Shown one piece after another: positions 1 to 60,000 of a DNA stretch of 60,000 nt (positions are counted from its first letter, which is position 1; each line of letters begins with the position of its first letter). The position numbers and the translations under genes are program-made. The DNA lies in contig NC_134031.1 of NCBI RefSeq assembly GCF_964204645.1, positions 622,001-682,000 of the forward strand. The letters are read 5' to 3'. The notes under the pieces were generated by a model. That model was not told the origin of the DNA and made no database searches. It saw only the letters and a program-made list of their open reading frames with translations. Source of the DNA: Tubulanus polymorphus. Lineage: Eukaryota; Nemertea; Palaeonemertea; Tubulaniformes; Tubulanidae.

Positions 1-87
1 ACTTCTGTCTGTCTGTCTGTCTGTCTTCATCGCGAGGGTTACAGTCAGCCACCACAAGTACATAGACTAGAGCAGGTGGGGCGAATG

Positions 88-136
88 GTGGGTAGGTGGG
101 TAGGTGGGGAGGGAGGGAGGGAGGGAGGGAGGGGGT
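88..136 (+). repeat. G-rich GGGA/GGTG run
   Basis: About 50 bases made of GGTGGGTA units followed by repeated GGGA, ending in a run of five G. At least eight runs of three or more G occur on one strand, which meets the usual pattern for a G-quadruplex. No function is shown by the sequence. Confidence 0.8.
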
Positions 137-711
137 GCAATTGTTGTTGTTTGTGCAATCACTCGAACAAACTGGTGTCCGGTCATTACTCGTACCGTGC
201 GCAAACTCATTTTGACACTGACAATCTATCACGTGTTACCCGCACACATTTACTCTTCCGTCTCCCTAAACCTAATAACAGGCCAGCTCTGATAGCAGAG
301 TTTCTCTGTAATGTAATTACAGTTCGATCGCCCCATCATCAACCGCGATGTCTGACATCAACATCGTTACTAGTTAACACTGATCTACAGGATGCCGGAC
401 ATCCAATCATCAACCAAACACAGCGCGCTGGTGACACAAACTGCTGCGGTCCATCGTCAATCGGGGGAAAAAATTTCGCCATATTGTCCGCGGCGAAATT
501 GACAGGATTATCGACAGCGACCGAGATGTGAGTGGCTGCAGTAACTAGAAAAAGTCATAAAGCAACTTTTCCTAATTTACGCGCGTGTGATCTGTGCTGC
601 TTATCACAACATAACCGACCATCAAATACACACGATATTCGTATTACAACCTGTCTGTCACGTGGCCGCTGAGATTGAAGTGAATGTCACCTGGCTGACT
701 ATAGCTGCTAG

Positions 712-869
712 CTGAGCCAACTTCGGCAATCAGAATTAGTCGAATATAGTCAAACTAAGTGAAACCAAAAATGTCAGTTTAGTCGGAACTATATCCCGGG
801 ATTTAAGCGCATTCGGTTATTAGTTCCGACCACTAGTCGACTAGATACGAAAACCGAATTTGGCCCTGG
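712..869 (+). mobile_element. Short inverted-repeat element (MITE-like), family B, copy 1
   Basis: A 158 bp unit whose ends are imperfect inverted repeats: it opens with gagccaacttcggc and closes with ccgaatttggccc. A second copy lies in opposite orientation at 35050-35203 and shares the internal CTAGTCGACTAGATACGAAA segment and the GTCGGAACTA / AGTTCCGAC stretches. It has no coding capacity. The TIR structure and dispersal suggest a non-autonomous DNA transposon; no transposase source is in the window. Confidence 0.6.
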
Positions 870-1075
870 CAATCAAGCGCATCACGACATCGGTCGAATA
901 AAGGTGTAATCATGACCAGTAAGAGCGGTTGGGGGTTTGAGGTCCTATCCAAAGAACATAAGACGCGACGGTGATTTAGTTGTCATTTAGAGTAGGGGTG
1001 ATTAGTTAGTAGGAAGACAGTTTTACGACTCCTATAGAAACAGAAGTTGCACAAGCTCGTATGATTAAAGCATCT

Positions 1076-1204
1076 GGGGCCAGTTGCTCAAAGGTTGGTT
1101 AAAGATAACCAGTGGATAAATACGCCAGTAACAATCAAGTTTTAATCGTCACTATGTCAACTATCCACTGGTTATCTCTAACCAACTTTTGAGCAACTGG
1201 CCCC
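1076..1204 (+). mobile_element. Short inverted-repeat element (MITE-like), family A, copy 1
   Basis: The left arm 1076-1118 and right arm 1162-1204 are near-perfect reverse complements over about 43 bases (ggggccagttgctcaaaggt at the left end). They are separated by a 43 bp spacer, so the whole could fold as one hairpin. Related copies occur at about 6243-6365 and 52125-52225. Non-coding. Confidence 0.75.
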
Positions 1205-1268
1205 TGGTTACTAGAAATGCGACCACAGTGGGCATCATGCATCATCTATTAGTGTTTCTAATACTGAC

Positions 1269-1428
1269 CTGTTTTCTGGCCTCCTGTACAGCGACGCTAT
1301 GTTCCTTCGCTGCCGTGCTGATAACACCCCTCTGACTGTAAACACTGCCCGCTAGTGACGTAGATTTACCGCTATCCTGGAAGGTCGAGGCCAACCTTTG
1401 ACGCGACTCGGCGTCGCTACTCTGACTG
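1269..1428 (-). CDS. Peptide GPCR exon 4 (intracellular loop 3)
   Basis: This 160 nt exon has a polypyrimidine acceptor (TTCTGTGTTTTAG) and a GTCAGT donor. It enters in phase 2, completing an AG|C serine codon with the previous exon, and leaves in phase 0. It encodes 53 hydrophilic residues rich in Ser, Gln and Arg that end in EARKQ, the kind of basic stretch that normally leads into TM6 of peptide GPCRs. It contains many Ser/Thr positions that could be phosphorylated. That it is loop 3 is inferred from its order after the TM5 exon and its composition. The TM6-TM7 exon is not in the window. Confidence 0.75.
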
Positions 1429-2161
1429 CTAAAACACAGAAATACCGATATTCGTGACATCCTTAATTTCCCATCCTAACTGTCGTATAATTTAGAAAAA
1501 AAATAGTTTATGATAAGTGAAGAAACCTGAGAAAATTTGCAGTTTATGTAAAGTAGACTCGACTCGAGTCAGATCCTATCAACTCGTAGATAACTGTTCA
1601 GTTTGGATGTGTTTTTAAACAATTTTATCAAGTCGGACACATTTTTACAGTTCCATAAAAGACTTAAGCGGATTTATTATGATTTATTTGAAGATTAATT
1701 TTCATCAAAATCATTTTCAAATAAATCTGGAGAAGGGTAAAAGCATTTTATCCTGATACCTTAGTGTAACAAATTATCTTCAATATCGTGCGTCTTTAAA
1801 ACGTGCCCTTAAACAAATTCTCCCAAGACTGTTTCAAATTTAAAGATTTCAAAATTTCGCTCGAATTAAATTCGAATGAATCGTGTTTTGTTCCCTGATG
1901 CAGGAAATTCCATCGATGAACAAACGGCGAAAATATTTTTCAATCTTTCATTTCTCAAAATAAAGAAGATAGAATCGAGACAGGAGGATTGGTTGCGCAA
2001 TTTAATTGCGCAATGTCGTCTGAATTTCCACCGGAGGGATTTTGAAACCGGCAATTTTTATCCCCCGCCGCCGACGATCTAACTAACCCTAGAACAAATC
2101 TAGCGAAACCTTTGAAAACTTGTTGATGAAACGCGATATAAATATAGGCGATAGTTTTTAC

Positions 2162-2379
2162 CTTTGATGACGAGTCATCAGCGCGAGTTGTCTAGTACTA
2201 ACCCACAACACGTAGACGACCACCGAATAACAGAAAGCCATGATGAAAGAAGGAACGATAAACATGATGCACAGTTGATACCAGGCATACGCGATACGAC
2301 CTTCATCGTGTACGTTATCGACACACATTAAAACAATCACTCGTGTGTCGTTTTTAAACCATTTTGTCAAATCATAACC
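2162..2379 (-). CDS. Peptide GPCR exon 3 (ECL2 and TM5)
   Basis: A 218 nt exon with acceptor TTTGACAG and donor AAAG|GTAAAA, entering in phase 0 and leaving in phase 2. It encodes 72 complete codons. These include extracellular loop 2 with an N-glycosylation sequon (NDT) and a cysteine (VLMCVDN) that should pair with the TM3 cysteine. TM5 follows (YQLCIMFIVPSFIMAFCY, with the family's Pro and Tyr), then the start of loop 3 (LWVSTRQLALMTRHQ). The reading frame opens with GYDLTKWFKN directly after the splice site. Confidence 0.88.
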
Positions 2380-3330
2380 CTGTCAAATAAACACGAAATA
2401 ATATACAGACATTTCTAGTTAGAAATTCCAATATTTGATAAGAAGATTCATTTCTACAGTTGTGAGTTTGAATTATAAACTCTCCGTTGAAATTAGTTCA
2501 TTTTCGATCGGGTTCAATCAGGCACCGGATCCTGATATCGAATTCAAACTTGTTAGGTTTTTGATATTGATTTTTAACGGTCTCTAATGATTTCGACGGA
2601 AATTTCATGTCCAGCTAAATTTTGATACATTTTGTTATTATATTTGCATATATTGGGTTTTCATTGACCACCACTCATTGTGGTTTCTCTACTATTTCGG
2701 TGGATTGCCCTGGGGTGGATTGGGGTGGAATTCAGGGTGGATAGATCATTATTCCACGAAGCCGCTTCTGGAGAATCCAATAAAGACTAATAGCCCGTTA
2801 ACCGGTGAACTTCCGGTGACCGAGGCGCGGTCTATGCGTGATTGCGTTAATCTGTATGGTGGCGCGGGAGGAGATGACGGTGGCGCGGAAGGACATGTTG
2901 CCACCGTGCTCAGAATCAGTCAAACAATCACAGAGATTAATCACCCGTTTGTGACGAGAGTCAATGGCTCCGACTACATCTTAACAGTGATGAATAAGAA
3001 ATCTGTTGAATTGGATATCAAACAGTATCTAGTTATAGATATATCACAAGGACGACTTGAGAGTTGTGTGAGAGAGAGAGAGAGTAGGTCAAACAGACGG
3101 TTTGTTTGAGAGGAGGGGCAAGGAGAAGGTTAGAAAGAGACTATCATCAACTCTGCGAGCTTCACTTGTACTGAATTTCCTATGAATTTTTTTCATGGAT
3201 ATAGATATAATGACAAATCGTTTTATAACAATTAGAACAATTCCAACTAAACCGTTTTGAGCCTAAACTATTCCATGAAACCGGACCTAGATGTCTATGT
3301 GACCCTTGATTTAAGGAGATCCCCCTATGG

Positions 3331-4180
3331 GCAATCTACCTATACCTGTATTGGTATAGCCCCCCCCCTCCACGGGATGAGTAAATCTACATACCTGTAT
3401 TGGTATAGCCCCCCCCCCTCCACGGGATGAGTAAATCTACCTACCTGTATTGGTATAGCCCCCCCTCTCCACGGGATGAGTAAATCTACCTACCTGTATT
3501 GGTATACCCCCCCTCCACGGGATGAGTAAATCTACCTACCTGTATTGGTATAGCCCCACCCCCTCCACGGGATGAGTAAATCTACCTACCTGTATTGGTA
3601 TAGCCCCCCCCCTCCACGGGATGAGTAAATCTACCTACCTGTATTGGTATAGCCCCCCCTCTCCACGGGATGAGTAAATCTACCTACCTGTATTGGTATA
3701 CCCCCCCTCTCCACGGGATGAGTAAATCTACCTATACCTGTATTGGTATAGCCCCCCCTCTCCACGGGATGAGTAAATCTACCTACCTGTATTGGTATAC
3801 CCCCCCTCCACGGGATGAGTAAATCTACCTACCTGTATTGGTATAGCCCCACCCCCTCCACGGGATGAGTAAATATACCTACCTGTATTGGTATACCCCC
3901 CCCTCCACGGGATGAGTAAATCTACCTACCTGTATTGGTATAGCCCCCCTCCACGGGATGAGTAAATCTACCTACCTGTATTGGTATAGCCCCACCCCCT
4001 CCACGGGATGAGTAAATATACCTACCTGTATTGGTATAGCCCCCCTCCACGGGATGAGTAAATCTACCTACCTGTATTGGTATAGCCCCCCCTCCACGGG
4101 ATGAATAAATCTACCTACCTGTATTGGTATACCCCCCTCTCCACGGGATGAGTAAATCTACCTACCTGTATTGGTATAGC
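3331..4180 (-). repeat. 47-48 bp minisatellite copied from the receptor's exon 2 / intron 2 junction
   Basis: About 18 units of roughly 48 bp. On the minus strand each contains TATACCAATACAG followed by GTAGGTAG (GTATAGGTAG in a few), then ATTTACTCATCCCGTGGAG and a G run. The unit nearest the gene is the end of receptor exon 2 itself: its last 15 exonic bases and its 5' splice site (4166|4165) match the repeat unit. So the array lies in intron 2 and carries about 17 further copies of the donor context. Units differ mainly in C-run length and TAGCC versus TACCC. Confidence 0.95.
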
Positions 4181-4289
4181 TGGTGATGAAAGGAGGAATG
4201 AAAAAAACCAGACGATCACAATAATGATGATCGTGTGACCGAATGTAAACCACGATCTGGCGCGCATCGGGTGAACTATTACTATATAT
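4166..4289 (-). CDS. Peptide GPCR exon 2 (ICL2 and TM4)
   Basis: A 124 nt exon with acceptor TATTGTAG and donor AATACAG|GTAGGT. It enters in phase 2, completing the Arg codon of the ER|Y motif, and leaves in phase 0. It encodes 41 residues: YIVIVHPMRARSW, the typical start of intracellular loop 2 (ERY-x5-P), then TM4 with its conserved tryptophan (IVIVWFFSFLLSSPAIPIQ). The last 15 coding bases are also the start of the minisatellite unit that fills the next 0.85 kb of intron. Confidence 0.92.
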
Positions 4290-4531
4290 CTACAATATAA
4301 AAACAACACCATATTCAAATAGAGTGAAGAAAGTAGACGATTCAGATTTAAAAATCACCAAAGACAGGATTTTACATTCTATCAGGTTTTATAAATCGCA
4401 TCGGACCTGGATCTCAGTTAAACTCAGTTAACCTGGCTATACGTATAATTTCAGGGACTTTCCTTCGGTAATCTAATTCCATGTAAGGTATCGTATCATT
4501 ATTTTCGGTTTAGTATATATTTACCGGCACC

Positions 4532-4712
4532 GGCAACTGATACTGATACTGGTACTGGTACTGGTACTGGTACTGGTACTGGTACTGGTACTGGTACTGG
4601 TACTGGTACTGGTATTGGTACCGGTACCGGTACCGGTACCGGTACTGGTACTGGTACTGGTACTGGTACTGGTACTGGTACTGATACTGGTTCTGGTACT
4701 GATTTAAAGACA
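4532..4712. repeat. GGTACT hexanucleotide microsatellite
   Basis: About 29 tandem copies of GGTACT, with a central block of GGTACC variants, inside receptor intron 1. Open frames across it (Pro-Val or Gln-Tyr repeats) are artefacts of the repeat. Each unit is close to palindromic (GGTACC is fully so), so the single strand can fold on itself. Confidence 0.95.
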
Positions 4713-6242
4713 CCTGTTCGCATCATTAGAGGCACACCCCGATGAAGTGAGCGCCGATATACGATTTCCTCCCCGGGAAATTGCGATCAACTTATCGATT
4801 TTCAATTCAGTGAATGCAGCAGCTCTGTCTACGTGGTTTTGTTTTTTTTTAAATACTTTTGAAAGCCATTAACGTCGACTGAATAACGGCTGTAAACTTA
4901 TAAATAAATCTTTAACGAGCTACTTTTACAAGTCGTCAGGGAGCAGGAAATTAGCTTGTAATTGATATCGTATATGTAATCGCGAGCGGCCATTTCGTTT
5001 AAATATTCACACGGCGACGAAAAAAACATTATTGTGTCGAATAACTGCATAGAACGACAGAGGCTTCAACAGTGGCGCTGCAAGTGTTGCAAATCATGCT
5101 ACTCTTGACAACAAAACCATAAAATCATGGCCATAAAATACGCTACGCACACCGATAGAAGGATTAAAGTCTTTTCGCCACCGGACTCGATTCGCTTTTA
5201 GCAGTGATACTTAGAAAACGATTTCTAGAGTCCTGGCTATATCACTGAGCACAGCACGACCTGCGTGCGCAACCTCTCGACGTATAAAATTGACATCCGG
5301 TTCGCTTAAGAGTTATCGGATGAGAATATTAAGGACGTCGGGATATTATACCTGAGACCTGACTGTTCCCTGAGAGGTTTAGTAACAGAGTTCAAAACAG
5401 GGTCGAGTGCCAAACACGTGACATCAGGTACCAACAGATAGTATGAAAACAGTAGAAATGATAATAGAACAAAAAGTAGAAACTGTGTTTAATGAAATAC
5501 AAGAATTGTGAGAAAATAAGTTATCATAGAGTTTGATTTTATAGTCGAAAATCTAAGATATAGTTGCATGATTGGTGGTCGAATCATAGACGTTTCTTCC
5601 ATGGTCAAACTAACAGCATTTTCTGTTTAGTTTTAGTTGGAAATTGTAACGATCTTGACGTATGGGGGGATTGGAAATTTCGATTGCGGTTCGTGTAACA
5701 AGCTTCCAAACGGCCTGAAACACGGCAATCCACTGATTGGAGTTATTGTTCTATTTATATTATTATCCAATTTTTTACGGAAAAAGACAATTCAATGCTG
5801 GATCTATAGAAAAGCTGCAGTTCACTGAATTTGCGGCAGTTGTTATTTTACTTGCCGCTATAATTGATCCAACCTACGTCAACAAGCAAAATACATGTAA
5901 TGTTTGACACAGCGATCATCAGCGAAGCGGTCAGTCTCATAAGACATATCAATACCATGCTTCTCCGAGCGAGTAAGGCCGGTAACGAATGACATTTACG
6001 TCTATTTGATCAATATTCCGGGGTTTGTTTTTTACTAAGACACAGCCCAACGTCTGTTTGTTCGGTTACGGAAAAAGCAAAACAATCTACATAATAATTT
6101 CGGGAATTTTCAGGTTCTGTAGCAGCAGCCCCGGGGGTCAGATACTCAAAAAGGTCTGTTTAGATTTAACCATCTAAGAGTCGTTGCTCAAAATATTGTA
6201 GAGATATCCAGAGGATGTCTGTGGTAATTATAAGTAGCTACA

Positions 6243-6365
6243 ATTGCTCACAAAAGTTGGTTAAAGATAACCGGCCGGATAAAAACCATATGACAATGAT
6301 CTGTCAATTGTCACTATGTCAATTATCCACTGGTTTACTCTAACCTTTCAGAAACTGCAGCCCCT
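6243..6365 (+). mobile_element. Family A inverted-repeat element, copy 2
   Basis: A diverged relative of 1076-1204. It begins TTGCTCACAAAAGTTGGTTA, continues with AAGATAACC, has the central GTCACTATGTCAATTATCCACTGG, and ends in CTAACCTTTCAGAAACTGCA and GCCCCTG. The inverted arms are still visible but less perfect. Confidence 0.55.
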
Positions 6366-7115
6366 GATAAATACCATGGACATTCACTTGTTAACTCTAA
6401 CAGTCTTGTGAGCGACCCCAGCAGCCTTTGAAAATACCTGGCTACAGGCATATGAACCCTGAATCAAAGGTAGCAGCATTATCCAAAGAACTACCAACTA
6501 TTTATTATTTGGGAGATCTATTGGTAAAATTGTCAAAATCCCCTTTCGCTCATTGATTCAATGATCAAGTTTTCATCGCCATCACGAGTACTATCCATCA
6601 GTCAATCTCTTAACATCGCTAGAGAATCTCATCGTGCAGCAAAAAAAAACATAAAAAGAGAAAATAGTTTTGAGTGGGAGTTTAGTTGAACAATCGGAGC
6701 ACGTGTTTATTCCAGTCACGTGAGTGATTGTATTTTTAATGTAGAATAGTTGGAGTGTGTGATCAGTTTGTGGTTTGTTAGATCTCAGGTAAAGAATAAG
6801 TAATTTCCGGGTCTTGTCGCCGTTCGTCACTGTGCAGCTCGGATTGCGCTGTAGGTCCGCCGCGCGCCACGCCAACTGAAATGCATTCTCAATTTGTAGG
6901 TTTCACTTGATAATAGTCAAAGTTTAACTACATTTTAGGGCAGAATTTCATCACAGCGGATTCAGAAGTAATTGATATTTTCTACGGATTCGTTAAATTT
7001 TCCATTCAGTTTTGAGCCATTGAGCTGCGAGTAGAACTCTTAGCTTCACTATTTATCGTGATATTATAGCTAGATTTAGGCACTGGATCCAATTCAAAGT
7101 AGGTTAAAATTAATG

Positions 7116-7307
7116 ATACCTTGTTTCTCCGAATCGACCAGGTTGTTTTGTAAACCGCAATAAAATTTGTAATCAGTTCATTTCTATCATTGCCGGGTCT
7201 GTTATTGTTAGCTTGATCACGATTTAAAAGAAACGTAATGTACAGGGTAGATAGGCAGCCGGTTGGGTCAACTTATAAGCTCAGTCGATATGAGAGAAAC
7301 AAGGTAT
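7116..7307 (+). mobile_element. Short inverted-repeat element (MITE-like), family C, copy 1
   Basis: A 192 bp unit bounded by the inverted repeats ATACCTTGTTTCTC and GAGAAACAAGGTAT. A second copy lies in opposite orientation at 37296-37475 and shares the internal GCCGGGTCTGT, TTGATCA and TACAGGGTA segments. TA at both ends could be a TA target-site duplication, as in Tc1/mariner-type elements. No coding capacity. Confidence 0.7.
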
Positions 7308-8175
7308 CAACTATTTTAGCCTTAAATTTTCACTTAATTTGAAACCAGTTCCACAATTGGTCGTATTTTGAATTATGCCAATTCTCGACTCGTAGTTTTT
7401 ATGAATAGCTTAAGAAATGTTATAAAGATTTAGAATTCTCTCGCATGCGACGCAGTAGAAAGCCAATTCCGGCGTGGTTACCTTTTACCCGCGAGACAAA
7501 ATGACTTTTCAAGTTTCACGAATTCAAATTTCTGTTCGACACGCAACAGAATCAAATATTGCAACACTTAACCCCTTCCCCACCCCTAGCTCCCCTAACC
7601 CCCCCCCCCCCCGGATGACAGGCGCACACAGTCGGGTTTGAATTGCATTTCAATATGCCTAGACTGTCAACGTTCACTTGAAACAAATGATCCCAGTCGC
7701 AGACGATAGAGTCCAATTAGTGTTCAAACTATTCTGATAACCTTGAATTAAGCTCGAAACAAGTATATGTAAAACAAGCATGTTATATCCTCAGCGAGAA
7801 TGTGGTGCAATCAGAAACACAATTCAGGAGCCCTTCCACCTGATGATGGCTGTTAGTCAACAGCCGGAATTTCTAGTCTAACAAATTTCCAAAATCATTT
7901 CTCATAAATTTTCAGCATTTCGTAATTTTAAATGAATATGAATTATAAACTTTTCAACTGTAGTTCAATTTCTGATTTGTCCTGTTAATCGTATAAAAAC
8001 GACTGACGCTTTGTACGAGGGAGAATTGATGACAATCTGAAGGCGGCGTATTCAGTCATTCACTGAACAGAACGTGGTTGCGCAACTATGGAAATCTTAA
8101 CTAGCGATAAATTGAGGCAATAACTGCTGATTACGCCTGCAAGTGTGAAATGCGTTTTGTCTTTTGTTAATTAGT

Positions 8176-9150
8176 CGCTGTAAGACACAGGGAGACGGCG
8201 AGGAGAGAGGAGCGAGGGAGAGGAAGAGCAAGGGGAGAGGGAGACAGTGAGAGGAACGAGATGAGAGATGGAGAGGGGTGAGAAGAGGGAGAGAAGACAG
8301 TGAGGGGAGAGGGGAGAGGGATAGAGAGAGAGAGAGAGGGGGAGAGGTAGGCAGTGAGAGGAGATGGGTAGAGAGAGGTGAGAAGAGGGGGGAGAGGTAG
8401 GCAGTGAGAGGAGATGGGTAGAGAGAGGTGAGAAGAGGGGGGAGGTAGGCAGTGAGAGGAGATGGGTAGAGAGAGGTGAGAAGAGGGGGAGAGAGGTAGG
8501 CAGTGAGAGGAGATGGGTAGAGAGAGGTGAGAAGAGAGGGGAGAGGTAGGCAGTGAGAGGAGATGGGTAGAGAGAGGTGAGAAGAGAGGGGAGAGGTAGG
8601 CAGTGAGAGGAGATGGGTAGAGAGAGGTGAGAAGAGGGGGGAGAGGTAGGCAGTGAGAGATGGGTAGAGAGAGGTGAGAAGAGGGGGAGAGGTAGGCAGT
8701 GAGAGGAGATGGGTAGAGAGAGAGGTGAGAAGAGGGGGGAGAGGTAGGCAGTGAGAGGAGATGGGTAGAGAGAGAGGTGAGAAGAGGAGGGAGAGGTAGG
8801 CAGTGAGAGGAGAGAGAGAGGTGAGAAGAGGAGGGAGAGGTAGGCAGTGAGAGGAGAGAGAGAGGTGAGAAGAGGAGGGAGAGGTAGGCAGTGAGAGGAG
8901 ATGGGTAGAGAGAGAGGTGAGAAGAGGAGGGAGAGGTAGGCAGTGAGAGGAGATGGGTAGAGAGAGAGGTGAGAAGAGGAGGGAGAGGTAGGCAGTGAGA
9001 GGAGAGAGAGAGGTGAGAAGAGGAGGGAGAGGTAGGCAGTGAGAGATGGGTAGAGAGAGAGGTGAGAAGAGGAGGGAGAGGTAGGCAGTGAGAGGAGAGA
9101 GAGAGGTGAGAAGAGGAGGGAGAGAGGTAGGCAGTGAGAGGAGATGGGTT
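8176..9150. repeat. Polypurine minisatellite, unit about 45-50 bp
   Basis: Nearly 1 kb of imperfect units such as GAGAGGTAGGCAGTGAGAGG followed by AGATGGGTAGAGAGAGGTGAGAAGAGGGG, about 18-20 copies. The plus strand is overwhelmingly A and G. The long open frames on the minus strand (Ser/Leu/Pro-rich) are repeat artefacts. Such tracts can form intramolecular triplex DNA. Lies within receptor intron 1. Confidence 0.95.
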
Positions 9151-11354
9151 GATGCAGATAAAGCGCTTGCGATCTGTGGAATTACGATTTGTCTCATCAA
9201 GCTGCGCGCTGCCCTCTCCCCCACTGTCCAACTAAACCTAACATTACGTTATTGTCACATTGCCAGTCTGTCTGCATACTAATGAAATCAATAGATAAAT
9301 CACCATGGTCAGTGCAGATGTCATGGTCAGGCGGGTAATAACGTAAGAACGATGTCTAATAGGCACGACCGAAATGTTGAGTGTCTCTTCAACTTTTTCA
9401 TCTGTACCCTGATGAGCAAGCGCTCAGGGATGTTTTGAATATTAAGACTGCTTGTTATTAGTGACAACAGCCTCAACGTCGCAGCCCCAACCTGAGCCTG
9501 CTATGGCTAACATTTCTGGTGCGCAGATCTATTGTTCGGGAATCCAAAGATTAACCCGGAAGTCATCTGTGATTGGCCGAACTGTAGCGCCAATCACGGA
9601 CCGAGTTACAGAAAACAGCGCCTCTCGCTATAGAGGGCGCTAGCTGACGGTTTGGTTTTCCTCGGGTGAATATTGTTATGCCCCGGTGCGATGCCTGACA
9701 TGATCCCCATCATGTTGTTCAGTTTCTGAATACGTATTTCAATCCTCTGAATTCTAATTCATATTAAAACAGACGCTGATCTGAGATTAAATATCAAGCA
9801 GATAATTCATTTGATTCGATCTTGTTGTCATTAATTCAAGGAGATAAATGACTGCAGTTTTTCAGGCGAATTCCCATAAAAGATGTTGTTTATAATGAAA
9901 TAAAATTGCAGGAATGCATGTTACTGATCTAAACGCGGCGCTGATAAACTACTTCTATTGAATTTATGATGGCATATAACAAATGATTCGTTGCATGGAG
10001 AGGGAGGGAGAGGGAGAGAGAGAGAGAGCTGGGAGGGGAGTTGTTATTCATATAGCTGGAAAAAGTAGAGGCCATTAATGTGATTTTTTTTCTATAAAGC
10101 TCCCAGGAGTCAGACAGCAGATGAGATAATTTGAAAAGAGGATTTATGATCGATAAATGAATAGAATTAATACTAAGAGCCGTTTTGCTCGATACCTGGG
10201 AAAAATCATTGTGAAGCTCCTGACTATGGGTTCGAGCCCCCAAAATGGGCGATTGGTTTAAAGATGAACAACTATGAACCGATCGATGCTAACATGACGT
10301 AACAGAGCGTCATGTTGGCCGTCACGCGCGAGCGGATAACCGAAGTAATAAGTCACGCAGTTGACGCCATTATGACGTACAAATAGTAATATACCTGTTA
10401 CTGGAAAATAGAAATACACGGAGTAGACACTAATATTGATATTTCAATTCAAACACTTTACTCCGATCTTCAAATAAGTTGAAATCCTTTTCGAAAACAT
10501 CAATAAAAAATTATCATTAATTGGTAGAAAGTTTTCATCGAACGAAATATAAATGAATCTGAAATTTGACGCGTTTTATTATTGGTTTTTGATGTTACTC
10601 GCGCGACGAGGAGGACAGGAGGATACGAAGGAGTGGTTTCACCTACAGGGTAAACTGCTAATGAACATATCGCGACCTGTCGTCGTTTTAAATTGCTACA
10701 AATCGAAAACTTATCGAAATTTCTAGAAAGATTAAACTTTTAAAATTGCATCGGATGACGATTCGAATTCGACAAAATGACCGCCAGTCTTTATTCTAAA
10801 CTACTCACGCAAAGAGAAGCTTCAAAACATGCGATCTGTTTCATGCGCAGCGAAATATTTCATTCTGTTTCTTATCGTAACTTTCTCATTTTCTTCAATA
10901 ACAAATATAGTTTACATTCGGATATTCGTACAATAAGAAATAACACAGATGATACGGAAGATAAAAACTATGATACCCTGAAACATCTTGTAAAAACATC
11001 AAGTATTTGTAGAATTGAATAGGATAGCTTATATATCTACTTGTTGGAAAATGGATCATTTCATGAGTTCATTCTCGAATAGCCAATCACTTCAATCATA
11101 AATAGCTCTCTGAGGTCCATGAAATACTTAATCGTCTTTTTAACATCTAAAAAAACTTAGCTCGGAATTCTAGTAGAAGGTGCGCTGTACGCGGATATTA
11201 TGGCTATTAGTTGAGTGTCACAAGTGTCACAAGTTATAAGAAATCGGTCTCAGGTCGCAGAAGATGACCTTAAACGTAGCAGCGGTCGTGAGGTGCTTGG
11301 ACGCCACACATTAATCCAATCAACAACGATAATTAATCATCTTTCATTGGGGTA
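9151..11354. other. Receptor intron 1, middle part: no exon seen
   Basis: Non-coding sequence with a short GA-rich run (about 9996-10030). Around 10205-10260 a GGGTTCGAGCCCCC stretch looks like an isolated tRNA B-box, possibly a SINE remnant. The 81-codon plus frame at 10777-11022 has no recognisable domain, and no splice context makes it convincing. Confidence 0.5.
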
Positions 11355-11356
11355 GT

Positions 11357-11424
<68 letters not shown>

Positions 11425-11438
11425 CAGCAGCAGCAGCA
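11355..11438. repeat. CAG trinucleotide repeat
   Basis: About 27 triplets of CAG/AGC with a few CAA and GTA interruptions, in non-coding sequence within receptor intron 1. Confidence 0.95.
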
Positions 11439-14400
11439 ATGATAAGCTTGTATAAAACCGGAATCGCTAGCGCATTACCCACCTATCCCCCTTGACATAT
11501 TCTCTTAATGATCCATGTGTAGAAAATCATAAAATCTATGCGACTATGACCAGAGAAGATTAATGTAACTGATTACTGAGATAAACGACCAATACTAACA
11601 TCGAACTGAACTGAACTGAGCTGAGCTGAGCTGATACAATGAACGAACAGCATCAGTCTCCTAACTACATGTTATAAGCATTCACATATCTGAAATTGTA
11701 GTTGAATTACATAAGTATCACTTGAAATATTTCGTTTCAGGAGAAAAAAACAAATTTTTTGTGTTTCGAAATCGATTAACAAAATTCTAAATTTCAGACC
11801 CGGGAGGGAGCTGTAGTTACATGTTAAGTATTTGTTGAAATACAAACCTTTTAAGGACCTTTGAAAAATGTTCGAAAAACATAGAACGTTTCAGGCACTA
11901 GTGGGGTTTATAGTTACATACACGAGTGGGACTTCCAGTTACATACAGGGTCCACTCCTGGTTTTTTCCCCTGAATTTCCAATGCAAACCATAGCTAACA
12001 ATATTGAAAAAAAGTGTGATATTTTTCGCGAGAAATCTTTTAAGTCGATTAGAAACATTATAATCCAAAGGAACAAACAGGTGACGCCGAAATAAACAGG
12101 TGACGCCGAGTGAAACACCTGATAAGAAAAATCCTTTCTAAATTTCAAACCCGGATGAAAGAAGCGGCAGAAATTGTAACGACACGAATCGAAAATTCAA
12201 TTAGACTTTCTTCTTCAAAAGGTTGAATATTGAAGTAAAATGCAATTTTCAAATCATAGAAACCGAGAAGGGAAACTTCGTGTTTGAGTTTGGACGAAAT
12301 AAAACTTCGCTTCAGCGGACAAACCAAGGGAAGGCTGGAAATTGAATTTACGTTTCTAGAATATCATCATTGATGGCTGAGTGATGATTATAGCATTAGA
12401 GCCTGGATATGTTTTTCCTTTTTAATTATTATCAATATCATTATTATTATTATTCCGACTCACTTCTCTTTTATATATTTTTTTCCTTTCCATTTTTACT
12501 TTAGTTTTTTGGTATTATTATCGTCTTCACTTTTTAAGGTGCCATCTTTTTCACAAGCTTCGGCTTTTTGGCATCCTCGTTTTAGTATTGAAATTATCTA
12601 TAACTCAGACTTTATGTAAATTATTTTTTTCTGTATATAACGTTTCTACGTTATATGTAATTTCAATGCATTCAGGAATAAAGAATATCATATCATACCG
12701 GCCATTATACCTGACATCAATGAATGCCAGCTAATTCACAAATCTTTTTATCAGAAATCATATTGAAAAATCCTCAATTTAAGAATTAAGAATTTCAGAT
12801 TTTGATTCTGAAAAGTGCGTACCGTTCAAGTTTCCAGTTTTTTCCCCGCCTCAATAATAAAGCCTACTTAAATCGAGATATTCTATACACAGCATTGTAT
12901 TGAACGGCAGGCGTCCAAAAGAGCCGAGAACTCGAACCTCTTAAAATCCCTTGAATAAAACACCGCGGTGTACACTTCACTGACGTCTGGTCTTGCACAT
13001 GAGTTGTTTTGTGATTTTTCGAAGTACAGCGAATCCGCTTACCGGATTTCACTTCAAACCAACAGGTGTTTAGGGAAACTTGCAGCGCACAAAAGCGGAT
13101 TTTCCAAATGTGAATTATGGCCACAACATAAAAACTACTGAGAAATGTATGAAATAAGCTGTTAATATGTGAAGGAGCATCATTTATTGCGGGTTTGGTC
13201 GATTAATCGTTTTCCCATTTTCTGATCGAACTTTCAGAAAAGTCAACTCAAAATGGCTGCCAGCTGAGTTTATAGGCACAGTTTCAGATATAACCTCACT
13301 TACCCAAAGGTCTGAGGTCTGAATTCAGGATAGAAAATATGGACGACTAATTCGTTTTCCTGCGCACGTCAGCGTGTATCGGGAGGCTATTCTACCATTG
13401 ATTTATGAAGTTCTCCAAACAATTAAAGAACTACAGAAACCAGGCTGATTACAAAATTGATCAAGTAAAGCTTCATTTCCGCCAATTATATAGATATACA
13501 TATAATCAATTTTGAGTAAATCTCACATCTGCAAGCCGGAAACACGTGTTTATCCGCCTCTCTTTCATCCTACACCGGAAGTGAATCGTATTGCGAGTCG
13601 ATGCACATTCGTTTGGGAAAAGCCTATGATACAAAATGAGCCCCTGAAATATCTGAAAACTTCAGAAACAAACTATCAAAAATATATATATATATTCATT
13701 CACACTCGATTTGATCTGATTTATTCAATGAAGTGGAATATTGTCACCACACCCTGCTGGATGTACGCTCCACTGACCTTCGACAGGCGCGCTGACAAAA
13801 TAGAATTTCCGGTGTCTTATGTCATGGAATTAATGGGTTATTGATTGTCAGTGTTGAGACAATGATTTATGACGTGACCCGTGTAGCGCAAAAACCGGTA
13901 AATAAAACCGATTATACTATAGACAATAATAGCCATTGATTGTCACAGAGATTGTCATATTGTATCTATCACTATTTAGGAGGGAAACTGGTGGCAAGAT
14001 GCACGCTGTCGGGTTCACCCATGGACTCTAAAACGAACAAGAAATAGTTTTTATAGAGTCCAGTGTTGGAAGTGTTTGTATCCGTCGCTCTACGAACGTG
14101 TGTGACATCGGACACTACAGTTCCCGGTGAAGCAGTCGTCTGAACCTGAATCTAACATCAGTCATATCTTAAGTCCGTAGCCGATCTGAAGACTAATCTT
14201 GAGACTGGACCCGGAGTTCAGAATTACGTAATACGACTGTTCAAACCTGCTGCTGATAGATAGAAAATACATGTATAAATGTTTGGTGTGTATCATTTGA
14301 CAAGCAATTTCTGTGATGCGCGAAATGTTAAAGGTTATCTATCTATATCTCTCTATATATATATGTAATAGCTCAATGCTCAGAGACCAATGACAAACAC

Positions 14401-15100
14401 AATTCGAGCCCGTAATAAATACCTGTTCACGGGGATTATCATCATCGATTTCCGATCAGTTGGACAATTTCTCGAGTAGCCGTTAACCGGTCTCGGCTTG
14501 ATGAAAATTGCATCCTCGAGTAATATTCGAGAGGTTCTCTAGCCGTTTTAGTCTGTGCGCAATCCTCCCGGTTATACGCGATAAATCATCCCAGCGAGAT
14601 ATCGCACTATTTCTTAAGATTCTAATCCACCGAACTGGCGGCGTATGAATACAATATTGCACTAATTTCACCTCTAGTAGGTATTGTTGGAGCAGTAATG
14701 TGGAGTAGTTACTGACGGACGATACGAGACTCTTAATAACGGTTTTGTTTCAGTAAATCATTTGATTAAGAGGCACTTAACGACGGTAGTATTGAGTATC
14801 AGTTTCTGTGTAATGCTTTCGTCGCTTGTTTTATAGGTTGTTATAACACGTGACAATGCGACAGTACGGAATCCAATATCATTCATTGAGTACAGAGTAT
14901 TATGCGCTGCTCACCTGCCCAGATACAATCAATTAATCCTTACTTTCATTGTGTATTAATTGAAAATTCTATTTCATTACGACCCAGTTCAAGAGATGTT
15001 GGTAAAGTTTGAAGATATAAGATAAGTCAATTTCAGATGTTTTGAGTCAAATCTAAACAGACAACAACTGTAGAACTGGATCCTTGACCTTGTTCTTCAC
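11439..15100. other. Receptor intron 1, proximal part: no exon seen
   Basis: Mostly AT-rich unique sequence. Short frames (11868-12095, 12864-13124, 13512-13844, 14483-14671) lack domain features or good flanking splice sites. A duplicated AACAGGTGACGCCGA motif occurs at about 12075-12110 and a TA/CT-rich tract at about 14337-14366. Confidence 0.5.
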
Positions 15101-15104
15101 TGAA

Positions 15105-15240
15105 ACAGGCCCAGGACCCGGCTCCGCGGTGAAATAGCCCCAGGACCCGGCTCCGCGGTGAAACAGCCCCAGGACCCGGCTCCGCGGTGAAACAGCCCCA
15201 GGACCCGGCTCCGCGATGAAACAGCCCCAGGACCAAGCTC
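15105..15240. repeat. Minisatellite, 29-30 bp GGACCCGGCTCCGCGGTGAAAC unit
   Basis: Four to five copies of CCCAGGACCCGGCTCCGCGG followed by TGAAACAGC, flanked by degenerate copies. The CCAGGACC core resembles the GGACCCAGTTCCACAG family seen elsewhere in the window, so the two may be related. Confidence 0.9.
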
Positions 15241-15679
15241 CACAGTTGTCTTTGAGAACACTTAAAAATATTCGACACAATTTCTGTTTCGTTTTACCGA
15301 CATTTTAGCGATAATCAAAAAACTATCTCGTACTAATTACCGACAAAGACAGTCTTGCATCCGATACATTAGATCAGTAAATCTGATTATGGAAGGTAAA
15401 TTGCTCAGGTAAGTGGGTTGTGACATCTTCACGCTTAATTGAAGTTTGAGATGTTGAATTGAAGATCAACACGAAACGCTTCTTGTAAACGTCTCAAAGA
15501 CGAGACGCGCCGCACGCGTGGTAGTTTTTAGAAGATTAATTCAATATTTCATCAGATAAGATTTTAATAACTGCTTCGAGTCAAACTAAAAGTCTTACAC
15601 CTAATTTTCCACAATTGCGATGTAAGTTTGAAATTACTTTATTTACGATGTTTCAACTTTCGAGCACTTATTCCGACAA

Positions 15680-15830
15680 CACCGTGGGGTTGGATCCAGA
15701 AACTGGATCCATAACTGTGGAACTGATCCACAACTGTAGGGCTGGGCCCAGAACTGTAGATCTGGATTCAGAATCGTTGAACTGGACCCAGAAGTGTGGA
15801 GTTCGGTCATAGACAGTAGAACTGGTCACT
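15680..15830. repeat. GGATCCAGAACTGTGGAACTG repeat, degenerate
   Basis: Six or so loosely conserved units of about 21 bp (GGATCCAGAACTGTGGAACT), the reverse orientation of the CAGTTCCACAGTTC family found at 16436-16655, 21855-22112 and other positions. Confidence 0.75.
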
Positions 15831-16435
15831 GGGCCTTAGTGCATGGAGAATTTTAATTTTGTTTGACTGGAGGTGAATTGTTGGGTTATCCCCTCCCACT
15901 CCCCGGGTCACCAACTCCTCTCGGGAATATCTAAAGGTTATTGCCGCGGTTCACATTTATTGACTGATATTAAAAGCTCTAGAACTCGGCCAGTTTTTCA
16001 TCGAGTATTCGATTAATTCCCCGCGAAAACTCATATAAATTCACATTACATTCGCACTGATGATACTTAATGTTATTTCCACAGTAAAAACACCTGGTCG
16101 GTGATGAATACTCGAATGATCTCTGGTGGATTGATGAAATAAGCCTCCACAGTCTACTGATATTACTGCATGGCGATTAATCTACAATTTGAACTCAAAT
16201 AATATTTTGTTAAACGTCATACCGTTTCCTTCATCATCTAATTCTGGTATTGATGTACCCCCGAGAGGTTCTTCCAATTACTCTATCTTCAACTGAAGCT
16301 AGCTGGAGAAACCCAACAACTATAGGTGCCCGGAAGTGATGCACAACGTGAAATTCATAAAACAAACCCAACAATGATGCTGGTGCCCGAAGTCCCCAAT
16401 ATGTTTAACCGACCCTAACATCTCATCCAACAATT

Positions 16436-16655
16436 TTGGAACTGGATCAAGGGATTCAGATGCACCAGCGTCCAGTTCCACAGTTCTTGATCCAGTTCTA
16501 CAGTTCAGGGCCCAGTTCTACAGTTCTGGGTCCAGTTCCACAGCAGGATCCAGTTCCACAGTTCAGGACCCAGTTCCACAGCAAGATCTTGTTCCACAGT
16601 TCAGGACCCAGTTCAACAGCAGGATCCAGTTCCACAGTGTCTCGGTTAAGATTTA
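16436..16655. repeat. GGACCCAGTTCCACAGTTCA minisatellite
   Basis: About ten copies of a 19-21 bp unit near GGACCCAGTTCCACAGTTCA, about 190 bp 3' of receptor exon 1 (within intron 1). It belongs to the dispersed CAGTTCCACAG family. Open frames through it are artefacts. Confidence 0.9.
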
Positions 16656-16841
16656 ACTCCACAGATAAACAATAAATCATTCAATAATGAATTATATCTT
16701 ACAAGGGCTACAAATACCTTCTTGTTTAGAAAGTATTTCCAACAATCATCGGGGACACATTTGAGAGCGCGTTAGAAAATTAATTGCTTAAACATGCATT
16801 CATTCATTGAAACAGGTCGGTGCCAAGAAAATGTAACTCAC

Positions 16842-17269
16842 CTTTCGAGGCTCATCGCCACCAAATTCAGAATCGACGCGACGGCGGATAACATCTCGGA
16901 GAACGCCGATACTTTACACAGTACTTCACCCATAATAGAATGAGTGGTGAAATATCGTATCATCTCACACGGGACACAGATACCGAGAAATAACAAATCC
17001 GCGATCGCCAAACTCACCAGAAACAACGTCGTCACAGTTCGAGATTTCTTATCGCCCAGAATTACAAACACGACGATACCGTTTCCGATAATCCCAACTA
17101 GAAATGTTAATCCGTAGATTAGTATAGTCGGAATGAATATGGGTTCTTTAAGCCACGGTTTAGCGATGTTATCGATATCGCCATCGTAAAACACGTAGTC
17201 GTCGACTGTAGGATGAACGACGGACGTCTGACTCAAGTTAGAAATGTCGTAAGTTATTTCCTCCGACAT
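16842..17269 (-). CDS. Class A neuropeptide-type GPCR, exon 1 (N-terminus, TM1-TM3)
   Basis: First coding exon of a rhodopsin-class receptor at the plasma membrane that should couple an extracellular peptide to G proteins. It has 428 nt: 142 codons plus two bases, then donor AAAG|GTGAGT. The extracellular N-terminus has an N-glycosylation sequon (NLS, residues 10-12). TM1 is at about 44-71 (GNGIVVFV), TM2 at about 79-104 (SLAIADLLF), and the TM3 cysteine follows in EVLCKVSAF. The exon stops inside the Arg codon of MSLER|Y, the DRY-box equivalent. The start Met (17269) has an in-frame TAA shortly upstream. Exons 2-4 at 4289-4166, 2379-2162 and 1428-1269 join in matching phase, giving 310 residues; TM6, TM7 and tail are missing. 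The pattern resembles CCK-, orexin- and related peptide receptors, but I cannot name the ligand. Confidence 0.93.
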
Positions 17270-18860
17270 TCTGATGTATCCACTTAGTTTTTACGCCGCA
17301 TTCGCCGGTTTCAAATCGATATATCGGGCTTTTCAAAAGTTCTATCGATATTCGTAGGAAGTAGTTTTCGATCGTCAGATCACGAGAATTCAAGTTCGAA
17401 TCTAAATCCACGAACCGTGTTTTTTGAGTAACCGTTCGTCGGAGTCGAACATTGTCATCGTTGCGGTATTTTTACACTGCAGGTTTTAGTGGAAGTCGAT
17501 TTCGTTCGTTTTATTGACGCGTGTTTTCTCTACGAGATGCAGATATTTCACTCGCGCGCGCGCAGACGACGGAAGCGACCGTGAACTCCGATTCCGGTAA
17601 GAGATGCCGAGTTTAAATCGCGACTGTTTAATCACCAGCGAGTGATTAATTATCTCTAGACAGGTGCGCGTCGTGTCGTGACGTCACACGAATGGAAAAT
17701 GATGCAGTTAAATGGTTGTCGTAGATCACGAGATTCTGCGATGAAATGTGCCCCGTGTAGAATCATCAACCGGTGGATTATTCAATGAAATCTCCCTGCG
17801 TTCGATCATTAACGCGAGGCAAATCGCTCTGAAATGGGATCAAAAAAACATTAATGATCGGTTAGATAGAAATTGTCTCAGCTTGTCCGTGACTGCCTGA
17901 GCCGCTATGGACCCATAATCATGACTTGGGTGGCATAAAGTCTCAGTTTCTCGTAGCCCGAGACATAACATCAACTACTATATTAGCATTTTAGAATTGA
18001 CACAATTTGGAATTCATCTTCTTGTTTGTGTAACAATAACTACTATGCAAGATGAAGTTTAACTATCAAACTATAAAAGACTTACTAATTAGCTCATTGT
18101 CATTCTCTTTGCTTCTACGTCAGAATTGACCGACGACAAGAACAACTTAAGGATTTGATCTGCGTATATACACATATACAAATGCGTCACGTTCATTTAG
18201 GGAGAACATGTTGTATTTCGAAGGTCTATCCCCGAGAGAACTTCACTCACATAGTTCTATCAAATGTCACCGAAACTTGTGTGAACAAATAAAAGTGAAA
18301 GGTGAAGCGCAGTCTAAGTATCAGGGGATGAACACGGGACGAATTTGCTGCATGTAATTACACTGTTATAGCCAGTCTTGTTACATGTTAGTTGTAATAA
18401 TTTCCGCCTCATAGACTTTCAAGGAAACCACGAGTGGCGATATGTTTAAAAAACTGATTTCCCTCGGTGATAACACTTGCCTAGATGGTCGACCGTTACA
18501 TTTGAAATGCACCAATCAACGAGTGGACTACGTGACTGGAGTCACTGATTGGATCAAACAATCGTCGGTTAAGATTTGAATAAAACCAAACACCGAGACT
18601 CGAATAGAAGCAGAGACCGCGCGGGCTGCATCGAGTTTAATATTTAATACATGATTTATGAGCCAAATTAGTTCATTTTCAGTAATTATCGAGACAGGTT
18701 CATCCGACTTTCGAACCGCAGACCATCGACGCGTAACAACCAGATGCGCCCAGTTACATTCCAAACTGTACTATAATGATAAAGAATGAGACACTGCTGC
18801 CAGAAGGGAACGGGTTTAAAAAAAAAGATAATGCCATGTAAGTCAGCCTAGTTCATGAAT
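17270..18860. other. 5' flank of the receptor gene
   Basis: No coding exon recognised. It should contain the receptor's 5' UTR and promoter (reading leftward). A CpG-richer patch at about 17500-17640, with alternating CG at about 17553-17563, is a reasonable promoter candidate, but no TATA box or mapped start supports it. The rest is unique AT-rich sequence. Confidence 0.4.
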
Positions 18861-18889
18861 GAGGAAGCAAAATTGGCGCCGACCATACT

Positions 18890-18995
18890 CGTAACCCTAA
18901 TCGTAGCTCGGCCGTAACCCTAACCCTAGCAGGAATCGAACCTCCGACCTTCTGTATGCCAGCCGAACATGCTAACCACCAGACCACACACCTGT
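18890..18995 (-). mobile_element. tRNA-like repeat (SINE head), copy 1
   Basis: Read on the minus strand it gives GTGGTCTGGTGGTTAGCATG (A-box-like) and, about 30 bases on, GGAGGTTCGATTCCTGC (B-box), the layout of a tRNA-derived RNA polymerase III promoter. A clean cloverleaf is not evident and TAACCC repeats follow, so I call it a SINE fragment, not a tRNA gene. Two other tRNA-like segments (about 29075-29165 minus and 45025-45100 plus) also have a GACTGGTGACCAGTC minisatellite on the side upstream of the tRNA-like head. Confidence 0.65.
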
Positions 18996-19014
18996 GGTGA
19001 CTGACTCAGCGGGT

Positions 19015-19110
19015 TGGTAGGTTTGTGTGGTCAGTGTGGGTGACTGGTGACCGGTCAGGTGTGGGTGACTGGTGACCGGTCAGGTGTGGGTGACTGGTGA
19101 CCAGTCTAGC
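19015..19110. repeat. GTGGGTGACTGGTGACCGGTCAG minisatellite
   Basis: Three to four units of about 27-28 bp adjoining the tRNA-like segment. GACTGGTGACCGGTC is itself an imperfect palindrome. Related arrays lie at about 29185-29240 and 44670-44995, in each case beside a tRNA-like sequence. Confidence 0.85.
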
Positions 19111-20070
19111 GAGGAACAATACCCGTTACATATCATTCATTCTCTGTTTACAAAGAGAGTTTATCTTAGATAACCGCGTTAAACAAGTGAATATCAAATC
19201 ATGTATCGTGTTACACAGTGTGGTATTTCACGTACACAGAATCTTCGTGTTTTATGTTTCAATCAAAATATAATGATGTATAGTATTCACCGGTGATCTG
19301 TTTGCGGTGCACACACAACAACTACCCGCCTGATTGGAGAAAACATCCGTACAAAAAATACACGAGAAAAGAAAATGATTTGAATTTATCAATGCGCGAT
19401 GTTGCGTGCTACGAATGTTCTAGGTGTTGGATATCTCTAGGAGATGATGTGTGGTCACGGCGCGGGGTATAGGGACCGCGCTGGGTTGTGGGCAGTCACC
19501 CGCGCGAGTGGTGACCGGGTGTGTGTAAGTCAAGGGTGAGCCTCTCTCTCGCTCTCACTCTCACACTCTCTCGCTTCTAAAGCGATGATTGATCGAGTTT
19601 TCCAATGATTGAACGCCCTCTCAAGAGACTTTAGATCGAGAGACTAAACAAATTTCTCGATATTTTCTCGAAGCTGCTTATAAATCTTTTTATTTCTCTT
19701 CATTTCCAATTTATCTGTGCATTAAATAAGGGGCACCGGGTAAACAGATTGAGATGAAATTCTTTTTTTAAGCCTGGAAATCGGAAAATACCGATGACAG
19801 ATCCGTAATAATCGAAACTGATCGAAATTAAGAACAAAAATAACCTCATACATATTTTGTTACCTAACACAATTAATGCTCGCTTACCAGGGCTTGATTT
19901 GCTGCTAACTAAGTACACACGATATAATGATACCGTTGAGAGACAATCGGACCCTGGCAAGCGATGATGATGATGTTGACTAGATATGTAGCGGTAAAGG
20001 TACCGGAAGTGAAGCTGTTCCTATACCGCTACATGGCCCAAGTATAGAATACAAGGTAATAGTGCGAGGG
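19111..20070. other. Spacer between receptor and peptide genes
   Basis: Unique sequence with a short CT-rich tract (about 19540-19575). No gene or element recognised. The frame at 19700-19960 on the minus strand has no supporting features. Confidence 0.4.
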
Positions 20071-20632
20071 TGACTTGTTGACTTGATGACAGGTCAACTG
20101 GTCGACTGGCTGACTGGGTGACAGGCCAACTGGTCGACTGGATGACTGGATGACAGGTCAACTGGTCGACTGGTTGACTGGATGACTGGATGACTGGCCA
20201 ACTTGTTGACTGGATTACAGACCAACTTGTTGAATGGATGAAACAGACCAACTTGTTGACTGGATGACAGACCAACTTGTTGACTGGATGACAAACCAAC
20301 TTGTTGACTGGATTACAGACCAACTTGTTGACTGGATGACAGACCAAATTGTTGACTGGATGACAGGCCGACTGGTCGACTGGATGACAGGTCGACTGGT
20401 CGACTGTACGACTGGATTGCAGGCCAACTTGTTGACTGGAGGACAGTTCGACTGGTCGACTGGATGACAGGTCGACTGGATGACAGGTCGACTATGTCGA
20501 CTGGATGACATGATGACAGGTTGACTGGCTGACTGGATGACAGGTCGACTGGATGACAGGTCGACTGGTCGACTGGATGACAGGATGACAGGTCGACTGG
20601 TCGACTGGAGGACAGGTCGACTGGATGACCGG
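20071..20632. repeat. GACTGGATGACAGGTCGACTGGTC minisatellite, array 1
   Basis: About 560 bp of units mixing GACTGGATGACAG with GTCGACTG or CCAACTTGTT. It ends immediately upstream of peptide-gene copy 1. A smaller array of the same family (26470-26705) sits in the same place relative to copy 2. Open frames on both strands are repeat artefacts. Confidence 0.95.
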
Positions 20633-20819
20633 TTGTCCATATATCCAGTCGTATGTATTAATATAACACAGAACCAACCGTTAATTTCTGAATTAATTCA
20701 CAGAGCAAACATTAAGAAGCTACGAAAATTGTTTTTTGCTTCAATGTTTGATATCTGTCACTTAAACTGGATTCAATTTCCTGTCATCGACCCAAACTGA
20801 ACAAACTAACAATTTACAT

Positions 20820-20919
20820 TGTCATATCCAGTTACAAGCGAAGCGTTTGAAATCTTTCTATAAAATATGTCCTGAAAAGGATGACTTCACAGCTGAAATT
20901 CGCCAGTTCTCTCGAACAC
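20820..20919 (+). other. Probable 5' UTR exon of peptide gene 1
   Basis: Ends at a strong donor (CGAACAC|GTAAGT), conserved in copy 2 (ending 26994). Its upstream boundary is not determined. The frame that would continue into the coding exon is open nearby but meets a TAA at 20763-20765 here, where copy 2 has GAA. This favours untranslated sequence, with translation starting in the next exon. Confidence 0.5.
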
Positions 20920-21126
20920 GTAAGTACGCATTTTTCCATAGATTTCATTTGCTCCATTGCAAAAGACCAGAAGAGGCGCAGCACGACGGTCACGAGAAGC
21001 GTGGATTTATGTTACTGCGCCGTGTGATCTAGGCTTCAGGAACCCATAACCTATCCGACTCTGGTATCACACGTTACTAACATCGTATCATTATACTTTA
21101 TAGGTTCAAACGCTGCATTATTGACA

Positions 21127-21643
21127 ATGATTTGTAAGTTCTAATTTTTGCATTTCTAAATTGTGTCATTTTAAATTCATCATTTTCAGTTTATTATAAT
21201 TTCTCGGTTGTAGTATTGAGTGCTAGTTTCTGATCGAATAATCATTTTCAAATTTCGGTTATTGCCAATTCGTGGAAAAACTTTACTGAGAGCCTTAGTG
21301 TCAGAGGGTAATCGCTCAATCGCGACCACGGGCTCACACGAGGTATACGGAGTCCCGCGAACCGGACACTCTCCGGACCGCGGACCGGACACTCTCAGGA
21401 CTAGCCGAAGAAAGAATTAATTTCCAGTGAAATACTTAATGAATATCGATGAATCTGTATTCATATATCTCTATAGGTGAGTTGTATAGATTTGCGGTTC
21501 CACTGTGTGGAATATTTGTGTCTATTTGGGCCCTGGCTTCTGCCGAGGAAGAAAATGAAAACAAGCTGAGTGATGAGGCTTTGATGAGATCAATCCGCCG
21601 GTGCCTCAGTTCTGGTACTCAGTGCAGCGGCAACAACAGTTAA
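21127..21643 (+). CDS. Secreted single-disulfide peptide precursor, copy 1 (join 21127-21133, 21477-21643)
   Basis: A 30 nt micro-exon (21104-21133; acceptor TTTATAG, donor GTAAGT) ends with ATG ATT T. The next exon (from 21477; acceptor CTCTATAG) supplies the other two bases of that codon, giving a 57-residue protein. Residues 1-25 form a signal peptide (hydrophobic AVPLCGIFVSIWALASA). Residues 26-42 are an acidic spacer. Arg-Arg at 43-44 is a prohormone convertase site, and the C-terminal peptide is CLSSGTQCSGNNS with one possible Cys-x6-Cys ring. No amidation Gly is present. An alternative start is the ATG at 21449 without splicing, which gives a different N-terminus. A neuropeptide, hormone or venom-type peptide all fit; I recognise no known family. 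Splicing is inferred from sites shared by both copies. Confidence 0.7.
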
Positions 21644-21854
21644 ACACAACCATGTTTGAAAAATACCACAGACTTCTTTTCTTTATCTTATTTGTCTCAT
21701 TATTTCTTTCGTTAAAAGGTATAATTTTCTGTACTGTGACTAAAAATTAGAAAATACGATTTCGTTTTACTTCAAGTTTATTGTTTGTGTGATTCACTTG
21801 GAGAAACAAGTTACACCTCGAATTAAAACGTTTCTATCTGTTTCTAAAATATCA

Positions 21855-22112
21855 GGATCCAGTTCCACAGTTCAGGACCCAGTTCCACAGTTCAGGACCC
21901 AGTTCCACAGTTCAGGACCCAGTTCCACAGTTTAGGACCCAGTTCCACAGTTCAGGATCCAGTTCCACAGTTTAGGACCCAGTTCCACAGTTCAGGACCC
22001 AGTTCCACAGTTCAGGACCCAGTTCCACAGTTCAGGACCCAGTTCCACAGTTCAGGACCCAGTTCCACAGTTCAGGACCCAGTTCCACAGTTCAGGATCC
22101 AGTTCCACAGCA
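21855..22112. repeat. GGACCCAGTTCCACAGTTCA minisatellite in the 3' region of peptide gene 1
   Basis: Thirteen nearly identical 20 bp units, GGACCCAGTTCCACAGTTCA. It lies between the stop codon and the AATAAA at 22191, so it may be part of the 3' UTR. Copy 2 has only a few degenerate units at the same place (27820-27970). Confidence 0.95.
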
Positions 22113-22190
22113 CTGGGGTCACTGGGGTCACAGTTCTGAATTCGGTTTTACACTCGTTCGTTAGAATTAGTTTAAATGAGGTGAATTTAC

Positions 22191-22196
22191 AATAAA
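22191..22196 (+). promoter_or_regulatory. Candidate polyadenylation signal of peptide gene 1
   Basis: An AATAAA hexamer about 550 bp after the stop codon, in a segment conserved with copy 2, which has AATAAA at the matching position (28013-28018). The shared position supports a role in 3' end formation; a transcript end is not shown. Confidence 0.45.
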
Positions 22197-22251
22197 CGTG
22201 GAATTTGAGTACCGTAAACCTGTGGAACTGACCGCAGTTCTCAGTTTTAGA

Positions 22252-22253
<2 letters not shown>

Positions 22254-22326
<73 letters not shown>

Positions 22327-22330
22327 ATGC
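22254..22330. repeat. GCT/GAT trinucleotide repeat
   Basis: About 18 GCT triplets followed by about 7 GAT triplets, non-coding. The Ser-rich minus frame across it (22167-22499) is a repeat artefact. Confidence 0.95.
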
Positions 22331-22612
22331 CGTTGCTGAGATGAAGGCGGGATGACATAAAGCGAGTATGGACCTGTATGTGATAGTTTGGGTCAGTTAA
22401 TGGGACATGAATAGTTAGTGTAAGATGAGAGAGATTATTATCATCAATTGTTTCTACAGGAAACATAAAAACTGACTGGCACAACTTGTACACACGCAAT
22501 GCGCGATCTATTTAATTAGTAGTTTCACTACTGAACGGATATAACACAGACTAATGTTTATTCTACACGATATAAACCTCTTGAATCATCTTCTAGTTAG
22601 TGGGAGGAAAAC

Positions 22613-22715
22613 AATCCGTGTCCCGAGACACGGCGCCGTGAGTGGACCACCAAACGAATCCGTGTCCCGAGACACGGCGCCGTGAGTGGACCACCAAACG
22701 AATCCGTATCCCCAG
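22613..22715. repeat. 44 bp direct repeat with nested palindromes
   Basis: Two perfect 44 bp copies (22613-22656, 22657-22700) and the start of a third. Each contains GTGTCCCGAGACAC and CACGGCGCCGTG, two overlapping dyads that could form hairpins. Confidence 0.9.
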
Positions 22716-24114
22716 ACCCACAGCGGGCAGTTTTATATCGTCAGAAACTTTGGTGTTGAATGCATCAATTTCTAGCCCGAATCAACCACTATACCAATGT
22801 ATCATAGATACTCATCGAGAAATTGATGTGAGAAGTTTAGAGCCATAGAGGCTGCAACATCACTAATGGACCTTCCTCGGAATAGCGAATTCTTTACAAA
22901 TCTTATATCATATTTTGTATAGAATAAATACTGCGCTCCGCGACGCGAAACATTTAAAACATTTCAGAAATGAAAATTGCCGAGACATTTTATCACCATT
23001 GATGTATTTCTTTCATCTGTCGGCGTCTTGAGAAGCGAAATCAGACGGTGTGTTCAAATAACTCAGCGACCGCGCAATCGAAATCAATACAGAAATGATG
23101 GAATTTACATCTGAAGCGCTGCATTTAACTGTAAATCAAGAGTCGCCTGGTGCAAAATTAATACAGACCCCGCCGCAGAGAAATCAAACTAAATTCCATC
23201 TTATGAAGTGTCATTTTTTCAACAAGATGCCACGATTGAGAAGGTAACGAGAATCTGGAATTATGATATAATTAACACAGTTGTATCGCGAACACGTTCT
23301 TCTCGTTCGGCGATCAATTAATAACGAATCGTCGTCACGTGACTTCATCGAAGATTCGTGAATTAACAATAGAAATTTCCGCAATTGATCCGAAGGGTGA
23401 AATATAACATTCCGTGCTTCACGGGACTCTGATTATCACTATTACCCAGCCATCGCGTGACTTAATCTTCGATTCCCGTTTTAAAATACACAAATTTCGA
23501 CGACACAAATTAGATATTTTTCCTCGGTGATGAGAGAGAGGGGGAAGAGAGAGAGGGAGGGAGAGGGGGAGCGGACCAGAGAATCTCTATCGCCTTCGGG
23601 TTTTCTAGTCATTAAATCAAAACGCTCGCGCGCCAGTGGTAGTTCTACTGGAGTTTGTAGAGATTTCGCGTGCGTCGTTTTCTAAATGATGATTTATGAA
23701 GCGTCTCTTTTTACTGAACACACAGAATACTCAATTGTCAATTGAGTTTAGCCGACTGTGGCGGTGGAGCGGAGAAGACCGAATTATCTGAATGCCAAAC
23801 GCTTCAAACCGCATCTAAATACAGACTCCTCACTGATCAACCCCTGAATCAATATGTTTTTCCTATTTACATTTCGCAAATAAAGCGTTCGGATTTTCTG
23901 TAATGCGACGTTTGGAGCGAATAAAACCAGAATTGAATCTAAACCGAGACCGAGTTTTATTTGAATGAAGTTTGATGATTAAACATTGAATGAACGAATC
24001 TTTAAACTTTAAATTACTACGTACGTTTTCACCATATATATTCTGTAACCGCAAAAAATTGCAGAATTGTAGCTCATGACATGTGAAGCCATTGTACGTT
24101 CGCTTCATACTAGA

Positions 24115-24160
24115 GCCTGGCGCACCTGGCGCACCTGGCGCACCTGGCACACCTGGCGAT
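24115..24160. repeat. GCGCACCTG nonamer repeat
   Basis: Four tandem copies of CCTGGCGCA/CCTGGCACA. Translated frames (Gly-Ala-Pro) look collagen-like but do not extend beyond the repeat. Confidence 0.85.
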
Positions 24161-24314
24161 AGCCGAATTTACTTCATGTCGAACGAAAAAAATCGTTCGT
24201 CCGCGGTTATAGGAGACAGAAAGGAGTCGCCGAGTATCAAATGCATAAAAGACACGGAACCGATCATCTCGATGAATTGATAATTTTAACAACTTGCATT
24301 CAGATTGTCGAGTG

Positions 24315-24425
24315 GGACACACGTTGACCAGCCAGGTGTCCGCGTGGACCAGCCAGATGTCCGCGTGGGCAAGTCAGGTGTCCGCATGGATCAGTCAGGT
24401 GTCCACGTGGACGAGTCAGGTATCC
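24315..24425. repeat. GTCAGGTGTCCGCGTGGACCA minisatellite
   Basis: Four to five imperfect units of about 24 bp (GACCAGCCAGGTGTCCGCGT). No coding context. Confidence 0.85.
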
Positions 24426-26274
24426 ACCCGAGATAGAACGTTATACTCTTACAGTTGACTCGTTCGGTAAATAGGTCGGAACTATACACACACTCACACA
24501 TACATGTATGTTCGATAGTGATAGATTACAACAAACATCATCTACTGCTGTGTAAATGCATCAATCGTTAATTGACAGTAAAATCAATCAGATGCTTGAA
24601 TACTAAGTGCGCGTCACTTCTAAAAAACCACCGATTTTCCAGGTATTTAGAACAATTCATTTTATGATAAATTCGTCCTTGAAAACGAAATGAAACCATG
24701 AATTTAATTAGCGCTAAGGATTCTACATTTCACGCTTAAACACACAGTTTCTCGCAACTAGAGGCGCTTTTAGGAAAGTGGACTCGATCCAAATCTTACA
24801 GCATAATGGGACCAGGTTCTGGGGATTTTCCTGTAGATAGGATATTAGTAGGAACAGGATACGATTTCACGGTTCCACACTTTTCTTCGTGTTGATATTC
24901 AGTATTACATTTAACCTACTTTGAGTTCATTTCCAATGGCTTAACTCTAGGCTCAAAACTCAGAACCGCTATGAACTGTGGAACTGTAGAACTGCCCCCT
25001 GGTACACAACTTAAAAATTTCATCAATCGTTCACCGGAAGTGATGTATTATCACGATTTGAGTCGTTCTATAAAACTTCCTTCCAATCCCTCTCAACAAA
25101 ACCTTGGTCTCATGTTTGCATTCAGTTAGTATATAGTCCTATAGAGACAGTCACTATAACAAGTGTGGACTAAATACTGAAACAACAGTACTGAGTTTGA
25201 CTAATGGGTGACCACGCCCTTGTAAAGCCAGTATCGATAACGGAGAAGCAATTACACGCGTAATTAGAACCGCGCCGTTAATAGGATTGTAGTTAGTTAG
25301 ATCTGTCATTTTCCCGTCGGAAACAGGGAAAAAATGTAATACTGTAGGGTAATTGAGAATAATTGGGACAGTAAGCTGCGAATAGTAGTATTCGTTGTGT
25401 TATAGTATAGGTTAATCAGATTCGTGAATGGCGACCTTCAACGCTACCCTGGCAATCGACAATTCCTCATATGGTAAGCGAGGATCCACCAGGTGTCGCT
25501 AGTAATAACTCGGTCTTCCGCGTTCAATTTATTCCACAATTCAGTCAATATTCAACGGATTTCTTTCAGATGAGTAGAAAATCACTGAGTAGAAGCAATG
25601 AATCCCATATATATTTGGGAGGTTCCTGTGATACTCCAGGTTTCGGGAGCCTAAATATTCAGTTAAAAGATCATTGATTCTGAACTGATATCAGCAATTG
25701 ACGCTCGTCACGCCGTCTGGCGGCATAACGTTGCAGTTCACCGTTCCTTCAGGATGATCTTCATTCCGTGCCTGGGATTCCCATCACGTATTGAAATACA
25801 GATATAAAGACTATTGAGTTGTGTATTGTTGGGTACAAAAGGACGCGTCGCACGGTCGGGTGCCAGTACGGAGAACACACATGTGCATTTCTCATCTCGC
25901 ACCTGTTTCTTTCAACTCGCACCTGTTACTACGTCTTATATCAATGACACGTTATAAGATACATTATATGTATACAACGGAACATCGATTTTTTCTGCTT
26001 TTGAAAAAAAATGTTCTTGAAGAATGAACAGCGACTTGGACAGTGTAAAGCAGTACTAAGCGTTTTGAATATCTTCACCATTCCGTACAGTAAAAGGCTG
26101 ACGGTGACTGTCGTCTCAGTGGCTGGCGTCTCAGTGGCTGTCGTCTCAGTGCTGTCGTTTCAATGACTGTCCTCTGCTCCCGACCTCCGTGACGTCATCT
26201 GCGCGACATCGATAGATAACCAGTTGTTGGACCGGAAGTGCACGGTTTAAATCTATTTGAATATTGATACTACT

Positions 26275-26455
26275 CCCTTCTCGTAGTGCGAGAGAGATGA
26301 ACGCCCTATACTACTCCCTTCTCGTAGTGCGAGAGGGATGAACGCCCCATACTACTCCCTTCTCGTAGTGCGAGAGGGATGAACGCCCCATACTACTCCC
26401 TTCTCGTAGTGCGAGAGGGAGGAACGCCTCATACTACTCCCTTCTCGTAGTGTAA
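26275..26455. repeat. 41-42 bp minisatellite with internal dyad
   Basis: Four full units and a partial fifth of TACTCCCTTCTCGTAGTGCG followed by AGAGGGATGAACGCCCCA. CCCTTCTCG...CGAGAGGG within each unit is an inverted repeat. It is followed directly by minisatellite array 2 of the GACTGGATGACAG family. Confidence 0.93.
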
Positions 26456-26469
26456 CAACCAGTCCCTGA

Positions 26470-26705
26470 GAGGGAGGAACTGGTCGCCTGGTTGACTGGA
26501 TGACAGGCCAACTGGTCGACTGGTTGACTGGATGACTGGATGACAGACCAACTTGTTGACTGGATTACAGACCAACTGGTCGCCGTGATGACAGGCCAAC
26601 TGGTCGCCGTGATGACAGAGCAACTGGTCGCCGTGATGACGGGCCAACTGGTCGCCGTGATGACAGGCTAACTGGTCGACCGGATGACAGGATGACAGGA
26701 TGACA
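26470..26705. repeat. GACTGGATGACAGG minisatellite, array 2
   Basis: A smaller array of the family at 20071-20632, with a GGTCGCCGTGATGACAGGCCAACT variant. It immediately precedes peptide-gene copy 2, in the same relative position as array 1 before copy 1. Confidence 0.93.
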
Positions 26706-27202
26706 GGCAGGTCGTCCATATATCCGGTCGTATGTATTCATATAACGCAGAACCAACTGTTCTGAACTAATTTGCAGGTGCAAAATTTAAAAGCTATTAA
26801 AAATTGTTTTTTGCTTCAATGTTTGATATCTGTCACTGAAACTGGATTCAATTTCCTGCCATCGACTCAAACTGAACAAACTAACAATTTACATTGTCAT
26901 ATCCAGCTACAAGCGAAGCGTTTGAAATCTTTCTATAAAATATGTCCTGAAAAGGATGACTTCACAGCTGAAATTCGCCAGTTCTCTCGAACACGTAAGT
27001 ACGCATTTTTTCCATAGATTTCATTTGCTCCATTGCAAAAGACCAGAAGAGGCGCAGCACGACAGTCACGAGAAGCGTGGATTTATGTTACTGCGCCGTG
27101 TGATCTAGGCTTCAGGAACCCATAACCTATCCGACTCTGGTATCACCCGTTACTAAAATCGTATCATTATACTTTATAGGTTCAAACGCTGCATTATTGA
27201 CA

Positions 27203-27698
27203 ATGATTTGTAAGTTCTAATTTTTGCATTTCTCAATTGTGTCATTTTAAATCCATCATTTTCAGTTTATTATAATTTCTCGGTTGTAGTATTGAGTGCT
27301 AGTTTCTGTTCGAATAATCATTTTCAAATTTCGGTTATTGCCAATTCGTGGAAAAACTTTACTGAGAGCCTTAGTGTCAGAGGGTAATCGCGACCACGGG
27401 TTCACGAGAACGTAGTATACGCAGTATACGGAGTCCCGCGAACCTGACACTCTCAGGACTAGCCGAAGAAAAAATTAATTTCCAGTAAAATACTTAATGA
27501 ATATCGATGAATCTGTATTCATATATCTCTATAGGTGAGTTGTATAGATTTGCGGTTCCACTGTGTGGAATATTTGTGTCTATTTGGGCCCTTGCTTCTG
27601 CCGAGGAAGAAAATGAAAACAAGCTGAGTGATGAGGCTTTGATGAGATCAATCCGCCGGTGCGTCAGTTCTGGTTCTAATTGCAGCAACAGCAGTTAA
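27203..27698 (+). CDS. Secreted single-disulfide peptide precursor, copy 2 (join 27203-27209, 27535-27698)
   Basis: Same structure as copy 1: micro-exon 27180-27209 ending ATG ATT T, then an exon from 27535 to the stop at 27698, giving 56 residues. Signal peptide, acidic spacer and Arg-Arg are identical in amino acids to copy 1; the only coding change before the Arg-Arg is a silent CTG/CTT. The C-terminal peptide differs: CVSSGSNCSNSS in place of CLSSGTQCSGNNS, keeping both cysteines and their spacing. All base changes after Arg-Arg alter the protein (Leu/Val, Thr/Ser, Gln/Asn, a one-codon deletion, Asn/Ser). The longer open frame through the preceding exon (26772-27017) is probably untranslated, because copy 1 has a stop there. 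Confidence 0.7.
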
Positions 27699-28012
27699 AC
27701 ACAACCATGTTTGAAAAATACCAACGACTTCTTTACTTCAAGTTTATTGTTTGTGTGATTCACTTGGAGAAACAAGTTACACCTCGAATTGAAACGTTTC
27801 TTTCTGTTTCTAAAATATCAGGATCCAGTTCCACTGTTCAGGACCCAGTTCCACAGCACTGGGGTCACTTTCACCGTTCAGGGCAATGTTCCACGTTTCA
27901 TGACTCTGTTCCACAGTTCTGGCACAGTTCAACAGCTCGGGACCCAATCCCACAGTCTTGAGGCCAGTTCCGCAGTACTGAGTTCGATTTTACACTCAAT
28001 CGTTAGATTTCA

Positions 28013-28018
28013 AATAAA
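28013..28018 (+). promoter_or_regulatory. Candidate polyadenylation signal of peptide gene 2
   Basis: An AATAAA hexamer in the conserved 3' part of the duplicated unit, about 315 bp after the stop codon and matching the one in copy 1. Confidence 0.45.
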
Positions 28019-28561
28019 GTGGAAAAACGTGGAAATTTAGTACCGATAACTGTGGATGCAGTTTCATAGTTAGATTTAGATCTCAAGTCTAAGAGTGAAA
28101 GTTTTTGTGGATGATTTTAGTATTCTCATTGACCCGTGAAGATAACAGCTCGCAGCAGCTGCTGCTGCCGCTGCGACGCTGTATCTTACACATTCACCGT
28201 AAATAAAAAGCAAAAAATCGAGATAAATCTAGTATTCACGAATCAATGACTGAATTCTGGGGCTATAAAATCACCATAAAACGATTTACAGTACAACAAA
28301 AATCTAGATGTTTTACACGAAGAAAGACAGACAGAAAGAGTGAGAGGGGGAGGAGGGAAAAATATCAGTTCAGTCCATCAATCAATCAAACATCAAATGA
28401 ATATCACAAATGAAGGACACGATTTCAGCATGGATGAGAATGTGAAGGATCTAATCTATAAACCGTGATCGCTAATAGTGATGTAGTTTTTATCTCGCCG
28501 CTAAATCGAAGTCTGAATTGTTTTATATGTAATCAATTCTTTCAAATTAAGGAGACAATTA

Positions 28562-28980
28562 GAGTAAGGACCCAGTTCCACAGTACGGACCCAGTTCAAC
28601 ATGAGGACCCAGTTCCACAGTAAGGACCCAGTTCCACAGTACAGACCCAGTTCCCCAGTACAGACCCAGTTCAACATGAGGACCCAGTTCCCCAGTAAGG
28701 ACCCAGTTCCACAGTACGGACCCAGTTCCACAGTAAGGACCCAGTTCCACAGTACAGACCCAGTTCAACAGTAAGGACCCAGTTCCACAGTACAGACCCA
28801 GTTCAACATGAGGACCCAGTTCCCCAGTAAGGACCCAGTTCCACAGTACGGACCCAGTTCCACAGTAAGGACCCAGTTCCACAGTACAGACCCAGTTCAA
28901 CAGTAAGGACCCAGTTCCACAGTACAGACCCAGTTCAACATGAGGACCCAGTTCCCCAGTAAGGACCCAGTTCCACAGTT
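28562..28980. repeat. GGACCCAGTTCCACAGTA minisatellite, with higher-order structure
   Basis: About 22 units of 18-20 bp alternating GGACCCAGTTCCACAGTA, CAGACCCAGTTCAACA and TGAGGACCCAGTTCCCCAGTA, arranged in a repeated higher-order block of about 130-150 bp. Same family as 16436-16655 and 21855-22112. Confidence 0.93.
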
Positions 28981-29074
28981 ACGAGTTAGGATTTGAGTGT
29001 TAAGAACTAAAACATTTTTCTACCAATAGACCTCGCAAGGCCAAAAACAACTTTATGCCTAAACCTGGCTTCAA

Positions 29075-29165
29075 ACCTAAGACTCGAACGTGCGAGGTAA
29101 GGCTCGAGCTCGGCAGCTGAGCTTGCTAACAACTCCACCATTCAGTCATAGCGATCGACACAGTT
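29075..29165 (-). mobile_element. tRNA-like repeat (SINE head), copy 2
   Basis: The minus strand reads TGAATGGTGGAGTTGTTAGCAAGC (A-box-like) and, further on, CACGTTCGAGTCTTAGG (B-box-like). A GACTGGTGACCAGTCAG repeat follows on its upstream side (29185-29240), as in the copies near 18.9 kb and 45.0 kb. Confidence 0.55.
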
Positions 29166-29184
29166 TGTACGTTTATCTGGTCAG

Positions 29185-29240
29185 CGCGGTCACTGGTGAC
29201 CAGTCAGATGTGATGAGACTGGTGACCAGTCAGGTTTGGA
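29185..29240. repeat. GACTGGTGACCAGTCAG repeat beside a tRNA-like segment
   Basis: Two units of about 26 bp (CACTGGTGACCAGTCAGATG and GACTGGTGACCAGTCAGGTT). The core is palindromic. Confidence 0.75.
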
Positions 29241-32200
29241 GACCCTAATTATTACTCTGATCGGATTACAAGGATCGTCTAAGAGTGTTGGTAGGTAACC
29301 CCTCGAATCTTCAGCCCTTTCACTTTCCTTCCAATCGGGTACATTCAATATCAGATATATCGCAGAGAGAAATCTTTTGAAATGTATCAACATCTACCGC
29401 AACAGTTCAGTAATTGTTTCGGGGCCTGTTTAGCCTACACCGCTATAGGTCTCCTTACCAGACTCGACAGAAGTTCCACCTAAACCGACGACTTATTCCC
29501 GACACAACAACTTTAGATTTAATTCATCGTTTAAAACCGAATTTATGTTTTCGTTCGTATTTCGACTTTCAAGCACTCCCAGTCGAGTCTTTCAGATTTA
29601 AAAGAGACTTTAAGAATTTAAGTGGTGGCTGGATGTGCCGTCAAACTAAAAACTCATTAAACATATTGCTCTATGTGCTTAGAACGATCCTTCAATGCAT
29701 CAAAAAGTCTTCGCGAAATGCCAAAAATCAGATGAACGTCGTCAGGTTTATTTGAGTAAAGCTTCCATTTGTCTGCTGTGAACATCAGTTTCTGGTTGTA
29801 TTTACTTTCAGTATTTGCGCTATAATGGACTCGAAACGGGGAAAACACTTCCACCGAGTATAACAGATTAAATGGTCCTGAACTTTTATCGAATTTGGTC
29901 ACATTTTTTACTATCTATATGATCTAAGGTCGCTGATGGGTGACCGCTAGGTAGCGCGCACAAAACAAACAGATATTATGTGGTTTAAATTCATTTATTT
30001 CACGGAGGTTATTGCGAATAACCTCTTGGAAGGTCAAAGGTTAATGTCGTATCGTAAACACAAACACTGACATCTTGGGGCTAGTCATTTTTTGTTTACT
30101 GAGATCACATTTGATTTTGCGGCAGGGCTTTCACGGTGCTTCGATCGTCGTGAATCATTTTTTCTTCCTCACCATGTTTTGAGCGCGCTTGGTTAAACGC
30201 GAATCATAATTTGTGAGAGATATTCGAAAGGGAATTTCTGTCAGAAGTGAATATCATGTGTCTTCAGATGAAATACGTGGCCAATGAGATTATATATTAG
30301 AATATTCCTGATGTTGGGATCAGTTTCACTGGAACATTTTAAATCTGTAAATTAATTTCTTCACTAATTCAGTTTATCCTAAATCGATTTAGAAGTTGAT
30401 CCTTGCAGTAAAACTGAACCTTGATTTGCTCAAAAGTTGATTCTTCGTATGAATTTTGAATTGCAGTTTCTAACGGTTTCAGAATCTAACCAACGTTTCA
30501 GCAATAATTAAGCTAAAAATATCTTTATGTTTTTGAAACCTTTACAAATACATTTTCGCAAACGCATGAGAATCATTCTATATAATACTTTATCCAAAAA
30601 GAGGGTTTCGAGTCCCTGGCCACCGCGATTTTCTCCACGTAGCAGACAAAGAAAGCCTAGCCCCCTGTGATACGTGTCACTGTTGTTATGCATATAGTTT
30701 TCATCACGTGAAGTCCGACAACAGTTCTTGCATGAAAAATTATATGCCACATCAGCAATTATTTGGATATGTTTCAGACAGTGGCTGGATAAATAAAAGC
30801 AGAGACCACACTGGGTATTTTTGATAGGGATATGCAGCTGAGATCTTCAAGGATTTGTGTACATACTGACACGTGTGATGGTTCGGGAAAACGTCAATTT
30901 CAATTTCAATTTTCCATTTCAATTTATGTCGTAAGAAAGCATGCTTTAAGAATATTTACAGACGAAAAATAAAAGTGAGAAGGCGTTCTCGCGGGTCAAG
31001 CAAAAAGCCAGAAGGCCGCTACAGAAAGCATACGTGTAAAGAAAATAGAGAGACAGAGAAAACAAGAAGGGAGCAGAAAAGACAATGAAAAAGAATGAGG
31101 CTGAGGAGATGAGAGTGATTAGAATGGTATATGAACAATTGTAACAGTTGGGTCGGGTTATCGCAGAGATGGGAGTTAGAGTAGCTGGAAACATCATCAA
31201 TGTTTACATATACCTCGATTATCATCTGCAGTAAATTCCGTTGATAACTGAATTCAAATAGTTGTGTTTGAGTTGATTGGGGAGAATTAGACGATTTTAA
31301 CTGATATTATACTAAAAAACAACGATTGTAAAAATGAATGACAAATCATAAATTCTGCGCTACAGTTCCCTTTACAGCTACCATCGGTTAAGTCTGAATT
31401 GTTAAGGTCTCATTGAGAACATGGAAGTATAACTAACAGCAGTTAAACCAGAAATTTCAATTGAACCAATTCGCGAAACTGTGCGCACAGGATGCTGCCT
31501 GTGTCATTGAACTAAACTTCATTTGTCATGATAACAAACATTGCATGACGAATCTTTAATGAAATGTTGAGTCGTTGCTGAATTTAGAGTAAATTCGAAA
31601 TAAAGTTATTCGAAATAAATAACTCTATATATTTAGTGTTCATTTTGATTACATCCACAATATATAATATATAATATAAATATGTATATCTAATATTCAG
31701 TAAGGGATATTACTGAAAGTCGCGAGTGGAAGTCTAGACGTCAAAACGTGTACTTGAATTAATAACACACGCATCAAAGATTATTTCCATAATTCATTTT
31801 AGAACGTTTGAAATACATTGATACTAGACGTGATTCGAATCCTGCGAATCAAATAGAAATCACATTGTTTTTACACCTGAGGCAGCTGTTTCAATAAAAG
31901 CCAACAAAAACAGATCAGACTGTTCAAAGGTCGAGGATTTTTACCGGTAAAATTCATTTCTATAGAATATCTACTGTAGTATCCTGTGGTGAAAATTATT
32001 CGGAAAATGTTCCCTGAAACCCAAAATAATCGGTACAATATTTGGATAAAAGATAAAACAAAGATAAAACACAGATGACGATGATCTCTTATGTGAGATC
32101 GAAATATGTCGTGTCTTTTTGATTATTTTTTCATTGAATGAATTCTCGATTTTAAAACTATTAATCTACATGAAGTGGGTTTTTATCTGTTCTCCACTGT

Positions 32201-34970
32201 TGAGTCTACGGGTTATTCTAACATTTTGATAAAGTTTATAAACGCGACAAATACATCATCATCGAGGGCTAGTTATTGTGCAGTCAAGTCTTAGATTTAA
32301 TACCAGTCTTAGCTCATGTTGGTGCTATAGCTGAATCGAGCATCTCTAGACCAGTTGCGTGGTTCAGGGTCATCTTTCGACTCAAGCCAAGACTGCAACA
32401 AGGCCTGGAACGGCACCAGCTGGACAGTCAATGACTTAAGTCTTAAAGTGTTATCAAAGTTAAGACTGGTCTTAAGTTGTTTAGATGCGCTATAAAACGA
32501 AGATAGCCGAAGATTTAGCCTTACATTAAAGCAATGATTGTGCAACTGGGCAGAGATGTTGATCTTAATCTAAATGTAAAATGAACATTCATTCTATTTC
32601 ATATGAAATATGATCTAGTGACTGAAACCTTTAAAATGATAAATGAATTTACGTTTTTTTTTACCTTTGAGTCTTGTTTGAGTGCACACAATATGAGCTA
32701 TTCCGGATAAAACAATGGTTTCCGTCGATGCCACCACTGGCTGCCGGTTCACTGTGAAACGAACACTCCGTCTGAGTTTTAGTAGCGCAACATCTGTCGG
32801 TGTGTGTAGCGTGCACAGAACCGAACCGAACGTCATCCCCTACCACAGACCTGTAGCCTGCCTGCCACATTACCTGCAGCCTGCCTGCCACATCTCCTGC
32901 AGCCTGCCACATCAGGTCAGTCACATAGACGATCTGAGTCGCTTACTAAAATCTGTTTAGACCGAGGAACTGCTACAGACATGTCGCAGAGACTTTACAA
33001 TCCATCACAATTCTATCAGTAATGCTTTTAATACCATTGATAGTAACGGAACTTTAAGTGTTCATGAGAAAGAATCAGCCCCACGTGACTGAGGCAGGTC
33101 CGTAGCGAGTATTGAACAAGTGGTAAGGCCATATTTCGACTTCGACGCCTCTTTAAGAGAAACGTACTAAAAACAAGGATTTTTTAAAATAGTTTCATGA
33201 TAAAACATCATTTGTTCCAACTCTCCACGAAATTATCAATGATCGCATATCAGTATGTAATTTATGATAATAGACCTAATTAAAGGCTGTTACAATAAGT
33301 ATTGATGATATACGATGGTAATTTATCTGGAATTTCGAGTTTTATCATCACGAGCGATCTTTAAACTCTCCACCATTACAAACCATGACGTCACTTTAAC
33401 CCGTGACACATGACCACGCGAAAAATGATAATCAATTTGTGTGATCAAATTCATTTCCGTCAGATTTGGTTTGATATCCGAATAAATATCAGTTCAGAAA
33501 TATTTAATGCCGTTACGAGAGATGTTTTCAATTATTCATATTCCAATTACATTCACATCGATAGCGAGGCTTTATGTTGTAACTAAGAACCATTTATCGG
33601 CCGGTTGGACGGGTTAGCGGACGGATGGACGGGTTGGCGCTTACTCATTCATCACGTATCCCATTCGAGATGTTTCAATTGTGATGTGTGTCTCTTCTTG
33701 AAAGCGGCTTAACAGCGATCATTTCTGTTTTATTACAAATCCGTAGCAACAGTGAATGAAAACCAGTCAAGACAATATCCCATCCCAGCGTGCAGAACGA
33801 TGCATGATTTGCATTTCATGACGAGGCCCTGTTGCACGTTAGTGATAATATAATCACAGTGTTGGTCCTACGAGCAATCATCTCGACGATTTCTCGTAGG
33901 TTAGTCCTGAGTTTTTAGATTTTCATAGAAATCATATGGGTTAAGACTGATCTTAGGTTATAAGATTGGTTATAAAAACTGGTCTTAATTTGTTAGATTC
34001 AGTGTAGATTTAAGATTAATTTTGGTTTTAGACTGGTCATTAAACCAGTCTTTGACCGTACAACACTGAGCCCTGATGCCCATGTGCGTCTTCTACCGCT
34101 CTACACAAATATTATCATATCACAGATTCTGGAGACTGTCATTCATGTTTATGCCTTGATTGCAAATTTTGTAAAGCGATGAAAAAATATATGATTACAA
34201 TTCAAATATCTAATCAATTTTCACCGTTAGATTCTACTGTTTCTGCTGTATTTCTAGTGAATAGTGAATGTGGGGTGATGTGAACAGATTGTTCGACGAG
34301 TTAATCATTTGTATAAACGAACGAATACATCATTCGAACTCTGCTTCCTTCTATATCTATTGATGCGAAAAGAAATAAACGACTTTGTTGTTGTTAAAAA
34401 GAAAGATAGTTGTTATATGTATTTGAGTGTGATCACGAGTGGAATGACGACATCTGCTGCACGTACATCACAACCCCGGTCACAGCAGTGTTCACAATCT
34501 ATAGAAATTCTCGTCCTCATAAATCAACATAGCGAGCGTAAAAACAGTAAATTATTCACCAGTTTGTTTTACCCGTTGAAAGATAAATGTCACTTTGTGT
34601 TCTCGGCCATTTTTAATAATAACAGAAATAGCGATAAGTCTTAATTTCGTACAGAAAAAAGTACAGAATTTTTGGAGAAAAAAGGAAATAGAAGAATCGT
34701 ATTCATAGAAAGAAGGTTTTTTCGATCTTATTTATTCAGGTTAAAGGCATTTGTTTTGAGACAGAGAACTTTAAGAAGTATTAGTTTTAAGGGTATATCC
34801 CAAGATGTAGCCTAGGGTGACAGCTTTTTATAGCATTGATAGAAATAGTGTCACGATAAAATATGGATGTCCTTAAATTACGTCTTTTCGGTGGTTAGTA
34901 GAGAACAGTCAACTGAATCTATTCTTCCGTGTGCGTAGAAATATCATGCTTTAGCATAAGATAAACTAGT
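29241..34970. other. Gene-poor region
   Basis: No gene recognised on either strand. It contains a 25 bp CCTGCAGCCTGCCTGCCACAT triple repeat (about 32847-32913) and otherwise unique AT-rich sequence. Frames at 29414-29755, 30508-30750, 32309-32545 and 34309-34644 have no domain or splice support. Confidence 0.45.
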
Positions 34971-34974
34971 CCGG

Positions 34975-35045
34975 GGCTGGGTCCACAGCCGGGTCCGTGG
35001 CTGGGTCCACAGCTGGGTCCGCGGCTGGATCCGGAGCCAGGTCCC
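34975..35045. repeat. GGCTGGGTCCACAGCCGGGTCC repeat
   Basis: Four to five degenerate units of about 12-15 bp (GGCTGGGTCCACA / GGCTGGGTCCGCG) directly beside the family B inverted-repeat element. Confidence 0.75.
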
Positions 35046-35049
35046 GGCT

Positions 35050-35203
35050 TTCAGGGCCAAGCTAGGCTTTCGTATCTAGTCGACTAGTGGCCAGAACTAA
35101 TCACCGAATGTGCTTAATTTCTGAAATATTTCCGGAATATAATTCCGACTGACAGACATTCGGTTTCACTTAGTTCTATAGATAACCGAAGTTGGCTCAT
35201 CAG
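35050..35203 (-). mobile_element. Family B inverted-repeat element, copy 2
   Basis: Reverse-complement relative of 712-869: CGTATCTAGTCGACTAGTGG near one end, GATAACCGAAGTTGGCTCA at the other, with a diverged centre. Its occurrence 34 kb away in opposite orientation supports transposition. Confidence 0.6.
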
Positions 35204-38200
35204 CATCGCGGAGCGAATGGATCGTGAAGAAACGAATGTAAGACATTACCGGAACGCACCGCTCAAACGAGAATTATTGGAAAAATATTCATAGTTGATA
35301 CTAGACGTACAGAATCGTCCTGTGGATATTCAAACAAAATGATAATGCTAAGGTTGATTACGAGTTTGTGTAGCTTAAGAAACCGATTTAATCCGAATTA
35401 CAAACTCGGAATTAACCTCGAACAAAATTTGTGAAATCAATATATTCCCAGGACGCTTCCGGGGAGATATTTTCATCAATTAAAACAACATTAATTTGCC
35501 CTAAACTGCCCGACGTTTACAGTCGATTCGGAACAAAAACAGTTAATTAATTTTGAATTATTGAAATGAGCTGAAAGGCAGCCGCCATATTGGCATGCGT
35601 GCCGTGACGTTGACTACAACTCGGTCAATCTCTGATATCTGCCGCAAATTAATATCACATCAAACGAACCAATGTTTCTCGTATTACATTTTCAGCACGT
35701 TTATTCAAGACCTATCCCTATCCACGCTGTAATAGATATTCACGCGATTCATGTTGACGATACCATCTCGGGATGGTTTGAATTTCAAAATATTTGAAAA
35801 CCTGTTTCTCCGCACAGTTTCGGAAATAGTGGATGGTGGTTTCACGCGAAGGAAATGTTTGAAGTTGTCTCGCATTTGTATCAGTAACATCGATATCGTC
35901 AATTCTATATTTCGATATTTCTTGTCAGTGCAATTCTTTTTGTGAACGAATAGATATCTAACTAGATAAAAACCCAAGGTGATTCTCATGAGAACGGGGA
36001 CGGTGTCGATTTTCAGAAGTTTCGTTTGATGGCTTGTTTTTAAAAGTTGAAGAATGAATTTGTCATATCTATGATTGGAGCAATCATCTCAATATTGCGA
36101 AGGACCAGTACAATAATGAACGGCGCTTCCTCTGGTTGTTACTGCTGAAAATACGTTCTAAACAAGAAGATCTTTAGCCTGAGATATTATCCTAATGATG
36201 CTGCGGAGAATGGAGTAATCAAGATAGAAAAGTTTGTCGTGTCATTTCCCTAATATAATACCTGTATATAATTGAAACTGACAACGTGGTTATTTTATCG
36301 CTGAATAAATTCAGTACATGCATACTATAGATATACTATACACGGAATTGAACGTGTGTGTGAAAGTTCCAGTTATTTGCGTATAAGTGCTTTTTATTAG
36401 TGATATTAACACAATTGCATTATAGGATAAATTAACATCGGTCCCTTATTCGTTCACCATCCATACAGTAACCTACTCATATCGTACTCACACGGCACAG
36501 GCAGAGCATTGCAGAAATATCATTGTATACAAACTCATGGTAAGTATCAGAATTATTGGATCGTTATTTATATAAAATCTACTGAAACTTTCTTCTTTTC
36601 ATTTTCTAGTCTAAAATAAGGACAATTTTCTAATTACGTTTGTTTTGCTTATATAAACTTTAAATGTAATATGAGAAATCCGAGATAAGATTGTCATACA
36701 AGTATTCAATTACTCTGATGAATGGATATTATTATCAATATTATCATTATTATCATGAAGCATGAATTTCGAAGTGGCTATACCCTTATTGCGGTTACTA
36801 ACTAATGGTTTCATGCGAAATGAATTCTATCGCACAAGATTCTATTTTGAGACTTTCTCATTTATTAATTTCAAACTCTTAAAACTTTCTGATATACTTT
36901 CACAAGATCTATTTTTGCAAATACACTCTTTATCTGAAGTTTAGGTTATTCAATATTGGGAACGTCCTTCGGGTAGAAGCGACTAAATTATTAATTGTTA
37001 ATTTGACAAATAATTCGTGATCAATATTTCTATGATCTACTCTTGCAAATATAGATATAGTATGTTCAAACGCGTGAAGTAATAACGAGCTTCATATTGA
37101 TGTTCTACTTATCAAACGGGTAGAAGAAAAGTAATTAAATTTACATCAATTCACGTCAAGATTCTGACACGTCAGAAGTATTTTAGTAGTCGATAAGTGG
37201 CGTTAACAAACATGTACTCTATCATCTATCATTGTTAGGATAAGTAAGGGTTGAGGAGATATTTCTAACTTGCTTAAAACTACGGCTAGAAATTTATACC
37301 TTGTTTCTCATTTCTGCTGAGTTCAAAGATAACCTGTTGTACCCTGTAGATTACTTTTGAATAAAATCATGATCAAGCTATAACCATTACAGACCCGGCA
37401 GCTATAGAGATGAACTGATTACAAACTCTTATTGCAGTTTGCAAAATCATCAGGTCGATTAGGAGAAACAAGTATTTATTTTTTATCTAAGCCTATAAAC
37501 GTATTCGCATATACTGGGATATGGTTATTTTACCCTTTTATAATCCCCACACAGCGGAAAGAATGAGTCCGGAATGTTTCGCCTGAGCTAAAGTATATTT
37601 GTTATTTCTACTGTATCCCAATAGTCATATTCAGGAATATCAGTGTTATAGAAGTGATGAGATTAGAATACACGGAAATCTCGAACGGAGAGACTAATCG
37701 TTAGTTTATGCATATATACTTTCACCCTTAAAACTTGTAAATGTAGAAAATAGGCGAAACGTTGAATGAATTTTTAGCCCAAGGAAAAATAATTTCGGAC
37801 TCATGCGATTTCGCAACACGGACTCATAGTGTTCGAATTCGTGTCCACCGCGGTTTTATTTTGAGGATACAATGAAATTCACTCGGTCATGAAATCACTC
37901 ATAATCACCGCGACTAGAATTTAATTTCACGCCCGTAATTAACGCTGTACGGATTAACGGCGTATGCTGTTAATCCGTTAATCGAGTAGGGATTATCTCC
38001 GACAAAGAATGACAAAACCGAGTTAAATGTGAAATACCTCGTCGACAAAAAGACTACAGATTTCAACCCCTATCTATATAAAGACAAGGTACTGAATATT
38101 TACAAAACCTTTAATAGTTAATTAAATTCTCCACTTCAAACTCTAAAGGCGACTTTAATTCTTACGTAGAAACGAAAGTAAATTCATCTAATGGATATTT

Positions 38201-41200
38201 TAAGTACATTTGATTTAATATCGAATGTCTGTAGACATTAAGTCAATACAAGGTCATTTAAAGCTGAAATCACGACCGTTGTTGTTCACCTGACGGGAAC
38301 GAAGACGTCTATATGAGTTTGGTAATACGTTATTCGATGCCTCCGGATGAAAAGATAATTATAACAGCGACTGTCGTGCGACGGGAAGTTATCAAGGCGT
38401 CTCGGGAAATTTGAGGTAAAAAATATTCAATGTCGTTTAGAAAATGCGGCTTCACGGCGCTTCATACATTAGATCGTAATGTATGATAAGACAAGGGTCT
38501 CTAGAGAGAGAGTCAGTGACTTTTACAATTTTCATTCTTTTTCTCTAATAAATCTTGTTTTTAATCTCTTAAATGTGAATATATTAGGTCTTGTATCATA
38601 CCTTGCAGTAAATGATTGCTCCAAGATCAGATCATATCATTATTTATCATCAGAGAAGGCCATGGGGTAATATACAGACTGCCTCTTGGTTTAGATAGTT
38701 GTTTCCTCCGTGAAGAAGCACCTTAAATTGTTTTTTATCGGGGCGCTGTCATTAAAAGCCATATTTAGTCTCTTGTTTATGATTTCTATGGTTTTGTCTA
38801 AAATGGTTCTGGTCGTGATGATCCGTCATTGCGAGGTTTCCGCTGTTTATTTTGAGGTCAGAAACTAGTTTTAACTATAGTAATCGTTTGTAAATTGTGG
38901 ATATTTTGAGATTTTTCGTGTATATTCGTCGCACTTGTGAAAATACAAATTAACAAATAATGTCTATGAACTCAAACATGCTTTCTCTACATCTAACGGG
39001 CAGTGAGTACATGTATGTACTATGAACACCTACTAAAAGTAATAGATATATTTCATTTGGCTACGATTCAAAAATCCTTAGTTTGTTCGTCGTCTTGCTG
39101 TCAATAATTGCTAAATCCGAAAGGAAATCTAAAAATTCCAATACCTGAAGTATTATAGGCCGTATACAACGCTTACAGGGGTTAAAAGTTAATATCAAAA
39201 GGAAGGCGTAGGGTACAGGAGATTACAACAGAGTTTACAACCTCCAAATTCTAATTCAGCTCAAGGATTTTATGTATAAAAACGGAAAGGACTAATTGTA
39301 TTAAACACAGCACACGAACTATTAACACCTCTATATATATATCTAGAATTATGTAACTGTGTGATAAGTACCACACGGATTGATGACATCATTATAATCA
39401 TCTCTATAAAGACGCTGGAAAGTGTTAGTAGTAAACTCAGAACGGGGACGACTGGCGCGTATCATGCGTTATACCGTAAGTTAAATCTGTGCATCTTTAA
39501 TCACACTAGACCCACGTTTAGTTGTGCCTTTAACTCAACGGACTGCGAAGATTCGATATGATTTCTATGATGATTTTCTGATGGTTATTGATGGCTTTTC
39601 AAGCTGCTTCTATATTTCGGGTCTCAGTTGGTTTCTAGTTTTGTACCGATCATATTTCTCATAGTTGTCATGAATGTCATGTAGGTTATGGAACCGAATG
39701 ACGAGAGGTTTTATTGCATCTTCATGCCTGCCGCCGCCAGTTGTCTTTATACAACTGTGAAGAAGAATGGCATTGATTTTATCTGGTCGGCGATCTCCCG
39801 GAGAACAGGGTTATCCATCTCTGGCTGATCTGATTCCGCGTATTGTTGCTTTAGAGCAGTATCTTGCTATCAGCTTACTTCCTGTCACTGTTTGTTGGAT
39901 GCCGTGTTGTACAGGATGGCGTGACGGCAGCGGTAGGCGACAGACAGTGAGAGAGACAGAGAGAGAGACAGCACTCGCTTAGCGCCACACGGTTAGACAT
40001 GACTATACACGCTAGATTCTGACAGAGTCATAACGTTTTTCGTGCGGATACGGAGCCAATAATAGTCGTCATCTTTCAGTGGAACACTGCGGATACTGCT
40101 CGCTATCTCGTTCATCGCCTGTAGGTTTCAGTTCAAATATCTAGATAGAAATAACAGCGCAGGAGGCTTAACTTACGAGGTAGGACAAACTAAGCTTTAT
40201 TTAACATTTTCTTAGGAAATGAGATCAAAAATTGTTTATAAATCTACTGTCTATTTATTTACTGTCTATTAGCGAAGATGCATCGTTTTCATTGCGACAT
40301 CGTTCGAAACTTCGATGGGAAAATTAGATTGTTTTATTTTTCATGTCCTTGAATTATTCGAAATGTCTTTAAAGATTCCGGCATCGATGTTTGATCAATG
40401 ACTGTGAAATGTCGGATTCCTGAGATTCACTTGTCTCTCTCTCGCTTCATCGCTGAGCAACTGATCATCAATGAGCGATTCATTTTAGGAGGCGGCTAGC
40501 ATTCTCTACAGATTTATATCAACAGATTAATGTTCCACAGTTGCCAGTTAGATTTAACTCCTGAGTTAGGAAAAATTCATTTTCAGTCTTGAGTCAAATT
40601 AAACTTCAGGATCTGCAGTTCCACATTTCTGAGTTAATATTTATCTCAGAGTCAACCGCACACTTACAACTGTGAAACTGGATCCTGAGTTCACAGTTTA
40701 CTCTAATTCACACTTTTGGAACTGGAACGGTAGCAAAATCTAACATGTATATCATACTAGTCAACATCACCGCGCTAACACTTCAATACAAGAGAAATGA
40801 ATTACTAAAATGTCGATATTCAACAACAAAAACTAAACCATCATCGCTTTTGAAAACGACTAAGAGTTGAACTGGTGACTGGGAGTCGGAACGCGGCGCG
40901 TGTAGCACGGAGAGACTCGATGGCTGCTGCTGCTGCTCGTGATATTGACAGAGACCCTGGATCTCAGAATCAGATTAACTTCAGATGTAGTGAAGAATTA
41001 ACATTCAATAATTCAATATCTTACACGATATTTCAATTAATTCTTCATGTTCTCAATGAGTTTCATCCAAGTGTTTACTACGTCGTTTATTTTATTCGTT
41101 CAAACCAACCTCAAGTTTACCTCGATTCTACTTTACTAAGAAGATTATAACTTTTGACTTCATGATCCAGTTAATCAGTGTTGTGAGTTAGAGTTAATTC

Positions 41201-42222
41201 TGAACCCAGGATCCAGTTCACGGTTGAGAGTTAGAGTTAACTCTGACTTGAAATCGGTTCATTTTCATTTTCATTGGCCTACTTCAGTACAAACTCAGTG
41301 AACGATTAAGTTTCGTGTAGTCTGGCGGCTCATCTTACAAAAATTTATTTCTCAAAACCTTTTAAGCCCAACTCGCAGTGAACTGCATTCTCTAAGTGAA
41401 AGGTAAAAAGCGCACATGATGACTAAAAGCTAGTCATATTTCTCTCCTTATCCCTAGCGCTATCGCGTAATTGCTTAATAGGTATCGGAGAGGCTTACGG
41501 CTAATACCGGTACCGTGGACAGCTGTTATCAGGGGACTTCAAGTATACCGTGTAAGACGCAATAAAGTGGCAATTTAGCCATGCATAAAGAAACCAAACC
41601 ATATTACTGGTAACCCTTACAGAATATTAATTACACTCTACTCCGTTACAGTGCATGGTTTAGCGAGTAACCGTATACCAACAGGGCATTGACGAGATGA
41701 TGGCCGAGTCCACCGAGTAGACCTGTACTACTGTGTATACTCGGTAAAAGTCGCCCACTAAATAATCTAAACGTGAACATCCAACTGTAAACATCTAACT
41801 GTAAACATCCACCTGTCAACATCTTTAAACTAGAATCAATTGTTGTTTGATATTATTCAAATGAAGTAGAGTTTAATGTTGACAAATTATCGAATTATTG
41901 AGATAAAGGTGAAAGAAGCTTTTTACGTCACTGTGATGTTTATCTTCTCACTGATATATGTATTTATAAACTATCCACTTCCACTGTTCCAACAGTTCCA
42001 CATAAGGTTTCACTCTTAAGCTTACTGAGATTGAAAACACAAAGTGGCCGAATTAGCCCCATATACGACCCATATAGGGCAATGTGTAGAGTTTGAGTAA
42101 ATCGAGGGATCTAGAAATGTATTAATGCGCAAGCTGAAATATGATAGCGTAGTTATATAGGGATTATATGAAAAATGGTCCTCGATAGAGCGTATTCTAC
42201 AGCTAATGACAAGCGACACCCT
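35204..42222. other. Gene-poor region
   Basis: About 7 kb without a recognisable gene. It contains a family C element (37296-37475), degenerate CAGTTCCACAG-family sequence at about 40530-40725 and 41165-41250, and a short AACTGTAAACATC repeat (about 41774-41822). Minor frames (35705-35989, 36762-36944, 39767-39982, 40875-41150) show no domains. Confidence 0.45.
37296..37475 (-). mobile_element. Family C inverted-repeat element, copy 2
   Basis: A 180 bp unit in opposite orientation to 7116-7307, with ATACCTTGTTTCTCA at one end and GGAGAAACAAGTAT at the other. Internal TACCCTGTAGATTAC, ATGATCAAGCTA and ACAGACCCGGCA correspond to the reverse complement of copy 1. Confidence 0.7.
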
Positions 42223-43022
42223 ACACACCAGTTAGGTGACGACTGTACAGGACGGTTGACAGTAGACACCCTACACACCAGTTACGTGACGACTGTACAG
42301 GACGGTTGACAGTAAACAACCTACACACCAGTTAGGTGACGACTGTACAGGACGGTTGACAGTAAACAACCTACACACCAGTTAGGTGACGACTGTACAG
42401 GACGGTTGACAGTAGACACCCTACACACCAGTTAGGTGACGACTGTACAGGACGGTTGACAGTAGACAACCTACACACCAGTTAGGTGACGACTGTACAG
42501 GACGGTTGACAGTAGACACCCTACACACCAGTTAGGTGACGACTGTACAGGACGGTTGACAGTAGACAACCTACACACCAGTTAGGTGACGACTGTACAG
42601 GACGGTTGACAGTAGACACCCTACACACCAGTTAGGTGACGACTGTACAGGACGGTTGACAGTAGACACCCTACACACCAGTTAGGTGACGACTGTACAG
42701 GACGGTTGACAGTAGACAACCTACACACCAGTTAGGTGACGACTGTACAGGACGGTTGACAGTAGACACCCTACACACCAGTTAGGTGACGACTGTACAG
42801 GACGGTTGACAGTAGACACCCTACACACCAGTTACGTGACGACTGTACAGGACGGTTGACAGTAGACAACCTACACACCAGTTAGGTGACTACTGTACAG
42901 GACGGTTGACAGTAGACAACCTACACACCAGTTAGGTGACGACTGTACAGGACGGTTGACAGTAGACAACCTACACACCAGTTAGGTGACGACTGTACAG
43001 GACGGTTGACAGTAGACAACCG
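42223..43022. repeat. 50 bp minisatellite, 16 copies
   Basis: Sixteen copies of GACACCCTACACACCAGTTA followed by GGTGACGACTGTACAGGACG and GTTGACAGTA, with only a few positions varying (ACACC/ACAACC, GTTAGG/GTTACG, GACGAC/GACTAC). It ends about 590 bp upstream of the M13 peptidase start codon. Unique flanks and no coding potential. Confidence 0.97.
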
Positions 43023-43615
43023 TACACACCCTATACATCATCCAAATCATCTAGAAACCCTTAAAGCAGATGAAATAATTGCTACGCTTCAGTTATGGTA
43101 GACAGGTTGACAGGTTGTTGCCACCTCTGCTCATCTGTTACTCTAGCTGTCGACTGTCAACTCGTCATTTGACCGAAGAAAGCACAGTGTAACTATACAC
43201 ACGCACTATAATTCCGTATACTGGACAAGCGCCAACACAGTAATTTAAACTCGCAATAGTCGAAATGAACTGGGGAACAGTATGGAACCGCGGTCCCAGA
43301 TGTTGTACATCTACAACATGTTTAAAGATACTATATTTATCTATATTTTTAGGTGCGAACGCGATGAAATAAATGCTGATAGAACAACAACGAACACAGT
43401 GCTTGATTTTACTGTTGAAAACCGCTAACAACAATCTTTCACCGAGAGGATTTAAACAAAAACAATAGCGGATGAAAGTGCGCGATCCGCGAGTTCTGAA
43501 TGAAGAACAATAAAGACGATATTTCAGAACGACATGAAGTGATTTATTTCGTGCTTATTGAAATAATATGTCGATGATCTGAGGAACGGGACTCGTGGTG
43601 CGCAACGCCGGTAAA
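43023..43615. other. 5' flank of the M13 peptidase gene
   Basis: Contains the presumed promoter and 5' UTR. An in-frame TGA at 43580-43582 rules out an upstream start in the same exon. The first in-frame ATG is at 43616. No clear TATA box. The minus-strand frame at 43165-43434 has no recognised features. Confidence 0.5.
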
Positions 43616-44012
43616 ATGCCGAATTCAAACAAACATCTACCATCCTCCGCTGACTGTAACGGAGGAACCGAACTTTGTCTCTTGGATGAGATACACGTCG
43701 ACGCATCTTCCGTACCGACCGATCACGTCGCCACGGCAACCACACAGCAACAATGCCGAAAATCGCCGACAAACTCCGCACAAAATAACAATCGCGCACC
43801 GACGCACACTCGTTCGGCGGCGCACGGAGCCGCACACGACGACGCACACGTCGATAACGAAGAGACTGCTGGGATACATGTGAAAACAATGCAATTTCGT
43901 AACTGGTGGCAACGAAGAACAAATTTGGAGAAATATTTAATTTGTATTTGTGTACTGTTTTTTTTCGCGTGTCTGTCGTTTGTGGTGGTCGCCTTCACCA
44001 GGGAATCATCAG
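43616..44012 (+). CDS. M13 (neprilysin/ECE-like) metallopeptidase, exon 1: cytoplasmic tail and signal anchor
   Basis: Start of a zinc metallopeptidase of the neprilysin/endothelin-converting-enzyme family, type II membrane proteins that cleave peptides outside the cell. This 397 nt exon encodes 132 residues plus one base (donor ATCAG|GTAATA). The cytoplasmic tail of about 105 residues is longer than in most family members and rich in His, Asn, Thr and Ala. WWQRRTNLEKYL precedes the single transmembrane anchor at about 107-128 (LICICVLFFFACLSFVVVAF). Start ATG 43616 was chosen because of the in-frame TGA upstream. Twelve exons in compatible phase are visible to 54706, totalling 536 residues with one version of exon 3. 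The HExxH and ExxxD zinc sites must lie beyond the window. Confidence 0.88.
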
Positions 44013-44669
44013 GTAATATCTCATCCCCCCCCCCAATCTTAGCTCCAAAATCAACATTTAATCAACTTTTAAGGAACTGCTGTCTATAATCATTGATGAA
44101 ACGCTCTGAGTTTAAAGGTGAATAAAAGAGATTGTTTCCTTGCACGAATATCTATTTCAAGTGTCGACTAATAGTCATCTTCAGCGTCCAATTCCACAGT
44201 TCCGAGTTAAGATTTGACTCAGATTTAACTCATCGAGAATGAATAATCTTTAACTCAGAGTTAACTCTTAACTCACAACTGTGGAACTGTGTCCGGGTAT
44301 GTATTCCTGTAGATGACTTATAGGATAAAGTCGAAAGGTCTGGATATGAACATATACGTCAAGGAAACATTTCTCACTTTTTTCATACTCAGAGTAGGAT
44401 TTTTGTATCAATTTGTTCTCAGTTTTTCCTGTATTATTTCACATCGTAATCTAAACACACAATTCACACAAGTAATTGTTATTTTAACTTTGTGCGTTGA
44501 TATCTTGTATCTAGTTTATAAGCGCCTCTTTTGATTTCCAGTTTCGTGATGCACATAAAACGTGATATATAAGAAGGTTATCTATCAATAACATGATGTA
44601 TTTATTGTCTCAAACTCTCAGTTACTGCCGCTATCAGTTTAGATATCTTAGGGAAACTAATGTAGTGTA

Positions 44670-44995
44670 ATAGAAGTCTCCAGTCGCCACACCTGACTGG
44701 TATCCAGTCGCCATACCTGACTGGTATCCAGTCGCCACACCTGACTGGTATCCAGTCGCCATACCTGACTGGTATCCAGTCGCCATACCTGACTGGTATC
44801 CAGTCTCCGCACCTGACGGGTTTCCAGTCGCCACACCTGACGGGTTTCCAGTCTCCTCACCTGGACGGGTTTCCAGTCTCCGCACCTGACGGGTTTCCAG
44901 TCACCGCACCTGACGGGTTTCCAGTCACCGCACCTGACGGGTCACCAGTCATTACACATGACGGGTCACCAGTCATTACACATGACTGGTAACCA
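44670..44995. repeat. CACCTGACTGGTATCCAGTCGC minisatellite
   Basis: About 14 units of 23-24 bp, drifting from CACCTGACTGGTATCCAGTCGC through CACCTGACGGGTTTCCAGTC to CACATGACGGGTCACCAGTC. ACTGGTATCCAGT is a dyad. It precedes the tRNA-like segment at 45025. Confidence 0.93.
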
Positions 44996-45024
44996 CACCG
45001 GCCAGACAAATTCCCAATTCGCCT

Positions 45025-45100
45025 GAGCTCATTGGTCGTGTGGGTAAACCACTGGCTTTGAACGCAGGATCCTCGGGTTCGAGTCTTGCCTTCTCCGGCT
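45025..45100 (+). mobile_element. tRNA-like repeat (SINE head), copy 3
   Basis: GAGCTCATTGGTCGTGTGGG (A-box-like) is followed about 35 bases later by TCGGGTTCGAGTCTTGCC (B-box). The order minisatellite then tRNA-like head matches the copies at 18.9 and 29.1 kb in their own orientations. Confidence 0.6.
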
Positions 45101-46379
45101 ATATGCCTATATCTGGTTTATAGTTGATTTTAACATTCTTTTTCGACCTTAAGGACGCAATTTTTTTTGAAATATTTATCCTTTTTATTTAAATAAAAAC
45201 TTCTCCGGCTACGGGTCTTACGAGGCTCAATCCTGCACTAACAATGATTAACCATACCACGATGTAGGTCCCTTCCCTCCTGACTATACTGAGAATAGAA
45301 TTTAAAAATATGCCCATCACAATATTAATAATCGCCCTTATTCTATAATAGAATGGAGTCGCCCTTAAAGCACCCACCAGTCTCTGTGAAATAAACTCAA
45401 CAGGTAATTTGTGTGTCATTGAGAAGATTTTTCTGGAGACGATGTGTTTATCTTTATATACTGCAACGTGAATCGCTGATTGGAATCACTGATTAATCCC
45501 GCGGTAGTGATCATAGTTTCTTTAGGGATCTGATACGATGCACACCCGACATTTCAAAGTGCGTGTTGTATCGTGAACATTGAATACGCCGAACTGAGTG
45601 TGAATAATAATCAACAAGTACTCGTGAAGATGACTTTTAGGATATGATAGTCGAAATGTTGAATATTAGTTCAAGGAGCTGTATTCCTGAAAAATCTGAC
45701 TATTTGAATATAGTTGAAGTGTTGAACAGACTACTTTTAGCTCAAGGAAACATTTCCACTCTACTGTTCCACTCTACTGCTCCACTCTATTGTTCCACTA
45801 CAATACGGAGTACCAAGGGATTTAATATTTCACGTATAGTGTTGTGGGATGAATGGATGTGTCACAGTTCATGAATCCACACCAAAAAACAATCTAAGAT
45901 TTTCGCTATTTTGGCGGACAAATTATCTTTGATACAAAACATAGACACTTTTTATCATATTTTGTCTTGTCGCTGTATTGCAGAATTTCCAATGAAAGAT
46001 TCGCAACTCCATTAAACAGCCTTATATACTGAAATTGTCCTTTCTGCAATGTACCGATTCCACTCTACCACAAACATCAGCCGTTCTGAATGAGAGAAAC
46101 TCATAAAACGGCACGTGAGATTAAACAAAATCGCAACTGGAGAGCCGCAAAAAGAAATAAACGTTATTTCAAAACGAAGCTTGGTATGTGCTGATAACGA
46201 CAGTCAACCAGCCTCAGCCAGCCGTCCCTAGGAATAAATCCGATAGAATCAACGTCTTATGTTTTTATCCGATTTATCATAAAGAGCTCAGCAGATTTTA
46301 CCCTCGTTTCGTTCACATGTTGTGTTTTTGTTCGTGGCGGCATATGCTGCTTCAGTTTGAAATGTCTCACACACACACA

Positions 46380-46470
46380 CATCCCGGAAATCTTCAGATT
46401 CCCGATCCAGATTCAGTTTCCCGATCCAGATTCAGATTCCCAATCTAGATTCAGATTCCCGATCCAGAGT
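46380..46470. repeat. GATTCAGATTCCCGATCCA repeat
   Basis: Four to five tandem units of about 20 bp in M13 intron 1. Confidence 0.85.
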
Positions 46471-47110
46471 TGAACAAATTGTCTTTTATACAATAACCTC
46501 AATGAGATGGAGATATTAGCGCTAGTTTCACGACGTGGGCCAAAGTTGATATTTCAATATATATCATAAATTCTATTCCTGATCGTCTGTTCGTTAACAC
46601 AGGACGGTTTTACCAATGAGTTTGTAAATATCGCATCCCGATGTGAATATCTCGACCCTGAACGGCCTGTGTATCAAAATCATAATTCGAGGTCGACTCG
46701 ATCCACTATATAAGAAAGAATCAGAAAGGTCTGACATGAAATATGAAAGAAATAACAGATCAGATTTTCGAATAAAAGAGGCGAGCAATAGGAAGATGAT
46801 ATTGACCTTTTTAGGGCAGGACCAGGTAGATTTCAACGAAAGACGAGCCCTGCACATTCTAATTAATCATTTCAATATCGGTTATTGATAACATTGAGAA
46901 ACTGCGATGATATTTTTTCGACATTTTGTCAATAAAACGTCTGCAATTTCTCTGTAGCAGAACAAAATTTCTCTAATGAACAGTCAATATTCAAAAGTAT
47001 TAAAGTGTCTGGTATTTGTAGCTCATGTCTCGTGTGAAGCCCGTGTATGAAGAGCTACAGCTATACCTGTATTATATAGATATATAAGAGAGTTCGGTCA
47101 GCGATTACGG

Positions 47111-47534
<424 letters not shown>

Positions 47535-47689
47535 CAGTGCATGTAAATAAACGAGGGAAATGATAAATAGCTAATTGCTATAATCGTACTGCCAATATTG
47601 ACTGTCACAGTTACTAATGAAGATTAATTGGTAACGAAGCAGGTCTAGTTGTATGAGATTTATTGACTCTTCCACTTAACACTCACGCT

Positions 47690-47772
47690 GAGGTCCGCTG
47701 TTGATGCTGGTGCTGCTGCGCTGAGGTCCGCTGTCGGTGCTGGTGCTGTACTGCTGCTGGTGCTGCTGCTGG

Positions 47773-47803
<31 letters not shown>

Positions 47804-47835
47804 GGTGGTGGTGGTGCTGTTGCTGCTGCTGCTCT
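47690..47835. repeat. CTG / TGG trinucleotide tract
   Basis: A repeated GCTGAGGTCCGCTG motif followed by CTG and GGT triplets, ending in GCTGCTGCT. Non-coding, in M13 intron 1. Confidence 0.9.
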
Positions 47836-48492
47836 CACGCCGCTGCAACGTCTACCCCCTCCTCCCCGATTGTCGAAGGGCGACTCCCTGTTCTCACACC
47901 TTAGACCCTGTTTGTACCTAGTATCCTCGAATTTTCACCGAGTCCAAGGAGCAATTTGGAAAACAGCGGAAAACCTGTAAACAATCATTAAATGATCAAA
48001 CTATTCATTAGCGATGCATTAATACTTGAATTAGCTGCAGGAGCAGTGATTGATGACGTTCACACCGTGGACGATGTTTATATTGATAATATCGTTATAA
48101 CTATCTGTAGGTTATAAACATCATCGATACAGAGAGACTTAAACTCCCAACTGTACGGATCGGGTCCAGTGTAATATAGCGAGAGAAGGGGATAGGGGAG
48201 CGAGAAAGAGAAGGAGAGAAAGAGAGAGGGGAAGGGTGGAGTGGAGAGTGGAGAAGAGGAGGGAGTGACGGGGGGAAGGGGTGAGTTGAGAGGAGAGAGG
48301 AGAGAGAGACGTCAGACTATATTCAAAGATCTATCATTTCAGATATCAATAACTAAAACGACTTAATAAAAACATCTCATTCAATTTGCGCATTTTCAAT
48401 ATAAGCTGAAATCCGTTTATATTTTCAACCATTTTTTGTCCAATCAGCGAATTTATGATAGAATACTCTAATATTTGTAATATATTTTTCAG

Positions 48493-48534
48493 GCGAGACG
48501 ACGGTTTGTCTATCAGAGAACTGCGTTCGGACAG
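48493..48534 (+). CDS. M13 peptidase exon 2 (first ectodomain cysteine pair)
   Basis: A 42 nt micro-exon with acceptor TATTTTTCAG and donor ACAG|GTAAGA, phase 1 at both ends. It encodes the equivalent of the family's CxTxxC motif at the start of the ectodomain (VCLSENCVRT). It joins exon 1 (Gly codon) and either version of exon 3 (Ala codon) in frame. Confidence 0.9.
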
Positions 48535-49700
48535 GTAAGAGCTATAGCATTTTAATGAGTGTTTCATTTAATTAGGGAATAAGTACCGACAGTCACTCAC
48601 TGTACACATGTATCTACACGATACAGAGAGAGAGAGAGACAGCGTGCGAGCGAGTCGACACGGGGGTATTGTAAAATATATACATCGACTACAACAAAAA
48701 TACTTTTGAATTAATAATGACTTGTAGAACACGATACGTTTCAGGTAACAAGGTTTGATCGATTTTTACGGCCCACTTGTGACTCGTTAGAATCGGAATC
48801 TGGAGAGTGGGTTGGGTTGGATAATTTGCAATGAGGAGTTGTATAAGAGCTGTGCACCACCGCAAAACGCACACGAGTACTGACAATTAATTAGTACGTC
48901 ATACATCAGCGCCGCTTTGATTTTGCGGATAATATCAGAACTAAATAAGGCTTGAGTGTCTATTGTTCGCAGGTTTTATACTGTCGCTTATTTCTGCCGG
49001 ATCAAGATCACCTTGTGAACAACGTGAATAGCAATTTATATATAGCCTGAAAAAATGTGGTCTCCTGAAGAGTCAATAATCTCACCATTCTCGAAATAGA
49101 AGTTAATTGAGATAATTGATTAAAAAACGAATCACACTACAAAGAGACATGACATTATTTAATCGTTGTCCGGATATAACGTCTGTCTGTAAGTGTCAGC
49201 CCACGTTATCACGTTATCTAACGGTAAGAGACTCGTGACCACTCCTACCGGCGACGACACTGGAGGCTTAGATCTTAAAACCAGAATACAGAACCAATAG
49301 GCCTATGCAAGGTGGAATTGGTAGAATGTTTTATTCAAATTGAATGGTAGGCCTATTGGAAATATTGGTCCAGTAGCCTGTTATCGAGTCGACCAGCCCG
49401 ACCGATATAGCGACACCGAGATCGTTAACTGCGATGGAGTATTGACCCGCCCTCGGTCACTTATCGATAAAGCAGAACCTGTTACCATCGGCGCCAATAT
49501 TAAAAGTAGATTTCCGAGATCCAACAGCTAAATCACTCCCTCATTTTCATTATGCTTGTATTGAAACGACCATCCCTATTTACCGGGTTGATCTGGTTAA
49601 GGTTACATTGTTCAATTCTGAATTGCCGATCGCTAACTGTTGATATACGTTATGCCGAATTCGTTGAAACTTTCTCGCTTTGTTTTCTTTTCAAAAAAAG
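48535..49700. other. M13 gene intron 2
   Basis: A 1.2 kb intron, unique sequence with a short GA run near 48626. No extra exon recognised. Confidence 0.7.
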
Positions 49701-49862
49701 CTGCCAAAATCATGGAAGCTATGGACACGACGGTCAAACCGTGCGATAACTTTTATCAATTCGCCTGCGGCATGTGGGTGAAAAAACATATAATACCGGA
49801 CGATAAACCAAAAATCAATACGTTTATAGAACTTAAAGATGGATTAAGAATTAGTTTGAAAG
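49701..49862 (+). CDS. M13 peptidase exon 3a (alternative exon, PCDNFYQFACG)
   Basis: A 162 nt exon, phase 1 at both ends. It encodes the conserved M13 N-terminal ectodomain segment PCDNFYQFACGMW followed by IPDDKPKINTF. Splice sites are weaker than average (TTTTCAAAAAAAG acceptor; AAAG|GTACAC donor). A second exon of exactly the same length and phase, encoding the same segment, lies 1.0 kb downstream (50862-51023). Since 162 is divisible by three, use of either, both or neither keeps the frame, but using both would duplicate the two-cysteine segment. Mutually exclusive use is therefore the likely design. Confidence 0.88.
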
Positions 49863-50861
49863 GTACACGACGGGGTATACCCGCACGTTCTACTCATCAG
49901 CTACGCTTCTCAGTGCTGCCCTGTAACGAGCTTTTTAGAACTAGCATGCTATATTCTGTAGTTTTAATTTTTTTTGTAGTTTACTAGTGTATGGCTTGTT
50001 TATCTATTTTTAATGATATCCAATTTCTTTATCTGTTTCTCATTTTGCGAGGTTTGAATAATTTAACCAAACTTCACGACTGCTTCCTGAGTTGAGAGAG
50101 AGCCTAATTTGCATAAATCATTCATTTCTCAACTCCGGTCAAGGTCGAGGTCTTCTCACACTTCAATGGACATGAACGTTTTTTGGTCGGTTACTATACT
50201 GGTCAAAAGGGTAAACAAAACATTATTAGAATTCGGGAATCATGCTTGTCCATGTGCGTTACGAGTATTGCTCACATCATGCGATATATTGGCCGTCAAA
50301 TGGCCGTCAGTTTGTCGCTTGTCGTTTTATAACAGTTTCACTTAGATTATTTCAAATGAAAGCTTTCATACCGGTTTTATTATCGTAGTATATAAAACCA
50401 GCTACAACCAAAATCAACGAGAAAACGTTCATAGTCTGTAAACGGGCCAGTTGTACAGTGATGGCTTATATTTAGGAACTGCCTTCGGCCAACTTAGTTC
50501 TATAGCCAATCTATCAACTTAAGATCAGTATATTGACTCAAAACTACCACGTTTAGACTTCAGTCACAACTGCACAACTGGTCCCTGGATCTTTTATAAC
50601 TTATATATTTCTGGTGAGGTGAAGTGATGCATGAATAAACAGTAGAAGTCCTTTGCCACTGTTGGGGCCAATGAAAAATATGACGTTATAACGAATTTGG
50701 CAACGTTATAAAAAATCTTATTTCCTTTGAGTTTGAGTTAAATTGTGGGAATGTGATCTCTGAAAGATGCTGGCGTTTAGAGAGCGGTGTGGCAGCGTTA
50801 TAACGGACTTTGACTGTACTATAATCTCATGTAGCACGTTATTATTTGATGTTGTTTTTAG
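49863..50861. other. M13 gene intron between exons 3a and 3b
   Basis: About 1 kb of unique AT-rich sequence with an isolated fragment of the CACAACTG family (about 50560-50590). No exon seen. Confidence 0.7.
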
Positions 50862-51023
50862 CTAGTATGATTTTATCTTCGGTGGATGTGGAAGTGGAAC
50901 CTTGCGATGATTTTTACGGGTTTGCTTGCGGTATTTGGGATAGGACTCATCCTATACCGGACGAAAAATCCGGTTATAACGTGTTCGAGAAGTTACTCGA
51001 TAATGTACAAGTTATGTTGAGAG
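50862..51023 (+). CDS. M13 peptidase exon 3b (alternative exon, PCDDFYGFACG)
   Basis: A 162 nt exon, phase 1 at both ends, with good splice sites (GTTGTTTTTAG acceptor; GAGAG|GTATGT donor). It encodes PCDDFYGFACGIW and IPDEKSGYNVF, aligning without gaps to exon 3a with roughly 45% identity by my count. All structural residues (Cys, Phe-Tyr, Trp, Pro-Asp) are kept. Both versions look intact and under constraint, so a decayed duplicate is unlikely. Confidence 0.88.
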
Positions 51024-51418
51024 GTATGTTCTGTCCCGGTCCCCAAAACCTCTCCTGGTCATCTCACTGTCCCTGCAACAAAAACAACTGTTAGTTAAAA
51101 GGTAAATACAGTAGAAGAATAACCACGATCGGACGCGAGTCTCTGGTGAGAGAACGAATCAATTTCGTATACTTTAGATTTTGATATTTTAATGAATTTC
51201 GTTTTCAAATTCTTAAATAGAAAGTTTTATAAGCGAGAAAACTTTCACGATGTATTTTCTTTATTTCTGTTTGACCATGATCAATAAATAAATCATTCGA
51301 AAGACAGTTTAAATCACATATCAATTTTGCCCGTGAAAGAATTGATGAATGATGTTGTTTAATATTGATACTGGTTTTAAAACCAGCCCTGATGAATTGT
51401 GTATTTATTCATTGTCAG

Positions 51419-51502
51419 GTTTGTTAGAAGAGCCGACCACAGAATCAGACTCGGACGCCCGAAATAAAGCTAAAGTGTTGTATAAATCCTGTATGAACAC
51501 GA
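51419..51502 (+). CDS. M13 peptidase exon 4
   Basis: An 84 nt exon, phase 1 at both ends, acceptor TTCATTGTCAG and donor ACGA|GTAAGT. It encodes GLLEEP, an acidic stretch and ARNKAKVLYKSCMNT, the family's 'A...K.FY.SCM' segment whose cysteine is conserved in M13 peptidases. Confidence 0.9.
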
Positions 51503-51699
51503 GTAAGTATCAGCCATATTGAAAACAGGGATATACTTCACTGGGGAGGGTTAGTTCTATATATCAAGCAGCTCAAGCCGTACGAAGACTTAGGTGTTAG
51601 CGCTCCGAGCAAAATAAACTTAAAATTGCACAGCCTTACCACGACAGGTATTATATGCCGCTCCAGATTAATTTACTTTTCTCATGTCATTTTTTGTAG

Positions 51700-51905
51700 C
51701 CCAAATTAAAGTGATCGGTGACGGTCCATTACGTAAGGTATTAGACACGTTGGACGGGTGGCCGGTCGTTGCTGGAAAATGGGACGAAAATCTGTGGAAT
51801 TTGGAGGAAAAGCTGGCGTTTCTTCGTGTGAAGTATCACGCGCCGCTATTAGTGAAATCATACGTAGGAATAGACGATAGAAATTCATCAGCTTATGTGC
51901 TTACA
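51700..51905 (+). CDS. M13 peptidase exon 5
   Basis: A 206 nt exon, phase 1 in and phase 0 out (acceptor CATTTTTTGTAG; donor TTACA|GTACGT). It encodes IGDGPLRKVLDTLDGWPVV and the YVGIDDRNSSAYVLT segment typical of M13 ectodomains, with an NSS glycosylation sequon. A 15-bp-class minisatellite starts about 25 bp after its donor. Confidence 0.9.
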
Positions 51906-51930
51906 GTACGTACCTTTATCAGTGCGAGAC

Positions 51931-52115
51931 AAGGGGTCAGTTAATCAGGGGTCAGTTACTCAGGGTCAGTTAATCAGGGGTCAGTTACTCAGGGTCAGTT
52001 AATCAGGGGTCAGTTACTCAGTGGTCAGTTAATCAGGGGTCAGGTAATAAGGGGTCAGTTACTCAGTGGTCAGTTAATCAGGGGTCAGGTAATAAGGGGT
52101 CAGTAAATCAGGAGT
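51931..52115. repeat. GGGGTCAGTTAATCA / CAGTTACTCA minisatellite
   Basis: About 12 units of 14-15 bp beginning about 25 bp downstream of the exon 5 donor, in M13 intron 5. Confidence 0.93.
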
Positions 52116-52124
52116 TGCTTCTGA

Positions 52125-52225
52125 GTTGCTCAAAATTGGTTTATTAAAGATAACAATCACAGATAAATGCTGTAATAACAATGCAATGTCAATTATCACT
52201 TTGCCAGTTATCCATTGGTTAAAAC
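52125..52225 (+). mobile_element. Family A inverted-repeat element, copy 3 (degenerate)
   Basis: GAGTTGCTCAAAATTGGTTT, AAAGATAAC, then CAATTATCAC and CCAGTTATCCATTGGTTAAA: the same order as 1076-1204 but with decayed arms. It immediately follows the GGTCAGTTAATCA minisatellite. Confidence 0.5.
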
Positions 52226-52695
52226 TGTCCCCAATATCACCCATAAATCCCAGTACAATAACTACCCTATAGTTCCCAGTACCACGCAATTTCACAATTC
52301 TCTTAGAAATCATTAAACTCGTATATACCGAATAGTTTTGATGTCACACACGTCTTTAACAAGTGCGAATTCAATTCGGTTTCTGCTCATTAAATTCAAA
52401 CCGGACGCGAAATTCTCTCATAAAAACATCTTCTAATGATAATAAGCGACGTATTGACGGCGAAGTTAAACCTATTTCATGTGTCATCGTCTGTTTCTTA
52501 ATACGGCAATTTATATCCCGCATACGACACGTGGAAGGCGCTTTCCTTGCGAATAGAAACCCGTAGTTAATGAAGCTACTAGGCGAAAATAATTGGTTTT
52601 AGTGACTAATTTGTTTTCGCAGCTTACGAAGAATGTCGAAACAATTTATCAGAGTTGTGGTTTTATGTCTAATTGGTTTTTGTGAATTTGTTTAG

Positions 52696-52878
52696 GTGAA
52701 TCAGGCGGGACTGGGTATGCCTAGTAGAGACTACTACTTGCAGGATATCGACTCGTTACATATAAACGCCTATAAGGAATTCATGACGAACGTTGCCGGC
52801 ATTCTCGGAGCCGACCCAATTCGGGCTAAAAAAGAACTCGCCGAAGATGTACTGAACTTTGAAATACAGCTGGCCAAC
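52696..52878 (+). CDS. M13 peptidase exon 6
   Basis: A 183 nt exon in phase 0 (acceptor TTTGTTTAG; donor CCAAC|GTGAGT). It encodes VNQAGLGMPSRDYYLQDID, matching the family's 'DQ.GLGLPSRDYYL' signature, and ends EDVLNFEIQLAN, the usual 'FE..LA' helix. Confidence 0.93.
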
Positions 52879-52968
52879 GTGAGTCCAATTATGATTATGC
52901 CACCCGCTTAAAGACAATTCTTGATAGAAATATTTTGCAATCAAATGTTTGTGTTCGGTATTTGGCAG

Positions 52969-53055
52969 ATTACAAAATCGTTGTCGGAACAACACGATGC
53001 CGAGGCCGCTTACGAGAAAATGACCTTGAAACAATTACGTAATGAAGTACCGCAG
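52969..53055 (+). CDS. M13 peptidase exon 7
   Basis: An 87 nt exon in phase 0 (acceptor TTGGCAG; donor CCGCAG|GTTAGT). It encodes HDAEAAYEKMTLKQLRNEVP, the family's 'YnkmTl.eL' segment. Confidence 0.92.
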
Positions 53056-53346
53056 GTTAGTGATTGGTAGCAGACGATCCTATACATAGATCATCACCGT
53101 GAAAATTGAATTGTTTCAAATCATAGGCAAATCTAAGAAATTTTAAGATATTTATCTAGCGATGGAATTTATAGTCTGACAGTCGCTTTAGTCATCAAAA
53201 CTGCATGAGTAGCACAATTGAGACAAATTGAGATTTCTACGAAATTCTAAGATTCGGTCATATTTTGGAATAAGTGATCCTAGATTTCTGTTTATCCTCT
53301 CATCATCTTGATTTCAATCTAATGATAGATAATTTTTAATGCGCAG

Positions 53347-53471
53347 ATTGACTGGTTGAAATACTTTAGAGGATTCATTCCGGCAGAACTGGACGAGACC
53401 GAAGAAGTGGTTGTACTTGCGAAATCTTATCTGAAAAATCTTGGAATTCTTATTCGTAAAACACCGAAAAG
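53347..53471 (+). CDS. M13 peptidase exon 8
   Basis: A 125 nt exon, phase 0 in and phase 2 out (acceptor ATGCGCAG; donor AAAAG|GTATAG). It encodes IDWLKYFRGFIPAELDETEE and the following helix, ahead of the R|IISNYLLWRIV segment in exon 9. Confidence 0.92.
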
Positions 53472-53550
53472 GTATAGGTACAAATATATTCCAATCAACC
53501 TTTATCACTCACCATAGATAAACATATTAGATCTAAGTCTTATTTTTCAG

Positions 53551-53653
53551 GATAATCTCGAACTATCTATTATGGCGGATAGTAATGGCGTACGCGCCTG
53601 AGTTGACGGATGACTTCACCATTCAGAGGAACATGTACATGAAAGTCATCCAG
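53551..53653 (+). CDS. M13 peptidase exon 9
   Basis: A 103 nt exon, phase 2 in and phase 0 out (acceptor TTATTTTTCAG; donor TCCAG|GTAAAA). It encodes IISNYLLWRIVMAYAPELT, the strongly conserved 'l.nYl.Wr.v' M13 motif. Confidence 0.93.
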
Positions 53654-53711
53654 GTAAAATAATTGGCAATATAACCGGGAGCATGTTCGACTAGAATGAT
53701 AATGGCTTTAC

Positions 53712-53860
53712 TTACAGTTCCGCAGTTGTGAGTTAGAGTTGACTCTGAACTCAGGATCCAGTTCAACAGCTGTGAGTTAGAGTTAACTCTGAACTCAGGA
53801 TCCAGTTCCGCAGTTGAGTCAAATCTGAACTCACAACTGTAGAACTGGATCTTGATTCTG
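53712..53860. repeat. GGATCCAGTTCCACAGTTGTGAGTTAGAGTTAACTC repeat
   Basis: Three diverged units of about 45 bp in M13 intron 9, starting about 60 bp after the exon 9 donor. Each combines the CAGTTCCGCAG box with the palindromic AGAGTTAACTCT box. The same two boxes occur together at about 40530, 41165 and 44186. Confidence 0.85.
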
Positions 53861-54041
53861 TTGGCTAGAGCTACGAGCAATCATCTTGAGATGCTTGATT
53901 GCTTATAAGCTAAAGTTAAATGCTCCGTTTTGATAATAATGTGTACTATTGTATTATATAATTTCACTTTTGACAATCTGTTTGAGTGACACTGTTATGC
54001 ATGTTATCTAAAAGTGAAGATGGGACGGTTTATTTTCGTAG

Positions 54042-54161
54042 GGAGTTGGCAGAGATAAGGCCAGATGGCAGAAATGTGTTGAGCTGGTCAACGAACGGTT
54101 TGGAATGGGTGTAGGAGCCCTGTTTATCAGAGATAACTTCAAAAAGGAAAGCAAGGATACG
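54042..54161 (+). CDS. M13 peptidase exon 10
   Basis: A 120 nt exon in phase 0 (acceptor TTTTCGTAG; donor ATACG|GTATGT). It encodes ARWQKCVELVNERFGMGVGA, the family's 'W..Cv..v...m..a.g.l' segment with its conserved cysteine. Confidence 0.93.
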
Positions 54162-54170
54162 GTATGTCAG

Positions 54171-54452
54171 GAATATAGCTACCACTGGAGGAACATAGCT
54201 ACCACTGGAGGAACATAGCTACCACTGGAGGAGCATAGCTACCACTGGGGGAACATAGCTACCACTGGAGGAGCATAGCTACCACTGGAGGAGCATAGCT
54301 ACCACTGGGGGAGCATAGCCACCAGCGGGAAGCTATCAACCACGTGTGTGCATATAGCTACCACTGGACAATATATAGCTACCAGTGGAAAAAGATAGCT
54401 ACAACTGGGGAACATAGCTTCCACTGGGGAACATAGCTTCCACTGGAGAACT
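54171..54452. repeat. AACATAGCTACCACTGGAGG minisatellite
   Basis: About 14 units of 20-21 bp that begin only nine bases after the exon 10 donor, in M13 intron 10. Confidence 0.95.
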
Positions 54453-54607
54453 TATCAAATCCTACTACGAATACAACCACATTACTTAGATTATTTCACA
54501 AAAAGACACACATGGATGGCAGCACAGTTAGATAAACCATGTGAAACATTCTAGTAATATTTTTCGTATGATTTCTACTATTTGACGACTGTAATTTATT
54601 TTGACAG

Positions 54608-54706
54608 GCGCTTGAGATGATACACAACATCCGTGAAGCGTTCAATGAATTACTACTGGAGAATGATTGGATGGATGCTAAAACTAAAGCAGTAGCAAAG
54701 GAAAAG
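54608..54706 (+). CDS. M13 peptidase exon 11
   Basis: A 99 nt exon in phase 0 (acceptor ATTTTGACAG; donor AAAAG|GTACCG). It encodes MIHNIREAFNELLLENDWMD and AKTKAVAKEK, the 'i..i...f...l....Wmd..Tr..A..K' segment of M13 enzymes. This is the last visible exon; about the final 250 residues, with the zinc site, remain outside the window beyond the retrotransposon. Confidence 0.93.
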
Positions 54707-54727
54707 GTACCGATAAATACCAGAACG

Positions 54728-54944
54728 TGTCGGGAATTGTTATATGTCAGTTACCAGTAACGCACTCCCCTCAGTTCATGTAACCCCGCCTATGTAAGCC
54801 CCGCTTGAACTTATGCTGTAGCGAGTAGATAAATAAATCAGAGTTTACTTAGACACCAAACATATTGGTCGTTGTTCACCTCTCCGGCGGTCTTGCTTAT
54901 TTTACTCAAACCTGGACCATTTAATGTGGCAATCATAGCCCACA
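54728..54944 (+). mobile_element. 5' LTR of a BEL/Pao retrotransposon
   Basis: Begins TGTCGGGAATTG and ends CATAGCCCACA just before a TTTTGGTGCCGTGACC primer-binding region. It has an AATAAA at 54832-54837. The ends were chosen from the TG...CA convention and the primer-site position; the 3' LTR is outside the window, so the exact limits cannot be confirmed. It lies about 21 bp after the exon 11 donor of the M13 gene. Confidence 0.65.
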
Positions 54945-54965
54945 TTTTGGTGCCGTGACCAGGAT
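54945..54965 (+). promoter_or_regulatory. Retrotransposon primer-binding site
   Basis: TTTTGGTGCCGTGACCAGGA directly after the LTR. GGTGCCGTGACCAGGAT-type sequences in this position are typical of BEL/Pao elements, where a host tRNA primes minus-strand synthesis. The priming tRNA is not determined here. Confidence 0.65.
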
Positions 54966-54997
54966 ATACAAGCAGTAAATTCAGAAACTCAGCCAAG

Positions 54998-56251
54998 ATG
55001 CCGTCGAAAGAAGAGATAATGCGAAATGCGCAAATTCGACAGATGACGAAACTTTTTGATCAGGCGAGGGATTTACTTCATTCGGAAAGTGACGAAAGCC
55101 TAGACAAATTGTCTGGCGTCATAACTAGAATACGTACAAAATTGGAAGTTATCGCAGGATATGATTCGGAACTGATTGCGAACGCAGAGTTAGGGAAACT
55201 CGAAGACCTCGTATGTGAAACCGATGATTATATGAACGAAATAAACATCGAACTATCAACCTTCATCGGATACCTCGAACGGAAAAAGAATCAAATCGAA
55301 CCGACAACGCGCATGAAATCCGAGCATCAAAAAACTGCGAAAAGACCGATCCAGTTGCCGAAGTTATCTTTGCCAACATTCGATGGCGATATTCTGAAAT
55401 GGCAAACGTTCTTCGATGGGTTTTTCTCGGCAGTTGATAGTGATGAGAACTTAACGAATATCCAAAAGTTCCAATATCTGTCCGCACAGCTAAAGGGCGA
55501 CGCTGCAAAAACGATCGAAAACCTGAGTTTAACAAACGAAAATTATAATCAAGCTTTGGAACTTTTGTTAAACCGGTACGGGACACCACACAAAATTGTG
55601 GCCGCATACATGAAAGCGTTGTGGGAGCTTTCACCACCGAGTGATCGCGACAACTCACTACGGAATTTCTATGACTCTCTGGAATCTTATATTCGTGGAT
55701 TAAATTCACTCGGAAAATCCGAAGAATCGTACGGAGATCTGTTAGTACCCATCATAATGGAAAAACTACCGAGCGGAACTAAACAACAGATTACCAGAGA
55801 CCACGGTAACAATGCTTGGAGCCTGACTGATCTAAGAAAGTCACTCCTTAAAGAAATTGAGGCCTTCGAGGCTAGTATCGAAAGCCTTACGATAGAGGAT
55901 GATTTTCCCGCCAATTCGCCGACCGTGGGAGCGTTCGCAGTTACGGCGAAAAACAGACATAATTTTTCACGGGAAAACGATCGAAAATGTGCGTTCTGCA
56001 AAAAGATCAATCACGTTGCGGTGGACTGTAAAACGTTTCCAGATGCTGAAAAACGCAGAGAAATTGTTGCTAGGGATAATTTATGCTTTAATTGTCTCTC
56101 GAGCGGTCACAAATCGACGAAATGCTTATCGAAAAACAGATGCAGAGTTACAAACTGTGGCAAAAAGCATCACACATCAGTTCATTTAGATGCAAAATCA
56201 ACCACACCTGTGGCCGCAAAATCAACCGATGAGAAAGCTGACAGGGATTGA
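54998..56251 (+). CDS. gag: BEL/Pao gag
   Basis: A 417-residue capsid polyprotein. The first ATG after the primer site is used. An N-terminal coiled-coil-like region (about 1-110) is followed by LPKLSLPTFDGDILKWQTFF (from about 122), the start of the DUF1759-type gag domain common in BEL/Pao. Near the C-terminus are two zinc knuckles of C-x2-C-x4-H-x4-C form (about 331-344 and 362-375) and a third Cys/His cluster ending GKKHH. The frame ends at TGA 56249-56251. The next codons continue in the same frame into pol with no other stop, so the element may read through this codon or may carry a point mutation. Confidence 0.93.
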   Translation: MPSKEEIMRNAQIRQMTKLFDQARDLLHSESDESLDKLSGVITRIRTKLEVIAGYDSELIANAELGKLEDLVCETDDYMNEINIELSTFIGYLERKKNQIEPTTRMKSEHQKTAKRPIQLPKLSLPTFDGDILKWQTFFDGFFSAVDSDENLTNIQKFQYLSAQLKGDAAKTIENLSLTNENYNQALELLLNRYGTPHKIVAAYMKALWELSPPSDRDNSLRNFYDSLESYIRGLNSLGKSEESYGDLLVPIIMEKLPSGTKQQITRDHGNNAWSLTDLRKSLLKEIEAFEASIESLTIEDDFPANSPTVGAFAVTAKNRHNFSRENDRKCAFCKKINHVAVDCKTFPDAEKRREIVARDNLCFNCLSSGHKSTKCLSKNRCRVTNCGKKHHTSVHLDAKSTTPVAAKSTDEKADRD

Positions 56252-56281
56252 CATCAGTATCTGGGCGCCGCCGATGGAACA

Positions 56282-59200
56282 GTGTTATTAAAAACAGCTA
56301 TCGCGAACGCAAAAAGTCGCGAAGGCGTAACGACTAACGTAAACATCTTGTTCGACGAGGGCGCTCAGCGGAGTTTTATTACTCAAAGAACAGCCGAAAG
56401 ATTATATATAAACAGTGAAGAAACCGAAACTATATCGATCAACACATTTGGCGCGAAACAATCAAGTGCGCGGTCACTGATTGTTGCGAACTTTACACTA
56501 TGTTCTGATGAAACCGACATACCGATAACGGCGTTAATTGTTCCACAAATTGCGTCGACAATGCGAAACCAAACCGGCAGATCTATCAAAGATTTACCGT
56601 ATCTGACAGGTTTGAAATTAGCGCATCCGTTTTCTACCGAATCACACTTCGAAATCGACATTTTAATCGGTGCCGATTTCTATTGGTCAGTGGTCGGTAA
56701 CCACACAATCCGCGGAAATGGACCCACGGCAGTATCTTCGAAATTAGGGTATCTTCTCTCTGGACCGTTTAGTGATTGCGATCCAATAAATACTGCACGA
56801 GTTTACAACGTGGATGTTACGTCACATCGTTCGGAGGAAGTCAACCTCCAAAAATTCTGGGATCTCGAATCCATAGGCGTAACTGATGCAACAGATGCGG
56901 CTTCAAAAGAATTCAATCTACTCGACTACTGTCAATCAAGCCTGACGACATCCGACACGGGACGGTATACTGCGAAGTTGCCGTGGAAGAGTGGACACGC
57001 CCCCCTTCCGACAAATTACTATGTTACTCGAAACATAACACAATCGATGATTCGTCGGCTATCGCCGCAAATTCGAAATGTTTACCACAACATTATCATG
57101 GATCAATTATCGCGAGACTTCATCGAAGAAGTCACAGATGATGACCGAAACATAGGTCATTATTTACCGCATCGCGCGGTCAAGAAGGAATCGTCAACAA
57201 CCCCTATCCGTATCGTCTATAACGCGTCTTTATCGACCGCGGGAAACCCTAGTTTAAATGATTGTTTGGAGACCGGTCCGACGCTGCTGAATGACCTCGG
57301 TTCAATCCTGATCAGATTCAGGTTGCATAAATTCGGATTGTCGGCGGATATCGAAAAGGCGTTTCTTCAAGTTGGTCTGCACGATGATGATCGCGAGTAT
57401 ACGAAATTTCTATGGTTGACTGATCCTAAGAATCCAGAAAGTGAACTCAAAACCTATCGCTTCAAGGTTATATTGTTCGGCGTGGTGAGTTCACCCTTTA
57501 TATTGAATGCTACTGTTCGTTTTCATCTAAATAATTATAATAACCATGTATCACGTGACTTAGTTAAAAATATATATGTCGACAACGCGATTAGTGGATG
57601 TGAATCTGAGAGCGATCTCATGAAATACTATACGAATATCAATAGCATAATGAAAAACGGCGGATTTAAACTTCAGTCTTATGCTTCTAACTCTTCGTTA
57701 CTAAAGGCCAAAGCAGATTCCGATAATTTATCGGACGAGAAAACTATTGTTTCTGCGCTCGGACTCCAATGGGATACGGTGAATGATACGCTGTCATTCA
57801 AAAACAAACAAGCGTTCGCCAATCCTGACTTGATTACCAAACGCGAAATCGTTAAGGCTGTCTCGAGCCTTTATGACCCGTTAGGATACGTCTCGCCTGT
57901 CCATATTAAGTCGAAGATGTTCGTACAGCAGTTGTGGACGGAAGGTTATGAGTGGGACGAAACCCTACCCGAGCGCGTAGTCGAATCGTGGATCTCGTTG
58001 ATAACGGAATTGCGTGAAATTAGCGAAATACGCGTTGATCGACGCTACTCGAAATCGGAAGCGAAATCGGAAGCTAAGTACGAATTGCACACTTTCTGCG
58101 ATGCGAGCCAATTGGCATACGGCGCTTGCGTCTATCTAAAACGTGGAGATCAGACGGTACTCGTCATGTCTAAATCGCGTGTGGCACCTGTTAAAAAACA
58201 TACGATACCGCAGTTAGAATTAATGGCCGCGTTGATTGGTGCTAAATTAACAGATTACGTTCGAAACAGTCTGATTACTGAAATAGTCATAACAAAGTGC
58301 GTGCTCTGGTCAGATAGCCAGATTGTGTTACACTGGATCAACTCCGAGAAAAAGCTTCCCGTCTTCGTAGCTAATCGCGTGCGTCAAATTAAATCGGTGA
58401 CAACTATCGGTCGCTATAAATATTGTCCGACGAGTGACAATCCGGCTGATATGTTAAGCAGAGGAATATCGTGCGAACAAATTACGCGATGCACGCTCTG
58501 GTGGAATGGCCCTAGCTGGCTTAGCAACGGTAATTATCCCACCTGCGACACGATCGATCGAGCAGTTTTGCTCATAACCGAAATGGACGAGGACAAACAG
58601 CCTGACGAAAAAATCTGCGAAAACAACGAAGTCGGAATATGTAACGTAATAGATCAGAACGATTTCACTTCGTTAACAAGGCTATTACGCGTAACCGCGC
58701 TAGTTCGACGATTTATTAAAAAGTCAAGACGCGAAAACCATGAATCGGATGAAATAACTGCTAACGAAATAGCAGAATGCGAAGATCTATGGAACAAAGG
58801 TGTTCAATCGAGTTACTTCAATGACGTGAAAGTTAGTTTAGAACATAAATCTAAGAAAAGGCCATCACTTGTAAAGAAACTTCGTTTGTTTTTAGAAGAT
58901 GATATCATTCGTGTTGGAGGCCGTCTCCATAACGCGCCCATCGGATACGATGCAAAGTTTCCGATATTGTTACCTCATTGTAGATATAGTGAATTAATCG
59001 TACTGGATTCCCATAATAAGGTCAAACACCTCGGTACAGAATCTACTATAACCGTAGTCCGACAAAAGTATTGGATTACTCGTGTTCGTCAAGTGGCTCG
59101 GAAGTTGTTGAGAAAATGCGTCATATGCAAATATATCACCGGTAAACCGTACTCGTTACCAAACTGCGCTCCGTTACAATCTTCGCGTTTGAAAGAGGCT

Positions 59201-59563
59201 CCACCCTTCACCGTCTGTGGTTTAGATTTCACCGGTGCACTACATCTTCGGTCGAAATCCGGGGAGGAGTCACTCGCGTATATATGCTTGTTTACTTGCG
59301 CGAACACGCGTGCCATCCATCTGGAAGTGGTAACGGACATGACTACGTCAACATTCCTACACGCGTTGAGGAGAATGGCTGCCAGACGTTCGTTACCACA
59401 GAAAATAATATCGGACAACCAATCAACCTTTATTGCGAGTAACAATGCTATCAAAAAGATATACGAATCGATCGAAACCCGAAAGTACTTCAGCCTACAC
59501 CGATCAGAGTGGGTCATGATAACTCGTCGAGCCCCTGGTTTGGTGGATTTTACGAAAGGCTAG
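56282..59563 (+). CDS. pol: BEL/Pao pol (protease, reverse transcriptase, RNase H, integrase; interrupted)
   Basis: An open frame of 1093 residues in the same frame as gag; coding similarity already starts right after the gag TGA, so the ATG at 56282 is nominal. Order: aspartic protease with ILFDEGAQRSFI (about residue 22); reverse transcriptase with SADIEKAFLQVGL (about 352) and the YVDN active-site box (about 431, Asn in the second Asp position, common in BEL/Pao); RNase H with FCDAS (about 605), LWSDSQIVLHWI (about 675) and NPADMLSRG; integrase HHCC zinc domain (HLGTES ... CVICK, about 913-949), then catalytic Asp residues in GLDFTG and SDNQS. After SDNQS a one-base change at about 59520-59535 moves the frame and this frame ends at 59563. 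Typical of a damaged or mis-sequenced copy. Confidence 0.93.
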   Translation: MLLKTAIANAKSREGVTTNVNILFDEGAQRSFITQRTAERLYINSEETETISINTFGAKQSSARSLIVANFTLCSDETDIPITALIVPQIASTMRNQTGRSIKDLPYLTGLKLAHPFSTESHFEIDILIGADFYWSVVGNHTIRGNGPTAVSSKLGYLLSGPFSDCDPINTARVYNVDVTSHRSEEVNLQKFWDLESIGVTDATDAASKEFNLLDYCQSSLTTSDTGRYTAKLPWKSGHAPLPTNYYVTRNITQSMIRRLSPQIRNVYHNIIMDQLSRDFIEEVTDDDRNIGHYLPHRAVKKESSTTPIRIVYNASLSTAGNPSLNDCLETGPTLLNDLGSILIRFRLHKFGLSADIEKAFLQVGLHDDDREYTKFLWLTDPKNPESELKTYRFKVILFGVVSSPFILNATVRFHLNNYNNHVSRDLVKNIYVDNAISGCESESDLMKYYTNINSIMKNGGFKLQSYASNSSLLKAKADSDNLSDEKTIVSALGLQWDTVNDTLSFKNKQAFANPDLITKREIVKAVSSLYDPLGYVSPVHIKSKMFVQQLWTEGYEWDETLPERVVESWISLITELREISEIRVDRRYSKSEAKSEAKYELHTFCDASQLAYGACVYLKRGDQTVLVMSKSRVAPVKKHTIPQLELMAALIGAKLTDYVRNSLITEIVITKCVLWSDSQIVLHWINSEKKLPVFVANRVRQIKSVTTIGRYKYCPTSDNPADMLSRGISCEQITRCTLWWNGPSWLSNGNYPTCDTIDRAVLLITEMDEDKQPDEKICENNEVGICNVIDQNDFTSLTRLLRVTALVRRFIKKSRRENHESDEITANEIAECEDLWNKGVQSSYFNDVKVSLEHKSKKRPSLVKKLRLFLEDDIIRVGGRLHNAPIGYDAKFPILLPHCRYSELIVLDSHNKVKHLGTESTITVVRQKYWITRVRQVARKLLRKCVICKYITGKPYSLPNCAPLQSSRLKEAPPFTVCGLDFTGALHLRSKSGEESLAYICLFTCANTRAIHLEVVTDMTTSTFLHALRRMAARRSLPQKIISDNQSTFIASNNAIKKIYESIETRKYFSLHRSEWVMITRRAPGLVDFTKG

Positions 59564-60000
59564 TTGGAATAACAAAAACCGCGATCAAAAAAGTTCTGGG
59601 GCGTGCGCGACTATCCCTGCTGGAATTGATTACGATCGTATCAGAGACTGAACAAGCTGTAAATAATCGCCCGATATCGTACTGTTCATCTGATGTGGAC
59701 GACCCAGAACCTTTAACCCCGTCACATTTCCTTCACGGTCGCGTTCTCACGAGTTTACCGCATCTGTTCGTAAGTTACGATGAACTGACCGACCCGACGC
59801 TTGGAAATATGCCGTCAGAATTTGAAAAACGTTCGGTGCGAATCGGTTCATTAAAACAACATCTGTGGAAACGTTGGGCTGAGGAATACGTAACAGCCCT
59901 ACGCGAAAGACACATCCAATTTAAAAATCGCGGATTAACTGGAAATACCATCAGAAAGGGTGATGTCGTGTTAGTACACGACGACAATCATAATTCGCGT
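59536..60000 (+). pseudogene. pol: BEL/Pao pol, integrase C-terminal part in a shifted frame (runs off window)
   Basis: From 59536 the integrase resumes in another frame and stays open to the window edge. It supplies GGFYERLVG with the catalytic Glu, followed by AVNNRPISY and PEPLTPSHFL, conserved in BEL/Pao integrases, and the C-terminal WKRW and KGDVVLV segments. The two catalytic Asp residues and the Glu are therefore in different frames, so this copy as given cannot make a complete integrase without frameshifting. The 3' LTR is not reached. Confidence 0.85.

What the first reader, a model, noticed from the sequence alone, without database searches (positions are those of the whole stretch)
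20635..28085. Duplicated secreted peptide genes whose changes are concentrated in the mature peptide
Seen: two copies, 6 kb apart, of a three-exon gene for a 56-57 residue precursor (signal peptide, acidic spacer, Arg-Arg, C-terminal Cys-x6-Cys peptide). In the 5' part of the coding exon, about 127 nt, I count one difference, silent. In the last 40 nt there are four amino-acid substitutions and a one-codon indel, all protein-altering, while both cysteines and their spacing are kept. Known: this conserved prepro / variable mature pattern is typical of toxin, antimicrobial and some neuropeptide families. Inference: a diversifying secreted peptide family, not one I recognise.
Basis: partly seen in the sequence, partly recalled or inferred. 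Interest (0 to 1): 0.86.

Follow-up and report, generated by a model that had tools for sequence, protein, structure and literature searches.

The report
Ribbon-worm hypervariable secreted peptide family
Two neighbouring genes in a marine ribbon worm turn out to belong to a large, apparently undescribed family of genes that keep a similar delivery signal but nearly all make a different tiny secreted peptide, a pattern best known from cone-snail and spider venoms.

Summary
The window is from the palaeonemertean ribbon worm Tubulanus polymorphus. The two genes belong to a superfamily of at least 54 loci on 11 contigs (53 readable). 46 members were tabulated: hydrophobic signal region (46), acidic spacer (42), Arg-x-x-Arg cleavage site (35), then a hypervariable C-terminal peptide, 9-18 residues in 41, with exactly two cysteines in 33; 45 of 46 differ. 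The start codon lies on a conserved micro-exon (22 of 33 loci, 0 of 33 on the opposite strand). In seven close pairs, replacement change at non-cysteine mature codons (0.185) exceeds total change in the flanking intron (0.075) and 3' UTR (0.100), while prepro replacement is 0.043. Silent change is also about three times higher in the mature part than in the prepro, so 'all changes protein-altering' does not generalise. Three profile searches gave one hit, an uncharacterised Tubulanus protein; their sensitivity is limited. Best reading: a conopeptide-like library of defensive or predatory peptides. Expression and activity are untested.

The parts
20859..20867 (+). TATA-box-like TATAAAATA of copy 1
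   Evidence: Read; also present at the matching place in L002, L005 and L006
20890..20919 (+). Copy 1, end of non-coding exon 1 (start of transcript not known), donor GTAAGT at 20920
   Evidence: No substitution between copies; TATA-to-donor stretch 0.13 and 0.22 diverged from L005 and L006 against 0.40 and 0.35 for intron 1
21104..21133 (+). Copy 1 micro-exon, ends ATG ATT T (start codon, Ile, one base of codon 3)
   Evidence: Motif ATGATNN|GTRAG upstream of 22 of 33 family exons on the same strand, 0 of 33 on the other; only 2 in the whole window
21477..21643 (+). Copy 1 coding exon 3: signal peptide, acidic spacer, R-S-I-R, mature peptide, stop
   Evidence: best tblastn match outside the window E 7.5e-12
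21599..21640 (+). Copy 1 mature segment RCLSSGTQCSGNNS (or without the first Arg)
22191..22196 (+). Candidate poly(A) signal AATAAA, copy 1
   Evidence: Read; not tested
26934..26942 (+). TATA-box-like TATAAAATA of copy 2
26965..26994 (+). Copy 2, end of non-coding exon 1, donor at 26995
27180..27209 (+). Copy 2 micro-exon (ATG at 27203)
   Evidence: Identical to copy 1; motif scan
27535..27698 (+). Copy 2 coding exon 3
27657..27695 (+). Copy 2 mature segment RCVSSGSNCSNSS (or without the first Arg)
28013..28018 (+). Candidate poly(A) signal AATAAA, copy 2
   Evidence: Read; not tested

Best explanation
The two genes belong to a large Tubulanus gene superfamily that makes a combinatorial library of short, mostly one-disulfide secreted peptides. 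Each transcript joins a non-coding leader exon, a micro-exon carrying only the start codon, one Ile and one base, and one coding exon. The signal peptide sends the precursor into the secretory pathway, the acidic spacer is removed at a furin-type Arg-x-x-Arg site, and the C-terminal peptide is released, closed by a Cys-Cys bridge and in some members probably C-terminally amidated. Tandem and dispersed duplication multiplies the genes; selection keeps the delivery part and the cysteines and favours change in the loop residues. Most likely role: venom or defensive secretion of the proboscis or skin mucus, working the way conopeptides do. Shown: the family, the conserved gene structure, the uneven and locally accelerated change. 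Inferred: splicing in every member, cleavage, disulfide, amidation, tissue and target.
For: At least 54 loci on 11 contigs (53 of 54 read). Strict R-x-x-R at 35 of 46 predicted sites, basic-x-x-basic at 39; exactly 2 Cys in 33 of 46, 3 Cys in 9, 0 or 1 in 4; 45 of 46 mature peptides distinct; 11 of 46 end in Gly. Spacer net negative in 42 of 46; hydrophobic stretch in all 46. Non-Cys mature replacement 0.185 against flanking intron 0.075 (p=3e-5), 3' UTR 0.100 (p=0.005) and prepro replacement 0.043 (p=3e-8); 5 gap runs in the mature segments (ends included), 0 in the prepro; 1 Cys mismatch (7 close pairs). Mature is more diverged than every other segment, both introns included, in 4 of 4 whole-gene comparisons, which share members. 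Nemerteans are known to use peptide toxins in mucus and proboscis (PMC6410017, passages seen), and other nemertean toxin families show positive selection and duplication (PMC10674772, passages).
Against: No expression or peptide data. Inside the mature segment pooled dN/dS is 0.85, because silent change is raised too (11 pairs). In individual pairs mature divergence is sometimes no higher, or hardly higher, than the flanks (L101/L102, L082/L107, L022/L024, and below the 3' UTR in L011/L014). Against the 3' UTR alone the excess is modest (p=0.005). Four of 46 peptides lack two cysteines. The micro-exon motif was not found in 11 of 33 loci with about 1.5 kb upstream. No homology to any known toxin was found.
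Confidence: 0.6

Rival explanations
1. A mucosal antimicrobial or immune peptide family that diversifies against microbes, like frog skin peptides or mussel myticalins.
For: Multigene, sequence-diverse peptide families with a prepro region exist among antimicrobial peptides (myticalins: PMC5577615 and PMC12294457, listing and abstract start only; frog families recalled). Nemertean skin is covered in mucus (PMC6410017).
Against: The mature peptides are short, rich in Gly (16.4%), Cys (15.9%), Ser (12.8%) and Asn (7.1%) and mostly near neutral: net charge between -1 and +1 in 32 of 46, +2 or more in 9 of 46, unlike cationic membrane-active peptides.
Confidence: 0.2
2. Signalling peptides: neuropeptides, pheromones or self-recognition peptides.
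For: Basic processing sites, a single disulfide and C-terminal Gly in 11 of 46 are also features of neuropeptides; EP/CCHamide is a two-cysteine neuropeptide of nemerteans (PMC6617912, passages).
Against: Conserved neuropeptides do not form 50-gene hypervariable families (recalled). [quoted passage not shown] A pheromone or recognition role is not excluded.
Confidence: 0.13
3. No adaptive change: the C-terminus is simply unconstrained and drifts, and the prepro looks conserved because it is under purifying selection or homogenised by gene conversion.
For: Silent change in the mature segment is also raised (0.224 against 0.068, 11 pairs; against intron in 7 pairs 0.152 to 0.075, p=0.06); in L021/L023 the intron differs at 0.39 while prepro silent sites differ at 0.02, which fits conversion of the prepro; L088, L093 and L095 look decayed to me.
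Against: Drift alone should not exceed intron and 3' UTR change, yet non-Cys mature replacement does in the pooled close pairs; cysteines are kept while neighbours change; 53 of 54 catalogued loci hold the frame over the signal region.
Confidence: 0.07

Closest known systems
Conopeptide (conotoxin) gene superfamilies of cone snails
   Same: Conserved signal peptide, removable propeptide, C-terminal hypervariable Cys peptide; both dN and dS rise towards the mature part and indels concentrate there (PMC3862624, section 22 with Table 5 read)
   Different: No sequence similarity found; in the nine superfamilies of that paper introns split signal from mature part (passages), here signal, spacer and mature part share one exon; mostly one disulfide here; no clear site-specific cysteine codon bias, which conotoxins have (PMC3823881, abstract)
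Spider toxin superfamilies such as the hexatoxins (Shiva superfamily)
   Same: Hydrophobic signal, highly acidic propeptide, conserved protease site, variable mature toxin (PMC4029134, passages); some spider toxin genes are intronless (PMC3425536, title and abstract start), so a within-exon contrast may have precedent there
   Different: Spider toxins are multi-disulfide knots (recalled); no sequence similarity detected; a micro-exon start is not mentioned in the passages seen
Nemertides alpha and beta, cytotoxin A (nemertean toxins)
   Same: Same phylum, secreted peptides, duplicated genes with positive selection (PMC10674772, passages)
   Different: Nemertide alpha-1 has 31 residues and three disulfides in a cystine knot (PMC6410017, passages); here 5-26 residues with 0-3 cysteines
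EP/CCHamide neuropeptides
   Same: Two cysteines in a short secreted peptide, known in nemerteans
   Different: Peptide follows the signal peptide directly, usually amidated, broadly conserved in protostomes (PMC6617912, passages); here C-terminal after an acidic spacer and hypervariable

Membership tests
Conotoxin superfamilies | Signal peptide homologous to a known superfamily | tested here: inconclusive
   Profiles A1, A2, A3 against 5.8 billion proteins: only one hit, a Tubulanus protein, with A1. A2 held that very sequence as a row and still missed it, so absence is weak evidence
Conotoxin superfamilies | Mature peptide separated from the signal by an intron | tested here: not met
   Signal, spacer and mature peptide are on one open exon in the 46 tabulated members
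Hypervariable prepropeptide libraries (works like) | Many paralogues, conserved prepro, divergent mature with kept cysteines | tested here: met
   45 members compared: mean pairwise identity prepro 0.400; mature 0.146 outside Cys-Cys columns (within-peptide shuffles 0.082-0.085) and 0.303 with them (shuffles 0.195-0.322)
Hypervariable prepropeptide libraries (works like) | Expression in a venom or secretory gland | not testable with these tools
   No RNA-seq or peptidomics available
Alpha-nemertides | Six cysteines, about 31-residue cystine knot | tested here: not met
   0-3 cysteines, 5-26 residues in 46 of 46
EP/CCHamide | Peptide directly after signal peptide and C-terminal amidation signal | tested here: not met
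   Window copies: C-terminal after an acidic spacer, no terminal Gly; definition from PMC6617912 passages
Cationic membrane-active antimicrobial peptides | Strong positive charge | tested here: not met
   Net charge +2 or more in 9 of 46 only
Any Pfam family | Match to a model | tested here: not met
   0 Pfam families for window copy 1 at E up to 1; other members were not scanned

The most novel reading that the evidence does not exclude
A focal process acts inside one short exon: about 40 bases coding the mature peptide accumulate silent as well as replacement changes about three times faster than the roughly 120 bases just upstream, starting at the cleavage site. Either mutation is locally raised, or gene conversion keeps homogenising the prepro while selection shields the mature segment. 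Because both segments share one exon, separate treatment of separate exons, as has been proposed for conotoxins, cannot be the cause.
Probability: 0.22. Interest if true: 0.85.

Novelty: new member of a known kind. Interest (0 to 1): 0.68.

Why it matters
A 2019 review counted only three main nemertean peptide-toxin families confirmed at the peptide level (PMC6410017, passage). Two published screens that I looked into relied on similarity to known toxins (PMC9415933, passages) or asked for at least four cysteines (PMC12846013, passages); either filter would probably pass over this family. It offers a further origin, independent as far as I can see, of a conopeptide-like peptide library, and a natural test of whether such hypervariability needs the mature peptide on its own exon: here it does not. 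It also defines 42 predicted short peptides with at least two cysteines (of 46) that could be made and screened.

Tried and rejected
Pfam for the window peptide (none), Rfam and tRNA scans of the window (none), solved structures (none). A first idea that C-x6-C meant CCHamide was dropped after reading the family and passages of PMC6617912. Site-specific cysteine codon bias as in conotoxins: not clear (Cys1 25 TGC and 17 TGT, Cys2 18 TGC and 24 TGT; p=0.19). The simple claim 'dN/dS above 1 in the mature part' was rejected as a pooled result: 0.85 within the mature segment, 0.84 in the prepro, over 11 pairs; the case for selection rests on comparison with flanking intron and 3' UTR in 7 close pairs that I chose for having alignable introns. 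Of the 14 pairs computed, 3 that share a member with another pair or align poorly were left out of the pooled 11. The prepro tree is poorly resolved (10 of 42 inner branches well supported) and was not used for counts. Profiles A2 and A3 found nothing at E up to 10; A2 missed even P0001, whose sequence it contained.

Rows dropped: of 54 catalogued loci, L088 was not read (the anchor does not lie in one frame); of the 53 read, 7 were left out of the 46-member table: L015 (no acceptor found), L090-L092 and L096 (near-copies of L089 and L025/L027), L093 and L095 (no clear site). One further weak place (C6:4973817, E 0.018) was not read. The site in each member was placed by a motif that I chose by eye. 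The catalogue was grown by repeated searches, some at E up to 10, and checked by layout, not by a blind control.
Full report
WHAT WAS CHECKED. A whole-unit alignment gives 1 silent difference in 122 aligned prepro bases, and 5 substitutions in 37 aligned bases plus one codon-long gap in the mature part, none silent. Both cysteines and their spacing are kept. The duplicated unit reaches from upstream of the TATA-like box to beyond the stop codon. By segment the pair differs by 0.00 in the TATA-to-donor stretch, 0.02 in intron 1, 0.00 around the micro-exon, 0.06 in intron 2 (partly an indel-rich stretch), 0.01 in the prepro, 0.13 in the mature part and 0.06 over 33 aligned bases of 3' UTR; the upstream 150 bases differ by 0.09.

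ORGANISM. The window is G000:C7:622001-682000 of a 267.8-Mb genome in 77 contigs. The only database hit of the family profile is NCBI's 'uncharacterized protein LOC141911382 [Tubulanus polymorphus]', on a contig of 16,481,795 bases, the length of G000:C9. Its C-terminal part is letter for letter the precursor that I predicted for L029 on C9. The taxonomy gives Nemertea, Palaeonemertea.

A SUPERFAMILY. The window protein finds 40 places in its own genome, 31 of them at E below 2e-3. Searching again with relatives and reading the places gave 54 distinct loci on 11 contigs, 53 of which could be read. They include a cluster of nine on C7 3.137-3.166 Mb and smaller groups on C4, C5, C6, C7, C9 and C12. 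Even a place with E = 3.9 (L082) proved to have the micro-exon, the splice phase and the whole precursor layout. The search reports lower bounds, so the true number may be higher.

GENE STRUCTURE. In 52 of the 53 loci read the coding exon begins in phase 1 after an AG acceptor, which for L010 the script placed a few bases late; none was found for L015. The motif ATGATNN followed by a GTRAG donor lies upstream on the same strand in 22 of 33 loci with about 1.5 kb of upstream sequence, and in 0 of 33 on the opposite strand; in the 60-kb window it occurs twice, once at each gene. In the other 11 loci it was not found. The first non-coding exon with its TATA-like box is shared by the window pair and L005/L006. 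The NCBI protein P0001 shows the micro-exon residues MI joined to exon 3 as predicted. That record is a database protein; I did not see its transcript support.

PRECURSOR. Over 46 tabulated members the signal region has a hydrophobic stretch in 46 and the spacer is net negative in 42. The last basic residue sits in R-x-x-R in 35 and in basic-x-x-basic in 39. The mature part has exactly two cysteines in 33, three in 9, none or one in 4. The spacing of the first two cysteines runs from 3 to 11, 4 to 6 in 36 of 42. 11 of 46 end in Gly, a possible amidation signal; 45 of 46 mature peptides are distinct. Over 45 members mean pairwise identity is 0.400 in the prepro and 0.146 in the mature part outside Cys-Cys columns, against 0.082-0.085 for three shuffles within peptides; with cysteines counted the mature value, 0.303, lies within the shuffles' range of 0.195-0.322. 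So the mature parts share little beyond the cysteines.

EVOLUTION. In seven close pairs with alignable introns the replacement rate at non-cysteine mature codons is 0.185; prepro replacement is 0.043. Total change is 0.075 in the 200 bases before the coding exon (mostly intron 2; for pairs with a short intron 2 it reaches further upstream) and 0.100 in the first 100 bases of 3' UTR (segments counted). Fisher tests of mature replacement give p = 3e-5 against intron, 0.005 against UTR and 3e-8 against prepro replacement. Five gap runs, ends included, fall in the mature part, none in the prepro; one aligned cysteine differs. In 4 of 4 whole-gene comparisons within the window subfamily, which share members, the mature part is more diverged than either intron. 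The pairs are few and were chosen by me; no codon-model program was available.

RESULTS AGAINST A SIMPLE READING. Over 11 non-overlapping pairs silent change is 0.068 in the prepro and 0.224 in the mature part (Fisher p = 1e-4; bootstrap over pairs ratio 3.35, 95% 1.43-7.27). In the 4 pairs whose mature parts align without gaps (Fisher p = 0.0014) and in the 7 close pairs (p = 0.009) the difference remains, but the bootstrap intervals include 1 (0.69-7.09 and 0.52-9.48). In the 7 close pairs silent change against intron is 0.152 to 0.075 in the mature part (p = 0.06) and 0.040 to 0.075 in the prepro (p = 0.12). In single pairs the mature part is sometimes no more, or hardly more, diverged than the flanks (L022/L024, L101/L102, L082/L107; L011/L014 against its 3' UTR). 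Raised silent change can come from gene conversion of the prepro (L021/L023: intron 0.39, prepro silent 0.02), from local hypermutation, or in part from counting error in diverged codons.

HOW IT PROBABLY WORKS. Secretion, removal of the acidic spacer by a furin-like enzyme, closing of the Cys-Cys loop, amidation in some, and release as a mixture. A mixture of many unlike, mostly near-neutral, Gly/Ser/Asn-rich one-loop peptides fits ligands of many targets better than membrane-lytic peptides. Ribbon worms carry toxins in proboscis and mucus (PMC6410017, passages), so a venom or defence role is the leading inference. An immune or signalling role is not excluded.

KNOWN OR NOT. Profile searches of the protein collection, Pfam for the window copy and solved structures gave no relative outside this species. 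Since only one of at least 54 Tubulanus loci surfaced, and profile A2 missed even that one, absence from other species is weak evidence. Literature searches and passages of PMC8557429, PMC9415933, PMC10674772, PMC9132205 and PMC12846013 show no description of it; I did not read these papers whole, and supplementary tables could not be read. The general pattern is well known from cone snails (PMC3862624, section 22) and spiders (PMC4029134, passages). In cone snails the rise of dN and dS towards the mature part was tentatively ascribed to different polymerases on different exons; here the contrast lies within one exon, so exon-wise treatment is not needed. Intronless spider toxin genes (PMC3425536, title and abstract start) may already make that point.

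VERDICT. Real, larger than described, undescribed as far as I could search, and of a known kind in its logic. My estimate that it is a genuine gene superfamily of secreted peptides: about 0.93; that its role is venom or chemical defence: about 0.6.

Noticed in passing
window 16838-17290 (-): Exon of a rhodopsin-type GPCR, 150-residue open frame (Pfam 7tm_1, E 2e-20).
   Followed up: no
window 49637-49987 and 51672-51944 (+): Exons of an M13 (neprilysin-like) peptidase (Peptidase_M13_N, E 5.5e-12 and 3.8e-6, the second below the curated cut-off).
   Followed up: no
window 54959-56251 and 56252-59563 (+): Two back-to-back open frames of 430 and 1103 residues; the first matches DUF1759, which I recall as typical of Pao/BEL retrotransposons.
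   Followed up: no
window 20060-20640 and 26460-26710; 21850-22120, 27830-27860 and 28560-28980: Both copies are preceded by a similar ~24-base minisatellite and followed by a similar ~20-base minisatellite, the latter expanded after copy 1 and again 500 bases beyond copy 2.
   Followed up: no
L088-L092 (C8: 2.39, 2.43, 2.61, 3.60, 3.81 Mb): Five closely similar family copies spread over 1.4 Mb; one (L088) does not hold the frame. Suggests recent dispersal, perhaps with a repeat.
   Followed up: partly
L011, 1021 and 645 bases upstream of exon 3: Two micro-exon copies in front of one coding exon: possible alternative starts or remnant of a partial duplication.
   Followed up: no
L025, L027, L096 (C6 and C25): Near-identical members whose predicted mature part is only FQRSG or FQSG, without cysteine.
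   Followed up: no
L017, L020, L026, L029, L074, L101, L102: A recurring core C-[DN]-x-N-G-x-C in the mature peptides of members on C4, C6 and C9.
   Followed up: no
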